A stretch of 64,000 bases of DNA from Calothrix sp. NIES-4105 (GTDB lineage Bacteria; Cyanobacteriota; Cyanobacteriia; Cyanobacteriales; Nostocaceae), in the NCBI RefSeq assembly GCF_002368415.1, contig NZ_AP018290.1, forward strand, positions 124,001 to 188,000. Reading direction: 5' to 3'. Position 1 is the stretch's first letter; the number at the start of each line of letters is the position of its first letter. The notes beneath the pieces were generated by a model that saw nothing but the letters and a program-made list of their open reading frames with translations, was not told the origin of the DNA and did no database searches. Of this stretch, positions 1-64,000 are shown in pieces. The position numbers and the translations under genes are program-made.

Positions 1-773
1 CAAAGATATTAGCAACAGCAAGTGCAGATAAAAGCGTTAAATTATGGAATATTAAAACTAAGCAATTAATCCAAACTCTATCTGGACACAGTGATAGAGT
101 TACATCGGTAGCGTTTACCCCTGATAATAATATCATCGCCACAGCAGGCGCCGATAAAACGGTAAAACTATGGCGTGTCAAAGACGGAAAATTACTCAAT
201 ACGCTTACAGGACACTCTGACGAAGTAACTAGCGTTGCAATCAGTACCAATGGACTAATAGCATCAGGTAGTAATGATAATAAAATAAAAATATGGCGCC
301 AAGATGGTAATTTAATAAAAACACTACCAGGACATGGAAGTGCAGTATCATCATTAGCGTTCACACCTGACGGTCAAATTCTTGCTTCTGCCAGTTGGGA
401 TAATACGATTAAACTTTGGCATAGCAACGGTGAATTTATCACTACTTTAACTGGACATAATGATGGGGTAACAAGTTTAAGCTTTACCCGTGATAATCAA
501 ATTCTCGCATCTGGTAGTGCAGATAATACCATCAAACTCTGGAATCTTGGTGATAATACCTTAATCAAAACACTTTCAGGATATCTAAGTCAAATTAACA
601 GCATCAGCTTTAGCCCAAATAATAAAGCATTAATAACAGGGGGTGATACTGGAGTCACGCTGTGGAACTTAGATATAGATAACTTAATAGAACAAAGCTG
701 CGCGCGTGTACATGATTATCTACGTAATAACCGCGATATAAGCTCCACAGACAAAAAAATATGTCAACAATAA
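1..773 (+). CDS. WD40 repeat protein, C-terminal part (5' end outside window)
   Basis: The frame starting at base 3 is open from the window edge to TAA at 771-773. It encodes about six WD40 blades, recognised by repeated 'VKLW' or 'IKLW' strand ends (VKLWNI, VKLWRV, IKIWRQ, IKLWHS, IKLWNL, VTLWNL) and GH dipeptides at blade starts. The tail (SCARVHDYLRNN, then a late Cys) matches in style the tail of the AAA-WD40 protein encoded at 12104-15628, so this is probably a paralogue with a missing N-terminal ATPase or effector domain. WD40 propellers are protein-interaction scaffolds. In cyanobacteria such proteins often carry STAND or AAA NTPase modules. The N-terminal half cannot be seen, so its function is unassigned. 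Confidence 0.85.
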   Translation, partial: KILATASADKSVKLWNIKTKQLIQTLSGHSDRVTSVAFTPDNNIIATAGADKTVKLWRVKDGKLLNTLTGHSDEVTSVAISTNGLIASGSNDNKIKIWRQDGNLIKTLPGHGSAVSSLAFTPDGQILASASWDNTIKLWHSNGEFITTLTGHNDGVTSLSFTRDNQILASGSADNTIKLWNLGDNTLIKTLSGYLSQINSISFSPNNKALITGGDTGVTLWNLDIDNLIEQSCARVHDYLRNNRDISSTDKKICQQ

Positions 774-1171
774 CCTATCATGCAAGTTAACAAATGTCAC
801 CCATTTTCCAACTGGATAGTTATTTTAGCCACATTACCTAGAAGCAATTAAGCAGTATGCATAATTTCTCCGAAAATCTGCGTGGAGATGCGATGTGTTA
901 ATGATTAACCAAATTTCATAGAAAATTTCATAGAAACTTTAAACTTTTATATCGCCTTCATAAAAAATCATTGTTACAATTGAACCCAGGTAATGCGTAA
1001 TTATTCTGACCGAAATATTACTTACGCATTGATTATCATTTTAATTAGGGCAAGCTTCATATTACCTATATACAATCTGAGGTCGCATCGCCGCAAGATC
1101 CCTAACTTATTACTAAAGTTGGGCATTTAATGCTGCATTTCTGACACAACAAATTTACTGAGAGATAATTT
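774..1171. other. Intergenic stretch with one inverted repeat
   Basis: No credible gene. A 9-bp perfect inverted repeat, AATGCGTAA (992-1000) and TTACGCATT (1022-1030), has a 21-nt spacer. The outer sequence resembles the 'cttacgcattg' ends found near the IS remnant at 34.6 kb, so it may be a relic of a mobile-element end or a hairpin in the RTX gene leader. The remainder should hold the promoter of the RTX gene; I cannot define -10 and -35 boxes with confidence. Confidence 0.45.
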
Positions 1172-3997
1172 ATGGCTAATATTACTGGTACTGCTGGAAA
1201 TGACAACCTTTATGGAACGACTCTATCAGACACCATTCGAGGGCTAGATGGAAACGACAACATTTATGCTGGCGCCGGAAATGATACAGTTGACGGTGGT
1301 AATGGTAATGATTATATTCGTGGCGACCAGGGTAACGATACTCTAAATGGTGGCGCAGGAAATGACGTTATTTATGGTGAAGAGGGCAATGATACCATCA
1401 ATGCTGGGGATGGTAACGACAATATTTACGACAATAGTGGTGTAAATATTATTGATGGTGGTGTTGGTGAAGACTACCTTAGTTTAGATATTAGTGCTAG
1501 TGGAGCCAACATAAATCTCAGCTACAACACTTCAACTGCCACATATCAAGGTAGTGATGGTACCAGGTTTAGAAATATTGAAAAGTTAAACTTCACTACT
1601 GGCAGTGGCAATGACAATATTAATCTTACTGGCGCCAATTTGACCGATATTCAAGTTTCAACTGGTTTTGGTAATGATACTGTTACTACGGGTGCTGCGA
1701 ATGATGACATCTATACTGGTGCAGGAAACGACACTATTAATAGTGGCGCCGGTAATGACGACATTTATGCTGGTACTGGCGATGATATCGTTAATGCTGG
1801 TGATGGTAATGATTATATTCGTGGCGACCAGGGTAACGATAACATCAATGCTGGTGCAGGAAATGACGTTATTTATGGTGAAGAGGGTAATGATACCATC
1901 AATGCTGGGGATGGTAATGATAGTATTTACGACAATAACGGCATAAATGTGATTGATGGTGGTGTTGGTGAAGATTACCTGAGTTTAAATATTAGTGATA
2001 GTGGAGTAGGAGTCAATCTTAGCTACAACGCTTCGACTGGTACATACGAAGGTAGTGATGGTACCAAGTTTAGAAATATTGAAAGGCTAAACTTTATTAC
2101 TGGCAGTGGCGATGACAATATTAACTTGACTGGCGCCAATTTGACTGATATTCAAGTTTCAACTGGCTTGGGCAATGATACCGTTACCACGGGTGCTGCG
2201 AATGATGACATCTATACTGGTGCAGGAAACGACACTATTAATAGTGGTGCCGGTAATAATGACATTTATGCTGGAACTGGCGATGATATCGTTAACGCTG
2301 GCGATGGCAATGATTATATTCGTGGCGACCAGGGTAACGATAACATCAATGCTGGTGCAGGAAATGACGTTATTTATGGTGAAGAGGGTAATGATACCAT
2401 CAATGCTGGGGATGGTAATGACAATATTTACGACAATAACGGCATAAATGTGATTGATGGTGGTGTTGGTGAAGACTACCTGAGTTTAAATATTAGTGAT
2501 AGTGGAGTAGGAGTTAATCTCAGCTACAACACTTCAACTGGTACATACCAAGGTAGTGATGGTACCAGGTTTAGAAATATTGAAAGGCTAAACTTTATTA
2601 CTGGCAGTGGCGATGACAATATTAACTTGACTGGCACCAATTTTATCGATATTCAGGTTTCAACTGGTTTTGGCAATGATACCGTTACCACGGGTGCTGC
2701 GAATGATGACATTTACACTGGTGCAGGAAACGACACCATTAATAGTGGCGCTGGTAATGATGACATTTATGCTGGAACTGGTAACGATACAGTTAATGCT
2801 GGTGATGGTAATGATTATGTTCGTGGCGACCAGGGTAACGATACCATCAATGGTGGCGCCGGGAATGACGTTATTTATGGTGAGGAAGGTAATGACACCA
2901 TTAATGCTGGGGATGGTAATGATAGTATTTACGACAATAACGGCATAAATGTGATTGATGGTGGTGTTGGCGAAGACTACCTCAGTTTAAATATTAGTGG
3001 CAGTGGAGTAGGAATCAATCTCAGCTACAACGCTTCGACTGGCACATACCAAGGTAGTGATGGAACCAGGTTTAGGAATATTGAAAATTTAAACTTCACT
3101 ACTGGCAGTGGCAATGACAATATCAACCTAACTGGGGGTAATTTAACTCAAATTCAAGTTTCAACTGGTTTTGGTAATGACACCGTTACTACGGGTGCTG
3201 CGAATGATGACATCTACACTGGTGCAGGAAGCGACACGATTAATAGTGGCGCTGGTAATGATGACATTTATGCTGGCACTGGCAACGATACAGTTAATGC
3301 TGGCGATGGCAATGACTATATTATTGGCGACCAAGGTAACGATACTCTGAATGGTGGTGCTGGCAATGACACTATGTATGGTGGTGCTGATAATGATATT
3401 TATTTTGTTGACACCAGCAATGATTTCATTAGAGAAAACGCAAACGAGGGTACCGACACTGTAAATTCGAGCATTAGCTGGGTTTTGGGTAATAATTTTG
3501 AAAATCTTACTCTGACTGGTACAGGTGCAATTAACGGTACTGGTAACGACTTGAATAACATCATTACTGGCAACGCTGCTAATAATACCTTGTCTGGTGG
3601 AGCTGGTAATGACAGATTGATTGGTTTAGCTGGTAATGATACTCTCGTCGGTGGAGATGGCAACGATATCCTAATTGGTGGAGTGGGTAACGACACTCTT
3701 AACGGTGGTAACGGTTCAGACCGATTTGTATTTAATGCCATGAACGAAGGAGTTGATACAATTATTGGCTTCACCGTTGGTCAAGATAAGATTGTGTTGA
3801 CCAGTTTGCTTGATAGCATTAGCTATGCAGGCAGTAATCCCATTGCAGATGGCTATCTGAAGGTAGTGCAATTAGGTAGCAATACTGCAATGCAGATTGA
3901 TATTGATGGTTTGGGTAATTCTGCTGGGTTTAAAACTTTGGCAACTTTAAGTAATATCAATGCTAACACCATTACTATCAACGATTTTATTGTCTAG
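1172..3997 (+). CDS. RTX (calcium-binding nonapeptide repeat) exoprotein
   Basis: The 941-residue protein is almost entirely glycine/aspartate nonapeptide repeats of the GGxGxDxIx type (for example GGAGNDVIYG, GTGNDTVNAG). These fold as calcium-binding beta-rolls outside the cell. There is no N-terminal signal peptide; the C-terminal 200 residues (DNDIYFVDTSNDFIRENAN through INDFIV) look like the non-cleaved type I secretion signal region, so export by an ABC/MFP/OMP type I system is expected. No such transporter lies in this window. Four exact-length 501-bp (167-residue) units are tandemly repeated (separate entry); each unit has a nonapeptide block and a non-RTX insert containing 'EDYLSL' and 'RNIE.LNF'. 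ATG 1172 is preceded by GAGAGATAA. The stop codon TAG at 3995-3997 lies inside the left end of a MITE, so the native C-terminus may have been altered. No enzymatic domain was seen; a surface or sheath protein is plausible. Confidence 0.9.
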   Translation: MANITGTAGNDNLYGTTLSDTIRGLDGNDNIYAGAGNDTVDGGNGNDYIRGDQGNDTLNGGAGNDVIYGEEGNDTINAGDGNDNIYDNSGVNIIDGGVGEDYLSLDISASGANINLSYNTSTATYQGSDGTRFRNIEKLNFTTGSGNDNINLTGANLTDIQVSTGFGNDTVTTGAANDDIYTGAGNDTINSGAGNDDIYAGTGDDIVNAGDGNDYIRGDQGNDNINAGAGNDVIYGEEGNDTINAGDGNDSIYDNNGINVIDGGVGEDYLSLNISDSGVGVNLSYNASTGTYEGSDGTKFRNIERLNFITGSGDDNINLTGANLTDIQVSTGLGNDTVTTGAANDDIYTGAGNDTINSGAGNNDIYAGTGDDIVNAGDGNDYIRGDQGNDNINAGAGNDVIYGEEGNDTINAGDGNDNIYDNNGINVIDGGVGEDYLSLNISDSGVGVNLSYNTSTGTYQGSDGTRFRNIERLNFITGSGDDNINLTGTNFIDIQVSTGFGNDTVTTGAANDDIYTGAGNDTINSGAGNDDIYAGTGNDTVNAGDGNDYVRGDQGNDTINGGAGNDVIYGEEGNDTINAGDGNDSIYDNNGINVIDGGVGEDYLSLNISGSGVGINLSYNASTGTYQGSDGTRFRNIENLNFTTGSGNDNINLTGGNLTQIQVSTGFGNDTVTTGAANDDIYTGAGSDTINSGAGNDDIYAGTGNDTVNAGDGNDYIIGDQGNDTLNGGAGNDTMYGGADNDIYFVDTSNDFIRENANEGTDTVNSSISWVLGNNFENLTLTGTGAINGTGNDLNNIITGNAANNTLSGGAGNDRLIGLAGNDTLVGGDGNDILIGGVGNDTLNGGNGSDRFVFNAMNEGVDTIIGFTVGQDKIVLTSLLDSISYAGSNPIADGYLKVVQLGSNTAMQIDIDGLGNSAGFKTLATLSNINANTITINDFIV
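1311..3314 (+). repeat. Four tandem 501-bp units inside the RTX gene
   Basis: The marker 'attatattcg tggcgaccag' recurs at 1311, 1812, 2313, 2814 (one base changed) and, degenerate, at 3315. That is exactly 501 bp each time, so every unit keeps the reading frame (167 codons). Other markers such as 'gggtgctgcgaatgatgaca' keep the same period. Units differ by scattered substitutions but not by length, which indicates amplification by unequal crossing-over or slippage under frame selection. Confidence 0.92.
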
Positions 3998-4116
3998 TGG
4001 TCTGTGTCAATAGTTTTGGGGAGTTCGTAGTTGGGCTTTAGCCCTCTAAATTAAGATTTTTGACGCTCCGGAATCGCTACTACGTACCTACCAAATTTTC
4101 TGACACGGACTACTAG
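3994..4116. mobile_element. MITE, family CTAGTRGTCYGTGTCA (copy 1)
   Basis: A 123-bp non-coding element. Its left end CTAGTGGTCTGTGTCA and the reverse complement of its right end, CTAGTAGTCCGTGTCA, are imperfect terminal inverted repeats that extend over about 39 bp with roughly three-quarters identity. The same family occurs at 52207-52328, and a relative at 52325-52443. The left terminus supplies the TAG stop codon of the RTX gene. It has no coding capacity, so any mobilisation would have been in trans. Confidence 0.8.
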
Positions 4117-4230
4117 CATATTGAAGTAGGTGGGCTTATAGCCTGCCTCAAAATTAATAAGCCAAAACATCTTCATCAAGGGTAGTTGTGACTTTCTTAG
4201 CCAAAGCTATTTCTATTTATTCTTACTTTT

Positions 4231-4270
4231 TTGCCTTAATTTTTTATTGTATGATAAACAATTAAGGCAA
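4231..4270. terminator. Inverted repeat between convergent genes
   Basis: TTGCCTTAAT (4231-4240) pairs perfectly with ATTAAGGCAA (4261-4270), and one more T-A pair gives an 11-bp stem with an 18-nt loop. It sits between the ends of the convergent RTX gene and the beta-barrel gene, the normal place for a bidirectional terminator. Neither side has a clean T-tract, so termination is inferred. Confidence 0.5.
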
Positions 4271-4353
4271 CTACCTCTTGTACAAATTGCCTTTTAGACT
4301 ACACAAAGGCGCCTGTTTATGTGATTAATATGATTAGTGAGTGATATTACGCC

Positions 4354-5418
4354 TTAAAATAAAGGCACGTTTAAGCCAAGGTTTATACCTACAGAGAGGT
4401 TATTTAAGTCTATTGAACTGGCTGAGGACGAACCGAATAGATAGGATGCTGAACTGCCGATGAATAAGTCTTGGTTAATGTTATATATTAAGTCTAACCC
4501 TATTTGGTGTTGGGTATCGAATCTATCTTGCTGAGTGTAGTTTTTGAATGTTAATCGATAATCAATTGCTCCTTGTAATTGGGGAGTGATATCATAACGT
4601 AAACGGGCGCCTAATGAGTTTGCTATACGATTTTGGTCTTTTGGTTCGGCGAAGCTGGCGCGTAAGTCGTAAAATGAATCAAGTCTTAGTTGTGAAGCTA
4701 GTTGGTCTTGTCTTCCAATTGTGAGACGAACTGAGTCATCAAGCAAAATTCGTGAACCATCATTATTATATAGTCGGTCTTGTACCCAACCTATTTGACC
4801 ATACATTCCCGGCGCCAATCTTTGTTGTACTCCAGCGTTAAAACTAAGATACTTATAATTAAATTCGTCTTTTGTAGCAAAATTTGTCAATCCTCCTGTT
4901 ACTGATGTAACTAAGCGAGTATTTTCGCCAAGTTTAGGTGTGGCAAGCAATGTTGCACTGTTTGTAAATACTGTGTCGCTACGTTGGAGAAAGTCAACGG
5001 CGGTAATATTAGAACTAGTAAATGCTCCAGAGCGTAATAATAATTGTACATCGGGCTGGCGCCTTTGCGGTGGTTGGTTAATTGACCTGGGTTTGATAAT
5101 ACGAATTTCACCCACTTCATCTTCTACTTCTTTTGGGTCTAAAGATTGATTAGAAGGGTCAGTTAATTCTCCTGATGATGCTTGAGCTAGTTCGACTTGA
5201 TTATTGATCGACGAAAACTCTACATAATTAGTTGAACTAAATATAGCTTCTTTTTTCTCCATTATCTCTGGAGTTGCAATTATTGTTATTGACTCTGGAA
5301 CTGTAAAATTCTCGCTTGTGTTTAGTGCAGGAGTAACTGCAATAGCTTGATGTGCATCCCACACAGTTAAGGCAGCTAAGGAACAAAGAGTAACCGAATA
5401 AATTCGCATAGTCCACAC
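4354..5418 (-). CDS. Exported beta-barrel-like protein (probable outer membrane)
   Basis: 354 residues. A signal peptide is visible (VTLCSLAALTVWDAHQAIA). A low-complexity region (to about residue 115) is followed by a C-terminal part of alternating polar/hydrophobic strands ending in '...LGLNVPLF'. A terminal phenylalanine after a beta-strand is the usual recognition signal for the BAM machinery, so an outer-membrane barrel of roughly 12 strands is likely. The second in-frame Met (MRIYSV) is the more likely start. It lies 45 bp downstream of the FecR-like gene on the same strand, so the two are probably cotranscribed; the pairing suggests the FecR-like protein is a periplasmic partner. I do not recognise a specific family or substrate. 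Confidence 0.7.
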   Translation of the reverse strand: MWTMRIYSVTLCSLAALTVWDAHQAIAVTPALNTSENFTVPESITIIATPEIMEKKEAIFSSTNYVEFSSINNQVELAQASSGELTDPSNQSLDPKEVEDEVGEIRIIKPRSINQPPQRRQPDVQLLLRSGAFTSSNITAVDFLQRSDTVFTNSATLLATPKLGENTRLVTSVTGGLTNFATKDEFNYKYLSFNAGVQQRLAPGMYGQIGWVQDRLYNNDGSRILLDDSVRLTIGRQDQLASQLRLDSFYDLRASFAEPKDQNRIANSLGARLRYDITPQLQGAIDYRLTFKNYTQQDRFDTQHQIGLDLIYNINQDLFIGSSASYLFGSSSASSIDLNNLSVGINLGLNVPLF

Positions 5419-5463
5419 CTAAATGCTAATAAATATATAAGTATTCCAAAATAGTTCTTGCGG

Positions 5464-6495
5464 TTATTGAGGTTGTGGTTCTGGTTGCCGTTGCTGAGGT
5501 TGTTCTAAAGGTTCCGGTTGCCGTTGTGGTACTTCTATTTGCCTTTCTGGAACCACTACATCACGTCTATCTTCAAAGGTGCTAATTGCATCATCATTTG
5601 TATTTATGCAGTTAGTTGATAAAGTGCTGGCGCCACTTCGTCCATTCAAACTACATAATCCTTCAACCCAACGTTGCTGTGTTTGCAATGCAGCTAGTGT
5701 ATCTTTTCTAACTAATCTAAAAATTTCTTGAACTTGGGAAGATTCTTGTAATAGTAATTTTTCTTGTCCTGGTCCTAAACCTGCTGCTAGCTTGCTGGTT
5801 GCATAGAAACGATTTAAATCAAATGTTTTGACTTCACCTAATACACCATTTCTGATATCAACTGTTTCTCCACCCTTTAAGATTCGGGATTGAGTACCTG
5901 TTATGTCGTAAACTTGAATCGGAGCGGCGCCTAAATTGGAAACAATAGCAATTTTTTTAACACTGTCATAAGTCGCTGCAAATGCACCACTTTCTTTTTT
6001 TGAGTATAAAGTAGGTGTACCTTCCGGTGTTGGTAATGACGCAATCGCACTTTCTACCTTTCCACTACCTGGCAATTCAACTGTTGTCCCTGCACTACCT
6101 GGTGGAGTGACTGCAACAACTGTACCATTCTGCAATTCAAAAACTGTTTCTGCAACAACTTGACCGTTTTTGAGTTGAATACGTCGTAAACCTGGTTTAA
6201 ATCTAAATGTCGCGCTCGAACCAACACGCAAAAAAGAACCTTCATTAAATAATAGTTCCGCGCGTGAACGTGCTAGAGTTTGCAGAGCATCTAAAGGTTG
6301 CATTACGTCAGCTTGCCTTGCTGGACGCGGATTTTGATTTGCTAGCAGTAACTGCACAGCATTTAATAGTTTGTATACAGATGCGCGCGTTAACTCTGGG
6401 TTTTGCTGTGCTTGCGCTGGTATTAACCAGGATACAACTAGAGCAATCGTAAAAAGCCACTTTTGGGTTATTAACCAAATTTCTTTTTTCATCAC
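5464..6495 (-). CDS. FecR-like exported protein with Pro/Gln-rich tail
   Basis: 343 residues with a signal peptide ending near VSWLIPAQAQ. Residues about 60-200 look like a FecR-type beta-sandwich region: 'RAELLFNEGSFLRVGSSATFRF' style strands, then 'GGETVDIRNG' at about 210. The last 35 residues are a low-complexity P/Q/E/R stretch (for example RQPEPLEQPQQRQPEP), typical of an envelope-spanning or interaction tail. Here FecR similarity does not imply iron signalling: no ECF sigma factor or TonB receptor is adjacent. Upstream gene of a two-gene operon with the beta-barrel gene. ATG at 6495 (or 6492) follows a GAGG-type site read on the minus strand. Confidence 0.7.
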   Translation of the reverse strand: MMKKEIWLITQKWLFTIALVVSWLIPAQAQQNPELTRASVYKLLNAVQLLLANQNPRPARQADVMQPLDALQTLARSRAELLFNEGSFLRVGSSATFRFKPGLRRIQLKNGQVVAETVFELQNGTVVAVTPPGSAGTTVELPGSGKVESAIASLPTPEGTPTLYSKKESGAFAATYDSVKKIAIVSNLGAAPIQVYDITGTQSRILKGGETVDIRNGVLGEVKTFDLNRFYATSKLAAGLGPGQEKLLLQESSQVQEIFRLVRKDTLAALQTQQRWVEGLCSLNGRSGASTLSTNCINTNDDAISTFEDRRDVVVPERQIEVPQRQPEPLEQPQQRQPEPQPQ

Positions 6496-6608
6496 TCCAC
6501 ACCTCGCTCCTATTAGATTTATTATTTCTTTTTATATAAGGGAAAACCCGGAAATAAATAGTTACCTGTTACAAAGGTGGTATTTACTGTATTCAAATGA
6601 AACCCGCT

Positions 6609-6637
6609 TTTCTAGCCAAAGAGGATTTGGCTAGAAA
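6609..6637. repeat. Perfect 12-bp inverted repeat
   Basis: TTTCTAGCCAAA (6609-6620), a 5-nt loop GAGGA, and TTTGGCTAGAAA (6626-6637). Eight bases later a second inverted repeat follows, TTTGGTAG (6645-6652) and CTACCAAA (6662-6669). Both lie upstream of the FecR operon; they may be protein-binding sites or a small mobile relic. Confidence 0.6.
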
Positions 6638-6840
6638 GTTGGGCTTTGGTAGGAACCCGTACTACCAAACTTAGAACGAGAACGTCTCCTATATATACGA
6701 TTCATACCATGACCTTATGCAAAAATTTTTATCTATCTTTAGACAGATGTTGGTAAAATTAGCTTGATTAACTAATTTATCCGGATATGTCATCAGTGAC
6801 TAAGGATACTTAGATGGTAGATGCACCCTGATTCAACTGA

Positions 6841-6871
6841 CCTCAATCGTTTTAACGGTTGGGGTTTTTTT
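6841..6871 (+). terminator. Rho-independent terminator (possible sRNA 1)
   Basis: CCTCAATCG (6841-6849) folds on CGGTTGGGG (6856-6864) using G-U pairs, with loop TTTTAA, followed by seven T residues. No protein gene ends upstream on this strand for hundreds of bases, so it probably terminates a short non-coding RNA. The 5' flank contains GCACCCTGATT, shared with the next terminator. Confidence 0.6.
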
Positions 6872-6947
6872 GTATCTCTAAATTTGTCCTGATACAGTTA
6901 ATTGCTTGACGAATACAAGATACATAAACGCACCCTAATTAACCTCC

Positions 6948-6983
6948 AGCCCCAGTTACTTGTTAGCTGGGGTTTTATTTTTT
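6948..6983 (+). terminator. Rho-independent terminator (possible sRNA 2)
   Basis: AGCCCCAGTT (6948-6957) pairs with AGCTGGGGTT (6965-6974), ten pairs including wobbles, followed by TTATTTTTT. It comes about 105 bases after a similar structure and is preceded by GCACCCTAATT, nearly the same as the flank of the first. Two tandem terminators with a shared leader motif suggest a tandem small-RNA cassette. Confidence 0.6.
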
Positions 6984-7270
6984 GTACGTGGCGCCGTGAA
7001 TATGAGCATAAATTGACCCGGATTGTGAATATTAGCTTGAGCCAAATTAAAACCATTGAATTTGAAATATTTTTTGTCTCTTATATGATGCGCTATTCAA
7101 AATAATAAGATTTCCAACTTTCCAAGTAGTCGAAAGTCTAAATTTTTATAATAATGCTATATACAACCAAATGATTTGTAAAAATTATATCCATATCAGA
7201 GGCGCGATTTAACCGTTGTCTCTACTGGAGCGCAATTTTATTATATATTAGTTTGGAGAAATATATCGTA

Positions 7271-7687
7271 ATGAATGATATTGGACTAACTCACATCGCA
7301 CTACCCGTGTCAAATATCGAGCAAAGTATTAACTTTTACTCTACTTATGCTCGCATGAAAGTTATTCATCGGCGTATTGATGTAGACGCAGGTGTTTCTG
7401 TAGCGTGGATTTGTGACAACACTCGTCCTTTTGTAATTGTTTTAATTCAAACAGAATCAGTACATCCCGTTCTTTCTCCGCTTGCTCATCTGGGGGTTGG
7501 ATGCGAAAGTCGTGAATATATGGATTTTCTTTGTGATCAGGCACGACAAGAAGGTTTACTACAGCAAGAACCAAAAGATTCTGGGTATCCAATTGGTTAT
7601 TGGGCTTTCTTGAAAGACCCAGATGGTCACACGCTTGAACTCTCTTATGGGCAAGAAATTGGACTGACTGTGGAAAATAATCCCTGA
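7271..7687 (+). CDS. VOC (glyoxalase/bleomycin-resistance fold) family protein
   Basis: About 138 residues from ATG 7271, preceded by GGAGAAA; the TTG at 7253 that lengthens the frame overlaps that ribosome-binding site. It has the paired beta-alpha-beta-beta-beta modules of the vicinal oxygen chelate fold: 'LTHIALPVSNIEQSINFYS' at the N-terminus and 'FLKDPDGHTLELSYG' near the C-terminus. Candidate metal ligands are the His in LTHIAL, a His in the middle strand (LAHLGVGC) and the Glu in HTLELS. The family includes glyoxalase I, dioxygenases and drug-binding proteins; the substrate cannot be told from sequence. Monocistronic, followed by a MITE. Confidence 0.85.
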   Translation: MNDIGLTHIALPVSNIEQSINFYSTYARMKVIHRRIDVDAGVSVAWICDNTRPFVIVLIQTESVHPVLSPLAHLGVGCESREYMDFLCDQARQEGLLQQEPKDSGYPIGYWAFLKDPDGHTLELSYGQEIGLTVENNP

Positions 7688-7693
7688 CATGAT

Positions 7694-7802
7694 ATATAGC
7701 GTTTCCTAATCAATTAGCGTACATATTAAATTGTCAAAATGCTTGTGCAATGGGCATCTCTGCCCGTTCTTGTGTACTTCATTTGAATGGAAACCGCTAT
7801 AT
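7694..7802. mobile_element. 109-bp MITE with terminal inverted repeats ATATAGCG(G)TTTCC
   Basis: The left end ATATAGCGTTTCC (7694-7706) and right end GGAAACCGCTATAT (7789-7802) are inverted copies differing by one inserted G. Inside is the repeat 'atgggcatctctgcccgttc', whose GGGCA/TGCCC core recurs at 8588, 43972 and 59522. There is no ORF. It looks like a non-autonomous insertion just downstream of the VOC gene. Confidence 0.7.
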
Positions 7803-7962
7803 TACCTATCGAATTATTGGCATGTACAGCGTGATTGTAAATAAATTAGTTCCAGCATACGAGAGCTTTAGTTATATTAAGTTAAAAAGTCTGTATTTTT
7901 AAATATAAATCGGCATAAACTCAGCAGACAAAAAATATGTCAGAATTTTGAGTAATAATTGA

Positions 7963-7999
7963 AAACCTGATAAGAACAGGTAATGCTCTTATCAGGTTT
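7963..7999 (-). terminator. Terminator of the Hlip gene
   Basis: AAACCTGATAAGA (7963-7975) and TCTTATCAGGTTT (7987-7999) form a perfect 13-bp stem with an 11-nt loop. On the minus strand the stem ends in GGTTTTC, giving a short T-run, and it lies 20 bases after the Hlip stop codon. Confidence 0.75.
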
Positions 8000-8019
8000 A
8001 AACTAAAACTTGTGAAAAT

Positions 8020-8205
8020 CTATAAAATTCCCCAGAAGTGTAAAAAGCCTTTACCAGAGAACAATTCAATTAAGACAGCAGCTAGAAAACCAATCTGAGC
8101 AAAGCGACCGTTCCAAATTTCAGCTTGTGGAGTAAAACCCCAAACCCAAGCATTACGGTCTTGAACTACTGGTGTATTTACGTTTGTGGTTGTAGTGTTT
8201 GGCAT
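8020..8205 (-). CDS. hli: High-light-inducible protein (Hlip, one-helix CAB-like)
   Basis: About 61 residues from the internal ATG (MPNTTTTN), which removes a non-homologous MYTLYLV extension. The single transmembrane helix carries the chlorophyll-binding signature ExxNxR ([24 protein letters not shown]), preceded by the conserved [10 protein letters not shown]. The family binds chlorophyll a and carotenoid in the thylakoid and protects photosystem II assembly intermediates and chlorophyll synthase under high light. This small gene fixes the organism as a cyanobacterium. Monocistronic, with its own terminator. Expression is normally stress- and light-induced; no specific operator was seen. 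Confidence 0.93.
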
Positions 8206-8658
8206 AACTAAGTATAATGTGTACAACTAATGTAAAGGTTTGTAATCTTCTATTAAGAACTGTAACAGATTTTTCCAAATAATGTGCGTATTTACAAATT
8301 TGGCATATTTGATATACTTATGTCGGCTATAGCTTTTTTGAGTATATACTGATAACTATTTTCAATAATTTGTGTTATTGACTTCTGTAACATCAGTTTT
8401 AAATTCTCAGAACCGCAAATACTACCTGAGTCCTTTACCTTCTACAAAGCCAATATAGGTTATTTGTACTCGCTTAATTAATGTTGTGAATTATGAACAT
8501 CATCGCATAGATGGCGGCTTGCCTGAATAGTTGTGATGGTTCATGTAACAACTCTTCAGCATCAAGAAATATTTTCATTTTATTAAGGAATGGGCATCAA
8601 AGCCCGTTCTTTAAAATGTTAAAAGTTTGATGCGTAAGGCAAACCCAAAGGACGTATA
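8206..8658. other. Intergenic region with one GGGC-type hairpin
   Basis: No gene seen. GAATGGGC (8588-8595), loop ATCAAA, GCCCGTTC (8602-8609) is a copy of the repeat also present inside the MITE at 7.7 kb. It lies just past the end of the desaturase gene on the minus strand and could act as its terminator. The rest is AT-rich and holds the Hlip promoter. Confidence 0.45.
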
Positions 8659-9747
8659 TTAATTATCCGTCAGCGGACAAGGAATAGATTTTTCACCAGA
8701 CCAATCAGTGAAGTGATTCTCATTTTGATAATGTCTGGGAGTACGCATGAGCAATGACCACGCTTCTTTCGCATCAATTAAATTATACTTTTCGGGAAAG
8801 TATTTAATGAGTAATTTTTGTACTAAAGGGTAGTAATTAGAATTCATACCTGGAAATATGTGATGTTCCGTATGATATGAAAAATTTAGATGTAGCAAAT
8901 CAAATATTTTTGGAACTTTTAAGGAAACACTATTTACTAAAGGGTCATTGATATCCGTCATTTCACAAATCATATGATTTGTATAAATGTAAAAAATTGC
9001 CACTCCATAACCAATACCAATCGGTATTACATACCCTAGTAATATTTTTAACAGGTCAAATTGCAAATAAGCTAAGATATTTGCGTGAATTATTATAATC
9101 GCTAGCCATTCAATCGCTATTATGCGGCGTTCTTTGGCGCCAACTGTAAAGGCAGCAGGAACATAATTAACAGATTTGTTATTGAATAACAATACAGAAG
9201 TCAAATTCCGAAAATTATGTACAGCCCAAGCAGTTGTCATTCCTAACATCAGTCCAAAAGGATTAACTTCCGCAGAAGGAACAAATTTATCTTGAATCCA
9301 TTTTCCCCAACTATTGGGTTGAGTTGATAAATAATTCCGGTCGGGGTCATCTAAAGAATTAGTTTTATTATGATGTTCCCGGTTGTGGACTGCTTTCCAA
9401 AAAGTTGGTGGCATCCCCAGCATTATCATTCCTAAAAAGCCAAACGCATAAATTAACCGAGAATTTTTTATGACACTATTGTGCATTAGTTCATGAGAAC
9501 TAAATAGCAGCACTGTAACACTATTGCCCATTATTAGCGATAAAGGTAAATATAGCCATAATAAATATACAGACCAATTATCTAAATAAGATGCTATGCC
9601 CCAACCAAGAATCAAGATTGCGACATTGATGAGCAAAATAATTAACTTATTTGAATCTTTGACAAAAGCTTCATCTGGTAATAGAGGACGTATTTGTTTA
9701 ACGTATAAACTGTGTGGCATCAAATTTTGTTCGTTTACTACTGTCAT
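8659..9747 (-). CDS. Membrane fatty acid desaturase-type di-iron protein
   Basis: 362 residues with at least four hydrophobic helices and the three histidine boxes of integral-membrane desaturases: H85-ELM-H89, H121-NRE-HH126 and H292-TE-HH296. These residues coordinate the di-iron centre that activates oxygen for dehydrogenation or hydroxylation of lipid-linked substrates. Box spacing fits the fatty-acid desaturase superfamily; it also covers carotenoid ketolases/hydroxylases and alkane hydroxylase-like enzymes, and I cannot choose the substrate. No obvious signal peptide, as expected for a thylakoid or plasma-membrane enzyme. The gene stands alone. Confidence 0.85.
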   Translation of the reverse strand: MTVVNEQNLMPHSLYVKQIRPLLPDEAFVKDSNKLIILLINVAILILGWGIASYLDNWSVYLLWLYLPLSLIMGNSVTVLLFSSHELMHNSVIKNSRLIYAFGFLGMIMLGMPPTFWKAVHNREHHNKTNSLDDPDRNYLSTQPNSWGKWIQDKFVPSAEVNPFGLMLGMTTAWAVHNFRNLTSVLLFNNKSVNYVPAAFTVGAKERRIIAIEWLAIIIIHANILAYLQFDLLKILLGYVIPIGIGYGVAIFYIYTNHMICEMTDINDPLVNSVSLKVPKIFDLLHLNFSYHTEHHIFPGMNSNYYPLVQKLLIKYFPEKYNLIDAKEAWSLLMRTPRHYQNENHFTDWSGEKSIPCPLTDN

Positions 9748-10086
9748 AAGGTATTTTCGGATTATTCTCCATAATTTGAGCCATGAAAAGCAAAAATAAA
9801 GCGCCCAAATTCTGTCTAATATCCGTGATATCTAGAGCAAAATACCTAAGTTGAATAGGAAGTGCGTGTTTAATTTTATATCTCAAGCTATAACTCCATT
9901 CAGTAGTATATACCCTTAGAGGGATATGTAAAGATAATTTCCTGAAATAGCAGATTTTTTCTGTTTTTACAGCATACGTAGTGTTTTGCTCATTTAAAGA
10001 AAAACTAAGAAAACTAAGTTAACTCCTGTAAAGATGAATAAACTCTGAATATGTAGCTGTGTTGATATTGCAGGGGTTATCTGTAA
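9748..10086. other. Divergent promoter region
   Basis: 339 bp between the divergently transcribed desaturase and TPR genes. AT-rich, with no gene, repeat or clear operator visible. The direct repeat 'aaaactaag aaaactaag' at about 10000-10018 is the only local structure noticed. Confidence 0.4.
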
Positions 10087-12051
10087 ATGGCAAGCAAGAA
10101 GAAGTCTTTACAAAAGCATACTGGCTTTGGCGCCTTACCTTTGGCGCCACAATTACGTGAAGCTGAAGCGCTGATAGTAAAGCGGCAATGGTTGGAAGCA
10201 CGATATATTTTAAATGCACTTTCGCATGATTATCCTCAAAATCTTGATGTTTTATTGAACTTGATAAATGCTTGCTACGAAGTTAAGGATATTCCTGGTT
10301 ATACGCGCGCGTGTGAGATGTTGTTAGCTGTGCAACCTAATAATGCTGATATTGCTTATGGGTTAGCAGGTGGATATTTATTAACGCAGCATTTTTTATT
10401 GGCATTGCAAGCTTTTCGTGATGCTTTGAGTAAATTTCCAAACCATGAACGTGCGGATTATGCCACTCTTAAAATATCAGAGTTAGAAGCTAAAACTGAA
10501 AAAATAGTTGCTGATTTTAATTTATTAGAAAATCAAGGATTGCAAATAGCTATATTACATGAACGTGGACAGTTATATTTAGAACAGTGTGAGTACGTGA
10601 AAGCACGTCAAGCTGAAGAAGCTGTTTTACAAGCTTGCCCTGATTATATTTTGGCTTATAATAATCTCAGTTTGATTAGTTTTGTTGAAGGTAATTTACA
10701 CGAAGCTATTAGTATTTGTCAGAAAGTTCTTGATATTAAGTCTGATAATATACATGCGCTTGCGAATTTAACGCGGTTTCTTTGTCTTAATGGTCAGTTT
10801 GAAGAAGCTAAACTTATTGCTGAACGTCTCAAAGCTTCTTATGCAACTTCTTGGGACTCTTGGACAAAAAAAGTTGAGGCACTTGCTTATCTAGGTGATG
10901 ATGAAGGAATTTTACAAATTTACGAAGAGGTGAAGTTACACGATCAAACCAACAGCGGTAGTGGTTTATTTTACCACTTAATTGCTGTGACTATGGCAAG
11001 ACTTTCTAGGTTTGATGAAGCGCAGGACTTGTGGAAGAAAGCACAAAGTTATTTGACAGGCGCCCACTTGGCACAAGAAAATTTAGATGACCTCAAAAAA
11101 CCAGTTGCACAGCATCATGCTCCTTGGGCTTTTCGTTTGGAACAATGGGTGACACAAAAGACTATTGACCAACTTAAACTAGTTATAGGCGCCAATCCTA
11201 AATTCAAAGATGATGAGCAAAAGTCAAAAGCTATACAAAAATTCTTTGCCGAACATCCTAATTTTGCCTCATTAATACCTGTACTTCTTGACCGAGGTGA
11301 TATTCAAGGACGTGAACTTGCTTATAGTTTAGCTTTCCTAGCTAAAACTCCCGAAATGCAAAACGCAATGCGTGACTTTGCACTCAGTCAGCGTGGACCA
11401 GATGAAATGCGTTACCATGCTGCAACTAGACTATCCGCATGGGGTTTATTACCAGAAACTATCCGCATGTGGTTACAAGGCAAGTGGCAACATATTAGTC
11501 TTCTTAGCTATGAATTCCATAATGAACCTATATTTCGGCATTCATCAGAAGTTCAAGCAATGCTGACACAAGCGTACTGGTTAATGAAAACACCATCACC
11601 TGAAACATTAGAACAAGCCGAAATAATTCTTAAACAAGCTTTGGATATCACACCATCTCCCACCATACTTAATAATCTCGCACTTTGCTATGAGTATCAA
11701 GGACGTACAGAAGAAGGACAAGCGCTTTTACGTCAAGTTATAGAACAATTCCCAGACTATATATTATCCAAAGTCGGTATTGCGCGCGGACACATCGTCA
11801 AAGGCGAACTCGACGCAGCGCTAGATATACTCAAACCCATTATGCAGCGCAAACGCTTCCACTACGATGAATTCTCCGCTTTTAGCAATGCTTACCTAGA
11901 ACTATTAGTTGCAAAAAAACAACGCTCAGGCGCCCGCGCGTGGCTAAAAATGTGGGAACGTATCGACCCCGAACGCACAGATGTACTGAAATGGAAGGAT
12001 AAATTAGAAAGCGGTTTAATGCAGCGGTTGGCACGTACTAATGATTTGTAA
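10087..12051 (+). CDS. Large tetratricopeptide repeat protein
   Basis: 654 residues, cytosolic (no signal peptide; Lys-rich start MASKKKSLQKH). Helical TPR-like repeats run through most of the protein, clearest at residues about 20-125 (AEALIVKRQWLEARYILNAL, ACEMLLAVQPNNADIAYGLA), 155-240 (YLEQCEYVKARQAEEAVLQACPDYILAYNNL) and 500-620 (EQAEIILKQALDITPSPTILNNLALCYEYQG). The centre (about 330-490) is helical but degenerate. TPRs are protein-protein scaffolds; no catalytic domain is visible and the partner is unknown. Fragments of its 3' end are duplicated after its stop codon and again past the AAA-WD40 gene, so this locus has undergone rearrangement. Confidence 0.85.
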   Translation: MASKKKSLQKHTGFGALPLAPQLREAEALIVKRQWLEARYILNALSHDYPQNLDVLLNLINACYEVKDIPGYTRACEMLLAVQPNNADIAYGLAGGYLLTQHFLLALQAFRDALSKFPNHERADYATLKISELEAKTEKIVADFNLLENQGLQIAILHERGQLYLEQCEYVKARQAEEAVLQACPDYILAYNNLSLISFVEGNLHEAISICQKVLDIKSDNIHALANLTRFLCLNGQFEEAKLIAERLKASYATSWDSWTKKVEALAYLGDDEGILQIYEEVKLHDQTNSGSGLFYHLIAVTMARLSRFDEAQDLWKKAQSYLTGAHLAQENLDDLKKPVAQHHAPWAFRLEQWVTQKTIDQLKLVIGANPKFKDDEQKSKAIQKFFAEHPNFASLIPVLLDRGDIQGRELAYSLAFLAKTPEMQNAMRDFALSQRGPDEMRYHAATRLSAWGLLPETIRMWLQGKWQHISLLSYEFHNEPIFRHSSEVQAMLTQAYWLMKTPSPETLEQAEIILKQALDITPSPTILNNLALCYEYQGRTEEGQALLRQVIEQFPDYILSKVGIARGHIVKGELDAALDILKPIMQRKRFHYDEFSAFSNAYLELLVAKKQRSGARAWLKMWERIDPERTDVLKWKDKLESGLMQRLARTNDL

Positions 12052-12120
12052 GTAGAGACGCGATATATCGCTTCGGCGCCCGTGCGTGGCTTAAAATGTA
12101 GGTTTAATGCAGTTTTAGAT
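12052..12120. repeat. Half repeat GTAGAGAC plus decayed echo of the TPR gene 3' end
   Basis: 12052-12071 is GTAGAGACGCGATATATCGC, a truncated copy of the GTAGAGAC palindrome family. 12075-12120 repeats in shortened form two pieces of the TPR gene (from about 11929, 'ggcgcccgcgcgtggctaa', and about 12014, 'ggtttaatgcag'), with the segment between them deleted. The last codons and TAA stop of the convergent AAA-WD40 gene (12104-12118, LKLH-stop) are made from this echo. Confidence 0.75.
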
Positions 12121-15100
12121 TATCGCACAAATGGCGGTCGCTTTTTTCTACGTTAATATTTGTCCGTAAGTAATCTTGCACCCAGTTGCACGCATACTCT
12201 AGTTCGTTAAGGGTGCGAACTTGCTTTAAGTCCCACAAAATTATCGTACTTTCATCACCACCAGATACTAGAAAGTTACCATTGGTCGTAAACGCAAGGC
12301 TAACTACCATGCCTAAATGTCCCGGTAACGTCTTCAGTAACTCACCCCTTAAATTCCACAACTTGATGGTATTGTCTACACCTGCTGTGGCAATTGTGCT
12401 ACCATCTGGACTAAACGCTACCCGTGTTAATCCCCGACTCTGCCCCGGAATTTTTTTGATTAAGCTGCCCGAAAGGCGCCAAAGATTGAGGGTATCGTCT
12501 CGACTAGCGGAGGCAATAATATTCCCTTGTGGGTTAATTGCGACTCCCCACACCCCACCTTGTACTGGAAGCGTTGTTATTAACCTGCCATCAGTTGCCC
12601 ACAGTTTTACGGTACCATCTACACTCGCCGAGGCAAGCATATCTCCTTGTGGGGTGAAGGCTAATTTCCAAATTCTTCCCTCGTGGGCAACAATGGTTTG
12701 TAAAAGTTTTCCCTCAATCGTCCATAGTTTGATGGTTCTGTCATCTCCTGCTGAGGCGATAGTTTTCCCATCCGGACTAATTGCCACGGTATAAACGCCC
12801 GCTTTATGTCCCATTAATGTCCGCTGTAACCGAATCTCAGATTTATTTTCTCCTAATTTCCATAGCTGCACCGTCGAGTCTTGGTCACCTATGACCATAA
12901 TTTGACTGTTTGGACTGAAGCTTACACTACGAAATGCAGACCTTCTATCTTGAATCGTTTTCCACAGCCTTCCATCAGCCCGCCATACTTTAAGCATATC
13001 ACCACCGACCGAAGCAATCCACTGACCCGAAGGACTGGTGGCAACTTCCCAAACCGTGTCTTGATGACCGTAGAGCGCTCTTAAAAGCAATTTGTTACGC
13101 TTCCAAAGTTTGACTGTACCATCTTCACTGGCGGAAGCAGCAATGAAACCGTCAGCACTCAATACCACGTCTCGAATCACTGCGTTATGCTGCTTCAAGG
13201 TGATCAGAAAGGTTCCGTCTGGCTTCCACAAGCTGACAAATTTATCCTGACCAGCAGTAGCTATATATTTACCGTTAGCGCTACAGCTTACTGCTTGAAT
13301 TGGACTGTCTCTCTGAAGCGTTCTAATGTTGGCGCCGTCTGAATTCCAAAGTTTAGCTGTGCGGTCGCTACTTCCAGACACTAGTATATTTGTTTTTGAA
13401 CAAAATGCAACACTCCAAACAGGTGCAGTATGCCCAGTAAGGGTTTTTAGTAATCTGCTATTAATATTCCATAAATTAATCGTATTATCAGCTCCGGAGG
13501 AAGCAACGGTCTGATTATCAGGGCTAAAAGCAACACCCCAAACTGCTTGCTTATGTCCTGTAAACGTAGTTTGTAATGTACCGTCAAGGCGCCACAATTT
13601 CACTGTGCTGTCCGCACTAGCAGAGGCAATCATTTTGCCGTTAGGGCTGAAAGCTACTTTCCAGATAGGTGCTTGGTGTCCCTGAATTGTCCGCAGCTGC
13701 GTTGCTACTTTACCATTCTCTTCGAGGCGCCACAAGTGGATTGTGCCATCCAAATTGCCACTAACAAACGTGCGACTGTCAGAACTAAAAGCCACGCCAT
13801 AAGGGGTTGCTTTTTGTTCCAAGGTTTGAAGTAACGTGCCGTCTCGTTTCCATATTCTGACGGTTTTGTCGTTACTGCCCGTTGCAAAAAAATTTCCATC
13901 ATGACTCATACTGATGCTTAATACACCACCTTGATGCCCGATTAAACTGTTAAATTCGTTGGTTCCATAAACCGCTTGTCGCAAGTTGGTTTCCACAAGA
14001 GCATTCGTTTTAGCATCAACAAGCACATTTTGCAGTCCGCGTTTGGCTTTAATAGCTGCGACCATCGCATCTAACTTCTGATTCGAGGCAAATAATCCCT
14101 GCGACGACGAAACGAGCGCTTTGATTTCACTGGTTCTGGCTTGACGCGCGCTTTTAATAGCGTTGCGGAACTGAAAGAAAGTAGCAATTGCTAAAACAAC
14201 CGACATAATTAATCCGGTTGTAACTGCACCAAGAAAAAAACGCTGAAATTTAGCTGCTTTTTGTGCTGAAATTAGTCTTGCTTCAATTGCTTCGGCACGA
14301 GATGCTAAGAGTGCTACTTTCATTTCTTCGCGGTCATGTTCTTCGCTATTAGCTAAAAACTGATAATCTAAATTGCTTAAACTTTTCCCTTGCGCCCATT
14401 TTTGAGCATCAATTAATGCTTGTCCGCGCAGCAGTCGGGACAAATCTGTTTGTTTAGAAGCAATCCAAGCATCAAAGGTTTGAGAATAGGGACGTAGACA
14501 ACTTAATTGTTTCTCTACCCATTCAAGGTTGAATACTTCTTGATAAATTCGGTTTTTTACTCTTAGATATCCCTGGTGTTTTTCAACTAATCCGATAAGA
14601 ATTAATTCGGTTTGCTCTTGACTGTTATCGCTTTCTATCCCCCCTACCTCCCTTAATAACAGCGGTTCAAATTGTAAAACTTGCTGATAAATTCCTAGTA
14701 ATCTGCCGCATGTATCGTTGTTGCTAAGGATGCGGCTGCTGATCGTGCGTAAATGTTCTGGTTCATCCTGAGATTGCCAATTTTGAATAACATGCTTTCG
14801 TACTAACTGCGTTAATTGTGTCTCCCCTTCTTGAAATTGGCAATATTGGGTTATATTAAGATTCACTACTAAGTTACACAACTTTTGCGTCAGAAATGGT
14901 TGTCCGGATGTCCAAGCTAAGATTTCTGCCATCACTGCTTGGGGGTCACTTACCCTACCTGCTAATCCTTTCACTAATGGTTGTACTTCTTTTAATTTAA
15001 ATCCATGTAACTCTATGGCTGTACCAATATTAAAGGGAGTACGATTTCTATCAACTATTAAATCGTTTGGTGTCGCAACCCCAAAAATGGCAAAGTTCAG

Positions 15101-15628
15101 ACGATTATATTCGGGATTTATAGCTCTTTGATTATAGCAATAGCGAATTATAGCAAAAAAATCATCTACAGAAAAATTTAAACTCAGAATACTATCTATT
15201 TCATCAAAAAATATAACTATCTTATCTTGAGGAAATTTTACTAATAATACATCTTCAATAAAACAATTTAACTGTTGTAACAGTGATAGATGTTCCACAG
15301 AACTCCACCAAGCTTTTAAATCTAATTGGCTTAGATGATTGAATCCTCGCCATAGTTGAGCCATAATGCCTTTGTACCATTGTATAGGAGTCACATTCTC
15401 GCTACCCACACTGGTCATATCTACAACTATACATATATATCCATCTTGCCGCAGTCTGTATGTAGTGCGTACTAACAGTGAGGATTTGCCCATTTGTCGC
15501 GAGTTCAGAACATAGCAAAACTCTCCCGCACGTAGGGCTGTATAAAGTTTTTCATCTGCTTGCCTAAATACGTAATTTGGTGCGTCGTTCGTAAGACTAC
15601 CCCCGACTTGATAGTTGTAATTGCTCAT
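12104..15628 (-). CDS. AAA-like ATPase with C-terminal WD40 propellers
   Basis: About 1174 residues from the Met of [12 protein letters not shown]; an upstream ATG adds seven unlikely residues. Residues about 1-330 are an AAA-like (AAA_35 type) ATPase: Walker A-like '[11 protein letters not shown]', Walker B '[12 protein letters not shown]'. A single transmembrane segment follows near residue 465 ([22 protein letters not shown]). The C-terminal half has about 14 WD40 blades (for example [20 protein letters not shown]), enough for two seven-bladed propellers, then a short tail with two Cys. Such cyanobacterial proteins resemble STAND-type sensors: the propeller recognises a ligand and the ATPase oligomerises. 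The membrane anchor suggests a sensor at the plasma membrane. No effector enzyme is fused or adjacent. Flanked by echoes of the neighbouring TPR gene. Confidence 0.88.
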
Positions 15629-15653
15629 ACAACAACTCCTCCTTAACATTAAA

Positions 15654-15725
15654 ACTCAAACCCATTATGCAGCGCAAACGCTTCCACTGCATGGAATTCT
15701 CCGCCTTTAGCCATGCTCTCTCTAG
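15654..15725 (+). repeat. Second echo of the TPR gene (pseudogene fragment)
   Basis: These 72 bases ('actcaaacccattatgcagc' onward) repeat bases 11829-11899 of the TPR gene with a few substitutions and a one-base length change, in the same orientation. The AAA-WD40 gene is therefore bracketed by two different decayed pieces of the TPR gene. Non-functional. Confidence 0.8.
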
Positions 15726-16136
15726 TGATGACAGGTACCCTCATGGGTAATTTCCTTCAAATACCACTTGACACACTTAAAATCTTTGGCTAAAACTATT
15801 TATAGAGGCAAGCGAGCGGAAGTGATTTCTTAGAAAGCATTCTAAGAGCAGGCGAAGCTCATTGTAGAGAAAGAGCAAGAAATGAGATATTTCAAAAAAC
15901 TTTCTCACTCATCCGAAATAACTCGGTTCAACCGTGTATCTCAAATTGTTCCAAACGATAAAAACACTATATTTAACAACAGTTATATTACTGCGATGGT
16001 GTTAACTCTCTAAGGAATAAAAATTAACTCGGAACCTAAAGGGCTTTTTGTCGTCTCTAACACTTAAGATTCTTAGGTAAAGAGTTTTAAAGTTAAAATT
16101 ACTGAACAACACACACAACTAATCAGGTATACAAAA
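15726..16136. promoter_or_regulatory. Leader region of the small exported protein array
   Basis: No gene. The last 25 bases (acacacaactaatcAGGTATACaaaa before ATG 16137) are nearly repeated before each of the next four genes, so the AGGTATAC box and CACAACTAA stretch form a conserved translation-start leader. An imperfect direct repeat of 'gagcaagaaat'-like purine-rich sequence lies near 15880. The promoter for the array should be here. Confidence 0.45.
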
Positions 16137-16487
16137 ATGTTGAAGAAATCTTTAGTTCTTGGCTTACTCGCAGCTTTTACTATGGCGCCAGCAGCATTTG
16201 CAGGAAGTCAAACACAAGGAAACAGCACCGTCACTACCATCGATGCAGGTAGCGTAGGTCACGGCAACCGAACCAATATCAACAACCGAACCAACGTTGA
16301 CCAATCTCAAAGCAAGTACGAGTCTGGTCGTGGTAGACGTCACTCTCGCAAGTGCAATACTGGCAGCCAAGTTCAAGGAAACGTTACTGACACAGCAATT
16401 TCAGTTGGAAATGTTGGAAATCGTAACAACGCGCGGATTAATAACACAACCAACGTGAACCAGGGTCAATCTGCTGTTTGCCGTTAA
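16137..16487 (+). CDS. Small exported two-repeat, two-Cys protein, copy 1
   Basis: 116 residues. Signal peptide MLKKSLVLGLLAAFTMAPAAFA, cleaved before GSQTQ. The mature protein is two homologous segments of about 37 residues, consensus SQxQGNxTxTxIxxGxVGxxNRxxINNxTNVxQxQS, joined by a basic linker (YESGRGRRHSRKC). Cysteines occur only at the linker end and at residue 115 (AVCR). Spaced Gln/Asn/Gly positions resemble curlin-type beta-solenoid amyloid repeats, but the fold is inferred. It is the first of a head-to-tail family with a common leader. Function unknown; a secreted fibre, sheath component or processed peptide are all possible. Confidence 0.88.
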   Translation: MLKKSLVLGLLAAFTMAPAAFAGSQTQGNSTVTTIDAGSVGHGNRTNINNRTNVDQSQSKYESGRGRRHSRKCNTGSQVQGNVTDTAISVGNVGNRNNARINNTTNVNQGQSAVCR

Positions 16488-16507
16488 TAGTTATCTCTGA
16501 AATATAT

Positions 16508-16536
16508 GTAGAGACGTTAACAGGTAACGTCTCTAC
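16508..16536. repeat. Hairpin GTAGAGAC family, array spacer 1
   Basis: GTAGAGACGTTA, loop ACAGG, TAACGTCTCTAC: a perfect 12-bp stem between copies 1 and 2, starting 20 bases after the stop codon. No T-tract follows, so read-through with RNA processing or partial attenuation is as likely as termination. Confidence 0.85.
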
Positions 16537-16584
16537 CGCAAAAATTAAAACAACAAACACACAACTAATATCAGGTATACAAAA

Positions 16585-16935
16585 ATGTTGAAGAAATCTT
16601 TAGTTCTTGGCTTACTCGCAGCTTTTACTATGGCGCCAGCAGCATTTGCAGGAAGTCAAACACAAGGAAACAGCACCGTCACCACCATCGATGCAGGTAG
16701 CGTAGGTTACGGCAACCGAACCAATATCAACAACCGAACCAACGTTGACCAATCTCAAAGCAGTTATGAGTCTGGTCGTGGTAGACGTCACTCTCGTAAG
16801 TGCAATACTGGCAGTCAAGTTCAAGGAAACGTTACTGACACAGCAATTTCAGTTGGAAATGTTGGAAATCGTAACAACGCGCGGATTAATAACACGACCA
16901 ACGTTAACCAAGGTCAATCTGCTGTTTGCCGTTAA
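16585..16935 (+). CDS. Small exported two-repeat, two-Cys protein, copy 2
   Basis: 116 residues, identical to copy 1 except for a His-to-Tyr change in the first repeat (VGYGNR) and Lys-to-Ser before the linker (QSSYES). Same signal peptide, linker Cys and C-terminal Cys. The unit length from copy 1 is 448 bp including the spacer hairpin, so the whole gene-plus-spacer was duplicated. Near-identity at the DNA level points to recent amplification or ongoing gene conversion. Confidence 0.88.
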   Translation: MLKKSLVLGLLAAFTMAPAAFAGSQTQGNSTVTTIDAGSVGYGNRTNINNRTNVDQSQSSYESGRGRRHSRKCNTGSQVQGNVTDTAISVGNVGNRNNARINNTTNVNQGQSAVCR

Positions 16936-16955
16936 TAGTTATCTCTGAAATATAC

Positions 16956-16983
16956 GTAGAGATGTGATTAATCACGTCTCTAC
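16956..16983. repeat. Hairpin GTAGAGAC family, array spacer 2
   Basis: GTAGAGATGTGATT pairs with AATCACGTCTCTAC; one G-U pair is the only imperfection. The outer eight bases match the first spacer but the inner stem differs on both arms. Confidence 0.85.
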
Positions 16984-17031
16984 CGTAAAAATTAAAACAA
17001 CAAGCACACAACTAATATCAGGTATACAAAA

Positions 17032-17382
17032 ATGTTGAAGAAATCTTTAGTTCTTGGCTTACTCGCAGCTTTTACTATGGCGCCAGCAGCATTTGCAGGA
17101 AGTCAAACACAAGGAAACAGCACCGTCACCACCATCGATGCAGGTAGTGTAGGTCACGGCAACCGAACCAATATCAACAACCGAACCAACGTTGACCAAT
17201 CTCAAAGCAAGTATGAGTCTGGTCGTGGTAGACGTCACTCTCGTAAGTGCCGCACTGGCAGCCAAGTTCAAGGAAACGTTACCGACACAGCAATTTCAGT
17301 TGGAAATGTTGGAAATCGTAACAACGCGCGGATTAATAACACAACCAACGTGAACCAAGGTCAATCTGCTGTTTGCCGTTAA
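17032..17382 (+). CDS. Small exported two-repeat, two-Cys protein, copy 3
   Basis: 116 residues, differing from copy 1 at essentially one site (Asn-to-Arg after the linker Cys, KCRTGS). Signal peptide, linker and both cysteines are conserved. Unit spacing from copy 2 is 447 bp. It belongs to the recently amplified trio at the upstream end of the array. Confidence 0.88.
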   Translation: MLKKSLVLGLLAAFTMAPAAFAGSQTQGNSTVTTIDAGSVGHGNRTNINNRTNVDQSQSKYESGRGRRHSRKCRTGSQVQGNVTDTAISVGNVGNRNNARINNTTNVNQGQSAVCR

Positions 17383-17402
17383 TAGTTATCTCTGAAATAT
17401 AC

Positions 17403-17430
17403 GTAGAGATGTGATTAATCACGTCTCTAC
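17403..17430. repeat. Hairpin GTAGAGAC family, array spacer 3
   Basis: Same 28 bases as spacer 2 (arms GTAGAGATGTGATT and AATCACGTCTCTAC), 20 bases after the stop codon of copy 3. Confidence 0.85.
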
Positions 17431-17474
17431 CGCAAAAATTAAAACAACACACAACTAACATTAGGTATACAAAA

Positions 17475-17822
17475 ATGTTGAAGAAATCTTTAGTTCTTGG
17501 CTTACTCGCAGCTTTTACTATGGCGCCAGCAGCATTTGCAGGAAGTCAAACACAAGGAAACAGCACCGTCACTACCATCGATGCAGGTAGCGTAGGTAAT
17601 GGCAACAGAACCACTATCAACAACGGAACTTACGTCAACCAATCTCAAAGCAGTTATGAGTCTGGTCGTGGTCGTCGCTATCGCAAGTGCAATACTGGCA
17701 GCCAAGTTCAAGGAAACGTTACTGACACAGCAATTTCAGTGGGACATGTTGGAAATCGTAACCGCGCGCGGATTAATAACATAACCAACGTGAACCAGGG
17801 TCAATCTGCTGTTTGCCGTTAA
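17475..17822 (+). CDS. Small exported two-repeat, two-Cys protein, copy 4
   Basis: 115 residues. The signal peptide and first 19 mature residues match copies 1-3, but repeat 1 diverges (GNGNRTTINNGTYVNQ) and the linker is one residue shorter (GRGRRYRKC). The two cysteines are retained. Unit spacing from copy 3 is 443 bp. It is intermediate in divergence between the near-identical trio and copies 5-7. Confidence 0.87.
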   Translation: MLKKSLVLGLLAAFTMAPAAFAGSQTQGNSTVTTIDAGSVGNGNRTTINNGTYVNQSQSSYESGRGRRYRKCNTGSQVQGNVTDTAISVGHVGNRNRARINNITNVNQGQSAVCR

Positions 17823-17842
17823 TAGTTATCTCTGAAATATAT

Positions 17843-17870
17843 GTAGAGACTAAACATGTTTAGTCTCTAC
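17843..17870. repeat. Hairpin GTAGAGAC family, array spacer 4 (perfect palindrome)
   Basis: GTAGAGACTAAACA is followed directly by its reverse complement TGTTTAGTCTCTAC. The outer stem is as in spacers 1-3, while the inner stem is entirely different yet still perfectly paired: compensatory change. Confidence 0.88.
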
Positions 17871-17907
17871 AAACAACACACATACAACTAACATCAGGTA
17901 TACAAAA

Positions 17908-18258
17908 ATGTTAAAGAAATCTTTAGTTATTGGCTTACTCGCAGTAATGGCAATGGCGCCCGCAGCATTTGCAGATGACCAAATACAAGGTAACACCACT
18001 GTTACCACCATCGAAGCAGGTAGTGTAGGTAACGGCAACCGAAGCATTATTGACAACGTAACCAACGTTGGACAATATCAAAGCAAGTATGAGTATCGTC
18101 GCGGCAGGCGCCATAGAAGTCAGTGTTCTGGTGGCAACCAAGTTCAAGGAAACACCACCGATACAGTAATTTCTGCTGGTAACGTCGGAAATTACAACCG
18201 CACCCGCGTATCGAATCAAACTAACGTTAACCAAAGTCAATTTACTGCTTGTTACTAA
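17908..18258 (+). CDS. Small exported two-repeat, two-Cys protein, copy 5
   Basis: 116 residues with signal peptide MLKKSLVIGLLAVMAMAPAAFA. Both repeats are recognisable (QIQGNTTVTTIEAGSVGNGN; QVQGNTTDTVISAGNVGNYN) but substituted at many positions. The linker (YRRGRRHRSQC) keeps its basic character and Cys, and the C-terminus ends TACY. It still has the AGGTATAC leader, but no GTAGAGAC hairpin follows. The start of copy 6 is only 33 bases after the stop. Confidence 0.87.
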   Translation: MLKKSLVIGLLAVMAMAPAAFADDQIQGNTTVTTIEAGSVGNGNRSIIDNVTNVGQYQSKYEYRRGRRHRSQCSGGNQVQGNTTDTVISAGNVGNYNRTRVSNQTNVNQSQFTACY

Positions 18259-18290
18259 TTACTAAATATATAGGAATAAATAAAGCAGTT

Positions 18291-18629
18291 ATGTTAAAGA
18301 AATCTTTGGTTATTGGTATACTCGCTGCCTTTGCAATGGCGCCTGTCGCATTTGCGGGTGAACAAGTGCAGGGTGATACTGGAAATACAAATATTAATGC
18401 TAATAATGTTGGTAGAAACAACAAAATCCGCGTTATTAACAAAACCTACGTTATTAGATCGCAAAGAAGAGCTAAAAAGCTTTTGTGTCAAGCTCCTAGC
18501 AATCAAACTCAAGCGAACGTGGGCGACACAAACATCAATGCGATAAATCAAGGAAATCGCAACCGTATCAAGATTACTAACATCAACAACGTTGTCCAAG
18601 GTCAATCTGTAGATTGTTCAACAAGGTAA
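18291..18629 (+). CDS. Small exported two-repeat, two-Cys protein, copy 6 (divergent)
   Basis: 112 residues from ATG 18291; a longer frame from 18249 would bury the signal peptide and is rejected. Signal peptide MLKKSLVIGILAAFAMAPVAFA. The repeats are diverged (QVQGDTGNTNINANNVGRNN; QTQANVGDTNINAINQGNRN) but spaced as in the others; the linker is Arg/Lys-rich with one Cys (RRAKKLLCQ) and the C-terminus is VDCSTR. A purine-rich AGGAATAA precedes the start. Clear member of the family, though not part of the recent amplification. Confidence 0.85.
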   Translation: MLKKSLVIGILAAFAMAPVAFAGEQVQGDTGNTNINANNVGRNNKIRVINKTYVIRSQRRAKKLLCQAPSNQTQANVGDTNINAINQGNRNRIKITNINNVVQGQSVDCSTR

Positions 18630-18683
18630 CTTGAAAAGCACCAACTCAACGAAACATTACATACATTAATGAAGGTTAAAAAC

Positions 18684-19019
18684 ATGAGAAATTCTATCTT
18701 CGCTCTTGGTTTATTAGCAGCAGTACTTATAGTTCCCAACGCTGCATTTGCTGGTTCACGTCAAGAAGCAACTCAAGAACTTAATCAATCTGTATACGTA
18801 AATGGTTCCGGTAACTCTGCCAACGTTAACGGTACCCAAATCACCAACCAAAACCAAACCCGAAATAGACAAAGATATTGCGGCCGTAGTTCTGGTTCTC
18901 AACGTCAATATTCCGACCAACTTTTGAATCAAAATGTAGGCATTAGTGGGCGCCATAATCAAGTCAACGTTAACGGAACACAGAGAACCACCCAAAATCA
19001 AGTTAAATCTGGCTGTTAA
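18684..19019 (+). CDS. Small exported two-repeat, two-Cys protein, copy 7 (distant)
   Basis: 111 residues from ATG 18684, chosen because GAAGG ends 9 bases upstream; the ATG at 18669 overlaps that site. Signal peptide MRNSIFALGLLAAVLIVPNAAFA. Two repeats of a related but different motif (QELNQSVYVNGSGNSANVNG; DQLLNQNVGISGRHNQVNVNG) flank a basic linker with one Cys (RNRQRYCGRS), and the chain ends in SGC. The architecture equals copies 1-6 although sequence identity is low. The [LNQxVxxxGxxNxxNVNG] pattern is the most curlin-like in the array. Confidence 0.83.
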   Translation: MRNSIFALGLLAAVLIVPNAAFAGSRQEATQELNQSVYVNGSGNSANVNGTQITNQNQTRNRQRYCGRSSGSQRQYSDQLLNQNVGISGRHNQVNVNGTQRTTQNQVKSGC

Positions 19020-19091
19020 GAACGGGCGCCACAGAAACTCGGTTTCTTATCTTATTACTATCCATCAATCATCATATCTAGGTACAAAATT

Positions 19092-19454
19092 ATGAAACTA
19101 AAATTAATCGCGCTTGCGACTGTAATCAGCGCAATGCCAACACTGGTTCCTGCACTCACACATAAAGCTAGTGCAACCTGCATTAACGTAGCAGTTGATA
19201 ACCAAATTGCAATTCGCGACCGCAATCAACCAGCGACCCAAAGAAGAAACACCAATCAAAGCATCAGCAGTGATTGTTTCGGCAACACCTCTACCGCAAC
19301 CGGAACTCAAGTCTATACCGGAGGAGGTAAAGTTAATCAAACCATTAATAGAACCCAGCATCTTTCTGGTGGTAAAAACCCAACAGGAGTACGGATGCCA
19401 CATATTAACATCAATGTTGGCACCAAAGTAAACGTACCTGGACCCAAACGTTAA
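19092..19454 (+). CDS. Small exported Gln/Asn/Thr-rich protein, array member 8
   Basis: 120 residues with signal peptide MKLKLIALATVISAMPTLVPALTHKASA. The mature part is short on hydrophobics and rich in Q, N, T and G, with two Cys (TCIN and SDCFG) placed differently from copies 1-7, and a Pro/Gly C-terminus (NVPGPKR). One weak repeat pair can be seen around NQSISSD and NQTINRT. It lies 72 bases after copy 7 and before the array's terminator, so it is likely cotranscribed. Distant relationship to the others is inferred from context. Confidence 0.75.
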   Translation: MKLKLIALATVISAMPTLVPALTHKASATCINVAVDNQIAIRDRNQPATQRRNTNQSISSDCFGNTSTATGTQVYTGGGKVNQTINRTQHLSGGKNPTGVRMPHININVGTKVNVPGPKR

Positions 19455-19500
19455 TTAATGGTTTACTAAAATTCAAGCTGTTGAATTGTAACAAATTGTT

Positions 19501-19519
19501 GCCCCCTTCAGGGGGCTTT
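19501..19519 (+). terminator. Terminator after the small-protein array
   Basis: GCCCCC-TTCA-GGGGGC followed by TTT: a compact, GC-rich six-pair stem with a tetraloop, 46 bases past the last array stop codon. The T-run is short, but the position supports an operon terminator. Confidence 0.7.
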
Positions 19520-19668
19520 CAGCTTTGTTGAGTAGATTAATAACAGGGGCATCTTAAATATGAATGTATTAAATTTTATTAAATTTTTCTCGTAAATCCA
19601 AACCTTACAAGGGTGGTTTACGAGGTATTAAATATAACATTAAGAACATTGTCAACTCACCTAAACTT

Positions 19669-20244
19669 ATGAAAAAACTACTTTTGTACGCTTTACCCCT
19701 TGGCTTAATTATTAGTGTAATCACTTTATTAAGCAATAATTCTTATAGCCAACAAACTTCGAGCGTAAAAACAACAATTAGCTCAAATAGCTCAAAACAA
19801 ACATCTCAACACTCAGTAAAAAATATTGAGAAAGACATTGACGAAGACTCAGATAACCACGAAGATCACGAAGAAGATGATGTGAATTTTACATCTTCCC
19901 ATAGTCAAATATCAAGCAATTCTGATATCCAAAGAAATAGCTTGAATATAAACGCAGCTGATCTTAAGCAACCTCATATACTCAAAATCAACTCTTCCAA
20001 CGCCAAATTACAGGGACAAATTAAAATAAACGGAAAAGTCGTTAGGCGCCTAAAAAACAACCAATCAGAAATTAACTTATCGCCATATTTATCTAGAGGG
20101 CAACAAAAAGTAGAAATTTCAGGTAGTTATACACCAGTAACAGCATCCGTAACCGTAGAAATGAAAAGTGCAGACAATAATATTTCCCAGCAAACAAGCG
20201 GTAACGGAATCCTAAATTACACCCTAGATTTAAATGTACAGTAG
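19669..20244 (+). CDS. Exported protein of unknown function, acidic linker
   Basis: 191 residues. Signal peptide about residues 1-27 (LLLYALPLGLIISVITLLSNNSYS). Residues 30-90 are Ser/Thr-rich, then very acidic with His (DIDEDSDNHEDHEEDD), a possible metal-binding or extended linker. The C-terminal 90 residues look like a small beta-sandwich (LKINSSNAKLQGQIKINGKVVRRL; QKVEISGSYTPVTASVTVEM). I do not recognise the family. It follows the small-protein array on the same strand, but a terminator separates them. Confidence 0.7.
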   Translation: MKKLLLYALPLGLIISVITLLSNNSYSQQTSSVKTTISSNSSKQTSQHSVKNIEKDIDEDSDNHEDHEEDDVNFTSSHSQISSNSDIQRNSLNINAADLKQPHILKINSSNAKLQGQIKINGKVVRRLKNNQSEINLSPYLSRGQQKVEISGSYTPVTASVTVEMKSADNNISQQTSGNGILNYTLDLNVQ

Positions 20245-20305
20245 GGTGCGTGAAAGCCATTACAATCAATCAACGTAGCGCAAAATTAAACTGCTTTCAC
20301 GCACC
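20245..20305. terminator. 13-bp inverted repeat downstream of exported protein
   Basis: GGTGCGTGAAAGC (20245-20257) and GCTTTCACGCACC (20293-20305) are perfect complements with a 35-nt spacer, located between convergent genes. It could be a bidirectional terminator or the remnant of a small element; the long spacer favours the latter. Confidence 0.55.
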
Positions 20306-20328
20306 ATATCTTAATATTTAAATTCCAA

Positions 20329-20667
20329 TTAACTTGGACGTACAATACGCACTAATTTATTTGATAAAGGTTCTGAAGCCATTATCGCTTCGTTGATACG
20401 AGCAGCCATCCTAGACCTATCCATATCATTCGTGATCACGATAATACCCGCATGAAGAGGATTAGCTCTGTGCAGTCGAACAAAGTCATCTCGGTTGAGA
20501 GTCATAACCGCGCGATTATCGCTAACTGCAAAAGCTAATACTTCATCATCTGGAATACCTAAATTCGCATTTCCGGCTTCTTGCACTGTTAAAACATCAT
20601 GTCCCATCGCTTGTAACAGTTCGCTAACTATTCTGGGAAACTGTTCGTCTGCGTACAAACGCGCCAT
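20329..20667 (-). CDS. DUF5615-type PIN-like toxin
   Basis: 112 residues. The N-terminal 'RLYADEQFP' has the first acidic residues of the PIN-like DUF5615 fold; 'GIPDDEVLAFA' and 'LNRDDFVRLH' supply further conserved acidic positions. Members are predicted metal-dependent ribonucleases and toxins of DUF433/DUF5615 toxin-antitoxin pairs. It begins 2 bases after the end of the DUF433 gene on the same strand, the standard antitoxin-first order. Complete and apparently intact. Confidence 0.85.
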   Translation of the reverse strand: MARLYADEQFPRIVSELLQAMGHDVLTVQEAGNANLGIPDDEVLAFAVSDNRAVMTLNRDDFVRLHRANPLHAGIIVITNDMDRSRMAARINEAIMASEPLSNKLVRIVRPS

Positions 20668-20669
20668 TC

Positions 20670-20996
20670 TTAAGCTACCTCATTGGCATGGATCGCCGCT
20701 TCAATTTCTTCTGGGTGCGCTTCTGTATATACCCAAGCATTAACTAAATCAGCAGCACTGATATGAGGATAATCCTGTAAAAGTTGAGCTTCACTAATTC
20801 CAATCCGACGTGCTTCTACCAGTAGCCACACAGCAATGCGTGTTCCTGCAATACATGCTTCTCCACCACACACACCTGGTGTTTTTGTAATACCTCTGGC
20901 GCCGATGTTAATAGTTTTAGTTAAACTTTGGATTATAGCTGCTTTTTCAGTTGATGGTAATGCAAGAATCTGAATTTCTAGTTCTTTAAGAGTCAT
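20670..20996 (-). CDS. DUF433 antitoxin
   Basis: 108 residues with the DUF433 winged-helix-like core: 'ITKTPGVCGGEACIAGTRIAVWLLVEARRIG' followed by 'LLQDYPHISAADLVNAWVYTEAHPEEI'. DUF433 proteins bind DNA and neutralise adjacent DUF5615 nucleases. The N-terminal 35 residues are an extra helical segment. Two bases separate it from the toxin gene, so translational coupling and autoregulation are expected. It sits just downstream of the TamB-like gene on the same strand. Confidence 0.87.
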   Translation of the reverse strand: MTLKELEIQILALPSTEKAAIIQSLTKTINIGARGITKTPGVCGGEACIAGTRIAVWLLVEARRIGISEAQLLQDYPHISAADLVNAWVYTEAHPEEIEAAIHANEVA

Positions 20997-21060
20997 ATAT
21001 TTTTATCTGTGTCTATAGGTTCTAAAGCCGTTGTGCATCGAATTTACTTAGTGCGTGATG

Positions 21061-24000
21061 TTACAATCTGCTTTCATATTCAACTAACGCGCGGTAGTCT
21101 TCGAGAGAAAAGTCTGATGAACCTCGCAATAATATTTTGTCATTTATTCGGTATATTACGTTGTATCTAAATGGTTCATCTACTATAAAGACGCGCGATA
21201 CTGATAACGATATATTTCTATTTATATTAAATCCTGCTTCTGCTGCTAACCCTAATACAGATGAACCTCTATTTGAACTGCTGCTATTGATGACTGTAGG
21301 ATACAGACGTAGTTCGCTTAAACCTAGCGTTTGACCAAGTGAGCTTATTATTCCTTGCAAGGGTGTTAATAATGTATTTCCTGCTAAGGATATTATTCCT
21401 AGTCCTGCATCTTGTTGGTTAAGTGCGTTAACGAAAGTCCCTCCTATTAAAGATACTATTTCGGCTCTGTTGCGTCTTGGGTCACTTGTTAATTCTAAGT
21501 TGTTTTCTAGTTTACTTGCTGGCCCATTTGCACGCGCGAATACACGAACACTCCGTAATGTTCCCAAGCTGGTTGCAGGAACATCGCTTATTTCACTCGA
21601 TATCGGTGATGTGGGTATTCTCACTGCTGTTGCTTCTGGCACTATTGCTAATAATCTTACGTTCAGTATCGGGTCTAAACCTTGACTCGGTGTAAATGTT
21701 GCAGTTTGTTCATATCCTTGTTCTAAAACAAATTGTGTGGTAAATAAGTTAATTTGTCCCCCTGTTAAATTAATTACTCCTTGAGGAAGTGGTTTTTCTA
21801 AGGTACCATTTATTGTTAAGGCGCCTTCTGCATTAAAACTTAGTAACTTTTGACCACTGAACCCTGTGAAAACTTCGTTACTCAAATTTAGTAATGGTTG
21901 ACTCGTTACACGCACGTCTTTTTCTAATATTAATCTTAAATCTGAAAATCCAATTGGTGGACGTGGTGTAGTATTTGTTTGAGTCGTTTCATTTAATCTA
22001 TTTTGCTGACTTTGAGCTACTATATTATTTGTAACGTTTAAAGATGTTTGCTGTTGTGGTTGTTGCGTTTGTCGAGATGAAGAAGGAAGTATTACTTCAC
22101 CGTTTGCTAATCTTATTGTTCCACCTATTACTGGTTTAACCGCGCTACCTGTAATTATCGCATCACCGCTAACTCTTCCTCGATATAATTCTTGTAATCT
22201 CACGTTCAAGTCATTCAATGATACGGTCAAAGGATTATTTACTGTTTGCGCTTCAAATATTGGTAGACTTCCTACTGCTGTCACTGCTCCTTTATTATAT
22301 GTACCTTCTAAATTAACGTTTACAACCCTACGGTCAAATTGTGCGGCACCTGTTACATTAGTTAAAGGTTCGGTTAATGCTTGTGCTGTTAAAGTCGCAT
22401 TATCAACGTTTGCTGTTCCGGTAATAGTCGGTTGACTTAAGGTTCCCCCTATTGCTACATTTACTTGTCCCGTTCCATTAACCCAGGAAACCTGGTCGGT
22501 AAATATATTTAAAAGTGATAAACCATCGTCTTTTACATTTGCGGTGATATTAATTTGATTACTATCTGGAGCGGCGCCGAATGGTAATGCAGCTGGTATA
22601 CTACCTATAATATTAAGTGGCTGTGCCGAAGTTGCCGCAACAGTACTACTAAAATTTAAACGCGCGTTATTTAAACCAAAACTCAATTCTGCGCTTTTTA
22701 TCGGTTTTTCATTCAACGTCGCATTAGCTAGAGAAACATCCCCTTTTGCACTCGGATTTGTTAAACTACCACTCAGCGCTGTTAAAGCATTTATTTCTCC
22801 TGTCGCATTCACCGGAAATTTGACAAACCGTTGTAATGATGAAATAGGTAAGCTACTTACCCGTATCTGTCCCGATAAGTCTTTTTGACTCAACTGTCCT
22901 GTAAATGCTAACGTTCCACCATCAAAACCTACTCGCAAAGGTTGCAACGTTAATATTCCATCTGCAAAACCACCATTCCCTATTACTTCCCCAATGTTAT
23001 AACTTCCCCATACCACATTTGAACCGTTTACATTAAAATTCGTATTTAAGCCTGAATTTAATGAACCTGTCACATCCAGCTTTGCACTAATTAAACCTTG
23101 TAGTTCGCTTAGTGCTGGTATTCCTGTTGCATCTTGTCGCTGTTGTTGCGCTTGTTGAACAGCTATATTTTCTGTAATCTTACTAAATACATCTAACTGC
23201 GTTAACAAACTTTCATCCTGCGGTAATAATAACGCATCTGTTGGTTTTAATGCCGAAGCACCTGCTAACTTAGGAGAGTTTACACCTGTTGATAAATCTT
23301 GAAGGTCGAAAATACTAAATGCTGGTAAAAGCTTTTCAATTCTAGCTTGATTTATATTCGCGCTTAAATTAACTTCACGATTTCCCCGTGTGCCTACACT
23401 ACCACTCAGTGCTAAAGTGCTATCAGCAACTTTAAATTCTCCATTACTCAAACTCGCAGTTCCATTAATAAAGCTAACCTGTCCTGTGAATGAGTCTCCT
23501 GCAATTCTACCAATTCTAGGTTGAACGATAGCAACATCACCTGAAGCATCTCTCGTTTTGATATTTGCCTGTATTGTACCTGATATATTCCCTGCTAACG
23601 GTTGGATATTTGGATTATTGGCTGGAACCAGACTTCTCAAAACAGCTACAGGAAAATTATTTGCTGACGCTATTAGATTATCTCCTTGTAAACTACCAGT
23701 TGCAGAACTTTCCCCACGCTTTATGTTAAATGATGTTGGAAGATTATTGGCGCCCAGGTTGACTGCTATTATATCTTGTCTGTTACCTGTCAGGTTTAAA
23801 GAGGCGCCTTTTGAACCTTGATAACTAACACTTCCTGCTAAAACTGGGTCAAACGCTAAGTTGTTGATAGCAAAGTTTCGTAACTCTAAATTTCCCACCG
23901 CAACAGGAGTGTCTAAATTCCCTGTTACATTACCTGTAAAATCAAGTCTACCCGCAACTGCAAGATTTGGTATTGTTATAGGCGCCTGTTGTAAGTTAAA

Positions 24001-26973
24001 GTTACGTGCAGCGATATTGAAATTCAAATCTGTAATTTGTGGTGTCGCTGTTTGAGTGTTGACTGCTATCACACCATTCGCATTTAACCCTGTAGTGGTC
24101 GCACTCAGTGTCACGAGTTGACCGTCCCACTGTAAGTTCCCCCTTAACGGTTGAGACAGTAGTGGTGACACCCCTTGAGATAAATTAAAATTTCCACCCG
24201 CGCGAATATTTGATAAAGCAAACGATTTTGTCGTTCCCGCTATATTAAAGTTACTATTCAACCGACCACGCAAATTAGACGAAAACTGATTTAATGCAAC
24301 TTCTGAAACACCACCATTAACAAACCAACGACCGTTATTCAAATTGATATTGCTTAAATTAACTCTTCCTCCTGCTATATTATTTATTGTCGCTAGTCCC
24401 AATACTCGCAAATTCTCTAATTCTAAAGCATCAGTACTACCCGATATATTTAACGCTGTATTCAAATTTCCTGATGAAAGTTGTTTTGGTAATCGTATAT
24501 TAAAACGGTTTAACTGGATATCTGACGCACCAACCGCTACATTAAAGCGTTTATTTTCAAGTTTACCGCGCGCTGTCACCCTTCCACTCGGCGCCGTTAA
24601 CTGTGCTATTGTGCTTAAATTCCCCAGTGTACCTGAAATATTCGCGTTTGCCGAAACATTACCTATTGTTATTGGTGTATTTACTTTATAAGCGCGCGCT
24701 ATTGCATCTCCCGGTATTTGCAAAGCGTTTAAATTCAAGTTTACTCGACCTTGTTGCGCTAACTGTATATTACCTCTACCCGTTACTACTCCTCCAATAG
24801 TTGGCGCCACTTTTAAGTTTTGTAAAGCGAGTTGTAATGAAGGAGTACCCAAACGACCAGAAACATTACCAGTCGCAGCAACATTACCAACATTTACCGG
24901 GAGAGCAAAATTATATGCTTGTGCAACAGCATTTCCAGGAATTCCAGAAGCTTGTATATTTAGATTGACATTTCCTTGCTGCGCTAACTGTATATTACCA
25001 GTTCCTGTAATTTGTCCACCAATGGTGGGCGCCACTTTTAAGTTTTGTAAAGCGAGTTGTAATGAAGGAGTACCCAAACGACCAGAAACATTACCAGTCG
25101 CAGCAACGTTACCTATATTTACCGGGAGAGCAAAATTATATGCTTGTGCAACAGCGTTACCTGGAATTCCAGAAGCTTGTATATTTAGATTGACATTTCC
25201 TTGCTGCGCTAACTGTATATTACCAGTTCCTGTAATTTGTCCACCAATGGTGGGCGCCACTTTTAAGTTTTGTAAAGCGAGTTGTAATGAAGGAGTACCC
25301 AAACGACCAGAAACATTACCAGTCGCAGCAACATTGCCTATATTTATAGGAAGGGCAAAATTATATGCTCTTGCAACTGCATTTCCTGGAATTCCCGAAG
25401 CTTGTATATTAAGGTTGATGCTGGGTTGCTGTGCAAGTTGTATATTACCGTTTGCAGTAACTTGTCCTCCTATTTGTGGTTTGACGTTAAAGTTAGAAAC
25501 AGCAAGTTGAAGTGCTTGACCGAGTTGTCCAGAAATATTCGCGTTTGTTGTAACGTTACCAATATTGAGGGGAAGTGCAACATTATATATACCCGCAACA
25601 GTATTTCCTGGAATTTCTGAAGCTTGTATATTCAGGTTTACTTGGCCTTTCTGTGCAAGCTGTATTTTTCCTGAACCTGTAACTCGTCCTCCTAAAGTTG
25701 GGGTGACTTGTAAGTCGGAGATGGTGAGGACTGGGGTATTGCCTAATGTATCTACACGAAAGTTTGAGTTGATGTTATTTAACTGAAAACGGTCAATAGT
25801 GGCAAGTTTTACAGTACTTATTGTTCCTGTTGCAGTTGGTTGCTTGATGCTTCCTTGAATTTTGACGTTTGCTTGTACTTGTCCAATTGCTGTAACTGGT
25901 AATTTGGCGTTAACTGTGCTGAGAATACTTTGAAAGCTGACAGGTTTGACTATTGCATTTAAATTGTAACCTGTTTGGGTATTTAAGGTGCCTATAAGCT
26001 GTAATGGAATTTTGCCAATATTCGTAGTTACGTTATTTAGACCAATTTCCTTACCTTGAAACTGTAGTCTTCCCTGTGTATTCGTGATTGGTATGGGGAT
26101 ATTATCTACTTTAGCGGCAATTTGATTTAAATCAGCCGTTCCGGTTAGAGAAATTGGTGCCTGTGGTGTAATATCAACAGTTAAGTTAGCATTGACGCTA
26201 CCGTTATAGACATTAATTGGTGTCTGTACTAACTTACTTATATCAGCAACGAGTAAATCGTGCGCTTGAACATTTAAGTTAGTAGAACCAACTTGTCCTG
26301 AAACTAACTGTGTTTTCCCGTCGATATCCACTTTACCTTGACTATTGCTTGCCCTTGCGCCGACTTCATAACTAAAGCCTTGTTCTGGTAAAATGCGAAG
26401 AACACCATTTGCTCCATTAAAACCAACAGAACTTTTCGGTGTACCAGGTTTTGGGTATGGTACTAACGCTAAACTAGCATTGCGGATAACCAGACTTTCT
26501 AAATTAGTTCTAATAAAACCTTTTTCTTCTCGAGCAGTCTTTATTTGTGTAGATAACCATTGACCATTTTTATCTTGTTCCAAATAAACGTTCGGTTCGA
26601 CTAAAGTTACATTTAAATTCAAAGTTCGAGTCAAAAGAACTTGTAAAGGGTTAAACTGGACATCAATAGCTTTTGCAACAACTCTATCTGAGTCAGTCGG
26701 AGTTGCTGGAATATTAAGCGAGCTAAATCTGATACTATTTAAAGTAACACTTGATACTTTTCCTACTTCTATTGGTCGTCCAAGTAACTGAGCCAGATTT
26801 GTTTGAACTAAAGGTACTAAATCATTCAGTATAAAATTTCTTAACCACCAGGCGCCACCAGTAAGGGAAGCGAGTAAAACCACAACTAAAACGATACTAC
26901 CACGTCTTAAGAGTAATAACCGTAAGCGACGATTCGATGGTTCAGACTCACGTCCTGGTGGTAACTGTGTCAT
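21061..26973 (-). CDS. tamB: TamB-like translocation/assembly module protein (DUF490)
   Basis: 1970 residues. One N-terminal transmembrane anchor (about 20-45, GSIVLVVVLLASLTGGAWWL), then an enormous repetitive beta-rich region, then the conserved C-terminal DUF490/TamB domain (about 1600-1970: 'ALTINGTLEKPLPQGVINLTGGQINLFTTQFVLEQG' to 'YRALVEYESRL'). TamB/AsmA-like proteins form a hydrophobic groove spanning the periplasm from inner membrane to the BAM/TamA complex, and serve lipid transport and outer-membrane protein assembly. It is longer than proteobacterial TamB (about 1260 residues), as is common in cyanobacteria. A block of 75-residue modules near residues 490-760 is duplicated almost perfectly at the DNA level. 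No Omp85 gene is adjacent. Confidence 0.9.
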   Translation of the reverse strand: MTQLPPGRESEPSNRRLRLLLLRRGSIVLVVVLLASLTGGAWWLRNFILNDLVPLVQTNLAQLLGRPIEVGKVSSVTLNSIRFSSLNIPATPTDSDRVVAKAIDVQFNPLQVLLTRTLNLNVTLVEPNVYLEQDKNGQWLSTQIKTAREEKGFIRTNLESLVIRNASLALVPYPKPGTPKSSVGFNGANGVLRILPEQGFSYEVGARASNSQGKVDIDGKTQLVSGQVGSTNLNVQAHDLLVADISKLVQTPINVYNGSVNANLTVDITPQAPISLTGTADLNQIAAKVDNIPIPITNTQGRLQFQGKEIGLNNVTTNIGKIPLQLIGTLNTQTGYNLNAIVKPVSFQSILSTVNAKLPVTAIGQVQANVKIQGSIKQPTATGTISTVKLATIDRFQLNNINSNFRVDTLGNTPVLTISDLQVTPTLGGRVTGSGKIQLAQKGQVNLNIQASEIPGNTVAGIYNVALPLNIGNVTTNANISGQLGQALQLAVSNFNVKPQIGGQVTANGNIQLAQQPSINLNIQASGIPGNAVARAYNFALPINIGNVAATGNVSGRLGTPSLQLALQNLKVAPTIGGQITGTGNIQLAQQGNVNLNIQASGIPGNAVAQAYNFALPVNIGNVAATGNVSGRLGTPSLQLALQNLKVAPTIGGQITGTGNIQLAQQGNVNLNIQASGIPGNAVAQAYNFALPVNVGNVAATGNVSGRLGTPSLQLALQNLKVAPTIGGVVTGRGNIQLAQQGRVNLNLNALQIPGDAIARAYKVNTPITIGNVSANANISGTLGNLSTIAQLTAPSGRVTARGKLENKRFNVAVGASDIQLNRFNIRLPKQLSSGNLNTALNISGSTDALELENLRVLGLATINNIAGGRVNLSNINLNNGRWFVNGGVSEVALNQFSSNLRGRLNSNFNIAGTTKSFALSNIRAGGNFNLSQGVSPLLSQPLRGNLQWDGQLVTLSATTTGLNANGVIAVNTQTATPQITDLNFNIAARNFNLQQAPITIPNLAVAGRLDFTGNVTGNLDTPVAVGNLELRNFAINNLAFDPVLAGSVSYQGSKGASLNLTGNRQDIIAVNLGANNLPTSFNIKRGESSATGSLQGDNLIASANNFPVAVLRSLVPANNPNIQPLAGNISGTIQANIKTRDASGDVAIVQPRIGRIAGDSFTGQVSFINGTASLSNGEFKVADSTLALSGSVGTRGNREVNLSANINQARIEKLLPAFSIFDLQDLSTGVNSPKLAGASALKPTDALLLPQDESLLTQLDVFSKITENIAVQQAQQQRQDATGIPALSELQGLISAKLDVTGSLNSGLNTNFNVNGSNVVWGSYNIGEVIGNGGFADGILTLQPLRVGFDGGTLAFTGQLSQKDLSGQIRVSSLPISSLQRFVKFPVNATGEINALTALSGSLTNPSAKGDVSLANATLNEKPIKSAELSFGLNNARLNFSSTVAATSAQPLNIIGSIPAALPFGAAPDSNQINITANVKDDGLSLLNIFTDQVSWVNGTGQVNVAIGGTLSQPTITGTANVDNATLTAQALTEPLTNVTGAAQFDRRVVNVNLEGTYNKGAVTAVGSLPIFEAQTVNNPLTVSLNDLNVRLQELYRGRVSGDAIITGSAVKPVIGGTIRLANGEVILPSSSRQTQQPQQQTSLNVTNNIVAQSQQNRLNETTQTNTTPRPPIGFSDLRLILEKDVRVTSQPLLNLSNEVFTGFSGQKLLSFNAEGALTINGTLEKPLPQGVINLTGGQINLFTTQFVLEQGYEQTATFTPSQGLDPILNVRLLAIVPEATAVRIPTSPISSEISDVPATSLGTLRSVRVFARANGPASKLENNLELTSDPRRNRAEIVSLIGGTFVNALNQQDAGLGIISLAGNTLLTPLQGIISSLGQTLGLSELRLYPTVINSSSSNRGSSVLGLAAEAGFNINRNISLSVSRVFIVDEPFRYNVIYRINDKILLRGSSDFSLEDYRALVEYESRL
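24803..25477 (-). repeat. Three 225-bp tandem repeats inside the tamB-like gene
   Basis: The string 'ggcgccacttttaagttttg' starts at 24803, 25028 and 25253, exactly 225 bp apart. Each unit encodes a 75-residue module (LKVAPTIGG...GNVNLNIQASGIPGN...FALPVNIGNVAATGNVSG). Degenerate further units lie on both sides. Unit length fits extension of the beta-groove by whole modules. Confidence 0.9.
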
Positions 26974-27591
26974 GATGCTATCAAAATAATAATTTACACT
27001 ATTAATTCAAACTTCTAATCGATTTCAAGTGCTTTTGATACATAAAAATTTCCTAATGCATTAAAATTTGAATCATAATCCTTATAAACTCGCTCATTAT
27101 TAAAGTATCAGACTTATATACCAAAACGTAAAGAATTTTAATGTTACCTAAGTCAGAATAACATAGCCTTGTATATTAGAATTTGGCATCTATCATAAGG
27201 TAAGAGAAAAATTCTATCTTTGGTAGGTTGTGGAATGCTACCTTGAGCATACTCCTGATAAACTAAACCTTTTCGATCTTAAGTTGTAAAGGCGCCTATA
27301 TAATCGAGTGTAGCGTCATGAGAAATAAAGATAATTAGTCAAAACGCGAACTATCATCGCACGTATCAGCAATTAAGCATATTTTTGATTGCAAAACCTA
27401 GCATTATCATCAAATCAGAGTAAAATAGATAATCTAAATTTTGGTTCTCTATGAATCGAATAATGTGTTCTCTATGGTATTGAGTATAAATTTTATCTTG
27501 CTGCTTGTTTACTACTGAGTTGACGAGAAAAAGTTGCATACTTATAAATCATAAATAAACTGGATATACAAAAATTTAAAATCAGCCTGAA
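26974..27591. other. 618-bp intergenic region, no gene seen
   Basis: Divergent promoter space between the TamB-like and serine hydrolase genes. AT-rich, stop codons in all frames, one GGCGCC site. No repeat, terminator or RNA gene was recognised. Confidence 0.4.
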
Positions 27592-29562
27592 ATGAAGCAC
27601 CTACTGGTCAAATTGCTCGTCCTAATCACAGCACTACTGTCACTTGCTTTTTATAATCCTGCCCAGATTATACATCCACAACAGGAGCAACAGACTTCTG
27701 CTGTAAAAAAGCAAGATTTGAATGACTTACAGGGTTTAAAGACATTTGTTGACAAGTACGTTGCTAAGAATATGGATGATGAGCAAGTTCCTGGTGTGGC
27801 AATAGTCGTAGTTCGAGATGGAAAGATATATTTTCAAAAAGGGTATGGTTATGCAGATATAGAGAACAAAAAACCTGTTGTGGCAAGTAAAACTTTATTT
27901 AGAGTCGCGTCAATATCAAAGCTATTTACCGCAACCGCTGTTATGCAGCTTGTTGAACAAGGTAAAATTAATCTAAATGAGGATGTTCATAAATATATTA
28001 AAGACTTTGAGCTTGATACTAAATACTCACAACCAATTACAGTAGCAAATTTATTGACTCATACATCAGGGTTGGATGTTAATGATGTTGGCATGTCAGC
28101 TCGTACTCAGAACTTACTACAACCACTTGGTAAACATTTAGCAAACCATAAACCACAGCAAATACTTCCTCCAGGTACAATAACTACTTATTCTAATTAT
28201 GGAGTTGCTTTAGCAGGTTATATAGTTGAGAAAGTTTCAGGAATACCATTTGCTCAATATATAGACAAAAATATTTTACAACCGTTACAAATGCAGCACA
28301 GTAGTTTTTTACAGGCGCCACCATCTGCTTTAAAATCAGACTTAGCTATCGGTTACGAATATAAAAATAGCAAATATCAACTACAGCCTTATACATATGA
28401 ACATCAAGTTCCAGCAATAGCTTTGAGTACAACTGCAACTGACATCGCTAACTTTATGATAGCCCATTTAAATCAAGGTCGTTACGGTAATAATCAAATT
28501 TTACAATTTGATACAATTAAGCAAATGCAGCGTCAGCATTTTACCAATGACCCACGTATTCCTGGTATAGCGTATGTTTTTCAAGAGCAATTTCGTAATG
28601 ATTTCAGAATAATTAGACACGGTGGTTTAATTGAAGGGTTCGTCAGTCAATTAGCTTTAATTCCACAAGATAATGTAGGAATATTTATTGTTTGTAATTC
28701 TACATCTAGCTTTGACACTCAATTTATTAAAGAATTTTTAAATCGTTATTATCCTATTCAAAATAAACCTGATATTTCTCGCTCTGTACCTTTGAAATTA
28801 TCTAATGATTTCAAGGGTAGTTATTTAGATACAATTACATCTCAAACAACTATAGAAAAAGTGCTTGAACCTTATTATTTTAGTGTTGAAGTTAAGTCAA
28901 ATAACATACTTGTCTATGACCAAAAGCAGTATATCCAGATTGAACCAATGTTATTTTTATCTTTAGAAGGTGATAAATATATTAGTTTTAGAAAAGATAG
29001 TTCCAACACTATTTATTTATTTGATGGTATATTTACACTTCGCAAGATAAGTTGGTATGAGAATCTTTCATTTCAAATCTTTTTATATAAAGCATTTTTA
29101 TCAATATTTATATTAGTCTGTATTTTTCAACCTGCTACTCTAACGCTTGGATACTTCTATAATCAACTTAAATTATCACATCGATATATTCCTCGGCGCC
29201 TATTTTACAATTTTACAAAAAAAAGTAAAAAAACACCAACTTTAAAAATTATTAATTTCTTAACAATCATTATAGGTTATTTGAATTTATTATTTATTAT
29301 AGTTGGTAAATTGATTTTATCTTATAAAATGGATAATTATTTTAAAGTAATTTATGGCATTAATACAATTTATATTACCTTGCTTTGCTTGCCGATTATA
29401 TCATGTGTAATAACATTTATCTTGCTTTTTTACATTTGGCTAATTTGGAGAGGTAAAGAAGGAACATACATTCAAAGAGTATACTATACATTTATAACAG
29501 GCGCCGCTTTGCTGTTTATGTGTTTTCTCAATTACTGGAACTTATTAGGTTTCAAATTCTAA
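27592..29562 (+). CDS. Serine beta-lactamase-fold hydrolase with C-terminal membrane domain
   Basis: 656 residues. An N-terminal hydrophobic segment (LLVLITALLSLAFY) directs export. Residues about 45-390 are a class C beta-lactamase/DD-peptidase fold: S107-I-S-K110 (SxxK nucleophile), Y200-S-N202 (YxN) and H343-G-G345 in place of KTG. HGG is usual in family S12 esterase/peptidase members such as EstB, AmpH or FmtA-like proteins. The last 170 residues hold about four hydrophobic helices, so the catalytic domain is tethered to the membrane. Substrate is probably a peptidoglycan peptide or D-amino acid ester; genuine antibiotic resistance is not implied. A second SxxK protein follows 103 bases downstream. 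Confidence 0.85.
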   Translation: MKHLLVKLLVLITALLSLAFYNPAQIIHPQQEQQTSAVKKQDLNDLQGLKTFVDKYVAKNMDDEQVPGVAIVVVRDGKIYFQKGYGYADIENKKPVVASKTLFRVASISKLFTATAVMQLVEQGKINLNEDVHKYIKDFELDTKYSQPITVANLLTHTSGLDVNDVGMSARTQNLLQPLGKHLANHKPQQILPPGTITTYSNYGVALAGYIVEKVSGIPFAQYIDKNILQPLQMQHSSFLQAPPSALKSDLAIGYEYKNSKYQLQPYTYEHQVPAIALSTTATDIANFMIAHLNQGRYGNNQILQFDTIKQMQRQHFTNDPRIPGIAYVFQEQFRNDFRIIRHGGLIEGFVSQLALIPQDNVGIFIVCNSTSSFDTQFIKEFLNRYYPIQNKPDISRSVPLKLSNDFKGSYLDTITSQTTIEKVLEPYYFSVEVKSNNILVYDQKQYIQIEPMLFLSLEGDKYISFRKDSSNTIYLFDGIFTLRKISWYENLSFQIFLYKAFLSIFILVCIFQPATLTLGYFYNQLKLSHRYIPRRLFYNFTKKSKKTPTLKIINFLTIIIGYLNLLFIIVGKLILSYKMDNYFKVIYGINTIYITLLCLPIISCVITFILLFYIWLIWRGKEGTYIQRVYYTFITGAALLFMCFLNYWNLLGFKF

Positions 29563-29665
29563 AATCTAATTGATAAATACTATTTACGAAACTATGCCAT
29601 TAGATAGATATTCATAAAAACTAAATTACTGTAGTATCTCCAGTGAAATCTAAACGATTGTATTA

Positions 29666-30889
29666 ATGCGTAAAATAAAACAAATTACAATAAAACACAA
29701 CTCAAATGACCAAAATAAAAAATTCACAGCTTGGCGCCTATTTTTATCTATAAAGATTTTAATTGTATTAGCAGTGAGCATAGGTATTGGCGCCTTACTA
29801 TATTATCAATTTCATCTCAAAAAACATATAGTAAGTAGAAATGAGCAGTCATTATTTAGAAAAAAAGTAAAACTAATGTATTTGTCACCAAGACAAGTGA
29901 TAAGCACAACAAAGGTGTCTGCTATCACAACCAACTCGTTAGTCAAAAGTAATCAATTTGAGATTACTTATAATGTTCTAAAAAATCCGATTTTGAGTAA
30001 AAGTCAAAAATTAGATAATATAATTAATGAACTGGTTGATTTAGTCAAAAAACAAGAATTACCAACTCAACCTTTATCAATTACCTTAATTCATGTAAAG
30101 AGCAAGACAATATCTGGATATCAACAACATATTTCTAGATACCCTGCGAGCGTTGCAAAGTTATTTTGGATGGTTATATTAGAAGAGTATAGCAATGAAA
30201 GAAAAATTGCAAGTAGTAATAAAATAGAAACTGATTTGAAAGATATGATTCTTAAATCAGACAACGATGCATCGAGTCGAATTATAGATGTTATTACTAA
30301 CACTCAATCTTCACAAAATCAATTAAGTGATAATCAGTTCAAGACTTGGTACAAAAAAAGGAATCAATTAAATCGTTTTTTTGAGAAAGCTGGTTACAAA
30401 AATATTGATATTAGTCATAAACCATTTCCACTTGTTGATCTAACAATGACTGAACCTCAAGGTACAGAATTGCAATTACAAAATAATAGTAATTTCAATC
30501 AAGTATCAACATATCATGCCGCGCGATTAATGTATGAGATTTTTACAAACCGTGCGGTATCATTAGAGTCGAGTCAAAAAATGGCAACATTGCTGAAACG
30601 CGACTTGCATTTATCAGCATGGAAAAATAACCCTCCTCCTACAGAAGCATTTAACCCGATAGAAAACTTCATGGGTGAGTCGTTATCAGATAAAGATATT
30701 ATATTTGCTTCTAAAGCAGGTCAAACATCAACTGGGCGCCATGAAGTTGCCTATGTGGCAGCTACAGATGGTAGAATGCAGTATATAATAGCAGTTTTTG
30801 GTAAAGATACTCAATACAGCGAGAGTAACACAATTTTTCCAGATATATCACAATTAGTATTTGAACGAATGAGCAACCATATTAAATAA
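29666..30889 (+). CDS. Membrane-anchored class A beta-lactamase-like protein
   Basis: 407 residues. Short basic cytosolic N-terminus, one transmembrane helix (about 28-48), then a periplasmic class A-type domain: S162-V-A-K165 (SxxK), S198-D-N200 (SDN) and K350-A-G352 (KTG variant). I see no clear class A omega-loop Glu (ExxLN). With the KAG variant this argues for a penicillin-interactive protein or cell-wall enzyme rather than an efficient beta-lactamase. Lies 103 bp after another penicillin-recognising enzyme on the same strand, so the two may cooperate in peptidoglycan remodelling. Confidence 0.82.
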   Translation: MRKIKQITIKHNSNDQNKKFTAWRLFLSIKILIVLAVSIGIGALLYYQFHLKKHIVSRNEQSLFRKKVKLMYLSPRQVISTTKVSAITTNSLVKSNQFEITYNVLKNPILSKSQKLDNIINELVDLVKKQELPTQPLSITLIHVKSKTISGYQQHISRYPASVAKLFWMVILEEYSNERKIASSNKIETDLKDMILKSDNDASSRIIDVITNTQSSQNQLSDNQFKTWYKKRNQLNRFFEKAGYKNIDISHKPFPLVDLTMTEPQGTELQLQNNSNFNQVSTYHAARLMYEIFTNRAVSLESSQKMATLLKRDLHLSAWKNNPPPTEAFNPIENFMGESLSDKDIIFASKAGQTSTGRHEVAYVAATDGRMQYIIAVFGKDTQYSESNTIFPDISQLVFERMSNHIK

Positions 30890-30939
30890 TTGTTAGCACA
30901 AGCCTTTTCTTACCTGAGCAAGCAGAAACTAAGTAGTAA

Positions 30940-30957
30940 GGTGGGCCGAAGCCCACC
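30940..30957. terminator. GGTGGGC hairpin between convergent genes
   Basis: GGTGGGC, loop CGAA, GCCCACC: a perfect 7-bp stem between the convergent ends of the beta-lactamase-like and photolyase genes. The same palindrome arms recur at 40767-40783. Confidence 0.65.
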
Positions 30958-30996
30958 GTACAAGTGTACATATAGGCGAGACACCTGTGCTACAAG

Positions 30997-32523
30997 CTAC
31001 TCGTATTTTCTGGTTTTATCGTGCCAGTCGCGCGCTAATTTACGAATAGCTTTTAATTCTTCTTCTGACATTCCTTCTAAGTTTTTCATTATAAAAGTCA
31101 TTCGTCCCTGCGATGTCAGTTTATCACGGTTACGGTCGAGAAAGTCCCAATAAAAGAAGTTGAATGGGCAAGCTTTTTCTCCTGTACGTGCTTTTGGGTC
31201 ATATGCACATCCTTTACAGTAGTTGCTCATCTTGTTGATATAATTAGCTGATGATGCATATGGCTTTGACCCGACAATTCCACCATCGGCGAATAATCCC
31301 ATACCAATAACGTTAGTTTGCATTACCCAGTCATACGCATCAATAAATGCTGTGTGAAACCAGCTTTCGACTTGTTGCGGTGAAAACCCTGCTATTAATG
31401 AGAAATTACTCAATATCATCAAACGCTGAATATGATGCACATACCCAATGCGAAGTAACTGAGATATAACTTGATGTAAGCAGTTCATCTTAGTATCACC
31501 CGTCCAGAAAAATTCAGGTAATGCTTCGGTATGGTTAAAATAATTCTTCTCTGGATAATCGGCGCCTACATAATGATACAGTCCATACATATATTCGCGC
31601 CATCCCATAACTTGACGAATAAATCCTTCTACGCTATTAAGCGGAAGTTTCTGTTCTTGGTATGCTTTTTCAGCAGCTTGCACTACTTCTAAAGGATGCA
31701 GTAACCCTATATTAATATACGGGGATATCATCGCGTGCCACATTGTTTCTTCCCCCACCACCATTGCATCTTGATAGGGGCCAAAGTTAGCAAGACGGAC
31801 ATTTACAAACCAGTCTAATACTTCCAAAGCTTCTGTGCGCGTTACTCCCCAATGAAATTCTTTTAACTCTCCATATATAGGAATAGTTAGAGAGTTAACA
31901 AAATTAATTACTTCCTGGGTTATTTTATCTGGTTCAAACCATCTTGCAGGTGGAGTGTTTAATTTCCCTTTGGGAGGTTGACGGTTGTCTTTATCGTAGT
32001 TCCAAGTTCCACCGACAGGTTTATCACCATCCATTAGTATATCAAAACGCTGGCGCCCTTCTCGGTAAAAGTATTCCATTAATAAATTTTTACGACATGA
32101 AGCCCATTGTGCAAATTGTTCGTGTGTCCACAAATAATGGTTGTTGGGTATTAATGTGATGGGACATTGTAAAGACGCCATTAATCGCGTCTCTACATTT
32201 TTGATAACATCAAGGAAGGGTTTATCGGCAGGCGCCATTACCCGTACTTCAGTAATTTTATTCTCTTCTACCCATTTTGTCAGGGGTGTAGCAAAATCAT
32301 CAGCTATTTTATAAGTAACATAATACCCTTGTTGACGCAGTTCTTCGGCAAAATGTCGCATTGCTGACCATACGAGTACAATTTTCTGTTTATGATACTC
32401 GCGCGCTTTGACGTGTTGTAGTGATTCAATAAAAATTATAGGCGCCTTTTGACTATCGCATGAAGCAAGTGCAGCTTGTCCGTGATTAAGTTGGTCACCT
32501 AATATCCAAACACCTATAGTCAT
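30997..32523 (-). CDS. phrB: FeS-cluster (6-4) photolyase / bacterial cryptochrome (PhrB type)
   Basis: 508 residues, full length for the iron-sulfur bacterial cryptochrome/photolyase family. Four cysteines, C348, C436, C439 and C452, have the spacing (88, 3, 13) known for the [4Fe-4S] ligands of Agrobacterium PhrB. The N-terminus (GVWILGDQLNHGQAAL) is the antenna-domain start, and 'GWREYMYGLYHYVG' and 'SNFSLIAGFSPQQVESWFHTAFIDAYDWVM' belong to the FAD domain. The enzyme repairs (6-4) photoproducts with light. A copy of the GTAGAGAC palindrome (32169-32196) lies in frame, encoding residues 110-119 (VETRLMASLQ) in a surface region. Convergent with the beta-lactamase-like gene. Confidence 0.92.
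   Translation of the reverse strand: MTIGVWILGDQLNHGQAALASCDSQKAPIIFIESLQHVKAREYHKQKIVLVWSAMRHFAEELRQQGYYVTYKIADDFATPLTKWVEENKITEVRVMAPADKPFLDVIKNVETRLMASLQCPITLIPNNHYLWTHEQFAQWASCRKNLLMEYFYREGRQRFDILMDGDKPVGGTWNYDKDNRQPPKGKLNTPPARWFEPDKITQEVINFVNSLTIPIYGELKEFHWGVTRTEALEVLDWFVNVRLANFGPYQDAMVVGEETMWHAMISPYINIGLLHPLEVVQAAEKAYQEQKLPLNSVEGFIRQVMGWREYMYGLYHYVGADYPEKNYFNHTEALPEFFWTGDTKMNCLHQVISQLLRIGYVHHIQRLMILSNFSLIAGFSPQQVESWFHTAFIDAYDWVMQTNVIGMGLFADGGIVGSKPYASSANYINKMSNYCKGCAYDPKARTGEKACPFNFFYWDFLDRNRDKLTSQGRMTFIMKNLEGMSEEELKAIRKLARDWHDKTRKYE
32169..32196. repeat. GTAGAGAC-family palindrome inside phrB coding sequence
   Basis: GTAAAGACGCCATT faces AATCGCGTCTCTAC; two mismatches relative to a perfect palindrome. 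It is an imperfect member of the family that is otherwise intergenic (16.5-17.9, 34.57, 58.3 and 60.9 kb). Reading frame is preserved across it. Confidence 0.75.
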
Positions 32524-32599
32524 TTTTACTTAAAGTTACAATATAAGATAATGATAAAATAAGTTTGGCTACTAAATCCTCCGCCAAAGTAGGTAACGA

Positions 32600-33235
32600 A
32601 TGTCAAGTGCTACGATTAGCTTACTTTTATAACCTGGTCAGAAAGTAACGCTTCAACCTGTTTCATGGCAAAGGTTTGAAGCTATTTTAGATGAACTTGG
32701 AGAAAAGCGTTCCTCACGAGTAGCTTACGCAAATGGTATTTTAGAAATTATGGCGCCGCTACCTAAACACGAACGCAGTAAAGTAATATTAGCAGATTTA
32801 GTCAAAATTTTACTTAAATTTAAAAAGCTCGCATGGGAACCTTTGGGTTCAACTACCTTTAAAAGACAAAACATGGCAGCTGGTGTTGAACCGGATGATT
32901 GCTTCTATATCCAAAATTATAAAGCAGTAATTGGTAAAGAACGAATAGACTTATCCGTTGACCCACCACCCAACCTGTCACTCGAAACTAATGTTACCTC
33001 TAAAACTACAACTGATGCTTATGAAGCTTTAGGTGTACCAGAATTATGGATTTATGAGGCGCCTCAACTCAAGATTAAAATTTTAGTTAACGGTGAATAT
33101 ATCGATTCAAACACCTCGCTAATTTTCTCTGATATTAACGTTATACAAATTATCCCATACTATATGCAACGCGCGAAAGTTGTCGGAGTCAGTCAAGCAC
33201 TCAATGAGTTTGAACAATTTATCAACACACCGTGA
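32600..33235 (+). pseudogene. Uma2-family nuclease gene with an early in-frame stop
   Basis: From ATG 32600 the frame reads MSSATISLLL then TAA (32630-32632), and continues in the same frame as PGQKVTLQPVSWQRFEAILDELG... into the open frame ending at 33235. The continuing text (VSWQRFEAILDELGEKRSSRVAYANGILEIMAP) is typical Uma2 (DUF820) sequence, so one nonsense mutation disrupts a gene of about 211 codons. Core residues follow: 'VEPDDCFYI' and 'LSVDPPPNLSLETNVTSKT', then 'YEALGVPELWIYE'. Translation could restart only at ATG 32750, losing about 50 residues. Uma2 proteins are PD-(D/E)xK nucleases widespread in cyanobacteria. Confidence 0.8.
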
Positions 33236-33352
33236 TACAAATTAAGGAAACCAAATATACACTCATCGCGTCTTGTCGTCAAACATCTTACTAGCTGTTT
33301 ATTTTCGCCAAATCACCCTATCATTTACCAGTAGAAGTCGTTTCTACGTTTT

Positions 33353-34558
33353 ATGCGTTTTAAATTTAGTCGCAAATTTTACCTATCTCTCGGCTTGTGT
33401 TTACTCTCAGTACTATCTACCGTCGCTTTAAATAGCTGTTCACAGAACTTAGTTAAAGCGGATTCTACTGAGCCTACTGTATCGATTGTAGCTCCGAGTT
33501 TCCAAATTGCACAAGCTTCTGATGCTTACAAAGTTATTGATGAAGCAAGACAATATAGATATACCGTCCAAGGTAACGAAATTCTTGATGCGGCAAATCT
33601 ACCGAAAGCGAGAGTTAATTTCAATCAAGCTGATTTATTAACTACCCTTGTTAATACTCGCAAATACTACCAAGAACATTCAGACGCTGACCCTGACGTA
33701 AAACGTCCTGGTTTACTTGCTACACAAGGCGTAACAGTCGATGACACACTTAAAACCCTAGACTTCATGATAGCGGTTTTACAAGAAGATATCTCAAACG
33801 GGCGCCAGACCCGCTTACAAAACCCAGACTTTATCAACCAAAACTTCCGTGTCATTAAATGGACGGCACATAACCCCAAAAAACCCGCCCAAAAACAAGT
33901 ACGTTTAACTAAGTACGCTGTCTTTACACACCCAGGTTCACGTACCAAAACTTCTGCCTTCAATATCCCTATCTATAGCCTCAAAGATGAATTTGCTAGT
34001 GATAAGTTTTTTACAAAGTATACTAAACAAGATGTATTAAATGGTATATATGAACCTGGTGGTAAAGAACACGGTAAAGTTGAACCGCTTGCTTATCTAA
34101 CTCGACAAGGTTTAGAAGAAGCATTGATGGAAGGAACTGTATTAATAAATTTTCCCGATGGTACAAGTGGATATTTCAATGTAGACAGAAGTAATGAAAT
34201 TCCTTTTATTAAGGGTGTAAACCCACGAAACCAAAAGCGTTACTGGTATTTTAGAAAGGTTGACGCTATCAAAGGTTATGGTTACAAAATTGACGCCAAA
34301 ATCTCAATCAAACCTGGTGTGACGTTTGCTGGAGATGTTTTAAATATTGGTTTGGGTCGAATGATTGTGCTAGACTCAGGAAAAGGTAATAACAGGCGCC
34401 TGCGAATGGCTGTTATTGCTGATACTGGTGGCGCCTTCCTACCAAGTCTTTATCAACTTGATTATCTTTCGGGTGTTTTTAAGACTAAACAAGATTTTCA
34501 AGACTATATACGTACACTTCCTGAATTCGCAAATGCCTACATCTTAGTTAAAAAATAA
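33353..34558 (+). CDS. Lipoprotein with MltA/3D-like C-terminal domain
   Basis: 401 residues. A lipoprotein-type signal (LSVLSTVALNSC) with Cys at about 29 anchors it to a membrane. The C-terminal third contains 'PRNQKRYWYFRKVDAIKGYGYKIDAKISIKPGVTFAGDVLNIGLGRMIVLDSG' and '...MAVIADTGGAF', resembling the 3D/double-psi barrel of MltA-type lytic transglycosylases, where the Asp of ADTGGA is catalytic. The middle region (residues 90-250) is unassigned. Likely a cell-wall enzyme on the periplasmic side. Followed by a perfect GTAGAGAC palindrome that may end its transcript. Confidence 0.6.
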   Translation: MRFKFSRKFYLSLGLCLLSVLSTVALNSCSQNLVKADSTEPTVSIVAPSFQIAQASDAYKVIDEARQYRYTVQGNEILDAANLPKARVNFNQADLLTTLVNTRKYYQEHSDADPDVKRPGLLATQGVTVDDTLKTLDFMIAVLQEDISNGRQTRLQNPDFINQNFRVIKWTAHNPKKPAQKQVRLTKYAVFTHPGSRTKTSAFNIPIYSLKDEFASDKFFTKYTKQDVLNGIYEPGGKEHGKVEPLAYLTRQGLEEALMEGTVLINFPDGTSGYFNVDRSNEIPFIKGVNPRNQKRYWYFRKVDAIKGYGYKIDAKISIKPGVTFAGDVLNIGLGRMIVLDSGKGNNRRLRMAVIADTGGAFLPSLYQLDYLSGVFKTKQDFQDYIRTLPEFANAYILVKK

Positions 34559-34571
34559 AATTGCCCATAAT

Positions 34572-34599
34572 GTAGAGACGTTACATGTAACGTCTCTAC
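34572..34599. terminator. Perfect 28-bp GTAGAGAC palindrome after lipoprotein gene
   Basis: GTAGAGACGTTACA is followed by its exact complement TGTAACGTCTCTAC, 13 bases past the stop codon. The position supports a terminator or mRNA 3'-end role; the family is shared with the small-protein array. Confidence 0.7.
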
Positions 34600-34658
34600 T
34601 GTTTTGATGAATATCTATTCTAGGACTTACGCATTGACAAAAATAGTAATCAATGCAT

Positions 34659-34991
34659 CTAAGCATCGCAAGTACTAGTTAAATTATTTACAATATACTC
34701 ACGTACAACATTTGTAAATAAGTTTCTTTGTACCTCGTACCAATTAGAGATTTTTTCCTCCGAGCGCATTTTTTCCAAGCGAATAAATGCTTGAAGTGAG
34801 CAGAATATATGTGTTTTAATTGCATAACTATCTCTAACCATGAATCTACAAATACCACATACTTGCTTTACCGCTCTGTGAAAAGTTTCAATTTTCCAAT
34901 GAGTATCATGTATTGTGATAAATTCGCTTCTCGTTATCTTTTTTAGATATTCTTCGTCGCTGAGGTTTTCTTGATTTGGTAAATAAATATT
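34659..34991 (-). pseudogene. Transposase remnant (IS701/IS4-like C-terminus)
   Basis: On the minus strand 111 codons without a start read ...LSDEEYLKKITRSEFITI, then HDTHWKIETFHRAVKQVCGI, then MVRDSYAIKTHIFCSLQAF and the terminal LVR-like helix. This is the C-terminal part of a DDE transposase: the 'W.IE.FHR..K' block holds the catalytic Glu, and 'THIFCSLQAF' is characteristic. The N-terminal three-quarters are missing. Just beyond its 3' end, 34622-34635 (aggacttacgcatt) resembles IS termini common in Nostocales. The remnant abuts a GAF-protein relic exactly at 34991/34992. Confidence 0.82.
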
Positions 34992-35108
34992 GTAGAGTTA
35001 TTTGCTGAACGTGCAACAACAGCTATTGATAACTATCATCTCTATCAGCAGCAAAGACAATTTAATCAAATGTTAGAATCGGAGGTTGTTCGCAGAACAG
35101 AGGAATAG
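34992..35108 (+). pseudogene. GAF-domain sensor protein relic
   Basis: 39 codons read VELFAERATTAIDNYHLY then a coiled stretch ending EVVRRTEE-stop. This is the end of a GAF domain plus the linker helix that normally leads to a kinase or cyclase domain. Nothing upstream or downstream continues it; the upstream side is replaced by the IS remnant. Inactive. Confidence 0.65.
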
Positions 35109-35175
35109 AAAAAATATACATGAAGATATTACATCACCTCTTCAAAGTTCAAAAGGTTGTAATTAGCTCTTCAGA

Positions 35176-35847
35176 TTGTTCTTGCATACAGGAAAGCGTA
35201 TCCTTCATATTGAATTCCAGACACTACCTGAGTCTGAGCCTCCAATACCTTTCAGAGAACTAGATTATTCCGTTAGGCTGAAGCGACAATATAGCGTTCC
35301 TGTGACGCAAGTAGTAATTTTCCTGAAGTTCACAGATGATAAAATTGTCAAAACAGAGGAATATAGGGATGAAAGCACGCTCCACAAATATAAAGTCATT
35401 CGCATGTGGGAGCAAGAGCCAGATAGATTCTTGAAGAGTCAAGCATTGCTACCACTGGCGCCTTTAACAGCAACAACTTCACCAGAAGCATTACTGTCGC
35501 AAGTTGTTCAGAAGATTGCTACAATTCCAAGTAGAGGTGATAGACAAAACACCGCCGCATATACACAAATATTAGCTGGTTTAAAGTTTGACAAAAACTT
35601 GATTCGTAATTTATTGAGCGAGGACATTATGAAAGAATCTGTCATTTATCAAGATATATTTCAGAAAGGAAAACAAGAAGAGGTTTTTGAGTTAGTTAGC
35701 CGCTTGCTAGATCGAAAATTCGGCGCCATCGACTCATCGATTCTTGAACGTCTCCGAGTTTTGACAAGAGAGCGACTTGAAGAATTGATAATAAATTCTG
35801 AGGATTTATCAAAAATTTCTGATTTACAAGCTTGGTTAAATAGATAA
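35176..35847 (+). pseudogene. Rpn-family nuclease (PD-(D/E)xK transposase-like), 5'-truncated
   Basis: 223 residues. It starts within the family's conserved block: 'RILHIEFQTLPESEPPIPFRELDYSVRLKRQY', which in intact relatives is preceded by about 50-60 residues with the first catalytic acidic residue. HIEFQ is the second catalytic motif. The C-terminus (QDIFQKGKQEEVFELVSRLLDRKFGAIDSSILERL) is the DUF4351-type helical tail. No proper start is visible: the TTG at 35176 is arbitrary and an in-frame TAG is at 35164. The truncation coincides with the IS and GAF remnants. Probably inactive. Confidence 0.75.
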
Positions 35848-35936
35848 TCAATAATCTATCTTTAAACAAGATATATTAGGTCAAAGATAATAACTTTGAC
35901 CCTTTTTATGCATGTACAGATATAATTAAAAATAAA

Positions 35937-36345
35937 ACACCGCTAAATATACACAAATATCAGCTGGTCTAAGATTTGGCGATTTGGCAAAAAACTGATT
36001 TGTAATTCCCAACCGCGAGAACATTATGAAAGAATCTGTCATTTATCAGGATATATTCCAGAAAGGAAGACAGCAGGAAGCTTTTGAGTTAATGAGCCGT
36101 TTCTTAAAACGAAAGTTCGGCACCATAGACTTATCAATCCTCGAACGTCTCCAAGCTATGACTACAGAACAACTTGAACAGTTAGCAGAAGATTCTCTTG
36201 ATTTCTCTAATATTTCTGATTTAGAGACTTGGTTAAATAAACAATCAACAGTTTAATTTTGTTCTGTTTTAAATGTACTAATGATACTGATTATATACAA
36301 AAACTTGATTCGTAATTCCCTAGCGTGAGAACATCATGAAAGAAT
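35937..36345 (+). repeat. Two decayed duplicates of the Rpn gene tail
   Basis: Bases from 35937 repeat those from 35552 (acaccgc...tatacacaaatat.agctggt) through the gene end, and a third partial copy begins near 36293 (aaaaacttgattcgtaattccctag). The first duplicate keeps a 76-codon frame, 36026-36256 (MKESVIYQDIFQKGRQQEAFELM...), equal to the DUF4351 tail; its upstream half is frameshifted. The third copy ends after 'atgaaagaatcag'. Tail-only duplicates could make a free DUF4351 peptide, but no convincing ribosome-binding site is visible. Confidence 0.7.
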
Positions 36346-36438
36346 CAGGTTAATTAAGCCTACCTGGTAAAGGATTTTTACCTTGCACAAGGCGCCAGCA
36401 TAATTCATACTAATTGGTATTCAATAGGAGACAATATC

Positions 36439-37725
36439 ATGACCCATTTTGGCATTATTAGTCCTAGTGGAGCAACTGGGCCGCTCAACACAATGCTTCC
36501 TTTGGCACAAGAGCTTCAACGTCGTGGTCACCGCGTCACACTCTTCGGAACACCTGAAAGTAGATCTAAAGTGCTGGCAGCAGGAGTAGAATTTCAAGTA
36601 TTTGGTGAAAAAGATTGGACACCTGAGTCAGGGGTACAAGCCTTAACCAAGTTAGGGCAATTGCGTGGATTAGCTGCATTAAAATATACTATTCAACTGC
36701 TGAGGAATAAATCAGCTATTACTCTTCAAGAAGCTCCAGCATTGCTTAAAGCAGCAGGTGTAGAAGCAATGCTAGTAAACCAAAGTTCAGCAGAAGGAGG
36801 AACTATTGCTGATTTTCTCAAAATTCCTTTCATTACTGTGTGCAGTGCCGTTGTGCAAAATTTTGACCCCAACGTTCCCCCTTTTTACACCACCTGGAAA
36901 TATAGCCCAACTTGGTGGGGGCGTTTACGCAACGTTGCAGGTTATGCGTTACTTTATCCCGTTGGCAAACCAATTAAAGACTTAATAGATGATTATCGCC
37001 GAGAGTGGAAGCTACCTTTATACTCTAAACCTAATGATGCTTACTCTCAACTGGCTCAAATTAGTCAAGCTCCCGCTGAGTTTGAATATCCCAGGCTGGA
37101 ATTACCTCCTTGGTTTCATTTTACTGGAACTTTCCATACTTCAGCCAGTCGAGCATCTGTTCCTTTCCCATATGAAAAGTTGACTGGGAAACCTTTGATT
37201 TATGCTTCGATGGGAACGTTACAAAATCGTTTGAAGTGGGTTTTTGAGACTATTGCCGACTCTTGTAAGGGATTGGACGTCCAGTTAGTTATCTCTCTGG
37301 GAGGCTCCGCCAAACCCGAATCACTACCAGCTTTACCAGGAAATCCTTTAGTTGTTGAGTATGCGCCTCAATTAGAGTTATTGGAAAAAGCAACTCTCAT
37401 GATTACCCATGCAGGTATGAATACGGCGATGGAATGTGTAAAGAATGCAGTGCCAATGGTGGCAATTCCCGTTGCCAATGATCAACCAGGTGTAGCAACA
37501 CGTATTGCTTGGACTCGAGCAGGTGAGTTTATCCCCCTTAACAAATTGAATGTTCCTTCTTTGCGGGCTGCTGTAACACAGGTGTTGACAAAAGAATCTT
37601 ATAAGCAGAATGTACTTAAATTACAAAAAGCTAACCGAAGCGCTGGGGGGGTCAGTCGTGCTGCTGATATTATCGAACAGGCAGTATCTACGGGTAAACC
37701 AGTTTTGGCTCAAATAAACCAATAA
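36439..37725 (+). CDS. GT1-family glycosyltransferase (MGT/UGT type)
   Basis: 428 residues with the two Rossmann-like halves of GT-B enzymes. N-terminal acceptor domain 'HFGIISPSGATGPLNTMLPLAQELQRRGHRVTLFG'; C-terminal donor domain 'KPLIYASMGTLQNR...' and 'VEYAPQLELLEKATLMITHAGMNTAMECVKNAVPMVAIPVANDQPGVATRI', the nucleotide-sugar binding motif of UDP-glucosyltransferases and CrtX-like zeaxanthin glucosyltransferases. Acceptor could be a carotenoid, macrolide or other lipophilic natural product. GGAG precedes ATG 36439. The gene is isolated between the Rpn relics and the repair relics, so context gives no substrate. Confidence 0.88.
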   Translation: MTHFGIISPSGATGPLNTMLPLAQELQRRGHRVTLFGTPESRSKVLAAGVEFQVFGEKDWTPESGVQALTKLGQLRGLAALKYTIQLLRNKSAITLQEAPALLKAAGVEAMLVNQSSAEGGTIADFLKIPFITVCSAVVQNFDPNVPPFYTTWKYSPTWWGRLRNVAGYALLYPVGKPIKDLIDDYRREWKLPLYSKPNDAYSQLAQISQAPAEFEYPRLELPPWFHFTGTFHTSASRASVPFPYEKLTGKPLIYASMGTLQNRLKWVFETIADSCKGLDVQLVISLGGSAKPESLPALPGNPLVVEYAPQLELLEKATLMITHAGMNTAMECVKNAVPMVAIPVANDQPGVATRIAWTRAGEFIPLNKLNVPSLRAAVTQVLTKESYKQNVLKLQKANRSAGGVSRAADIIEQAVSTGKPVLAQINQ

Positions 37726-38080
37726 AGGATTTTTTCTACTTAGTAATCATTATTAACCTGCTGCTTTAAAACTAAAATTATCTATAGCCTGATAGTCTTG
37801 TAATAAAATCATTTAGAGAAAACGGGCGCCGAATCTGCAATTAACTGTTTATTTAATCAGTACTTTTGTTCGTATCTGAAGATACTTGTTGTTCGCATGA
37901 AAAGGGTTGTAGTTGAAGAGTGGATGTTATAACTTGTGGTTAGTGAAGTAAGTCGGCGCCAAATGTAAAAACAAAGTACGTGCGGGAACTGTTTTTATTT
38001 GTTACAGTCGGTATTAGTTAATATAATCAAGCAACTAGGCTCTTGTATATATACGTATGTATTAGGGAGGTGATATTACA
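37726..38080. promoter_or_regulatory. Intergenic region with strong Shine-Dalgarno at its end
   Basis: No gene. Two GGCGCC sites. 38064-38074 (AGGGAGGTGAT) is an unusually strong ribosome-binding site 6-8 bases before the TTG at 38081, which fixes that uncommon start codon. Confidence 0.6.
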
Positions 38081-38620
38081 TTGTCTACTGAATTTTGGCA
38101 AAATCATAACTTCCGGTTAGAACCTTGGGGAAGTGACTATCAACCACCTATTGAGATTGATGAGCTTTCTGAGTCAACTAGTGAGGTTGATGCAACTGTT
38201 GAAACATCGGATTGGAGTTTGTTTACCAGGCGCCCTTCTGAAGTTGATTTACCCAGGCGAGTTATATTTATTGATGGTCGGCGCCGTATTGATGCAGCAT
38301 TAGTTGGTGGTAGCGGCAATGTAGTTAATTATGGTGCTTTTGGTACTGTTGCTGCTGGCGCCGTTATTGTTGATAGAAGTGAATGTTCTTCTGTATGTGT
38401 ATTCGCACCAATTCGTCGCATTCTTGGATTTGGTGGCAACCAAGAAGCTCCACATACGACTATTTCTTGTCCGTTAGGTAGTAATGAAGAGCTTTTGTAC
38501 CATGCTGTGGCGCCGCATGAAAGCAATAATCCAGATGTTCGCAGAAATCTTGTAATGAAGGAGATGTTCCAAGCGGAGGCTAATATCGCGTCGAAATTGC
38601 CGAACGCGGTCGTTCTCTAG
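38081..38620 (+). pseudogene. NurA-like repair nuclease, N-terminal fragment
   Basis: 179 codons from TTG 38081. The segment 'DLPRRVIFIDGRRRIDAALVGG' carries an Asp-Gly and second Asp reminiscent of the metal site of NurA nucleases. The protein stops abruptly: after about residue 167 the sequence changes frame into HerA-like text, so the last dozen residues ([11 protein letters not shown]) are out-of-frame read-through. The C-terminal half is missing. NurA pairs with the HerA ATPase in DNA-end processing; a HerA tail follows immediately, supporting the assignment, although my recognition of NurA itself is moderate. Confidence 0.55.
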
Positions 38621-38913
38621 GTATTATTTTGATAGGCGCCCAGCAAACCGCTTCCGAAGTCGAACGTCGAGTAGTCGGACAAGCTGCTATTCGCGTTGTT
38701 GGCAGACTCGACTCAGCCGAAGCTGAACGCCCAGAATACAATTTTCTTACAGGCGCCTGTCGTAAACGCGCTCTACTTTTAAAGTCAGGCAGTATGTTTG
38801 TTCATCAACCTGAAGTTCCGGCGCCTATTCTCGTAAACTTTCCTTTCCCTCCTTATGCAACTCGTGAAAGCGAAGTAGCTGTAGATGTGGATGAGGAAGA
38901 CATTGAATTTTAA
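38584..38913 (+). pseudogene. HerA-like ATPase, C-terminal fragment
   Basis: The frame opens at 38584 and reads [20 protein letters not shown], then [20 protein letters not shown], to a stop at 38913. '[13 protein letters not shown]' plus '[16 protein letters not shown]' are the sensor and C-terminal region of HerA/DUF87 helicases. Walker A and B are absent, and the fragment has no start of its own. It overlaps the end of the NurA-like frame by 37 bases, so a deletion fused nurA codon ~167 to the herA tail. Confidence 0.7.
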
Positions 38914-38920
38914 AAACCCT

Positions 38921-38993
38921 CCTCCTTTGTGCCCTTTGTGCCTTTGTGGTTCAAATTAATAAACCACAAAGGACACAAAGAACACAAAGAAAG
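38921..38993. repeat. CCTTTGTG direct repeats facing their inverse
   Basis: 38921-38951 has three CCTTTGTG-type octamers in a row ending in GTGGTT. 38961-38993 has the inverse, AACCACAAAGGACACAAAG. The arms can fold into a long hairpin. It sits exactly between the herA and sbcC relics. The same repeat occurs at 42961-42991 and 52365-52396. Confidence 0.85.
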
Positions 38994-39011
38994 AAAAGAA
39001 AGAAAGAAGAG

Positions 39012-40342
39012 TTCCAAAATCTAATCAAAACAACCTTGCTCAATTAACACAACAAATCAGTACAATCGTACAATCAGAATCTTGGCAAGTAGAAGCTTTG
39101 GAAAAAGAGCTTAGTACAATCAAAGAAAATGACACTAAATATAATGCAGCATTAGCAGCACAAAAAGAAGCGTCAGTATTAGTACGTGAATCTCAGCAAG
39201 CATTAGATACAGCAGATGCAAATCACACCACAGCCCAGAAAGAATATGAGTCAGCAACCGAAGAAGTTGAACGCAAGCAACAACAGTTAAAAAATATCGA
39301 GAGTTTAATTTATGATATCACCAAAGGTAAATCATCCTCCACTTTAGAACAACAACTCCAAGCAGACCAAAAAGCCTTAAATCAAAAGGTAAAAACTGCC
39401 AACGAAGCATATACTGCATCTGAAAAGATTTTAATTCAGCGTCAAACCGAGGATGAAGAAGCCATAAAAGCAACTTCAGCAGCACAAACTCAACATACAA
39501 CCCAAGAAGCTCAATGGCAAGTAGCATTAGTTAGTGCAGGTTTTACAGAACCAGAATATCTTGCTGCCGTCACCGAAGCCAAACAACAAACTCTCTGGCA
39601 AACACAAATCACTGAATATACTACTCAAAAAGCCAAATTACAAACAGTTATCGAAGAAGTAAAATCGCAAATAGGCACCTCTACCATTGATGAGTCAACT
39701 ATTACCACATTAAAAACTAATCAACAACTAGCGGAACAACAATATCAGCAAGCAAACAAAGAATTAACAAATCTCAAAGTATGGATGCAGAACCTCGAAA
39801 CAACCCGTCAACAAGCAGCAAAATTACAGCAACAGATACCCGAGGTAAAAAAACAAGCAGAAACTTACACAACACTTGCAACAAAACTTAAAAGCGATGA
39901 ATTCCAGTCATATATATTAGAGCATATAGAAACAGAACTAGTAACTCGTGCCACAAGTGTACTACAAGACCTTAGACAATCACGTTACAGTCTAACCATC
40001 AAAGACGGAGATTACTTAGTTAAAGATGACTGGAACGGAGGAGAGTTTAGAAGGGTGCAAACGCTATCAGGTGGAGAAACCTTTGCAACATCCTTATCAA
40101 TGGCATTAGCACTATCAGAAAAACTTTCAATGGGCGCCGAACTTGGTAGTTTATTCTTAGACGAAGGTTTTGGTACATTAGACTCCGAAACCCTTGACAC
40201 AGTATATAACATCCTTCAATCCTTACAACAGCGAGACAAGCTAATTGGAGTTATCACCCACGTCAAAGCACTAGGAGAACTTCTAACCCAAGTCAAAGTC
40301 TATAAGGCGCCATCCGGCTCACAAATCGACATAGAATTTTAG
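39012..40342 (+). pseudogene. sbcC: SbcC-type SMC ATPase, C-terminal fragment
   Basis: About 443 codons with homologous text from 39012 and no credible start (TTG 39098 is internal). A coiled coil (residues about 1-300) is followed by the C-terminal ABC half: signature 'LSGGE', Walker B and D-loop 'SLFLDEGFGTLD', then 'VITHVKALGE'. The N-terminal Walker A half and first coiled coil (about 550 residues in an intact protein) are missing, so no functional ATPase can form. In intact genomes SbcC works with the SbcD nuclease on hairpins and double-strand breaks; sbcD is absent here. The 5' boundary coincides with the CCACAAAG repeat. Confidence 0.82.
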
Positions 40343-40377
40343 ATAACAAACCTCTGCTGTAAATTGAACTCTTAAAA

Positions 40378-40396
40378 TGTGCGCCATTGGCGCACA
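40378..40396. terminator. Hairpin with A/T tract after sbcC relic
   Basis: TGTGCGCC, loop ATT, GGCGCACA, followed by six A residues on the plus strand. A strong 8-bp stem between the sbcC relic and pqqA; it insulates the PQQ cluster. Confidence 0.65.
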
Positions 40397-40557
40397 AAAA
40401 AGTCATCTTCCTCAACTAACAACTTATCCGTTACATCCGCTCATCATCCGTTGCCAACCTACATGAAAAAATATTCATCTAATCTTAATAAAATTTTTAT
40501 ATTAAGACACCAAACTAGTAAAGGTGAGCGTTTAATTTATTTTATCTGAGGGTTGGT

Positions 40558-40740
40558 ATGAATTTAGACTCAAAGCAGCACAGTAATAATCAAAATAATA
40601 ATTTTGCGTCACCTGTTTTAAAAAAAGAAAGCCGTTCAGTTGCTCAACCAGTTAAACCCACTACAAACTGGGAAGAACCTGATTTTGACGAGTTTGATTT
40701 ATGTATGGAAGTAACTGCCTATATCAACCATTGGCAGTAG
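40558..40740 (+). CDS. pqqA: PqqA, PQQ precursor peptide (extended form)
   Basis: 60 residues, longer than the usual 23-40. The C-terminus 'DEFDLCMEVTAYINHWQ' contains the diagnostic Glu-x-x-x-Tyr pair, E51 and Y55, whose side chains become PQQ after cross-linking by PqqE. In characterised PqqA the motif is EVTLY. Residues 1-37 are a Gln/Asn/Lys-rich leader extension. GAGGG lies 8 bases before ATG 40558. It is the first gene of the cluster; a GGTGGGC hairpin (40767-40783) separates it from the downstream genes, a common way to give the short precursor more transcript than the enzymes. Confidence 0.88.
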   Translation: MNLDSKQHSNNQNNNFASPVLKKESRSVAQPVKPTTNWEEPDFDEFDLCMEVTAYINHWQ

Positions 40741-40766
40741 TCACTAGTAAGGTGGGCAAGTAGTAA

Positions 40767-40783
40767 GGTGGGCATTGCCCACC
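40767..40783 (+). terminator. Attenuator-like hairpin after pqqA
   Basis: GGTGGGCA-T-TGCCCACC, a near-continuous palindrome with another half copy (GGTGGGCA) at 40751. It is placed 27 bases after the pqqA stop and 28 before the sugar dehydrogenase start. A partial terminator or mRNA stabiliser is inferred from position. Confidence 0.6.
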
Positions 40784-40810
40784 ATACGTTTAATTACTGT
40801 AAAAATAATT

Positions 40811-42022
40811 ATGAAAGCAAAAATTAATACTTTACGAATGTCTTTATCTATTGCTTTAGGTATGGCAATGATAATGACATCCGGGTGTTCTCTTACACAA
40901 GCTTCACCTGATAAATCGCAAGTAGCCCAAAATACAGGCGCTCCCACTACACCAGCAGCAAAGCAAAATATAAAGCAGTCAGTAGTAGTTGAAGGGTTAG
41001 AGCGTCCTTGGAGCATTGCGTGGTTGCCCGATGGCGCCATGTTAATTACAGAACGTCCAGGGCGCCTGCGAGTTGTGCGTAATGGCGTACTCGAACCAAC
41101 ACCCGTTACTGGGTTACCCGAAGTATTTGCAGTTAACCAAGGGGGGTTGATGGATGTTTCGGTTCATCCTCGCTTTGCCGAAAACGGTTTCATTTATCTT
41201 ACTTACTCCCACGGTACCAACGATGCTAACCGAACTCGGATGGCACGCGCGGTTTTTGATGGCAAGTCATTAAAAGATGTAAAAGTTGTTTTTGAAGTTA
41301 ATAAGGCAAAGTCTGGAGGACAGCATTTTGGTTCGCGCATAACTTGGTTGCCTGATAATACTATGTTATTAGCTATAGGCGATGGAGGTAATCCACCTCT
41401 ACAGCTTGAAGGTGAATTAATACGTAAACAAGCGCAAAACCGGAATAGTCATTTAGGTAAGATATTACGGCTTAATGACGATGGCTCAATTCCTAAAGAT
41501 AATCCTTTTGTAAATACTGGCAATGCCAACCCAGCAGTATGGAGTTACGGTCATCGCAATATCCAAGGACTCACATTTGATGCAGGTAATAAGCGTGTAT
41601 GGTCAACCGAACATGGCGCCAGGGGAGGAGATGAGCTTAATTTAGTTGAAGCTGGTAAAAATTACGGTTGGCCTATTGTTACTTACAGTCGAGAGTATTC
41701 TGGAGGAGAAATAACGAAAGAGCGTTCTCGTCCTGGTATGGTTGACCCTAAAACTTATTGGACTCCATCTCCGGCGCCATCAGGGTTAGCATTTTATAGT
41801 AATAATCGTGTTCCAGATTGGCAAGGAGATTTATTTTCGGGAGAATTAATAGGACAAGGTGTTCGCCACATCGAATTGGATGCCAAAGGAAATGTAACAA
41901 ATCAAAACGTAATTGACATTGGTCAGCGAGTCCGAGATGTACGCACTGGCCCCGATGGATTATTATATGTTTTGACCGATGAGCAAGATGGGCGATTAAT
42001 ACGTCTTGAACCTGCGAGTTAA
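40811..42022 (+). CDS. PQQ-dependent aldose/sugar dehydrogenase lipoprotein
   Basis: About 403 residues from ATG 40811 (MKAKINTLRMSLS); the ATG at 40775 would precede the signal peptide. Lipobox MTSGC places it in the envelope. The domain is the soluble-type glucose/sorbosone dehydrogenase six-bladed propeller: 'LERPWSIAWLPDGAMLITERPGRLRVV', 'GQHFGSRITWLPDNTMLLAIGDGG', 'SYGHRNIQGLTFD', 'TEHGARGGDELNLVEAGKNYGWP'. These include the catalytic His and the Arg/Asn/Asp PQQ and calcium ligands of the sGDH/YliI family. It oxidises aldoses with PQQ and passes electrons to an unidentified acceptor. Its place inside the pqq cluster links cofactor supply to use. pqqB starts 8 bases after it ends. Confidence 0.93.
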   Translation: MKAKINTLRMSLSIALGMAMIMTSGCSLTQASPDKSQVAQNTGAPTTPAAKQNIKQSVVVEGLERPWSIAWLPDGAMLITERPGRLRVVRNGVLEPTPVTGLPEVFAVNQGGLMDVSVHPRFAENGFIYLTYSHGTNDANRTRMARAVFDGKSLKDVKVVFEVNKAKSGGQHFGSRITWLPDNTMLLAIGDGGNPPLQLEGELIRKQAQNRNSHLGKILRLNDDGSIPKDNPFVNTGNANPAVWSYGHRNIQGLTFDAGNKRVWSTEHGARGGDELNLVEAGKNYGWPIVTYSREYSGGEITKERSRPGMVDPKTYWTPSPAPSGLAFYSNNRVPDWQGDLFSGELIGQGVRHIELDAKGNVTNQNVIDIGQRVRDVRTGPDGLLYVLTDEQDGRLIRLEPAS

Positions 42023-42030
42023 GTATATAT

Positions 42031-42936
42031 ATGTTAATTAGAATTTTGGGCGCAGCAGCAGGGGGTGGTTATCCACAGTGGAACTGTCATTGTAATGGAT
42101 GTGAGACGGTACGTGATGGCAAAGCAACACCATTAACTCAATCTTCCATTGCCGTTCAATCTGAAGAAGATGGTTCTTGGTTTTTGATTAATGCTTCTCC
42201 TGATGTGCGTCAACAAATTGAGGCAATGCGGGCTTCGGGGAGTTTTCCATCGCGCTCTGGAAATCGTTCGCTGCCTTTTTCGGGTATTTTATTAACAGAT
42301 GCAGAAATTGACCATACAACAGGTTTAATTTTATTACGCGAGTCAACGGCGCCGCTTAATATTTACTCCACCCCTACAGTAAAACAAGCGCTCTCCAGTG
42401 GATACGCTTTATTATCTACTTTACAAAATTACTGTGGTGTAAACTGGGCGCCTTTAATTCCCGGAGAAATAATTCAACTCACTACTGATTTAGAAGTTGA
42501 AGTTTTTGCATTATCTACTAAGGCGCCGAAGTATATACAATCAACAGAAGTAGAAGTTTGGGGAATAGGCTTAACAATTCGAGATACAATTACAAATACA
42601 ACAGTGACATATGCTCCTGGAATGGCAAGCATTGACACAGACTTGCGTTCAAGATTTGAAAACAGTGATTGTATATTAATCGACGGTACTTTTTGGACTA
42701 ATGATGAATTACCTAGCTTAGGTATAGGCGCCCGTACAGCGATGCAAATGGGACATTTACCTTTATCAGGAGAAAATGGTAGTTTATCCCAATTATCTAC
42801 TATTACCAATCCCCGCAAAATTTTCGTTCATATAAATAACACCAATCCAATCCTCATACCAAACTCACCCGAACGCCAAACAGTAGAAAATAGTAGCATT
42901 GAAATTGGCTATGACGGATTAACCATCAAATTATAA
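42031..42936 (+). CDS. pqqB: PqqB, PQQ biosynthesis metallo-beta-lactamase-fold protein
   Basis: 301 residues, standard length. It begins 'RILGAAAGGGYPQWNCHCNGC', the PqqB-specific zinc-knuckle CxCxxC, and has 'SGILLTDAEIDHTTGLILLRE', the metal motif of the MBL fold, and later 'PRKIFVHINNTNPIL'. PqqB is an iron-dependent hydroxylase-like enzyme acting on the cross-linked Glu-Tyr dipeptide. Start ATG 42031 is 8 bases past the sugar dehydrogenase stop, so the two are translationally close. Apparently complete. Confidence 0.95.
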   Translation: MLIRILGAAAGGGYPQWNCHCNGCETVRDGKATPLTQSSIAVQSEEDGSWFLINASPDVRQQIEAMRASGSFPSRSGNRSLPFSGILLTDAEIDHTTGLILLRESTAPLNIYSTPTVKQALSSGYALLSTLQNYCGVNWAPLIPGEIIQLTTDLEVEVFALSTKAPKYIQSTEVEVWGIGLTIRDTITNTTVTYAPGMASIDTDLRSRFENSDCILIDGTFWTNDELPSLGIGARTAMQMGHLPLSGENGSLSQLSTITNPRKIFVHINNTNPILIPNSPERQTVENSSIEIGYDGLTIKL

Positions 42937-42937
42937 A

Positions 42938-42991
42938 TACTTCTCTCTTCTCTCTTCTCTCTTCCTTTGTGTCCTTTGTGCCTTTGTGGTT
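42938..42991. repeat. CT-rich tract plus CCTTTGTG repeat between pqqB and pqqC
   Basis: Right after the pqqB stop codon, 42941-42962 is (TTCTCTC)n-like, and 42963-42991 contains three CCTTTGTG-type octamers ending GTGGTT. The same octamer block lies in the sbcC relic junction and in a MITE at 52.4 kb. Confidence 0.8.
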
Positions 42992-43033
42992 AATTCCACA
43001 AATATAAACTTTTACAAATAATTTAGGAATACC

Positions 43034-43747
43034 ATGCTCACCATAACCAACAAAACCCCCTGGACAGCAGAACAATTTGAAGCAGAACTGCGTAAACAAC
43101 ACCATCGTTACCACCATCTACACCCCTTCCACCAAAGAATGAACGCAGGAGAACTTACCAAACCAGAAGTACAACGCTGGGTAATAAACCGTTTCTACTA
43201 TCAACGTAATATCCCACTCAAAGACGCAGCTATCTTATCCAACTGCCCTGACCATGAAGTTCGGCGCCACTGGATTAGTCGTATCATAGACCACGATGGT
43301 ACTACAGATGGTACAGGAGGAATTGAAGCTTGGCTAAAACTAGGTGAAGCAGTTGGTTTATCTCGCGAACAACTTTTAAACGACCAAAATACATTACCAG
43401 GAGTTCGCTACGCCGTCGATGCCTACGTAAACTTTTGTAAAACCAAACCTTGGATAGAGTCAGTAGCATCATCCCTAACCGAATTATTTGGCCCCGATGC
43501 TATTCGTACACGTTTGGCAGCATTAGAAAAACACTACTTATGGATAGACCCCTCTGGCTTTGACTATTTTCGCACACGGTTACATCAGGCGCCGCAAGAT
43601 GCAAGTTACGCTCTAAACTTAGTAATATCCAACTGTCATACACGTGACATGCAGCAGCGCGCAGTTCAAGCACTAATATTCAAATGTGATTTATTATGGA
43701 GTCAATTAGAAGCTATAGATAGAGGAGAAACACGACCTTTAAATTAG
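43034..43747 (+). CDS. pqqC: PqqC, pyrroloquinoline-quinone synthase
   Basis: 237 residues, family length (about 240-250). All-helical TENA/heme-oxygenase-like fold with 'HHRYHHLHPFHQRMNAGELTKPEVQRWVINRFYYQRNIPLKDAAIL', 'IDHDGTTDGTGGIEAWLKLGEAVG', 'GVRYAVDAYVNFCKTKPWIESVASSLTELF' and 'LEKHYLWIDPSGFDYFRTRL', which carry the conserved His, Arg, Tyr and Glu residues of the active site. It catalyses the final ring closure and oxygen-dependent oxidation to PQQ without metal or cofactor. AGGA precedes ATG 43034. Confidence 0.96.
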   Translation: MLTITNKTPWTAEQFEAELRKQHHRYHHLHPFHQRMNAGELTKPEVQRWVINRFYYQRNIPLKDAAILSNCPDHEVRRHWISRIIDHDGTTDGTGGIEAWLKLGEAVGLSREQLLNDQNTLPGVRYAVDAYVNFCKTKPWIESVASSLTELFGPDAIRTRLAALEKHYLWIDPSGFDYFRTRLHQAPQDASYALNLVISNCHTRDMQQRAVQALIFKCDLLWSQLEAIDRGETRPLN

Positions 43748-43804
43748 TTTGGTATTACAATAGATAAATTGTCAGTTTAGTTTATCTTTAAAGTTTTATT
43801 AAGT

Positions 43805-43906
43805 ATGAAAGCTATAGAAGTTGAGGCAACAGTCGATGAACAAGGTCACTTATCTTTGGATAAGCCGTTGACCTTGTTAAAACAGTTACAAACATTTTTT
43901 TGGTAA
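43805..43906 (+). pseudogene. Antitoxin-like relic between pqqC and pqqD
   Basis: 33 codons: MKAIEVEATVDEQGHLSLDK then PLTLLKQLQTFFW-stop. The opening has the look of short cyanobacterial antitoxins (AbrB/DUF2281-like 'beta-strand, DEQGHLSL' start). The rest appears deleted, with a possible residual tail 'QQEDIAAKEIQE' at about 43925-43962. No toxin is nearby. Non-functional; it lengthens the pqqC-pqqD gap to 276 bp. Confidence 0.45.
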
Positions 43907-43971
43907 CAATATATTCAAAATCTCAACAGGAAGATATTGCAGCGAAAGAAATTCAAGAATAATAATTTAAC

Positions 43972-43985
43972 GGGCAAGGATGCCC
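43972..43985. repeat. GGGCA/TGCCC repeat
   Basis: GGGCA, AGGA, TGCCC, followed by ATTCCACAAGAC: the inverse orientation of the repeat at 7750-7772 and a relative of those at 8588 and 59522. Confidence 0.6.
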
Positions 43986-44023
43986 ATTCCACAAGACAAT
44001 TCTGGATATTTTTTATTTGAATA

Positions 44024-44305
44024 ATGAATAATATTAATCTAAATAATTGCCCAATTTTAGTAAAAGGCGCCCGTTTATTCTGGGACGATGTAAGACAGCA
44101 GAAATTCTTATTATTTCCAGAAGGGGCTTTAGTATTAAATAAGACTGCATGGAATATATTACAATTGTGTGATGGGCGCCGTACTGTTACTAATATTGTT
44201 AATACACTAAGCGCTGAATACTCCCATCCCAATATTGAACCCGATGTATTAAAATTACTCAATAAACTCATAGAAAGAGGATTTTTATATTTATTGACTC
44301 CGTGA
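44024..44305 (+). CDS. pqqD: PqqD, PqqA-peptide chaperone (RRE)
   Basis: 93 residues, typical PqqD. 'ARLFWDDVRQQKFLLFPEGALVLNKTAWNILQLCDGRRTVTNIVNTLSAEY' is the winged-helix RiPP recognition element that binds the PqqA leader and presents it to PqqE. The remaining residues form the terminal helix. It is a separate gene, not fused to pqqC or pqqE. The ribosome-binding site is weak. Confidence 0.93.
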   Translation: MNNINLNNCPILVKGARLFWDDVRQQKFLLFPEGALVLNKTAWNILQLCDGRRTVTNIVNTLSAEYSHPNIEPDVLKLLNKLIERGFLYLLTP

Positions 44306-44311
44306 CCTCCG

Positions 44312-44348
44312 TGTCTCTGTGGTAAAGAATTTTATTACCACAGAGACA
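44312..44348. repeat. TGTCTCTGTGGTAA inverted repeat between pqqD and pqqE
   Basis: TGTCTCTGTGGTAA (44312-44325) and TTACCACAGAGACA (44335-44348) are perfect 14-bp arms with a 9-nt loop. There is no T-tract. It could adjust expression of pqqE relative to pqqD or simply be a repeat insertion. Confidence 0.75.
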
Positions 44349-44398
44349 TTGAGAACGCAGAGAGATTGGTGTCAACACTTTAGAATTAGTAATATATT

Positions 44399-45496
44399 AT
44401 GATTCCTCGTGATAACATAGCTCCTCCCTTTAGTTTAGTTGCTGAACTAACTTATCGTTGTCCCTTACAGTGTCCTTACTGTTCTAACCCACTAAACTGG
44501 AGTAGTGATAAATATCGCACCGAACTAGCAACAGAAGATTGGTTACGCATAATTCAACAAGCACGACAAATAGGTGTATTGCAGCTTGGTTTTACAGGGG
44601 GAGAACCATTACTGCGAAAAGATTTAGAAATATTAGTAGAAGCAGCGGCAAACCAGGGTCTTTACACAACGCTTGTTACCGCAGGTACTTTATTAACAAA
44701 AGAACGTGCTAGTACTTTACATTCAAATAGACTCGACCATATTCAAATTAGTTTACAAGATAGTCGGGCGCCTGAATCAGACTATATTGCCGGCACACCT
44801 TCATTTAATCAAAAAATAGCAGCGGCACGTCTAGTTAAAGAGCTTGGTTTTCCTTTAACATTAAATGTAGTATTACATCGTCAAAACTTAGATAGAATCG
44901 AAGAAATTATTGAATTAGCCGAAACGCTACAAGCAGACCGTATAGAATTGGCTAACACCCAATATTATGGTTGGGGATTAAAAAATCGTGCTGCATTATT
45001 ACCAACGCGCGAGCAATTGGAACATGCCGAGCGAATAGTAAAAGCTGCTCAACAACGGCGTAAAATTCCAATGGGAATACTTTATGTTATCCCAGATTAT
45101 TATGATAAATATCCCAAACCATGTATGGGAGGTTGGGGAAAACGCACTTTAATTATTGCTCCTAATGGTGACGGTCTACCTTGCCAAGCTGCAATGTCAA
45201 TACCACATCTCACATTTGCAAACGCGCACGAACACTCATTAGAATATATTTGGTATGACTCAGAGGCAATGAATGCATATCGTGGCGCCGCATGGATGCC
45301 TGAATTGTGTCAAAATTGTGAACGTAAAGAAATTGATTGGGGTGGATGTCGTTGTCAAGCATACCTATTAACTCAAGACTCCACTGCTACCGACCCAGTG
45401 TGTCATTTATCACCCCAACACTCACAAATACTTGCAATACGCGAAGAAGTTTCATCTAATTCACAATTAGACTTTGCTTATCGTGGCGCCAAATAA
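44399..45496 (+). CDS. pqqE: PqqE, radical SAM PqqA glutamate-tyrosine cross-linking enzyme
   Basis: 365 residues, family length. Radical SAM motif C21-PLQ-C25-PY-C28, 'GFTGGEPLLRKDL' for SAM binding, and a C-terminal SPASM region with further cysteines ('PNGDGLPCQAAMSIPHL', 'CQNCERKEIDWGGCRCQAYLL') for auxiliary clusters. With PqqD it makes the first carbon-carbon bond between the PqqA Glu and Tyr. Last recognisable gene of the cluster; no pqqF/G protease gene is visible, so a housekeeping protease is presumably used. Confidence 0.96.
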   Translation: MIPRDNIAPPFSLVAELTYRCPLQCPYCSNPLNWSSDKYRTELATEDWLRIIQQARQIGVLQLGFTGGEPLLRKDLEILVEAAANQGLYTTLVTAGTLLTKERASTLHSNRLDHIQISLQDSRAPESDYIAGTPSFNQKIAAARLVKELGFPLTLNVVLHRQNLDRIEEIIELAETLQADRIELANTQYYGWGLKNRAALLPTREQLEHAERIVKAAQQRRKIPMGILYVIPDYYDKYPKPCMGGWGKRTLIIAPNGDGLPCQAAMSIPHLTFANAHEHSLEYIWYDSEAMNAYRGAAWMPELCQNCERKEIDWGGCRCQAYLLTQDSTATDPVCHLSPQHSQILAIREEVSSNSQLDFAYRGAK

Positions 45497-45736
45497 GAAG
45501 TACGATACGTGATGGAGAATAGAGAAAGCGAATAATCCATAAGTAGTAAATTGGCTGGTGCTTATAATATAGATAACAGCGATAATGATTTCAACAATAC
45601 CGCGAACTACCGAAGACGCTTTTGGCATTCACGAATATTTAAATTATGCAGGTAACACACCACATGGTGTTAAACCAATGACAAAGTTTGCTAGAGCAAA
45701 GTAATAGTTATATAGCGCACCTCAACCTTATTCATT
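45497..45736. other. Short intergenic with possible 39-codon ORF
   Basis: A frame at 45585-45704 encodes MISTIPRTTEDAFGIHEYLN then YAGNTPHGVKPMTKFARAK. The text looks protein-like but I do not recognise it; the ribosome-binding site is poor and it could be a relic of a larger gene. Nothing else is seen here. Confidence 0.35.
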
Positions 45737-48700
45737 TTATACAGTGTTTGGGCATCGAATTGGAATTTCAATCCCAAATTCTGTATTGCCTGGTTCAGAG
45801 AAACACTCGATTTTTCCTCCGTGTTTTTCTACTATGATTTGATAGCTTATTGATAACCCTAAACCTGTACCTTTACCTGGTTCTTTGGTGGTAAAGAATG
45901 GGTCGAAGACGCGCGAACGAATCTTTTCAGGAATTCCACAACCGTTGTCATGTATACGAATTAATATTTTTTCATTCTGTACAGTTTGAGATTGAATAAT
46001 AATTTGAGGTGCAAATAATTCTTTATTACTATGATTTTTTCGGTGTTGTTTATATTGAATTTCTAGTGCGTCTATAGCGTTGCCCAAAATATTTAGAAAG
46101 ACTTGATTCATTTGTGCTGCGTAACATTCAACCTGCGGTAAGTCGCCATATTTCTTGATGACTTTGATTGCTGGACAGTTATTAGACGCACGCAGACGAT
46201 GTTGCAATATTAATAATGTGCTGTCGATACCTTCGTGGATATCTACATGTTTCGTTTCCGCATGGTCAAGACGCGAAAATGTACGTAATGACTCTACTAG
46301 CTGTGAAATCCTTTCGGCGCCACTATGTATTGATTTAAGTGTTTTGGGCAAGTCTGTAATAATATAATCTAAATCTATTTTATCTGCTTGTTCTTCAATT
46401 TCTGACACAGGTTCTGGATACTGCTTTTGATAAATATTTAATAAATCAAGTAAATTTAAAGTATATTCACTAACATGAGTTATATTACCGTAGATAAAAT
46501 TTATCGGATTATTAATTTCATGCGCGATACCAGCAACTAATTGCCCTAACCCAGCCATTTTTTCACCCTGAATTAATTGGGTTTGTGTCTGCTGTAACTC
46601 AGATAGCGCTTCGTTTAGTTTTTCCTTCTGTAACCGAGTTTGTTCGAGTAATTCGGCTTGTTGAAGCGCTACTCCTAATTGCACTGCTACCTGCGCTAAT
46701 AAGTTTACTTCTTCTTCCTCCCAATAACGCGGATGCGAATTCTGATAAGCTACCAACAGCCCCCAAAGCTTTTCACCTTGTGATATTGGTACAAAAGTTT
46801 CATTACGAGGGTATTGTCCAGCTTTGGCTGCTTCTAAAAGTGTTTTTTCAATCGTTGGTTGAGTTTTTACTACTGGTGTCCAACCATCAACAATTGAATC
46901 TGCAACAAATTCGCCGCTCCAATCTGAATAAAACCGATAAATTGCTACACGCTCAACGTTTAATAATCCTCGAACTTCTTGTGTGGTGGCTTGGAAAATG
47001 CTTTTTATATCGAGTGATTGTCGAATTTTATCAACTGTTGTTGCTAACGCGCGTTGACGTGAGGCAGCTTTTTCTAATTGTGCTGTTTGTGCTTGTACTT
47101 GTTGAATGTACTCTGCTTGCTGCAACGCGACTCCCAGTTGAGTGCTTATTTGTGTAAGCAAGTAAACTTCCTCGTCTTGCCACTGTCTCGGCGCCGAATT
47201 ACAATAAACTGCTAATAATCCCCAAAGTTTCTGTCCGTGATAAATTGCAATAGTTATATACGCGCGTGCTTGGTAAATCTCTAGTAAACGAATGTAACAG
47301 TCATTAAAGCCAGCTTCATATATATCATTACAAGCCATAAAAACTTCACCGCGCGCAAACCTTCCACCTTCGGTTTGTTGCAAATAAGTATCAGTAACTG
47401 GAGGGTTGGCTAAGTTCTGGATACTGCAATCACTAGCATTCGCACGTACTTCGGGTTGCTGCCATTGTAGCTCTAGTAAAGAATCCCAACCGGGTGTTGT
47501 TGATTCAACGACAAATTCACCGCTCCAATCAGGATTAAACTTATAAATTACTGCCCTATCAGTAGAAAGCATCTTTCTAACTTCATCTGTCGCAGTATGA
47601 AAGATTGTTTTTAGGTCGAATGTTTGACGAATTTTCTCGATTGTTTTAGCTAAAGTTTTCTGACGTTCTGCTGCACGCTCCCGTTCTGCTGCTTGTGCAA
47701 GTTGTGCTGTTTGTACCTGCGTTTGCTTCAAATATTCGGCTTGTTGAATTGCTACGCTTAACTGTGCAGCTATTTGCTGTACAAAGTCTATTTCTGATGG
47801 TTCCCAATAACGTGGGGCATCGCATTGGTGTATACATAATAATCCCCATAGCTGTTTACCTTTGAGCAAAGGCGCCACTAAATTGGCACGAACTTGAAAT
47901 TTTGCCATAATTTCAATGTGACATGGACTACAATCACCTTGGTAAATATCCGGTATAACATTAATTTTACCTAACTCGTATTGAGGCGCAAATTGTTCGC
48001 TAAAACAATGGTCGTAGACTTTTGCTGCCATTGCTGAGTTCCACCCGTTTGCCACCGACTCAGATACAAACTCTCCTTCCCCATTTAAAGAAGGGTCAAA
48101 ACGAAACACTCCAACACGGTCAGCTTGCAGCAGTTGCCGCACTTCGGTAGCTGTATTTTTAAAAATAGTTTGTAAATCTAATGATTCGCGTATTCGAGCG
48201 ATAACACTTGTTAAAGCTTTTTGCTTTTCGACCTGTAGACGTGCTTGTACTAGCAATTCTGTATGTTGCAGCACTATTCCTAGGTGTTGAGCTATTTGCT
48301 TGACAAATTCAATTTCTGAGGTTTGCCAAACGCGCGGTGTACTACATTGGTGTATACACAACAAACCCCAAAGTTGTTTGCCCTTAAGCAAAGGCGCAAC
48401 AATACAAGCACGAACCTGAAAGTTTTTTAGTAAATCAATATAACAGCTATGAGAACAGTCTTGATATATATCCGATGAAACCTTAATTCTACCTTGTTGG
48501 TATGCAGCAAACTGAGTGCTAAAACAAGGGTCATATATTTTAACATCTATTGCTTTAAGCGAAACGTCACTTACATCCTCATAAACAAACTCTCCTTGCC
48601 AGTCCAATTCATTTATAAAACGAAACACCCCAACTCTATCGGTACAAAGTAGTTGACGTAATTCGGCGACAGTTGTATTAAAAGTAGTTTCTATATCTAA

Positions 48701-48799
48701 AGATTCACGTATGCGGGCGATTAATCGCGTTAAAGCTTTAAATTGCTCTTCATACGTGCTGCTTAATATTTGAGCGTTTACTTCTGCTTCGTTTTCCAT
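45737..48799 (-). CDS. Multi-GAF cyanobacteriochrome-type sensor histidine kinase
   Basis: 1020 residues. Four GAF domains (about 18-180, 195-355, 385-560, 585-715) precede a HisKA/HATPase module: phospho-acceptor H760 in 'GIAHEINNP', N-box '[15 protein letters not shown]', 'HDNGCGIP', '[11 protein letters not shown]'. GAF1 has D90-P-C92-F and C119-Y120; GAF2 has D263-H-C265-F and C293-H294. These are the DXCF and canonical bilin-linking cysteines of two-Cys cyanobacteriochromes. GAF3 keeps the canonical C501-Y502 and has another Cys at 458, but no DXCF. GAF4 lacks the whole bilin-lyase segment. It likely senses blue/green-range light and phosphorylates an unlinked response regulator; no regulator is adjacent. 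Cytosolic, without transmembrane segments. Confidence 0.88.
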
Positions 48800-48915
48800 T
48801 ACAGCTTCGACTTATTTTGATGATGTTCTCTAGTGTTAATTATTCCCACTATAGTAACTTAATTAACAACGCTTAGAGAAGGCGCCGTGCGTATCATCAA
48901 AATATGGGTTTTTAA

Positions 48916-49860
48916 TTATTTTTCTTTTTCCGTAACCTGCGAATTTGGCTTACTGCGTTTTTGTGGCATAGAAAATTTGCTACTATCAGAGGTGGTTTTT
49001 GGAATTGCTTCTTGTTCTTTTGCTGCTTCGTTTTGAGGTGCTGGTTCTTTTTTGCGTAATGAAAGTGCTTCTGCTTTCATTTTTTTACTAGCTTTAAAGA
49101 ATTTCGGTGGTTCTTCTAATGGCATTTGAGTTAGCGATTCAAAGCCAAATGCATTTTTTTGGGGAAGGAATTTAGCGATGATAGAAACAAAGTATGCTCG
49201 TCCCTGTTGTTCTTTTGCCACTCTTGGATTAAATCTAAATGGTGGTACGGGCGCATCTCTCCAAAATAATGGAATGTGACTCGCTTTCATGTATTTAACC
49301 CGTTTACTAATATCTGATTTTTTAACGTATTCTAATCTATCCTCTGTAAAGTTTTTGAAAATGGAAATACAAGGTACTTGACAAACTGGGATAAATTGCC
49401 ATATCCCACTTAGTTTAAATTCCAAGTCTTTCAATTCGTCACACATCCCCTTGTTGTCCCCTGGATCAAATCCCACAAGCTGAAATGAGATTTGATGAGG
49501 TTTATCACGTCCTGGAAAATGAGTCACTCTTGGGTAAACTATTAGTCGTTGATGATTCCCATTGTTGGCTACATGCTTTTTGAGTGCATCTAAAGCTCTT
49601 AACCCTTTGTTGCTAGCAATGTAGTACAGTGGGTATTTATTACCACTAATTGTTAAAGTAGTGTTTTTGTTCTCTTCGTCTATATCTACTACACCAGAAA
49701 TAATACCTATTGCTTGGAAAAATAATGGAGAGCCTTCTTTATCAGAATCATCAATAGATTCTGTAGTCGGGGTAATGTCTGTGCTACGCTTGGGCTTTGT
49801 AATTGGAAGCACCCGTTTAATTTCTTGATTTTCCTCTGACATAAGTTTTTTTACACTCAT
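48916..49860 (-). CDS. Conserved cyanobacterial protein of unknown function
   Basis: 314 residues (or 308 from MSEENQ). Acidic/Ser-rich N-terminus to about residue 45, a globular core about 46-250 with alternating strands ('FFQAIGIISGVVDIDEENKNTTLTISGNKYPLYYI', 'RLIVYPRVTHFPG', 'RAYFVSIIAKFLP'), and a Lys/Glu/Pro-rich disordered tail. The core suggests an OB-like or small beta-barrel nucleic-acid-binding fold, but this is inference. No catalytic motif. Tandem with the photoreceptor kinase on the minus strand but 116 bp upstream of it; no functional link is evident. Confidence 0.65.
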   Translation of the reverse strand: MSVKKLMSEENQEIKRVLPITKPKRSTDITPTTESIDDSDKEGSPLFFQAIGIISGVVDIDEENKNTTLTISGNKYPLYYIASNKGLRALDALKKHVANNGNHQRLIVYPRVTHFPGRDKPHQISFQLVGFDPGDNKGMCDELKDLEFKLSGIWQFIPVCQVPCISIFKNFTEDRLEYVKKSDISKRVKYMKASHIPLFWRDAPVPPFRFNPRVAKEQQGRAYFVSIIAKFLPQKNAFGFESLTQMPLEEPPKFFKASKKMKAEALSLRKKEPAPQNEAAKEQEAIPKTTSDSSKFSMPQKRSKPNSQVTEKEK

Positions 49861-49896
49861 TATAACCCGACATTTAAGAAGGTACTGTTTTAAATT

Positions 49897-51468
49897 TTAA
49901 TGCGCTGATGGTACAACGCTGGGTCGTTTTTTCCCCAACAGTAAAAGTAACGGTAAACTGACTAAAAAAGCAACTCCCACCAGCCAAAAAATATCTTCAA
50001 ACGACAAAATAGCAGATTGAGTGTTAATTGTTTGGTTCATAATGGCTAATGCCTGACTTTGTGCTTGAATAGCGTCAATACCGCGACTTTGTAAACCCGC
50101 AGCAATTTCAGACATACGCTGACTCGTCGCTGGGTCATAAATGCTGAGTTTTTCTACTAATACAGCCCGATGGAAAGCTTCCCTTTGAGCTAGTACAGTT
50201 GTTAATACAGCAATTCCTATACTACCTCCTAATTGTCGAGTCAGGTTATAAAATCCTGAACCTGCTGGAATATCTTGCTTTGGTAGTGATCCAAGTGTAG
50301 CTAAACTCAAAGGCAAAAACATCATCACCGTTCCTACGCCACGCCACAGCAAAGGGTAAAATAGTGTTTCACTATTACTATCAGGATTTATATGTTGCAA
50401 ATTAAACATTACTAAGCTAGTAATAACACCTCCACCAGCTATAATTATGCGGGGATCAATCTTACTCGTTAGTTTTCCTAGCATTATCATTGCTACTGCT
50501 GAAGCTAAGGCGCCGGGAAATAATAACATTCCGGTTTGTGTCGCTGTATAGTGTAAAATAGTTTGAGCAAAAATGGGCACAGCAAATAAGGCGCCATATA
50601 ATCCCATCCCTAAAACGGCAGAATAAATAGAACCAGCAGCCAAAGAGCGGTGTCGTAATACTCGTAAATCAACAGCAGGGTTTTTAGTGTTTAACTCTCT
50701 CCAGATGAAAAGCGCTAAGCCAATAACACTCGTTATCGCTAAAGTCACAATAAAATCAGAAGCAAACCAGTCTTCCTTCTCACCTTCCTCCAAAAAGGTT
50801 TGTATACTTCCAACCGCAAGTGTAAGCAAAATAATTCCTAACCAGTCAACACTACGGTTAATTGGCTTGTCTTGGTGATATGAAGGTAAGAATAATATAG
50901 CCATTACTACCGCCAAAATACCAAAAGGCAAATTGATAAAGAATATCCACTCCCATCCTAAATTATCAGTAAGGAAGCCCCCTAAAGTTGGGCCGATTGC
51001 AGGGCCAGAAATTACACCTACCCCAAATACAGCTTGTGCAAGTCCCTGTTGTTCAGGAGGAAAAGTTTCAAATAAAATTGCCTGCGCTTTTGCAAGTAGT
51101 CCTCCTCCGCAAAGTCCTTGTAATATCCGCGCGATAACCAACATCTGTAAGTTAACTGCAAACCCGCACAGCATCGAAGCGATAGTAAAACCAATCAAAG
51201 AAAATATAAAATAAGCTTTACGTCCAAAATAATCTCCCAACCATGCAGTCAAAGGAATTACTATGACGTTGGCAATTGCGTATCCGGTTACTACCCAGCC
51301 AATCTCCGTAATTGTTGCACCCAAACTACTTTGCATATCAGTAAGCGCAACATTCACAATACTTGTATCAATTACTTCTAAAATGGCGCCTAAAGATGCT
51401 GTAACCGCAATTGCCCACTTCAACCACCCCGGATTCCCACCAGTTTTTGCTTTCTTATCCTGTATCAT
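49897..51468 (-). CDS. DHA2-family (EmrB/QacA) multidrug efflux transporter
   Basis: 523 residues with about 14 transmembrane helices. Motif C-like 'GVGVISGPAIGPTLGGFLTDNLGWEWIFFINLPFGI' marks drug:H+ antiporters; 'EVIDTSIVNVALTDMQSSLG' is the helix-1 D1 motif of EmrB/QacA; 'GDYFGRKAYF' is motif A between helices 2 and 3. It exports hydrophobic compounds using the proton gradient. No EmrA-type membrane-fusion gene is adjacent. Divergent from a MarR regulator with a palindromic operator in the 75-bp gap, so repression by that MarR is likely. Confidence 0.93.
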   Translation of the reverse strand: MIQDKKAKTGGNPGWLKWAIAVTASLGAILEVIDTSIVNVALTDMQSSLGATITEIGWVVTGYAIANVIVIPLTAWLGDYFGRKAYFIFSLIGFTIASMLCGFAVNLQMLVIARILQGLCGGGLLAKAQAILFETFPPEQQGLAQAVFGVGVISGPAIGPTLGGFLTDNLGWEWIFFINLPFGILAVVMAILFLPSYHQDKPINRSVDWLGIILLTLAVGSIQTFLEEGEKEDWFASDFIVTLAITSVIGLALFIWRELNTKNPAVDLRVLRHRSLAAGSIYSAVLGMGLYGALFAVPIFAQTILHYTATQTGMLLFPGALASAVAMIMLGKLTSKIDPRIIIAGGGVITSLVMFNLQHINPDSNSETLFYPLLWRGVGTVMMFLPLSLATLGSLPKQDIPAGSGFYNLTRQLGGSIGIAVLTTVLAQREAFHRAVLVEKLSIYDPATSQRMSEIAAGLQSRGIDAIQAQSQALAIMNQTINTQSAILSFEDIFWLVGVAFLVSLPLLLLLGKKRPSVVPSAH

Positions 51469-51474
51469 AAAATA

Positions 51475-51489
51475 GTTAGCATAGCTAAC
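51475..51489. promoter_or_regulatory. Putative MarR operator
   Basis: GTTAGC-ATA-GCTAAC is a perfect 6-3-6 palindrome between the divergent MFS and MarR genes, with a further half-site (GTTAG) at 51490-51495. MarR proteins bind palindromes of about this size; binding here would block the pump's leader and the regulator's own promoter. Confidence 0.7.
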
Positions 51490-51543
51490 AGTTAGTATAA
51501 CATCTGTCAGAAATATGTACTAAACCCCCGTAGGATATATACC

Positions 51544-52005
51544 ATGACCATTACAAAGACATCACCACAACAAGGCGCCGCCAAAATCATAGAAGCAGTT
51601 CCAGTAATTACGCAATTTTTCCGAGTCACAATGCGGCGCCATGCTTCTTCATTACCAGAATCATTATCTGTAAGCCAATTTCGGACACTTGGTTTTCTCG
51701 AACGTTACCCAGGCGCCTCGCTATCACAACTTGCGGAGCATTTAGAAGTAACAAAAGCCACCGCATCAAATCTTACCGAACGTCTTGTACAAAAAAAACT
51801 CGTGACTAGAAACGAAAACCCCCAAGAACGGCGCCAGATCAATTTAAAATTAACTGAGGCAGGCGAGTATCATTTAGAACAAATCAAAATGCTAATTAGT
51901 ACAAACATTTCCACCATTCTGAATGAGCTACCGCAAGAACAACTTGAAACCGTAGTATCCGGGTTAACTATACTTAGCACAGCTTTTGCACAGGCAATTG
52001 ATTAA
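51544..52005 (+). CDS. MarR-family transcriptional regulator
   Basis: 153 residues with the MarR winged helix-turn-helix: 'LSVSQFRTLGFLERYPGASLSQLAEHLEVTKATASNLTERLVQKKLVTRNENPQERRQINLKLTEAG', which includes the recognition helix (TKATASNLTERLV) and the wing Arg/Glu residues. N- and C-terminal helices form the dimer interface. Divergent neighbour of the MFS pump; expected to repress the pump and itself until a phenolic or drug ligand binds. Two terminator-like hairpins follow. Confidence 0.93.
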   Translation: MTITKTSPQQGAAKIIEAVPVITQFFRVTMRRHASSLPESLSVSQFRTLGFLERYPGASLSQLAEHLEVTKATASNLTERLVQKKLVTRNENPQERRQINLKLTEAGEYHLEQIKMLISTNISTILNELPQEQLETVVSGLTILSTAFAQAID

Positions 52006-52030
52006 CCTTTCAATATTTCACAAAAAAGAC

Positions 52031-52107
52031 TTTGGTATTATAGAATACCAAAATCTCAGTGGATCATCTACCAAAAAAACTGAGCGAAAGCGTCAGTATT
52101 TTTTTGC
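52031..52107 (+). terminator. Terminators after marR
   Basis: TTTGGTATT (52031-52039), loop ATAG, AATACCAAA (52044-52052) is a perfect 9-bp stem. A second hairpin at 52079-52099 (ACTGAGCG, AAAG, CGTCAGT with one bulge) is followed by ATTTTTTTG, a proper Rho-independent signal. Confidence 0.75.
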
Positions 52108-52206
52108 TACATTTATTTTATATCATCGAGTACATATTTCCTAGTTAAGAAATATAGTTTACGTGCGTAAAATAATTAAGTTTTGTAAAAATGTTGTATT
52201 AATGAA

Positions 52207-52328
52207 CTAGTAGTCTGTGTCATTAATTTTGGTAGGTTCGTAGTAGCGCCTGACTCGCACGAAAATCTAGAGGGCTAGAGCAACAACTACGTACCTAACT
52301 TCCCAAAACTTATGACATAAACTACTAG
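52207..52328. mobile_element. MITE, family CTAGTRGTCYGTGTCA (copy 2)
   Basis: 122 bp. The left end CTAGTAGTCTGTGTCATTAA and the right end, reversed as CTAGTAGTTTATGTCATAAG, are terminal inverted repeats. The interior shares 'gttcgtagt' and 'actacgtacct' with copy 1 at 3994-4116. No ORF. Lies in the gap between marR and the TpsB gene. Confidence 0.8.
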
Positions 52329-52443
52329 CAGTCTGTGTTATTAATTTTGGGGTGTTGGAAAAAAGAACCACAAAGGCACAAAGGACACAAAGGAAGAATT
52401 ATTAAGAAGTGAACATACCAAAACTTATGACACGAACCACTAG
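52325..52443. mobile_element. MITE relative sharing CTAG with copy 2, carrying the CCACAAAGG repeat
   Basis: The left end CTAGCAGTCTGTGTTATTAA begins in the last four bases of copy 2. The right end, reversed, is CTAGTGGTTCGTGTCATAAG. The interior differs from copies 1 and 2: it contains the CCACAAAGG/CACAAAGG octamer block (52365-52396). It looks like the same MITE ends around a different cargo. Confidence 0.7.
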
Positions 52444-52558
52444 TTAAATTTAACAAGCTATAAACAAGTGCGTCCTCAGTGAAATCACTGCTATTAAGTA
52501 AAATTACTGCCAATACTGGAGTAATATATATTAATTGAGTTGGCACAGGGTAACAAAA

Positions 52559-54262
52559 TTGTTGAAATACATAATGGCGCCTTTATCCGTGTGTATCCTT
52601 GTCGCTAATCAAACTTTTGCTCAAACACCTCCCCAAACACCTATAATTCCTGGGAATAAAAAACCAAACCCAAATATCGACCGTTTTCCTCAACCTCAAC
52701 CAATACCTGACCCATTAGCTCCTAGCGACCAAACACCTATTATTCCAACCCCACAACAAAATATTCCCGAAGTTCCGACTGTTAAGATTCCTGTTCGTAA
52801 AATTGAAGTCATTGGTAGTACGGTATTGAGTCAGGAGGAAATAAGCACTATTACTAAACCTTTTATCGAGCGTACTGTTACTCTGAAAGAACTTATCGGT
52901 TTAGCGAATACTATTACTCAAACTTATTTAAATCGAGGTTACATTACTTCTAGAGCAGTTCTTGCAGACCAAACAATTACAAACGGTACTGTCAAAATTA
53001 TAATTATCGAAGGCTCTTTAGAAAAAATCGAAGTAGTCGGCGCCACTCGATTAAACCCTAATTACATTCGCAGTCGAATTCAGCTTGGTACAGGTATACC
53101 CTTACGCTCAGATAAACTTGAATCACAACTTCGACTACTGAAAGCTGACCCATTGTTTACAAATATTGCTGCAAGTCTTAAAGCCGGTACCGGACTTGGT
53201 AAAAGTATTTTAACTGTAAAAGTTACCGAGGCAAGTCCAATTAGTGGCTTTGCTAGTATTGATAATTACTCGCCGCCTGCTGTTGGTTCAGAACGAGTAG
53301 GGGGTATTATAAGCTACCGTAATTTAACTGGAATTGGTGATGAACTAAGTGCTTATTACTATCGTACTACTCCAGGTGGAGCAAATTCATTTGATTTTGC
53401 ATACCGAGTTCCATTAAATGCGATGAATGGAACGCTTCAGCTACGTTATGCTCCGAGCGATAGTAAAATTATTGAAGGTGATATAGCAAAGTTGAATATT
53501 TCTGCAAATAGTCAGCTATATGAAGTTAGCTATCGTCAACCTTTGGTTAGAACTCCTGCAACCGAGTTTGCTTTATCTTTAGGGTTTACTGTCCAAGATG
53601 GACAAACTTTTCTTGATGGTGTTGGTGTAGGATTTGGAAACGGCGCCTCTGACCAAGGCAATAGTAAAACAAGAGTACTAAAAATTGGACAAGACTACAT
53701 AAGACGCGATTTACAAGGAGCGTGGGCAGTACAATCGCAGTTTAGTATCGGATTAGGAATTCTCGATGCTACAATTAACTCTGATTCTATACCCGATGGA
53801 CGTTTTTTTAGTTGGTTAGGACAAATTCAGCGGGTGCAACGGTTGAATCGAGATAATGTACTTATTGCTCAAGTTTCTTTACAGCTTACTCCTGATACGC
53901 TTTTATCTTCGCAACAGTTTGTAATTGGTGGTGGGTTGTCATTACGAGGTTATCGGCAAAACGCGCGCTTAGGTGACAATGGTTTGCGTATATCGTTAGA
54001 AAACCGTATTGCTATCGAGCGTAATAATAACGGACAACCGAACTTACAACTGGCGCCATTTATTGATGTTGGTGCAGTTTGGAATAACAATAATAACATT
54101 GAGCAAAAAATTCTTGCATCAACAGGTTTAGGATTGTTATGGGAACCTTTACCCAACTTACTGGTCAAGCTTGATTATGCTGTTCCATTGGTCAATTTAA
54201 GAGATAAAGGCAACAATGCTCAAGATGAAGGATTAAATTTTAGCATTGGCTATAATTTTTAA
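52559..54262 (+). CDS. TpsB: FhaC/ShlB-type two-partner secretion pore
   Basis: About 567 residues. I choose TTG 52559 because CAGGG lies 8 bases upstream; ATG 52574 is possible but leaves a poor signal peptide. Signal peptide around YIMAPLSVCILVANQTFAQ, a Pro-rich linker, POTRA domains (about 85-240: 'VRKIEVIGSTVLSQEEI', 'LEKIEVVGATRLNPNYIRSR'), then a 16-strand barrel ending '...LNFSIGYNF' with the BAM terminal Phe. 'SLRGYRQ' matches the conserved VRGY/F loop motif that plugs the pore. It secretes the adjacent TpsA-type protein encoded 168 bases downstream. Confidence 0.92.
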   Translation: MLKYIMAPLSVCILVANQTFAQTPPQTPIIPGNKKPNPNIDRFPQPQPIPDPLAPSDQTPIIPTPQQNIPEVPTVKIPVRKIEVIGSTVLSQEEISTITKPFIERTVTLKELIGLANTITQTYLNRGYITSRAVLADQTITNGTVKIIIIEGSLEKIEVVGATRLNPNYIRSRIQLGTGIPLRSDKLESQLRLLKADPLFTNIAASLKAGTGLGKSILTVKVTEASPISGFASIDNYSPPAVGSERVGGIISYRNLTGIGDELSAYYYRTTPGGANSFDFAYRVPLNAMNGTLQLRYAPSDSKIIEGDIAKLNISANSQLYEVSYRQPLVRTPATEFALSLGFTVQDGQTFLDGVGVGFGNGASDQGNSKTRVLKIGQDYIRRDLQGAWAVQSQFSIGLGILDATINSDSIPDGRFFSWLGQIQRVQRLNRDNVLIAQVSLQLTPDTLLSSQQFVIGGGLSLRGYRQNARLGDNGLRISLENRIAIERNNNGQPNLQLAPFIDVGAVWNNNNNIEQKILASTGLGLLWEPLPNLLVKLDYAVPLVNLRDKGNNAQDEGLNFSIGYNF

Positions 54263-54430
54263 ATATTTTATTACATATCTTAACATTATATACTTGTCAA
54301 AATTTAGTAGTAACTTTATCAAGACTTTATGTAATTCATAAAACAGACGAAGCTAGAATAATTCACATATTACTGATGCTCGGAAAAATTATTAGTAATA
54401 TATATAATAAATAAGATTATAATTTAAATT

Positions 54431-57400
54431 ATGTGTAAATCAAAACAATGGTATTTAAGCATTATAAGTATATTAATTATTACATTAACACTTGTAAAAA
54501 GTCAAAATGCAGCTAAAGCGGAAATTATACCAGCAAAGAATGATACAAATACAATAGTTAACCCTGATAGTAAAGATAACTCAGAGATAAATATAACAGG
54601 TGGCGCCTCTGCGGGGGGTAATTTATTCCATAGCTTTGAAAAGTTTGGGATAGACGAAGGTCAAACCGCAAATTTTATATCAAACCCATTGATTCAAAAT
54701 ATATTAATGCGGGTTAAAGGTGGTGAAGCATCGGTTATCAACGGTACACTTCAAGTCACGGGTGGTAATTCTAATTTATACTTCATGAACCCAGCAGGTA
54801 TTGTATTTGGTTCTGGCGCCAGTTTAAATGTGCCTGGAGCATTTATTGCGACAACTGCAAATGGAATTGGATTTGGAAATCAATGGTTTAATGCTACTGG
54901 TGTAAATGATTACACTTATTTAGTAGGAGAACCGAGTCAGTTTGGATTTACAATGAGCCAACCAGGGGCAATAGCAAATAACGCTGTTTTATCAAGTAGT
55001 GGTAATATTGTATTGATAGGTGGTACAGTTCTTAACACTGGAGCAATTTCTTCTTGGGGTGGTCAAGTTGTAGTTGCAACTGTTCCAGGTGAGCGAGTTG
55101 TACGAATTAGCCAACCTGGACAAATTCTCAGTCTTGAAGTTGAACCACTGTCAACTCAGCCAAATTTACCAAATAATTGGTCTATACCTATTGTTTCTCT
55201 ACCACAGTTGCTAACGGGTGGGAACGTCACCGATGCTTCAGGTGTTACCATCACTAAAGATAAAGTAGTGCTAACAGGTTCAGGAATAGAAGTAAAAGAA
55301 GGAGACATTGCAACTACTAGTATTTACGGTCAAAACGTAACGCTTGCTGCTGGTAATCAAATTACAATAGAAGAAGCTATCTTTACGGCAAATCTTTCTG
55401 GTGTGATAGAATCTTTACCAGATATCATTCTTGTCCCCGAAATAATAGGACAAGACCCAGGCATCTCATCCCCACCACCCCCAGGAGTTAAAAATACTGT
55501 AAATACTGTAACTCCTCCTGTCTTAGGAGTTATAAATATAAATACAAATATAGATACTGTAACTCCTCCAGTCTTAGAAGCTACAAATTCTATAACTCCT
55601 CCAGTAGTATCAGGAACTGCAAATCTTACGAATCCTTCAGTAGTAGCAAGCCAAAATTCTTCCAGGTCACCAGCACAAACTCAAAATGTTTCTAATAATA
55701 CAACAGTAAAACCAAACGAGTTTAAAGTGAGCTCCTTACCTTCTATATCACTATTACAGCTAATTAAACAACCATCAACAGAATTGCCAACCGACTCAAA
55801 CGTTAAAATTGTACAGGAAGACAATTATCGAAAAATAGCTACTAACCGGCTATTCGACCAAGGTATTCAATATTATCGCAACAATCAATTTACTAACGCG
55901 CGCTCAAATTGGGAAAAAGCGCTTTCTATTTATCGAGAAAACCGAGATACATCGGGAGAAGGAGCTACTTTAGGCGCCCTTGGTGGTGTACATTTGTATT
56001 TGAATGATTATAAAAAAGCTGCTGAATACTCTTCTAAGTTTTTATCACTCGCGCGTAAAGAAGGTAACTTAAAGTCACAAGCGCAAGCATTGGTAAATTT
56101 GGGAATAGCACATAAGGTATTGGGACAATACAGCGAAGCACTTGGTGATTATAAAGAAGCTTTATCAATAGCTACTAAAATAAGCGCTGTTGAAATACAG
56201 GTGCAAGTTTTAGGTAATTTAGGTAATGCTTATGAAATATTGGGTGACTATGATAGTGCAGTTGATACTTACCAGCAAAGTCTCAAACTAGCACGTCAAC
56301 TAAAAATGTCTACAGCTGAAGCTATCATACTTGGTAATTTAGGCGCCGTTTATGCAAATTTAGCAAACTATAATAAAGCAATTACCAGCTATGAGCAAAG
56401 TTTGCAAATCAGTAAGAACTTGAATGAACGTTCGATTCAAGCAAGTACTCTAATTAATTTGGGTTCAATATACCATACAATGAACTCAGTGAGCAATCAT
56501 ATAGACAAAGCTCGCATTCACTATGAGCAAGCATTACAAATTGCAATTACAACAGGTGATAAAAGACGAGAAGCTGAAGCATTGGCAAGTTTGGGATTAG
56601 TGTATAAAGATTTCAGTGATTATCCTAAAGCTATTAAATATCAAGAACAAAGCGTTGCTATAGCAAAAGAATTGAAAGACCCTGTTATTAAAGGATTAAC
56701 ACTTAATAATTTAGGTCATACTTTATATAGTGCAGGTAAATTCAGCGATGCAGAACAAAAACTTCGTAATGCTATCCAAATCTATGATAGTTTACGTCCA
56801 GGACTTAATGATAGCTATAAAGTTTCCATCTTTGATACGCAAGCTTTCACTTATAGTTTATTACAACAAATTTTAATAGCTGCAAAAAAACCTACTTCAG
56901 CTTTAGAAGCTTCTGAACAATCGCGCGCACGTGCTTTTAAAGAATTACTAGCAAATCGAGTTAATGAGAATAATAAGTCTTTAGCATCAACTAACACAGC
57001 AGTTGAATCAGCGAATAGTTCAATAAATATTGATAGAATCCGTAAAATAGCTCGTGAGCAGAACGCCACATTAGTAGAATATAGTATTGTCCGCGATAAC
57101 GACTTTAAAGCGCGCGGAAAACAGCAAGGTCGGGAACAAGATTTATTTATATGGGTAGTCAAACCAACAGGTGAGGTATCATTCCGTCAAGTAGACTTAA
57201 AACCATTTTGGAATAAAGAAGCGACTTTGACTTCGGCAATTGAAATTTCTCGCTGTTTAATTGTAGACCCTTTTGCAGATTGTGGAAAACAAATGCAGGC
57301 AATCCGCAGCTTAAAACATCATATATCAACATCAACATCAGCTAAAAGTACAAAGAGTCAAGATTATAGACAAATATTACATCAATATTTAATTGAACCA

Positions 57401-58258
57401 ATTGCCGACCTTCTACCAAATAACCCTGTAGAAAATGTAATATTTATACCTCAAGGTTCATTATTTTTGGTTCCCTTTGCTGCACTGCAAGACAAAGACG
57501 GTAACTACTTAATCGAGAAACATACAATACGTACTGCTCCCTCAATTCAAGTATTAGATTTAACCAGCACGTTGAGAATTAAAAGACAATCAGAAAATAG
57601 CCTGTCTAAAAACAGTTCAAAATCATCATTAATAGTAGGCAATCCAATTATGCCTAAGATATCCTTAGAACCTGGGCAACCTTTACAGAAGTTACCACAA
57701 TTACCCTATTCACAGCAGGAAAGTTTGGATATTGCCAAGATTTTGAATACAACAGCAATAACAGGCGCCGAAGCAACTAAAAGTAATATTATCAGTAAAA
57801 TGGCTTCTTCAAGATTTGTACATTTAGCAACGCACGGTCTGTTAGAATATGGTACATCAAATGGTAGAGTTTCCTTACAAGGGTTAGGAATACCTGGTGC
57901 AATAGCCCTTGCTCCATCAAACACAGACGATGGTTTATTAACAGCAAACGAAATAATCAATCTTCGTCTTAATGCAGAACTAGTAGTGTTAAGTGCTTGT
58001 AGAACAGGGGAAGGAAGAATATCTGGAGATGGAGTTATTGGACTATCTCGCTCATTTATCTCCGCAGGAGTTGAAAGCGTCATAGTGTCATTATGGAACG
58101 TGCGAGATGTCCAAACAGCCAAGTTAATGAAATCTTTTTACCAAGCACTTGACAAAAATCCAAATAAAGCATCTGCCTTACGTCAAGCAATGCTAACAAC
58201 AATGAAACAAGACACAGAACCATTATACTGGGCTGGATTTACCCTGATTGGAGAGTAA
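54431..58258 (+). CDS. TpsA-type exoprotein with TPR and CHAT protease-like domain
   Basis: 1275 residues. Signal peptide ~1-30. Residues ~31-290 are the haemagglutination-activity/TPS domain ('GGNLFHSFEKFGIDEGQTANFIS', 'NGTLQVTGGNSNLYFMNPAGIVFG', both hallmark), recognised by TpsB. A low-complexity Pro/Thr/Val linker (~335-430) follows, then TPRs (~475-870), then a CHAT domain (~985-1275) with catalytic H1135 ('HLATHG') and C1190 ('LSACRTG') and the terminal 'WNVRD...YWAGFTLIG'. CHAT domains are caspase-like cysteine peptidases that often pair with TPRs (separase, HetF, gasdermin-cleaving CHATs). The combination implies a secreted or surface TPR-CHAT protease exported by the upstream TpsB. 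Intact. Confidence 0.92.
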   Translation: MCKSKQWYLSIISILIITLTLVKSQNAAKAEIIPAKNDTNTIVNPDSKDNSEINITGGASAGGNLFHSFEKFGIDEGQTANFISNPLIQNILMRVKGGEASVINGTLQVTGGNSNLYFMNPAGIVFGSGASLNVPGAFIATTANGIGFGNQWFNATGVNDYTYLVGEPSQFGFTMSQPGAIANNAVLSSSGNIVLIGGTVLNTGAISSWGGQVVVATVPGERVVRISQPGQILSLEVEPLSTQPNLPNNWSIPIVSLPQLLTGGNVTDASGVTITKDKVVLTGSGIEVKEGDIATTSIYGQNVTLAAGNQITIEEAIFTANLSGVIESLPDIILVPEIIGQDPGISSPPPPGVKNTVNTVTPPVLGVININTNIDTVTPPVLEATNSITPPVVSGTANLTNPSVVASQNSSRSPAQTQNVSNNTTVKPNEFKVSSLPSISLLQLIKQPSTELPTDSNVKIVQEDNYRKIATNRLFDQGIQYYRNNQFTNARSNWEKALSIYRENRDTSGEGATLGALGGVHLYLNDYKKAAEYSSKFLSLARKEGNLKSQAQALVNLGIAHKVLGQYSEALGDYKEALSIATKISAVEIQVQVLGNLGNAYEILGDYDSAVDTYQQSLKLARQLKMSTAEAIILGNLGAVYANLANYNKAITSYEQSLQISKNLNERSIQASTLINLGSIYHTMNSVSNHIDKARIHYEQALQIAITTGDKRREAEALASLGLVYKDFSDYPKAIKYQEQSVAIAKELKDPVIKGLTLNNLGHTLYSAGKFSDAEQKLRNAIQIYDSLRPGLNDSYKVSIFDTQAFTYSLLQQILIAAKKPTSALEASEQSRARAFKELLANRVNENNKSLASTNTAVESANSSINIDRIRKIAREQNATLVEYSIVRDNDFKARGKQQGREQDLFIWVVKPTGEVSFRQVDLKPFWNKEATLTSAIEISRCLIVDPFADCGKQMQAIRSLKHHISTSTSAKSTKSQDYRQILHQYLIEPIADLLPNNPVENVIFIPQGSLFLVPFAALQDKDGNYLIEKHTIRTAPSIQVLDLTSTLRIKRQSENSLSKNSSKSSLIVGNPIMPKISLEPGQPLQKLPQLPYSQQESLDIAKILNTTAITGAEATKSNIISKMASSRFVHLATHGLLEYGTSNGRVSLQGLGIPGAIALAPSNTDDGLLTANEIINLRLNAELVVLSACRTGEGRISGDGVIGLSRSFISAGVESVIVSLWNVRDVQTAKLMKSFYQALDKNPNKASALRQAMLTTMKQDTEPLYWAGFTLIGE

Positions 58259-58712
58259 GAACCGATTTATTTACAAATATATATTTAAGCCTGTTCTGAC
58301 TGTTAGCTTGGAATTGCATTTTTATGCGATACATGTAGAGACGTTACATGTAACGTCTTTACATTGTTTTGAGCATCATGCATGTACCTACTTGCTTGAG
58401 ATATTCAATTGCAATAACACCAGCGCTTAGTTGCTATTTAGTAGCCGCGATTAGTAAATTTATCGTTTGGCGCAGTTGGATGTTCTCGGATTGCTTGTCT
58501 GATATGCCTAAAAGTTATAGCTCCTAGAATTATAAGGTATTTGACTCTCAATTTATAATTTTTAGATAATGGATTATATTTTTCGTTACGTGTGTAACAA
58601 TCAGCATATAAAGCATAAATTAAGGTAGCAGTGAGTGTATAAAATAACTTTTTAATAACTAGGTTCTACCCTCCGCATGGGAACGCCAACACTATGTTAC
58701 CATCGGCAAGCA
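58259..58712. other. Intergenic with GTAGAGAC hairpin (58335-58362)
   Basis: GTAGAGACGTTACA and TGTAACGTCTTTAC, one mismatch, lie about 77 bases after the TpsA-CHAT stop. The arms are the same as at 34572-34599. It may end that transcript. The remaining 350 bp show no gene. Confidence 0.65.
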
Positions 58713-59384
58713 TTATTGCAACAATTTGCTGTATTTAGAGTTGCATTGAATAGCTTCTTCATAATCTAAAATAGCTTCTTCATAGCGTTGCAAATTCCAT
58801 AAGGCGCCAGCGCGACAATGCCAAGCTTCATAAAAATCAGGTTTAAGAGCAATTGCTTGGTCATATGAAATAATCGCAGCTTCATTTTTTCCCAAACATT
58901 CAAGTGAGATACCGCGAATCCACCAGGTATAATAATCATCTCGGTAGCGTAAAAGCGCTTGGTCATAAGACGAAATTGCACTACTGTAAAGTTTTAAAGC
59001 TGCTAATGCTACACCACGATACCTCCAAGGTGCAGCACTGTGCGGTTGAATTTTAATTGCTTGATTGTAAGCTAAAACCGCTTCTTGGTGGCGCCCTAAA
59101 TATCTCAAAGCTTGACCCCGACCAAACCAACCCATAAAATGAGCGTAATTTATACCAATTACTCGGTCAAAACACACTAAAGCATCATCAAAGCGTTGAA
59201 AATGACCCCAGGTAAAACCAAGATTAATCAAAGCATCAAGATAATCAGGTTGAATTTGTAGCGCTCTTTGATAAAACTCTATCGCCTCTTCATATTTTTT
59301 GTGATCATAAAATTCCTTACCAACCCGAAACCAATCCTCAGCAGTCACCAAAGCCCCTTTATAAATATTTTCAACTGTTGACAT
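58713..59384 (-). CDS. Tetratricopeptide repeat protein
   Basis: About 223 residues from MSTVENIYK; the longer frame to 59423 adds a doubtful 13 residues. Six TPR units follow without interruption, each ending with a typical alanine/proline turn: 'EEAIEFYQRALQIQPDYLDAL', 'DDALVCFDRVIGINYAHFMGW', 'QEAVLAYNQAIKIQPHSAAPW', 'SSAISSYDQALLRYRDDYYTW', 'EAAIISYDQAIALKPDFYEAW', 'EEAILDYEEAIQCN'. A soluble adaptor with no signal peptide and no fused domain. Conserved aromatic residues (W in each turn) indicate a peptide-binding groove. Partner unknown. Confidence 0.88.
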   Translation of the reverse strand: MSTVENIYKGALVTAEDWFRVGKEFYDHKKYEEAIEFYQRALQIQPDYLDALINLGFTWGHFQRFDDALVCFDRVIGINYAHFMGWFGRGQALRYLGRHQEAVLAYNQAIKIQPHSAAPWRYRGVALAALKLYSSAISSYDQALLRYRDDYYTWWIRGISLECLGKNEAAIISYDQAIALKPDFYEAWHCRAGALWNLQRYEEAILDYEEAIQCNSKYSKLLQ

Positions 59385-59697
59385 TTGTAAGTAATTCATA
59401 TATTTAAGTATAAAGTGCGACATTTAATAAGTAAACAAGTGAAAGCAAATTGCCTACCTATTACTTATTAGGTTTGAGTACGCCCAACTTATGCATTTTG
59501 ATTAAGTGTTATTGTGAAATAGGCATCCTTGCCCGTCCATTTATATTTCACCGCTCTGGAATATGCTATATAGCATTTCGCGCTTGAGTTGTAAAAACCT
59601 CTGTTCCCTCTTACTTAGTGTACTGTGTGTCTAATAAGGTAAATTTGTCCAGCCTATTTTTTCACAAATGATGAGCGGACTGCTATATAAGGTATTT
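59385..59697. other. Intergenic with small inverted repeat
   Basis: GTGAAATA (59514-59521) and TATTTCAC (59544-59551) flank the GGCATCCTTGCCC repeat. Just after comes ATGCTATATAGCAT, a perfect 14-bp palindrome. No gene is supported; a 98-codon plus frame from 59668 is an antisense shadow of the lipase-like gene. Confidence 0.5.
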
Positions 59698-60750
59698 TTA
59701 AGGATTATATTTAATGTTTCTCAATATCCAAGAGCCAAAAATTTCTTCTGGAATCAGCGTTGCTTCCCAATTTGTACTATAATCAATCTTCCAAGGCTTT
59801 GCAATTGGATTCATTCGATCAAGACCGAAAAAATCTTCAAGAGAATTGTGTTGCTTGTCGCTAGCTTTTTTAAGCATTGCAGTAAACAGTTCTTCAACGG
59901 CGCCGTGTCCTTTGTTTACTCCCGGAACATCTGGGAACTGCGTTGGAAAGGGAAATTGAATTAAAAAAGATTCGTCTGCTGTTCTCGCGCGGTCTTGATC
60001 ACCGAACCCGCTACTGTAGAACGACCAAGACCAGTGTGAATTATCACTAAACTTTGTTTGTTTATACTTATCGCCTCCTATCTCTAAATTACCAGGGTCT
60101 AGAGCAATAATGTTATTAATACCTCCTTGAACATCAGCAGCTATAGTTGATGCTACGTAGCTACCAAAGCTGTGACCAATTAAATTAATATTTGGTGTAG
60201 TTATTCCAAATTGTTTTAAAATATCGGCAGTCCAGGCAGCAGCAGAGTCAACCCATGAAAGAGCAATTACGGGGTTTGGAATATTGAAATTTCCACGGTA
60301 ATTGAATCCTGGTGAATAAGCAGCACTTCTCCAGTCCAAAACAAGTACTTGGTCATCAGGAGAAAACCCATCAACTGCATTAGCTAAGTTTTTTATATCT
60401 TTCAACTGGTCAAGAATATCTCCTTTGGGTGAATCCATTTGCAAACCATGAATAACTATCCACGTACTTTTGTTTGGGTCAAAAGTCTTTGCAATACCAT
60501 CAGCCCATTCAAGGCTAATATTATGTGATTCTGTTCCATATAAACTGTTACCTGTGATAATTCCTTGCAACTTTAGCCAAGGTGATTTGATATTAGGTAA
60601 TAGATTACTTGTATCCAAACTAGACCCACCAAGCCGCAATGAATAGTTTTCTAGATGAAACGAGCTTGTATAATCAGTTAAAGTATTTACAGCAAGAGTA
60701 GTATTTAAAACATTACTCTTGATGAAATTATTATTTTGGTTGCGTAACAT
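59698..60750 (-). CDS. Lipase-like alpha/beta hydrolase
   Basis: About 350 residues from MLRNQNNN. The hydrolase core spans ~85-300 with 'STWIVIHGLQ' (oxyanion strand), nucleophile elbow G196-H-S198-F-G200, Asp222 in 'IIALDPGN' and His286 in 'NKGHGAVEELF': a full Ser-Asp-His triad in the order seen in pancreatic-type lipases. 'DWRSAAYSPGFNYRGNF' also fits that family's lid region. The N-terminal 70 residues are Asn/Ser/Leu-rich without a clear signal peptide, resembling RTX-linked cyanobacterial secreted enzymes. The N- and C-terminal segments outside the hydrolase core are unassigned. Substrate is probably an acylglycerol or ester. Confidence 0.85.
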   Translation of the reverse strand: MLRNQNNNFIKSNVLNTTLAVNTLTDYTSSFHLENYSLRLGGSSLDTSNLLPNIKSPWLKLQGIITGNSLYGTESHNISLEWADGIAKTFDPNKSTWIVIHGLQMDSPKGDILDQLKDIKNLANAVDGFSPDDQVLVLDWRSAAYSPGFNYRGNFNIPNPVIALSWVDSAAAWTADILKQFGITTPNINLIGHSFGSYVASTIAADVQGGINNIIALDPGNLEIGGDKYKQTKFSDNSHWSWSFYSSGFGDQDRARTADESFLIQFPFPTQFPDVPGVNKGHGAVEELFTAMLKKASDKQHNSLEDFFGLDRMNPIAKPWKIDYSTNWEATLIPEEIFGSWILRNIKYNP

Positions 60751-60895
60751 CGCTGCACCCACTTATTTAAGGGAGTAGTATGTAAATAAATTTTAAGATA
60801 TTAGACTTTCAACAAAGTACATTACTCACAAAATCACAAGAAATTCTTGTCTGTTAAATAAGGCATATTTACATCATTGTAAAAATTATACCCGC

Positions 60896-60944
60896 GTAGA
60901 GACGCGAAATTTACCTGCGGTACACTTCGTGAACGCGTCTCTAC
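60896..60944. repeat. GTAGAGAC-family hairpin with long loop
   Basis: GTAGAGACGCG (60896-60906) and CGCGTCTCTAC (60934-60944) form a perfect 11-bp stem around a 27-nt loop that contains a smaller TTCGTGAA element. It is in the divergent promoter region of the lipase-like and Uma2 genes, so here it cannot be a 3' terminator for either. Confidence 0.75.
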
Positions 60945-60998
60945 AATGCACCCAATGCTAAAATAAAGAGGTATTACAAGTAACATATTCAAATCGCT

Positions 60999-62387
60999 AT
61001 GACCTCTGATTTATTTGAAGAATATTTGCAGTGGCAGGCAAAAACAAAAATTGAATTAGTTGAGCAAAAGCTAATTATTGGAAAAAGCCTGTCCGGAAGT
61101 CGTTTATTGTTCAATCAGATTTTACGCGGGTGGAAAGCTATCTCTGCGGTTGCTTTGGCGCCAGAATATCTTTGGTGGCAAGCACTAAATATAGCATTTG
61201 GGGCGCCTGCTATACCAGATTTAAATGCAATAGATGCTGCATATCTACGTAGTTGGGCATCTGAGGTAATTTTTACACCTCAAGTTACTAAACTTACAGA
61301 ACGCACAGGCAGAAAGTCTAGTAACATCCGAGAAACACTATATATGGCATTTTTCGGGTTGAGATGGGTAGGGATAGGGCAATCTTTGGGTCGTGTTTTT
61401 GTTAACCGTTTAGGCGGCAATGCCTTTATGCCAGATATTTTATTTTACAAAGGGCAAGGTTTAAATCGTTTATACGACTATTATTTAGAAGGACGACCAC
61501 CTGAATTAGTAATTGAGTTCATCACCCCGGAGTACACAAGCTATGACACAGAAACTAAGCGTGCGTACTATGAGGCAGCAGGTGTCCCTGAATATTGGAT
61601 TTTTGACACAGAGCAAGAAAATATAAAGTTTTTGCGCTTAGAAAATGGAGTGTACCAACGTCAACACCTTTCGGACGACGGACGTTACGAAGTTTCTAGC
61701 ATTCCCGGTTTAACTTTTTTGCCAGCTAAACTATGGGAAGCAGCAGACGATTTTACATATCTAAAGGAAAGCGATTTATTTGAGATAGATAGTGATGCTC
61801 CCAAGGTCGAACGCATTAAACCTATCGGTGAAGGAATTGACTGGAGTCGAGGTCAATTAGGATTTGCTACAATGTTAGAACCTGTACCAATTAGCTTTGA
61901 AGATTATATATACTGGTGTCCAGAGCCAAAGTTTGAGTTTGTAGATGGCAAACCATATATTGGTAGTAGAGATGGAATTAAAGGACTGACCGGAATGTTT
62001 TTAATGACGTTTGGTTTGGTTGAGTCTGTTAAATTACTACATCCTATAGAATGGGTAGAAGCATTACTTGCCGTCAGATTTGCCGTACAGAATACCCAAG
62101 AATATAAAGCGCAGGTGTGGCAATTATTACATAAAACTGCTATATTACTACGTGAAAAATATGGCGCCAGTCGATTAGGTGTAATAGGAAAATTAGTTAA
62201 ACCAGAACCACTGAATTTCTGGGATGAAATTACAATAGTTGCCTGGAATTTACCATCAGGACAAATGGGAAAAGCATATCTGGCAGTGTCCGAGTTTAGC
62301 GAATCATTTTACCTTCATTTGATTGATGCAGAAGATGCTACAGATATACAACTAGATGAAATGGCTTCTGGATTGGTTGAAATTTAA
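60999..62387 (+). CDS. Large Uma2-family nuclease with extra C-terminal domain
   Basis: 462 residues, about twice the usual Uma2 length. Residues ~135-235 contain the PD-(D/E)xK core: 'NAFMPDILFYKGQGLNRLYD', 'RPPELVIEFITPEYTSYDTETKRAYYEAAGVPEYWIFD', with Asp, Glu and Lys in family order. Both the N-terminal 100 residues (LFEEYLQWQAKTKIELVEQKLIIG) and the C-terminal region (FEDYIYWCPEPKFEFVDGKPYIGS) resemble the N-terminal strand pair of Uma2 proteins, so it may be a partial tandem duplication in which only one copy kept the catalytic core. Cytosolic; biological role of the family is unknown. Confidence 0.78.
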   Translation: MTSDLFEEYLQWQAKTKIELVEQKLIIGKSLSGSRLLFNQILRGWKAISAVALAPEYLWWQALNIAFGAPAIPDLNAIDAAYLRSWASEVIFTPQVTKLTERTGRKSSNIRETLYMAFFGLRWVGIGQSLGRVFVNRLGGNAFMPDILFYKGQGLNRLYDYYLEGRPPELVIEFITPEYTSYDTETKRAYYEAAGVPEYWIFDTEQENIKFLRLENGVYQRQHLSDDGRYEVSSIPGLTFLPAKLWEAADDFTYLKESDLFEIDSDAPKVERIKPIGEGIDWSRGQLGFATMLEPVPISFEDYIYWCPEPKFEFVDGKPYIGSRDGIKGLTGMFLMTFGLVESVKLLHPIEWVEALLAVRFAVQNTQEYKAQVWQLLHKTAILLREKYGASRLGVIGKLVKPEPLNFWDEITIVAWNLPSGQMGKAYLAVSEFSESFYLHLIDAEDATDIQLDEMASGLVEI

Positions 62388-62488
62388 TACTTAATAGTTC
62401 ATTTTTGAAGTTAACAACGTTAGTTCAAAAATACAGTGTGAGGTTGATATTCTTTCGATAAATATTTGTAAACAATTTTATAAAAACA

Positions 62489-63190
62489 ATGAACAAACAA
62501 CAAGAATACGAGAATACGCAATTTTTCGTTCAACAGCTACAAGCAAATCAAGATGAAGCTGTTATTAAAATAGCTGTCAAAAAGTTGGGAGAAATGAGTT
62601 GCGATAATTTAGAGGCTATTGAGGCTTTAATAAACTTAATACAAACTACACAAGATGAACCAACGCGATGGATAGGTATTGAAAGTTTAAGTAAAATAGG
62701 TGCTAAAAATAACGATGTTATTCATGTTTTAATTGGACAAATATGTAATGGTCGTATCCCAACTCGTAGAATAGCGTCTCAAAATTTGGCAAAAATTATA
62801 ATTGACAATTTAGAAGCAAGAAAATTTTTAGTCGCTAAAGTAAAAATAGCTGAAGATAGATTTACTTGTCAATATCTTGCTTATACTTTAGCGCGAGTTG
62901 AAGAAGTTAATGAGGATGTTGTAAATGCTTTGATTGAATTAATATATAAAAGTTCAGATAATTATACTCTTAAAAATTGTGTAGATGGTTTAATCAAGAG
63001 TAAATATTATTATCAAGATAAGATTTTAAATGCCATAATTAAAGTAGTAATGGTTGCTCAAGATTACAACACTTACTATTATACTCGTTGCTCATTACGC
63101 CAATACCTTGAAAAAATAGGAATTTCCGTTGCGGTGAATTTTTCTTCAGTTCGTATTTGCGAACTAATGTTACAAAATAAATCATTTTAA
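62489..63190 (+). CDS. HEAT-like repeat protein
   Basis: 233 residues, entirely helical. About five HEAT-like repeats: 'VIKIAVKKLGEMSCDNLEAIEALINLIQT', 'TRWIGIESLSKIGAKNNDVIHVLIGQI', 'TRRIASQNLAKIIIDNLEARKFLVAKV', and two more. No catalytic residues. Proteins of this type are scaffolds or, when near phycobilisome genes, lyase-like (CpcE/NblB); no such gene is here, and the typical E/Y residues of lyases were not recognised. Probable adaptor. Confidence 0.75.
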   Translation: MNKQQEYENTQFFVQQLQANQDEAVIKIAVKKLGEMSCDNLEAIEALINLIQTTQDEPTRWIGIESLSKIGAKNNDVIHVLIGQICNGRIPTRRIASQNLAKIIIDNLEARKFLVAKVKIAEDRFTCQYLAYTLARVEEVNEDVVNALIELIYKSSDNYTLKNCVDGLIKSKYYYQDKILNAIIKVVMVAQDYNTYYYTRCSLRQYLEKIGISVAVNFSSVRICELMLQNKSF

Positions 63191-63218
63191 GATTAATCAT
63201 CAAGCTCAATATATATAT

Positions 63219-63806
63219 TTAGAAAATAGATTCAGGGTCATTGAGTATATTTTCCATCATTTCTTGAAATGAGCGATATCTAGAGATACCCCATGCTGTT
63301 GAAAAACTACAAAACCAAGCCTCCCACTCATTATCTAATACACTTACTTGTGGGTTAAGTAAAAAGATGTAACCATTATCTCGGCTACTAATCTCTATAG
63401 CTGTTTGTAGATATTCTGGGCGCCAAACTAAATCCCATTGTTCAGCACCATAAACAAAATATTCTTCGTCAGTAACAGGTTCCCAAGTTTCTATACATTT
63501 ATCTATAAATGCTTCATTATCCCAAGCATACCATTCAATTTCCTCAGTTGAAGAAAATTTAAGTCCTTGTCCTGATGTAAGTAAACCATTACTTACTTTC
63601 AAAAATTCTCGATAAGAGTAAGGAAAGGTAAGACCTAATCTAGCTTCAGCAGTCGCAATTTCTTGCTCTGTTGCGCCCGGATAACCTAAATAACCAGATT
63701 CAAGCATAGATGCTGGTAATTCTTCTTTTTCGTAATCTTCTAGTATCTCTAATCGTTTTAAACTCCATTCTTGTAAATGCTTTTCCCAATCAAAATTTTT
63801 TATCAT
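63219..63806 (-). CDS. SMI1/KNR4 (SUKH) family protein
   Basis: 195 residues from MIKNFDW; 63821 gives five more. Core SUKH motif 'GYPGATEQEIATAEARLGLTFPYSYREFLKVSNG', then 'EIEWYAWDNE' and a C-terminal 'SFSTAWGISRYRSFQEMMENIL'. In bacteria SUKH proteins are frequently immunity partners of polymorphic toxins encoded directly upstream. An open frame at 63835-64000 ends 28 bases before this start on the same strand and could be the toxin's C-terminus. Other SUKH proteins are regulators; immunity is inferred from context only. Confidence 0.85.
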   Translation of the reverse strand: MIKNFDWEKHLQEWSLKRLEILEDYEKEELPASMLESGYLGYPGATEQEIATAEARLGLTFPYSYREFLKVSNGLLTSGQGLKFSSTEEIEWYAWDNEAFIDKCIETWEPVTDEEYFVYGAEQWDLVWRPEYLQTAIEISSRDNGYIFLLNPQVSVLDNEWEAWFCSFSTAWGISRYRSFQEMMENILNDPESIF

Positions 63807-63834
63807 GTTTTTATTCTGCATATAAAGGTATTTA

Positions 63835-64000
63835 TTAAGTATTATACAAATTTTTATTAATAATCTGGAAGCCTTGGCAAGGATAGATTTTTTTGATTTG
63901 GAAAATTTGGCGGGGTTGAAAGTTTTCTAGGGTGCAAGTCCAGGTGATGGATAAATCTAGGCGATGATGAAATAATAATTCTACGCACGCTTGTTTGGAA
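63835..64000 (-). CDS. C-terminal end of an unidentified protein (continues beyond window)
   Basis: On the minus strand 55 codons are open from the window edge to TAA (63835-63837): SKQACVELLFHHRLDLSITW, then TCTLENFQPRQIFQIKKIYP and so on. The alternating pattern suggests beta-strands. It lies immediately upstream of the SMI1/KNR4 gene. Another minus frame is also open over most of this stretch, so coding is not certain. Confidence 0.35.
   Translation of the reverse strand, partial: SKQACVELLFHHRLDLSITWTCTLENFQPRQIFQIKKIYPCQGFQIINKNLYNT

What the first reader, a model, noticed from the sequence alone, without database searches (positions are those of the whole stretch)
16137..19454. Tandem array of small exported two-repeat, two-cysteine proteins
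Seven consecutive genes encode a signal peptide, two ~37-residue Q/N/G repeats, a basic linker with one Cys and a C-terminal Cys; an eighth related secreted protein closes the array. Copies 1-3 are nearly identical; divergence rises stepwise from copy 4 to 7. The fixed cysteines suggest a disulfide (within or between subunits), and the repeat pattern recalls curlin-like amyloids. This may be an undescribed surface fibre or sheath system with copy-number variation.
Basis: partly seen in the sequence, partly recalled or inferred. Interest (0 to 1): 0.85.

Follow-up and report, generated by a model that had tools for sequence, protein, structure and literature searches.

The report
Tandem secreted fibre-like cyanobacterial repeat proteins
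Seven small secreted proteins in a row, each made of two matching folded loops, belong to a conserved but apparently undescribed cyanobacterial gene cluster that probably builds a protein fibre or coat on the outside of the cells.

Summary
Seven tandem genes (16137-19019) encode proteins of 112-116 aa with a signal peptide, two repeats and two cysteines. Copies 1-4 are 93-97% identical in DNA. Copy 7 is an older paralogue with counterparts in relatives; the eighth gene (19092-19454, family B) shows no homology to the repeats.

The array belongs to a cyanobacterial cluster, in full form A(1-7)-E-B-C-D. A genes are in 45 of 195 genomes of the order, all with B or C. No Pfam or NCBIfam family fits convincingly.

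Each repeat is mirror-symmetric around a G-x-x-N turn (i + j = 19); the strict motif recurs at 18 of 35 held-out loci. Cys pairs inside the kernel sit at mirror positions, and 64 of 66 non-redundant proteins have an even Cys number. This supports two strand-turn-strand units with intramolecular disulfides. C is predicted as an Ig-like sandwich (pLDDT 90).

Best reading: subunits of an extracellular beta-arch fibre or coat that works like curli but is not curli: no curlin repeat or CsgG in the genome, no profile match to CsgA, CsgB or CsgC. Fibre formation, outer-membrane export and function are inferred; AlphaFold confidence for A is low (46.7).

The parts
16137..16487 (+). A copy 1, two-repeat exported protein, 116 aa (major type)
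16508..16536 (+). intergenic hairpin GTAGAGAC..GTCTCTAC, a dispersed repeat of this genome
16585..16935 (+). A copy 2 (major type)
16956..16983 (+). intergenic hairpin of the same kind, one base changed in the first arm
   Evidence: sequence
17032..17382 (+). A copy 3 (major type)
17403..17430 (+). intergenic hairpin, identical to the one at 16956
   Evidence: sequence
17475..17822 (+). A copy 4, 115 aa (major type)
17843..17870 (+). intergenic hairpin, fully paired inner arms
17908..18258 (+). A copy 5 (major type, older)
18291..18629 (+). A copy 6, 112 aa (branches first among copies 1-6)
18669..19019 (+). A copy 7: distinct paralogue with counterparts in relatives, candidate minor or starter subunit
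19092..19454 (+). family B: 120 aa exported protein; two Cys (C30, C62) invariant in the 19 aligned members (the B of L046, not aligned, lacks the first); not homologous to A by profile
19501..19516 (+). terminator-like hairpin GCCCCC-TTCA-GGGGGC followed by TTTC, between B and C
   Evidence: sequence; not among the hits of the scan
19669..20244 (+). family C: 191 aa exported protein with C-terminal Ig-like beta-sandwich (model pLDDT 90.1)

Best explanation
The array makes the subunits of an extracellular cross-beta fibre or coat. Each subunit is exported by Sec (inferred from the signal sequence) and folds as two long strand-turn-strand units whose inward residues mirror each other about a G-x-x-N turn. 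A disulfide between the Cys that closes repeat 1 and the Cys that closes repeat 2 staples the two units on top of each other (inferred from Cys parity and position). The open edges of the two units then let subunits stack end to end. Copies 1-6 supply the bulk subunit, so several near-identical copies would act as dosage. Copy 7 is a candidate minor or starter subunit. B (two conserved Cys) is a candidate cap or adaptor, and C (Ig-like sandwich) a candidate periplasmic or surface holder of the subunits. Shown: gene family, cluster, repeat symmetry, Cys pattern, predicted fold of C. Inferred: secretion across the outer membrane, stacking, the roles of copy 7, B and C, and the biological role (surface coat, sheath or biofilm matrix).
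For: Signal-peptide-like starts on A, B and C (read). Cluster: of 40 C genes in 195 genomes, 30 have B directly upstream on the same strand with 34-555 bp between the matches; A occurs in 45 of 195 genomes, all 45 with B or C, 12.0 expected without regard to kinship. Two G-x-x-N turns 20-70 aa apart: 53 of 104 small exported proteins near B/C against 16.9 by shuffling; 3 of 28 others against 1.5. Strict motif Q-x3-Q-x5-G-x2-N-x3-Q-x3-Q: 39 sites in 23 of the 104, shuffle mean 0.01, 0 of 28 others; held-out set: 37 sites in 20 of 90 proteins at 18 of 35 loci, shuffle mean 0.01, 0 of 13 others. Mirror symmetry at axis 19: window copies 56 of 120 inward pairs identical against 7 of 105 outward pairs; other families 108 of 392 against 30 of 328. 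Cys pairs inside the kernel at 5/14 or 1/18 (sum 19) in 7 proteins and at 5/14 in 10 held-out proteins, several of them close relatives. Even Cys number in 64 of 66 non-redundant A proteins. AlphaFold2 places strands 10-18, 23-39, 63-71 and 76-92 on either side of the two G-x-x-N turns of copy 5. C: pLDDT 90.1, pTM 0.81, nearly all beta; one of 19 C members matches Pfam Big_7, a bacterial Ig domain, at E 9.9e-5; Foldseek neighbours include a pilin domain at probability 1.00.
Against: Confidence of the A model is low (pLDDT 46.7, pTM 0.29; 69 of 94 residues under 50), which also fits a disordered protein. No profile relation to curlin and no Curlin_rpt in the genome. No outer-membrane channel seen in the cluster: CsgG is absent from this genome and does not go with the family in the order (7 genomes with both, 10.2 expected); among gene families present in 5 or more of the 78 clustered loci none looked like a secretion channel (one ABC-transporter ATPase family was in 5 loci). 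A two-repeat unit is short for a free-standing solenoid. Window copies 1-6 lack the Q ladder at 3/16 and -1/20 (I/I or I/V and mostly T/T instead). Seven two-Cys windows do not fit the mirror rule (see Tried and rejected). No expression or localisation data.
Confidence: 0.55

Rival explanations
1. Disordered matrix glue: the Q/N/G/T-rich, basic, very hydrophilic proteins stay unfolded outside the cell and bind acidic exopolysaccharide of the sheath; the repeats are sticky segments and the cysteines cross-link chains.
For: Low AlphaFold2 confidence; pI 9.2-11.2 and GRAVY -0.9 to -1.3 for the four A copies computed; strong sequence drift between families.
Against: Position-specific mirror symmetry, mirror-placed Cys pairs and the invariant or near-invariant G-x-x-N in both repeats of the 18 aligned proteins are not expected of a disordered tether; even Cys number favours intramolecular pairing.
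Confidence: 0.22
2. Periplasmic or outer-membrane-bound structural proteins of the cell envelope (for example septal or peptidoglycan-linked) that never leave the cell.
For: Signal peptide but no recognised outer-membrane export gene in the cluster; C is Ig-like and could be periplasmic.
Against: A special role in septa of filaments is not favoured by the spread: C is in genomes down to 3.5 Mb and in a Pleurocapsales record, B in two genomes outside the order. No canonical lipobox or membrane anchor seen by eye in the window proteins (not scanned with a program).
Confidence: 0.12
3. Secreted peptides for signalling or for killing competitors, kept in several copies for dosage or diversity.
For: Small, exported, probably disulfide-bonded, multicopy, with fast divergence between genomes; an AAA_35-WD40 gene next to the array.
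Against: Among families in 5 or more of 78 loci none looked like an immunity or maturation gene; copies 1-4 are near identical rather than diversified; repeat symmetry points to a structural role.
Confidence: 0.06
4. A true, very diverged curli system.
For: Same outline: G-x-x-N turn, Q/N ladder, multicopy and minor subunit, Ig-like accessory; members at this locus in relatives carry Q-x-G-x-x-N (L048); one of 18 A proteins gives a weak match to the CsgB model, E 0.039.
Against: No CsgG, no Curlin_rpt hit, hhalign probability 0.1-0.3% to CsgA, CsgB and CsgC, different spacing of the conserved Q.
Confidence: 0.05

Closest known systems
Curli (CsgA/CsgB with CsgC, CsgE, CsgF, CsgG)
   Same: Exported repeat proteins; repeat = strand, G-x-x-N turn, strand with pseudo-symmetric inward residues; more than one subunit type; an Ig-like accessory (C here; that CsgC is Ig-like is recalled).
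   Different: Two long repeats per protein instead of 4 or more of about 23 aa (PMC10192328, passages read); motif Q-x3-Q-x5-G-x2-N-x3-Q-x3-Q instead of Q7/Q18; disulfides; no CsgG; no profile match. CsgE and CsgF were not searched for.
Rodlins and chaplins of Streptomyces
   Same: Small secreted paralogous proteins that coat filamentous bacteria, some of them amyloid (PMC5314377, passages read); a Cys pair in chaplins is recalled, not tested.
   Different: No hit of the 18 A proteins scanned to a rodlin or chaplin model in NCBIfam or Pfam; other phylum, other sequence pattern.
EbfG1-4 of Synechococcus elongatus
   Same: Four-gene operon of small extracellular cyanobacterial proteins, three of which form amyloid (PMC9981879, passages read).
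   Different: Secretion of EbfG involves the peptidase-transporter PteB and EbfE; no two-repeat G-x-x-N unit is mentioned in the passages read. Sequences not compared here.
Ig-like pilin domains (EbpB basal pilin)
   Same: Best well-scored fold neighbours of C (Foldseek probability 0.98-1.00, TM-score 0.51-0.53 by query); that this domain is Ig-like is recalled.
   Different: E 0.009 at best and 14% identity; no hit at E 0.001 or better, so fold class only.

Membership tests
Curli system | Curlin repeat (Pfam PF07012) in the subunit | tested here: not met
   no hit in the window copies, the own genome, 10 relatives or the 18 aligned proteins
Curli system | CsgG outer-membrane channel in the genome | tested here: not met
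   0 matches in the 12.0 Mb genome; 4 of 14 control genomes over the cut-off
Curli system | Profile similarity to CsgA or CsgB | tested here: not met
   hhalign probability 0.1% and 0.3% against E. coli K-12 CsgA and CsgB; one side is a single sequence, so weak power
Curli system | Kernel N/S-x-hydrophobic-x-hydrophobic-x-Q-x-G-x-x-N-x-hydrophobic-x-hydrophobic-x-Q | tested here: inconclusive
   Copies 1-6 have hydrophobic 3, 5 and 16, G9 and N12, with N or S (once H) for Q7 and N for Q18; the family consensus has Q at -1, 3, 16 and 20 instead
Curli system | CsgC or CsgH chaperone | tested here: not met
   C against CsgC 0.15%; CsgC not among the 50 of 655 Foldseek rows shown; CsgH not compared
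Curli system | CsgE and CsgF | not tested
   no search made
Functional amyloid (by behaviour) | Fibrils, ThT or Congo red binding, cross-beta diffraction | not testable with these tools
   needs protein
Functional amyloid (by behaviour) | Export signal on the subunits | tested here: met
   signal-peptide-like N-termini read directly and by a simple home-made rule; SignalP not available
Functional amyloid (by behaviour) | Confident predicted beta-solenoid or beta-arch | tested here: inconclusive
   right strand pattern, pLDDT 46.7 only
Rodlin / chaplin | Match to family models | tested here: not met
   none among 18 A proteins at E 1

The most novel reading that the evidence does not exclude
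A new class of bacterial surface-fibre system: subunits with two mirror-symmetric strand-turn-strand units held by an internal disulfide, with its own minor subunit (copy 7 type), Cys-bearing partners (E, B), Ig-like holder (C) and coiled-coil partner (D), built without CsgG and spread over cyanobacteria as the cluster A-E-B-C-D, with subunit dosage set by tandem duplication.
Probability: 0.45. Interest if true: 0.82.

Novelty: new variant of a known kind. Interest (0 to 1): 0.68.

Why it matters
No description of this gene cluster was found in the papers searched, and no curated family model matches its repeat proteins convincingly. If the A proteins form fibres, many cyanobacteria would have a protein coat or matrix system unrelated to curli, with disulfide-stapled subunits small enough to make and study easily. 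The repeat rule (i + j = 19), the Cys pairs and the gene order give direct, cheap tests in culture, and would help answer what protein, if any, structures the cyanobacterial sheath and biofilm matrix.

Tried and rejected
Family searches: Pfam and NCBIfam scans of A, B, C, D and E members gave nothing convincing; the one match of note is Big_7 (bacterial Ig) in one of 19 C members, E 9.9e-5, its cut-off not shown. PDB by sequence: nothing for copy 5 at E 10, one meaningless hit at E 1.4 for the A profile, one at E 2 for C. Plasmid collection: no match for copy 5. CsgG as the missing exporter: rejected for this genome and not associated in the order. TamB (21061-26973) as a partner: rejected, no relative in the other loci. 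B as an eighth A copy: rejected. AAA_35-WD40 gene (12104-15649): relatives in 17 of 78 loci, but at varying places and of a gene class that I recall as common in such genomes, so not counted as part of the system.

The B, C and A profiles were built from loci found by neighbourhood. The near/far rule used a simple signal-peptide test of my own. Loci L043 and L044 duplicate L051 and L052 and were dropped from the counts. Four loci (L082-L085) were fetched because of A hits. Of the 35 held-out loci, 11 come from genomes that also gave a locus to the first set. Seven proteins that fail the two-GxxN rule but lie in the same arrays or clusters were added by hand, and D-type proteins removed, before the Cys count. 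The tree holds 46 rows from 17 chosen sources, of which at least 6 are not A proteins. The 79 kernels include spurious G-x-x-N matches.

Results against: seven two-Cys windows do not sum to 19 (vicinal CC near the N-terminus in L057, L064 x3, L067, L068, L072). In one search an E-type protein also gives a pair summing to 19 (-3/22), by chance, and an unrelated protein one summing to 22. Axis 12 scored 0.422, but on three column pairs only. Axes 23 and 15 also rise (0.23 and 0.17), which the four-residue spacing of Q explains. One of the 15 window kernels counted is a spurious register in copy 6. The terminator scan found 6 sites against 4.4 by chance and the promoter scan 7 against 10.2, so neither was used.
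Full report
OBSERVATION. The window lies at 124001-188000 of the 11.06 Mb contig of a 12.0 Mb genome in 8 contigs; relatives of its genes in named cyanobacterial records show that it is a cyanobacterium. The seven genes stand as described. Copies 1, 2 and 3 differ pairwise by 1-3 non-synonymous and 5-7 synonymous codons. Between copies 1-5 lie four intergenic hairpins of the form GTAGAGAC...GTCTCTAC, two of them with a one-base change in the first arm. The exact pattern has three sites in the window and 284 in the genome against 0 for the control pattern, so these are a dispersed repeat, not part of the system. A GC-rich hairpin with a short T run at 19501-19516 separates B from C.

WHAT IS AROUND IT. 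The gene after B, 19669-20244, has a relative elsewhere in the same genome, at 10.107 Mb (63% identity over 122 aa), again next to an A gene. That led to family C: 34 of 195 genomes of the order, by single sequence and by profile. The gene closing the array, 19092-19454, is family B: 48 of 195 genomes of the order and 21 of 386 genomes of a phylum sample, 2 of them outside the order. B and C share 30 genomes, 8.4 expected. Of 40 C genes, 30 have B directly upstream on the same strand. The ten without include the second locus of this genome and the two most diverged C genes (L080, L081); L080 shows by eye a B-like gene that the profile missed. Family A, by a profile of 18 mature proteins (A8), is in 45 of 195 genomes; all 45 have B or C (12.0 expected), and 7 genomes have B or C without A. 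BLAST clustering of the genes of 77 loci plus the window gave B in 65, A in 58 (111 genes in one cluster), C in 45, E in 27 and D in 16 of 78; E-like genes of the window's own family fell in part outside the E cluster, so E is undercounted. The full gene order is A(n)-E-B-C-D, with parts missing in many loci, the window among them (no E, no D). In six loci a helix-turn-helix (XRE) gene stands divergently upstream of the A genes (one gene between in L093); five of the six are in the window's own family, including the second locus of this genome. Among families in 5 or more loci none looks like a secretion channel; one ABC-transporter ATPase family is in 5 loci.

THE REPEAT. Aligned on the G of G-x-x-N (called position 9), 79 kernels from 29 non-redundant A proteins have Q at -1, 3, 16 and 20 in 45, 45, 35 and 50 cases, and about half have A, V, I or another hydrophobic residue at 5 and 14. 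The pattern is symmetric about the turn: position i matches 19 - i. The column-profile similarity is 0.396 at axis 19; among axes with six or more column pairs the next is 0.177. In the window copies 56 of 120 inward (odd) mirror pairs are identical against 7 of 105 outward ones, and the best other axis has 30 of 105. In 25 other non-redundant proteins the figures are 108 of 392 against 30 of 328. In copies 1-5 the pairs are Q-7/Q26, Q-5/Q24, T-1/T20 and I3/I16 (I3/V16 once). Copy 7 has Q-1/Q20 and Q3/V16, between the window type and the general type.

HELD-OUT TEST. The motif was defined mainly on C-centred loci. I then fetched 35 B-centred loci not used before (11 of them from genomes already sampled at another place). 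Small exported proteins near B carry the strict Q motif in 20 of 90 cases (37 sites, 18 loci; shuffles 0.01) and 0 of 13 others do. Two G-x-x-N turns occur in 38 of 90 against 13.0 by shuffling, and in 0 of 13 others.

CYSTEINES. Where two Cys lie inside one kernel of an A protein they sit at 5 and 14 or at 1 and 18, positions that face each other across the turn: 7 proteins and 10 held-out proteins, several of them close relatives; pairs outside the kernel that break the rule are listed under Tried and rejected. In seven loci of the window's own family (window, L047, L087, L089, L091, L092, L093) the two Cys instead close repeat 1 and repeat 2: 25 of 26 proteins listed, the other having none. 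Four further loci of that family (L079, L088, L090, L094) carry the general type, with no Cys or the 5/14 pair. Counts are even in 64 of 66 non-redundant proteins (28 with 0, 32 with 2, 4 with 4). This favours intramolecular disulfides.

STRUCTURE. AlphaFold2 on copy 5 with nine sequences gives pLDDT 46.7, too low to trust as a fold, but strands 10-18/23-39 and 63-71/76-92 flank the two G-x-x-N turns. C with five sequences gives pLDDT 90.1 and pTM 0.81, beta strands with one short helix. Foldseek finds no PDB match at E 0.001 or better; among the 50 of 655 rows shown the neighbours are mainly pilin, fimbrial, fibronectin-like and glycosidase entries.

ARRAY HISTORY. Copies 1-4 are recent duplicates, 5 and 6 older ones of the same clade (support 0.98). 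Copy 7 groups with L089_4033 and L087_5860 (support 0.87 and 0.81), each the last A gene before the E-like gene and B. The window's copies 1-6 group with the second locus and the L089 majors (0.99). Supports rest on about 90 residues. Four other genomes of the same family have 3 to 5 A genes at the locus (L087, L089, L091, L092) and five have 1 or 2 (L079, L088, L090, L093, L094), so copy number varies between species; variation within a species was not tested.

INTERPRETATION. Small exported subunits made of paired mirror-symmetric strand-turn-strand units with glutamine or asparagine ladders, disulfide staples, several near-identical copies and one distinct copy, clustered with an Ig-like partner, are best explained as fibre or coat subunits. 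The likeness to curli is one of working principle. Published curlin features (minimal repeat X6QXGX2NX10, PMC3521004; kernel, 4-62 repeats of about 23 aa, and CsgG in nearly all CsgA genomes, PMC10192328; passages read) are not met here. Curlin and A share the G-x-x-N turn and inward Q/N, and differ in strand length, Q positions, repeat number and disulfides. Whether the strands of a unit lie in one sheet (hairpin) or in two (arch) cannot be told from i + j = 19 alone.

LITERATURE. Searches returned listings, most of them capped, and none of the titles or abstract starts shown describes these families. For four papers I read passages (PMC3521004, PMC10192328, PMC9981879, PMC5314377); the others were seen as listings only. 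Preprints and most subscription journals are not covered.

VERDICT. A real, conserved and apparently undescribed system; fibre function likely but unproven.

Noticed in passing
G000 contig 1, about 10.107-10.109 Mb (L007, L013, L047): Second, smaller cluster in the same genome: divergent XRE regulator, one A gene, an E-like Cys protein with a run of NRI repeats, and C, but no B.
   Followed up: partly
window 12104-15649 (-): AAA_35 plus WD40-repeat protein divergent from the array; relatives occur in 17 of 78 cluster loci, possibly only because the class is common.
   Followed up: partly
window 16508-16536, 17843-17870, 34572-34599: Dispersed palindrome GTAGAGAC..GTCTCTAC with covarying inner arms; 284 sites in the genome.
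   Followed up: partly
window 20329-20996 (-): DUF433 / DUF5615 pair, a likely toxin-antitoxin module (recalled).
   Followed up: no
window 21061-26973 (-): TamB-like protein of 1970 aa; no relative in the other cluster loci.
   Followed up: partly
window 27592-29562 and 29666-30889 (+): Two proteins of the beta-lactamase fold (PF00144 and PF13354), function not examined.
   Followed up: no
L096 6355-6894 (-); L102 4307-4786; L117 4390-4848: A-like exported proteins next to B with three G-x-x-N repeats instead of two, so repeat number varies in some lineages.
   Followed up: no
L050 8782-9327 (+) and relatives: Family D: exported protein with a conserved PVNTENDxG..SVGVNTLD block, QPGRT and a C-terminal coiled-coil-like stretch, downstream of C or B in 16 of 78 loci; no Pfam match at cut-off among the four scanned.
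   Followed up: partly
L107 12390-13499 (-) and relatives: Longer proteins (358-811 aa, 5 of 78 loci) whose start shows the same kind of G-x-N-N-x-V-x-Q units; possibly a large relative of the A repeat.
   Followed up: no
L048 9816-10250 and 10343-10777 (-): Two tandem A genes with identical proteins in another family, with Q-x-G-x-x-N turns closest to the curlin motif.
   Followed up: partly
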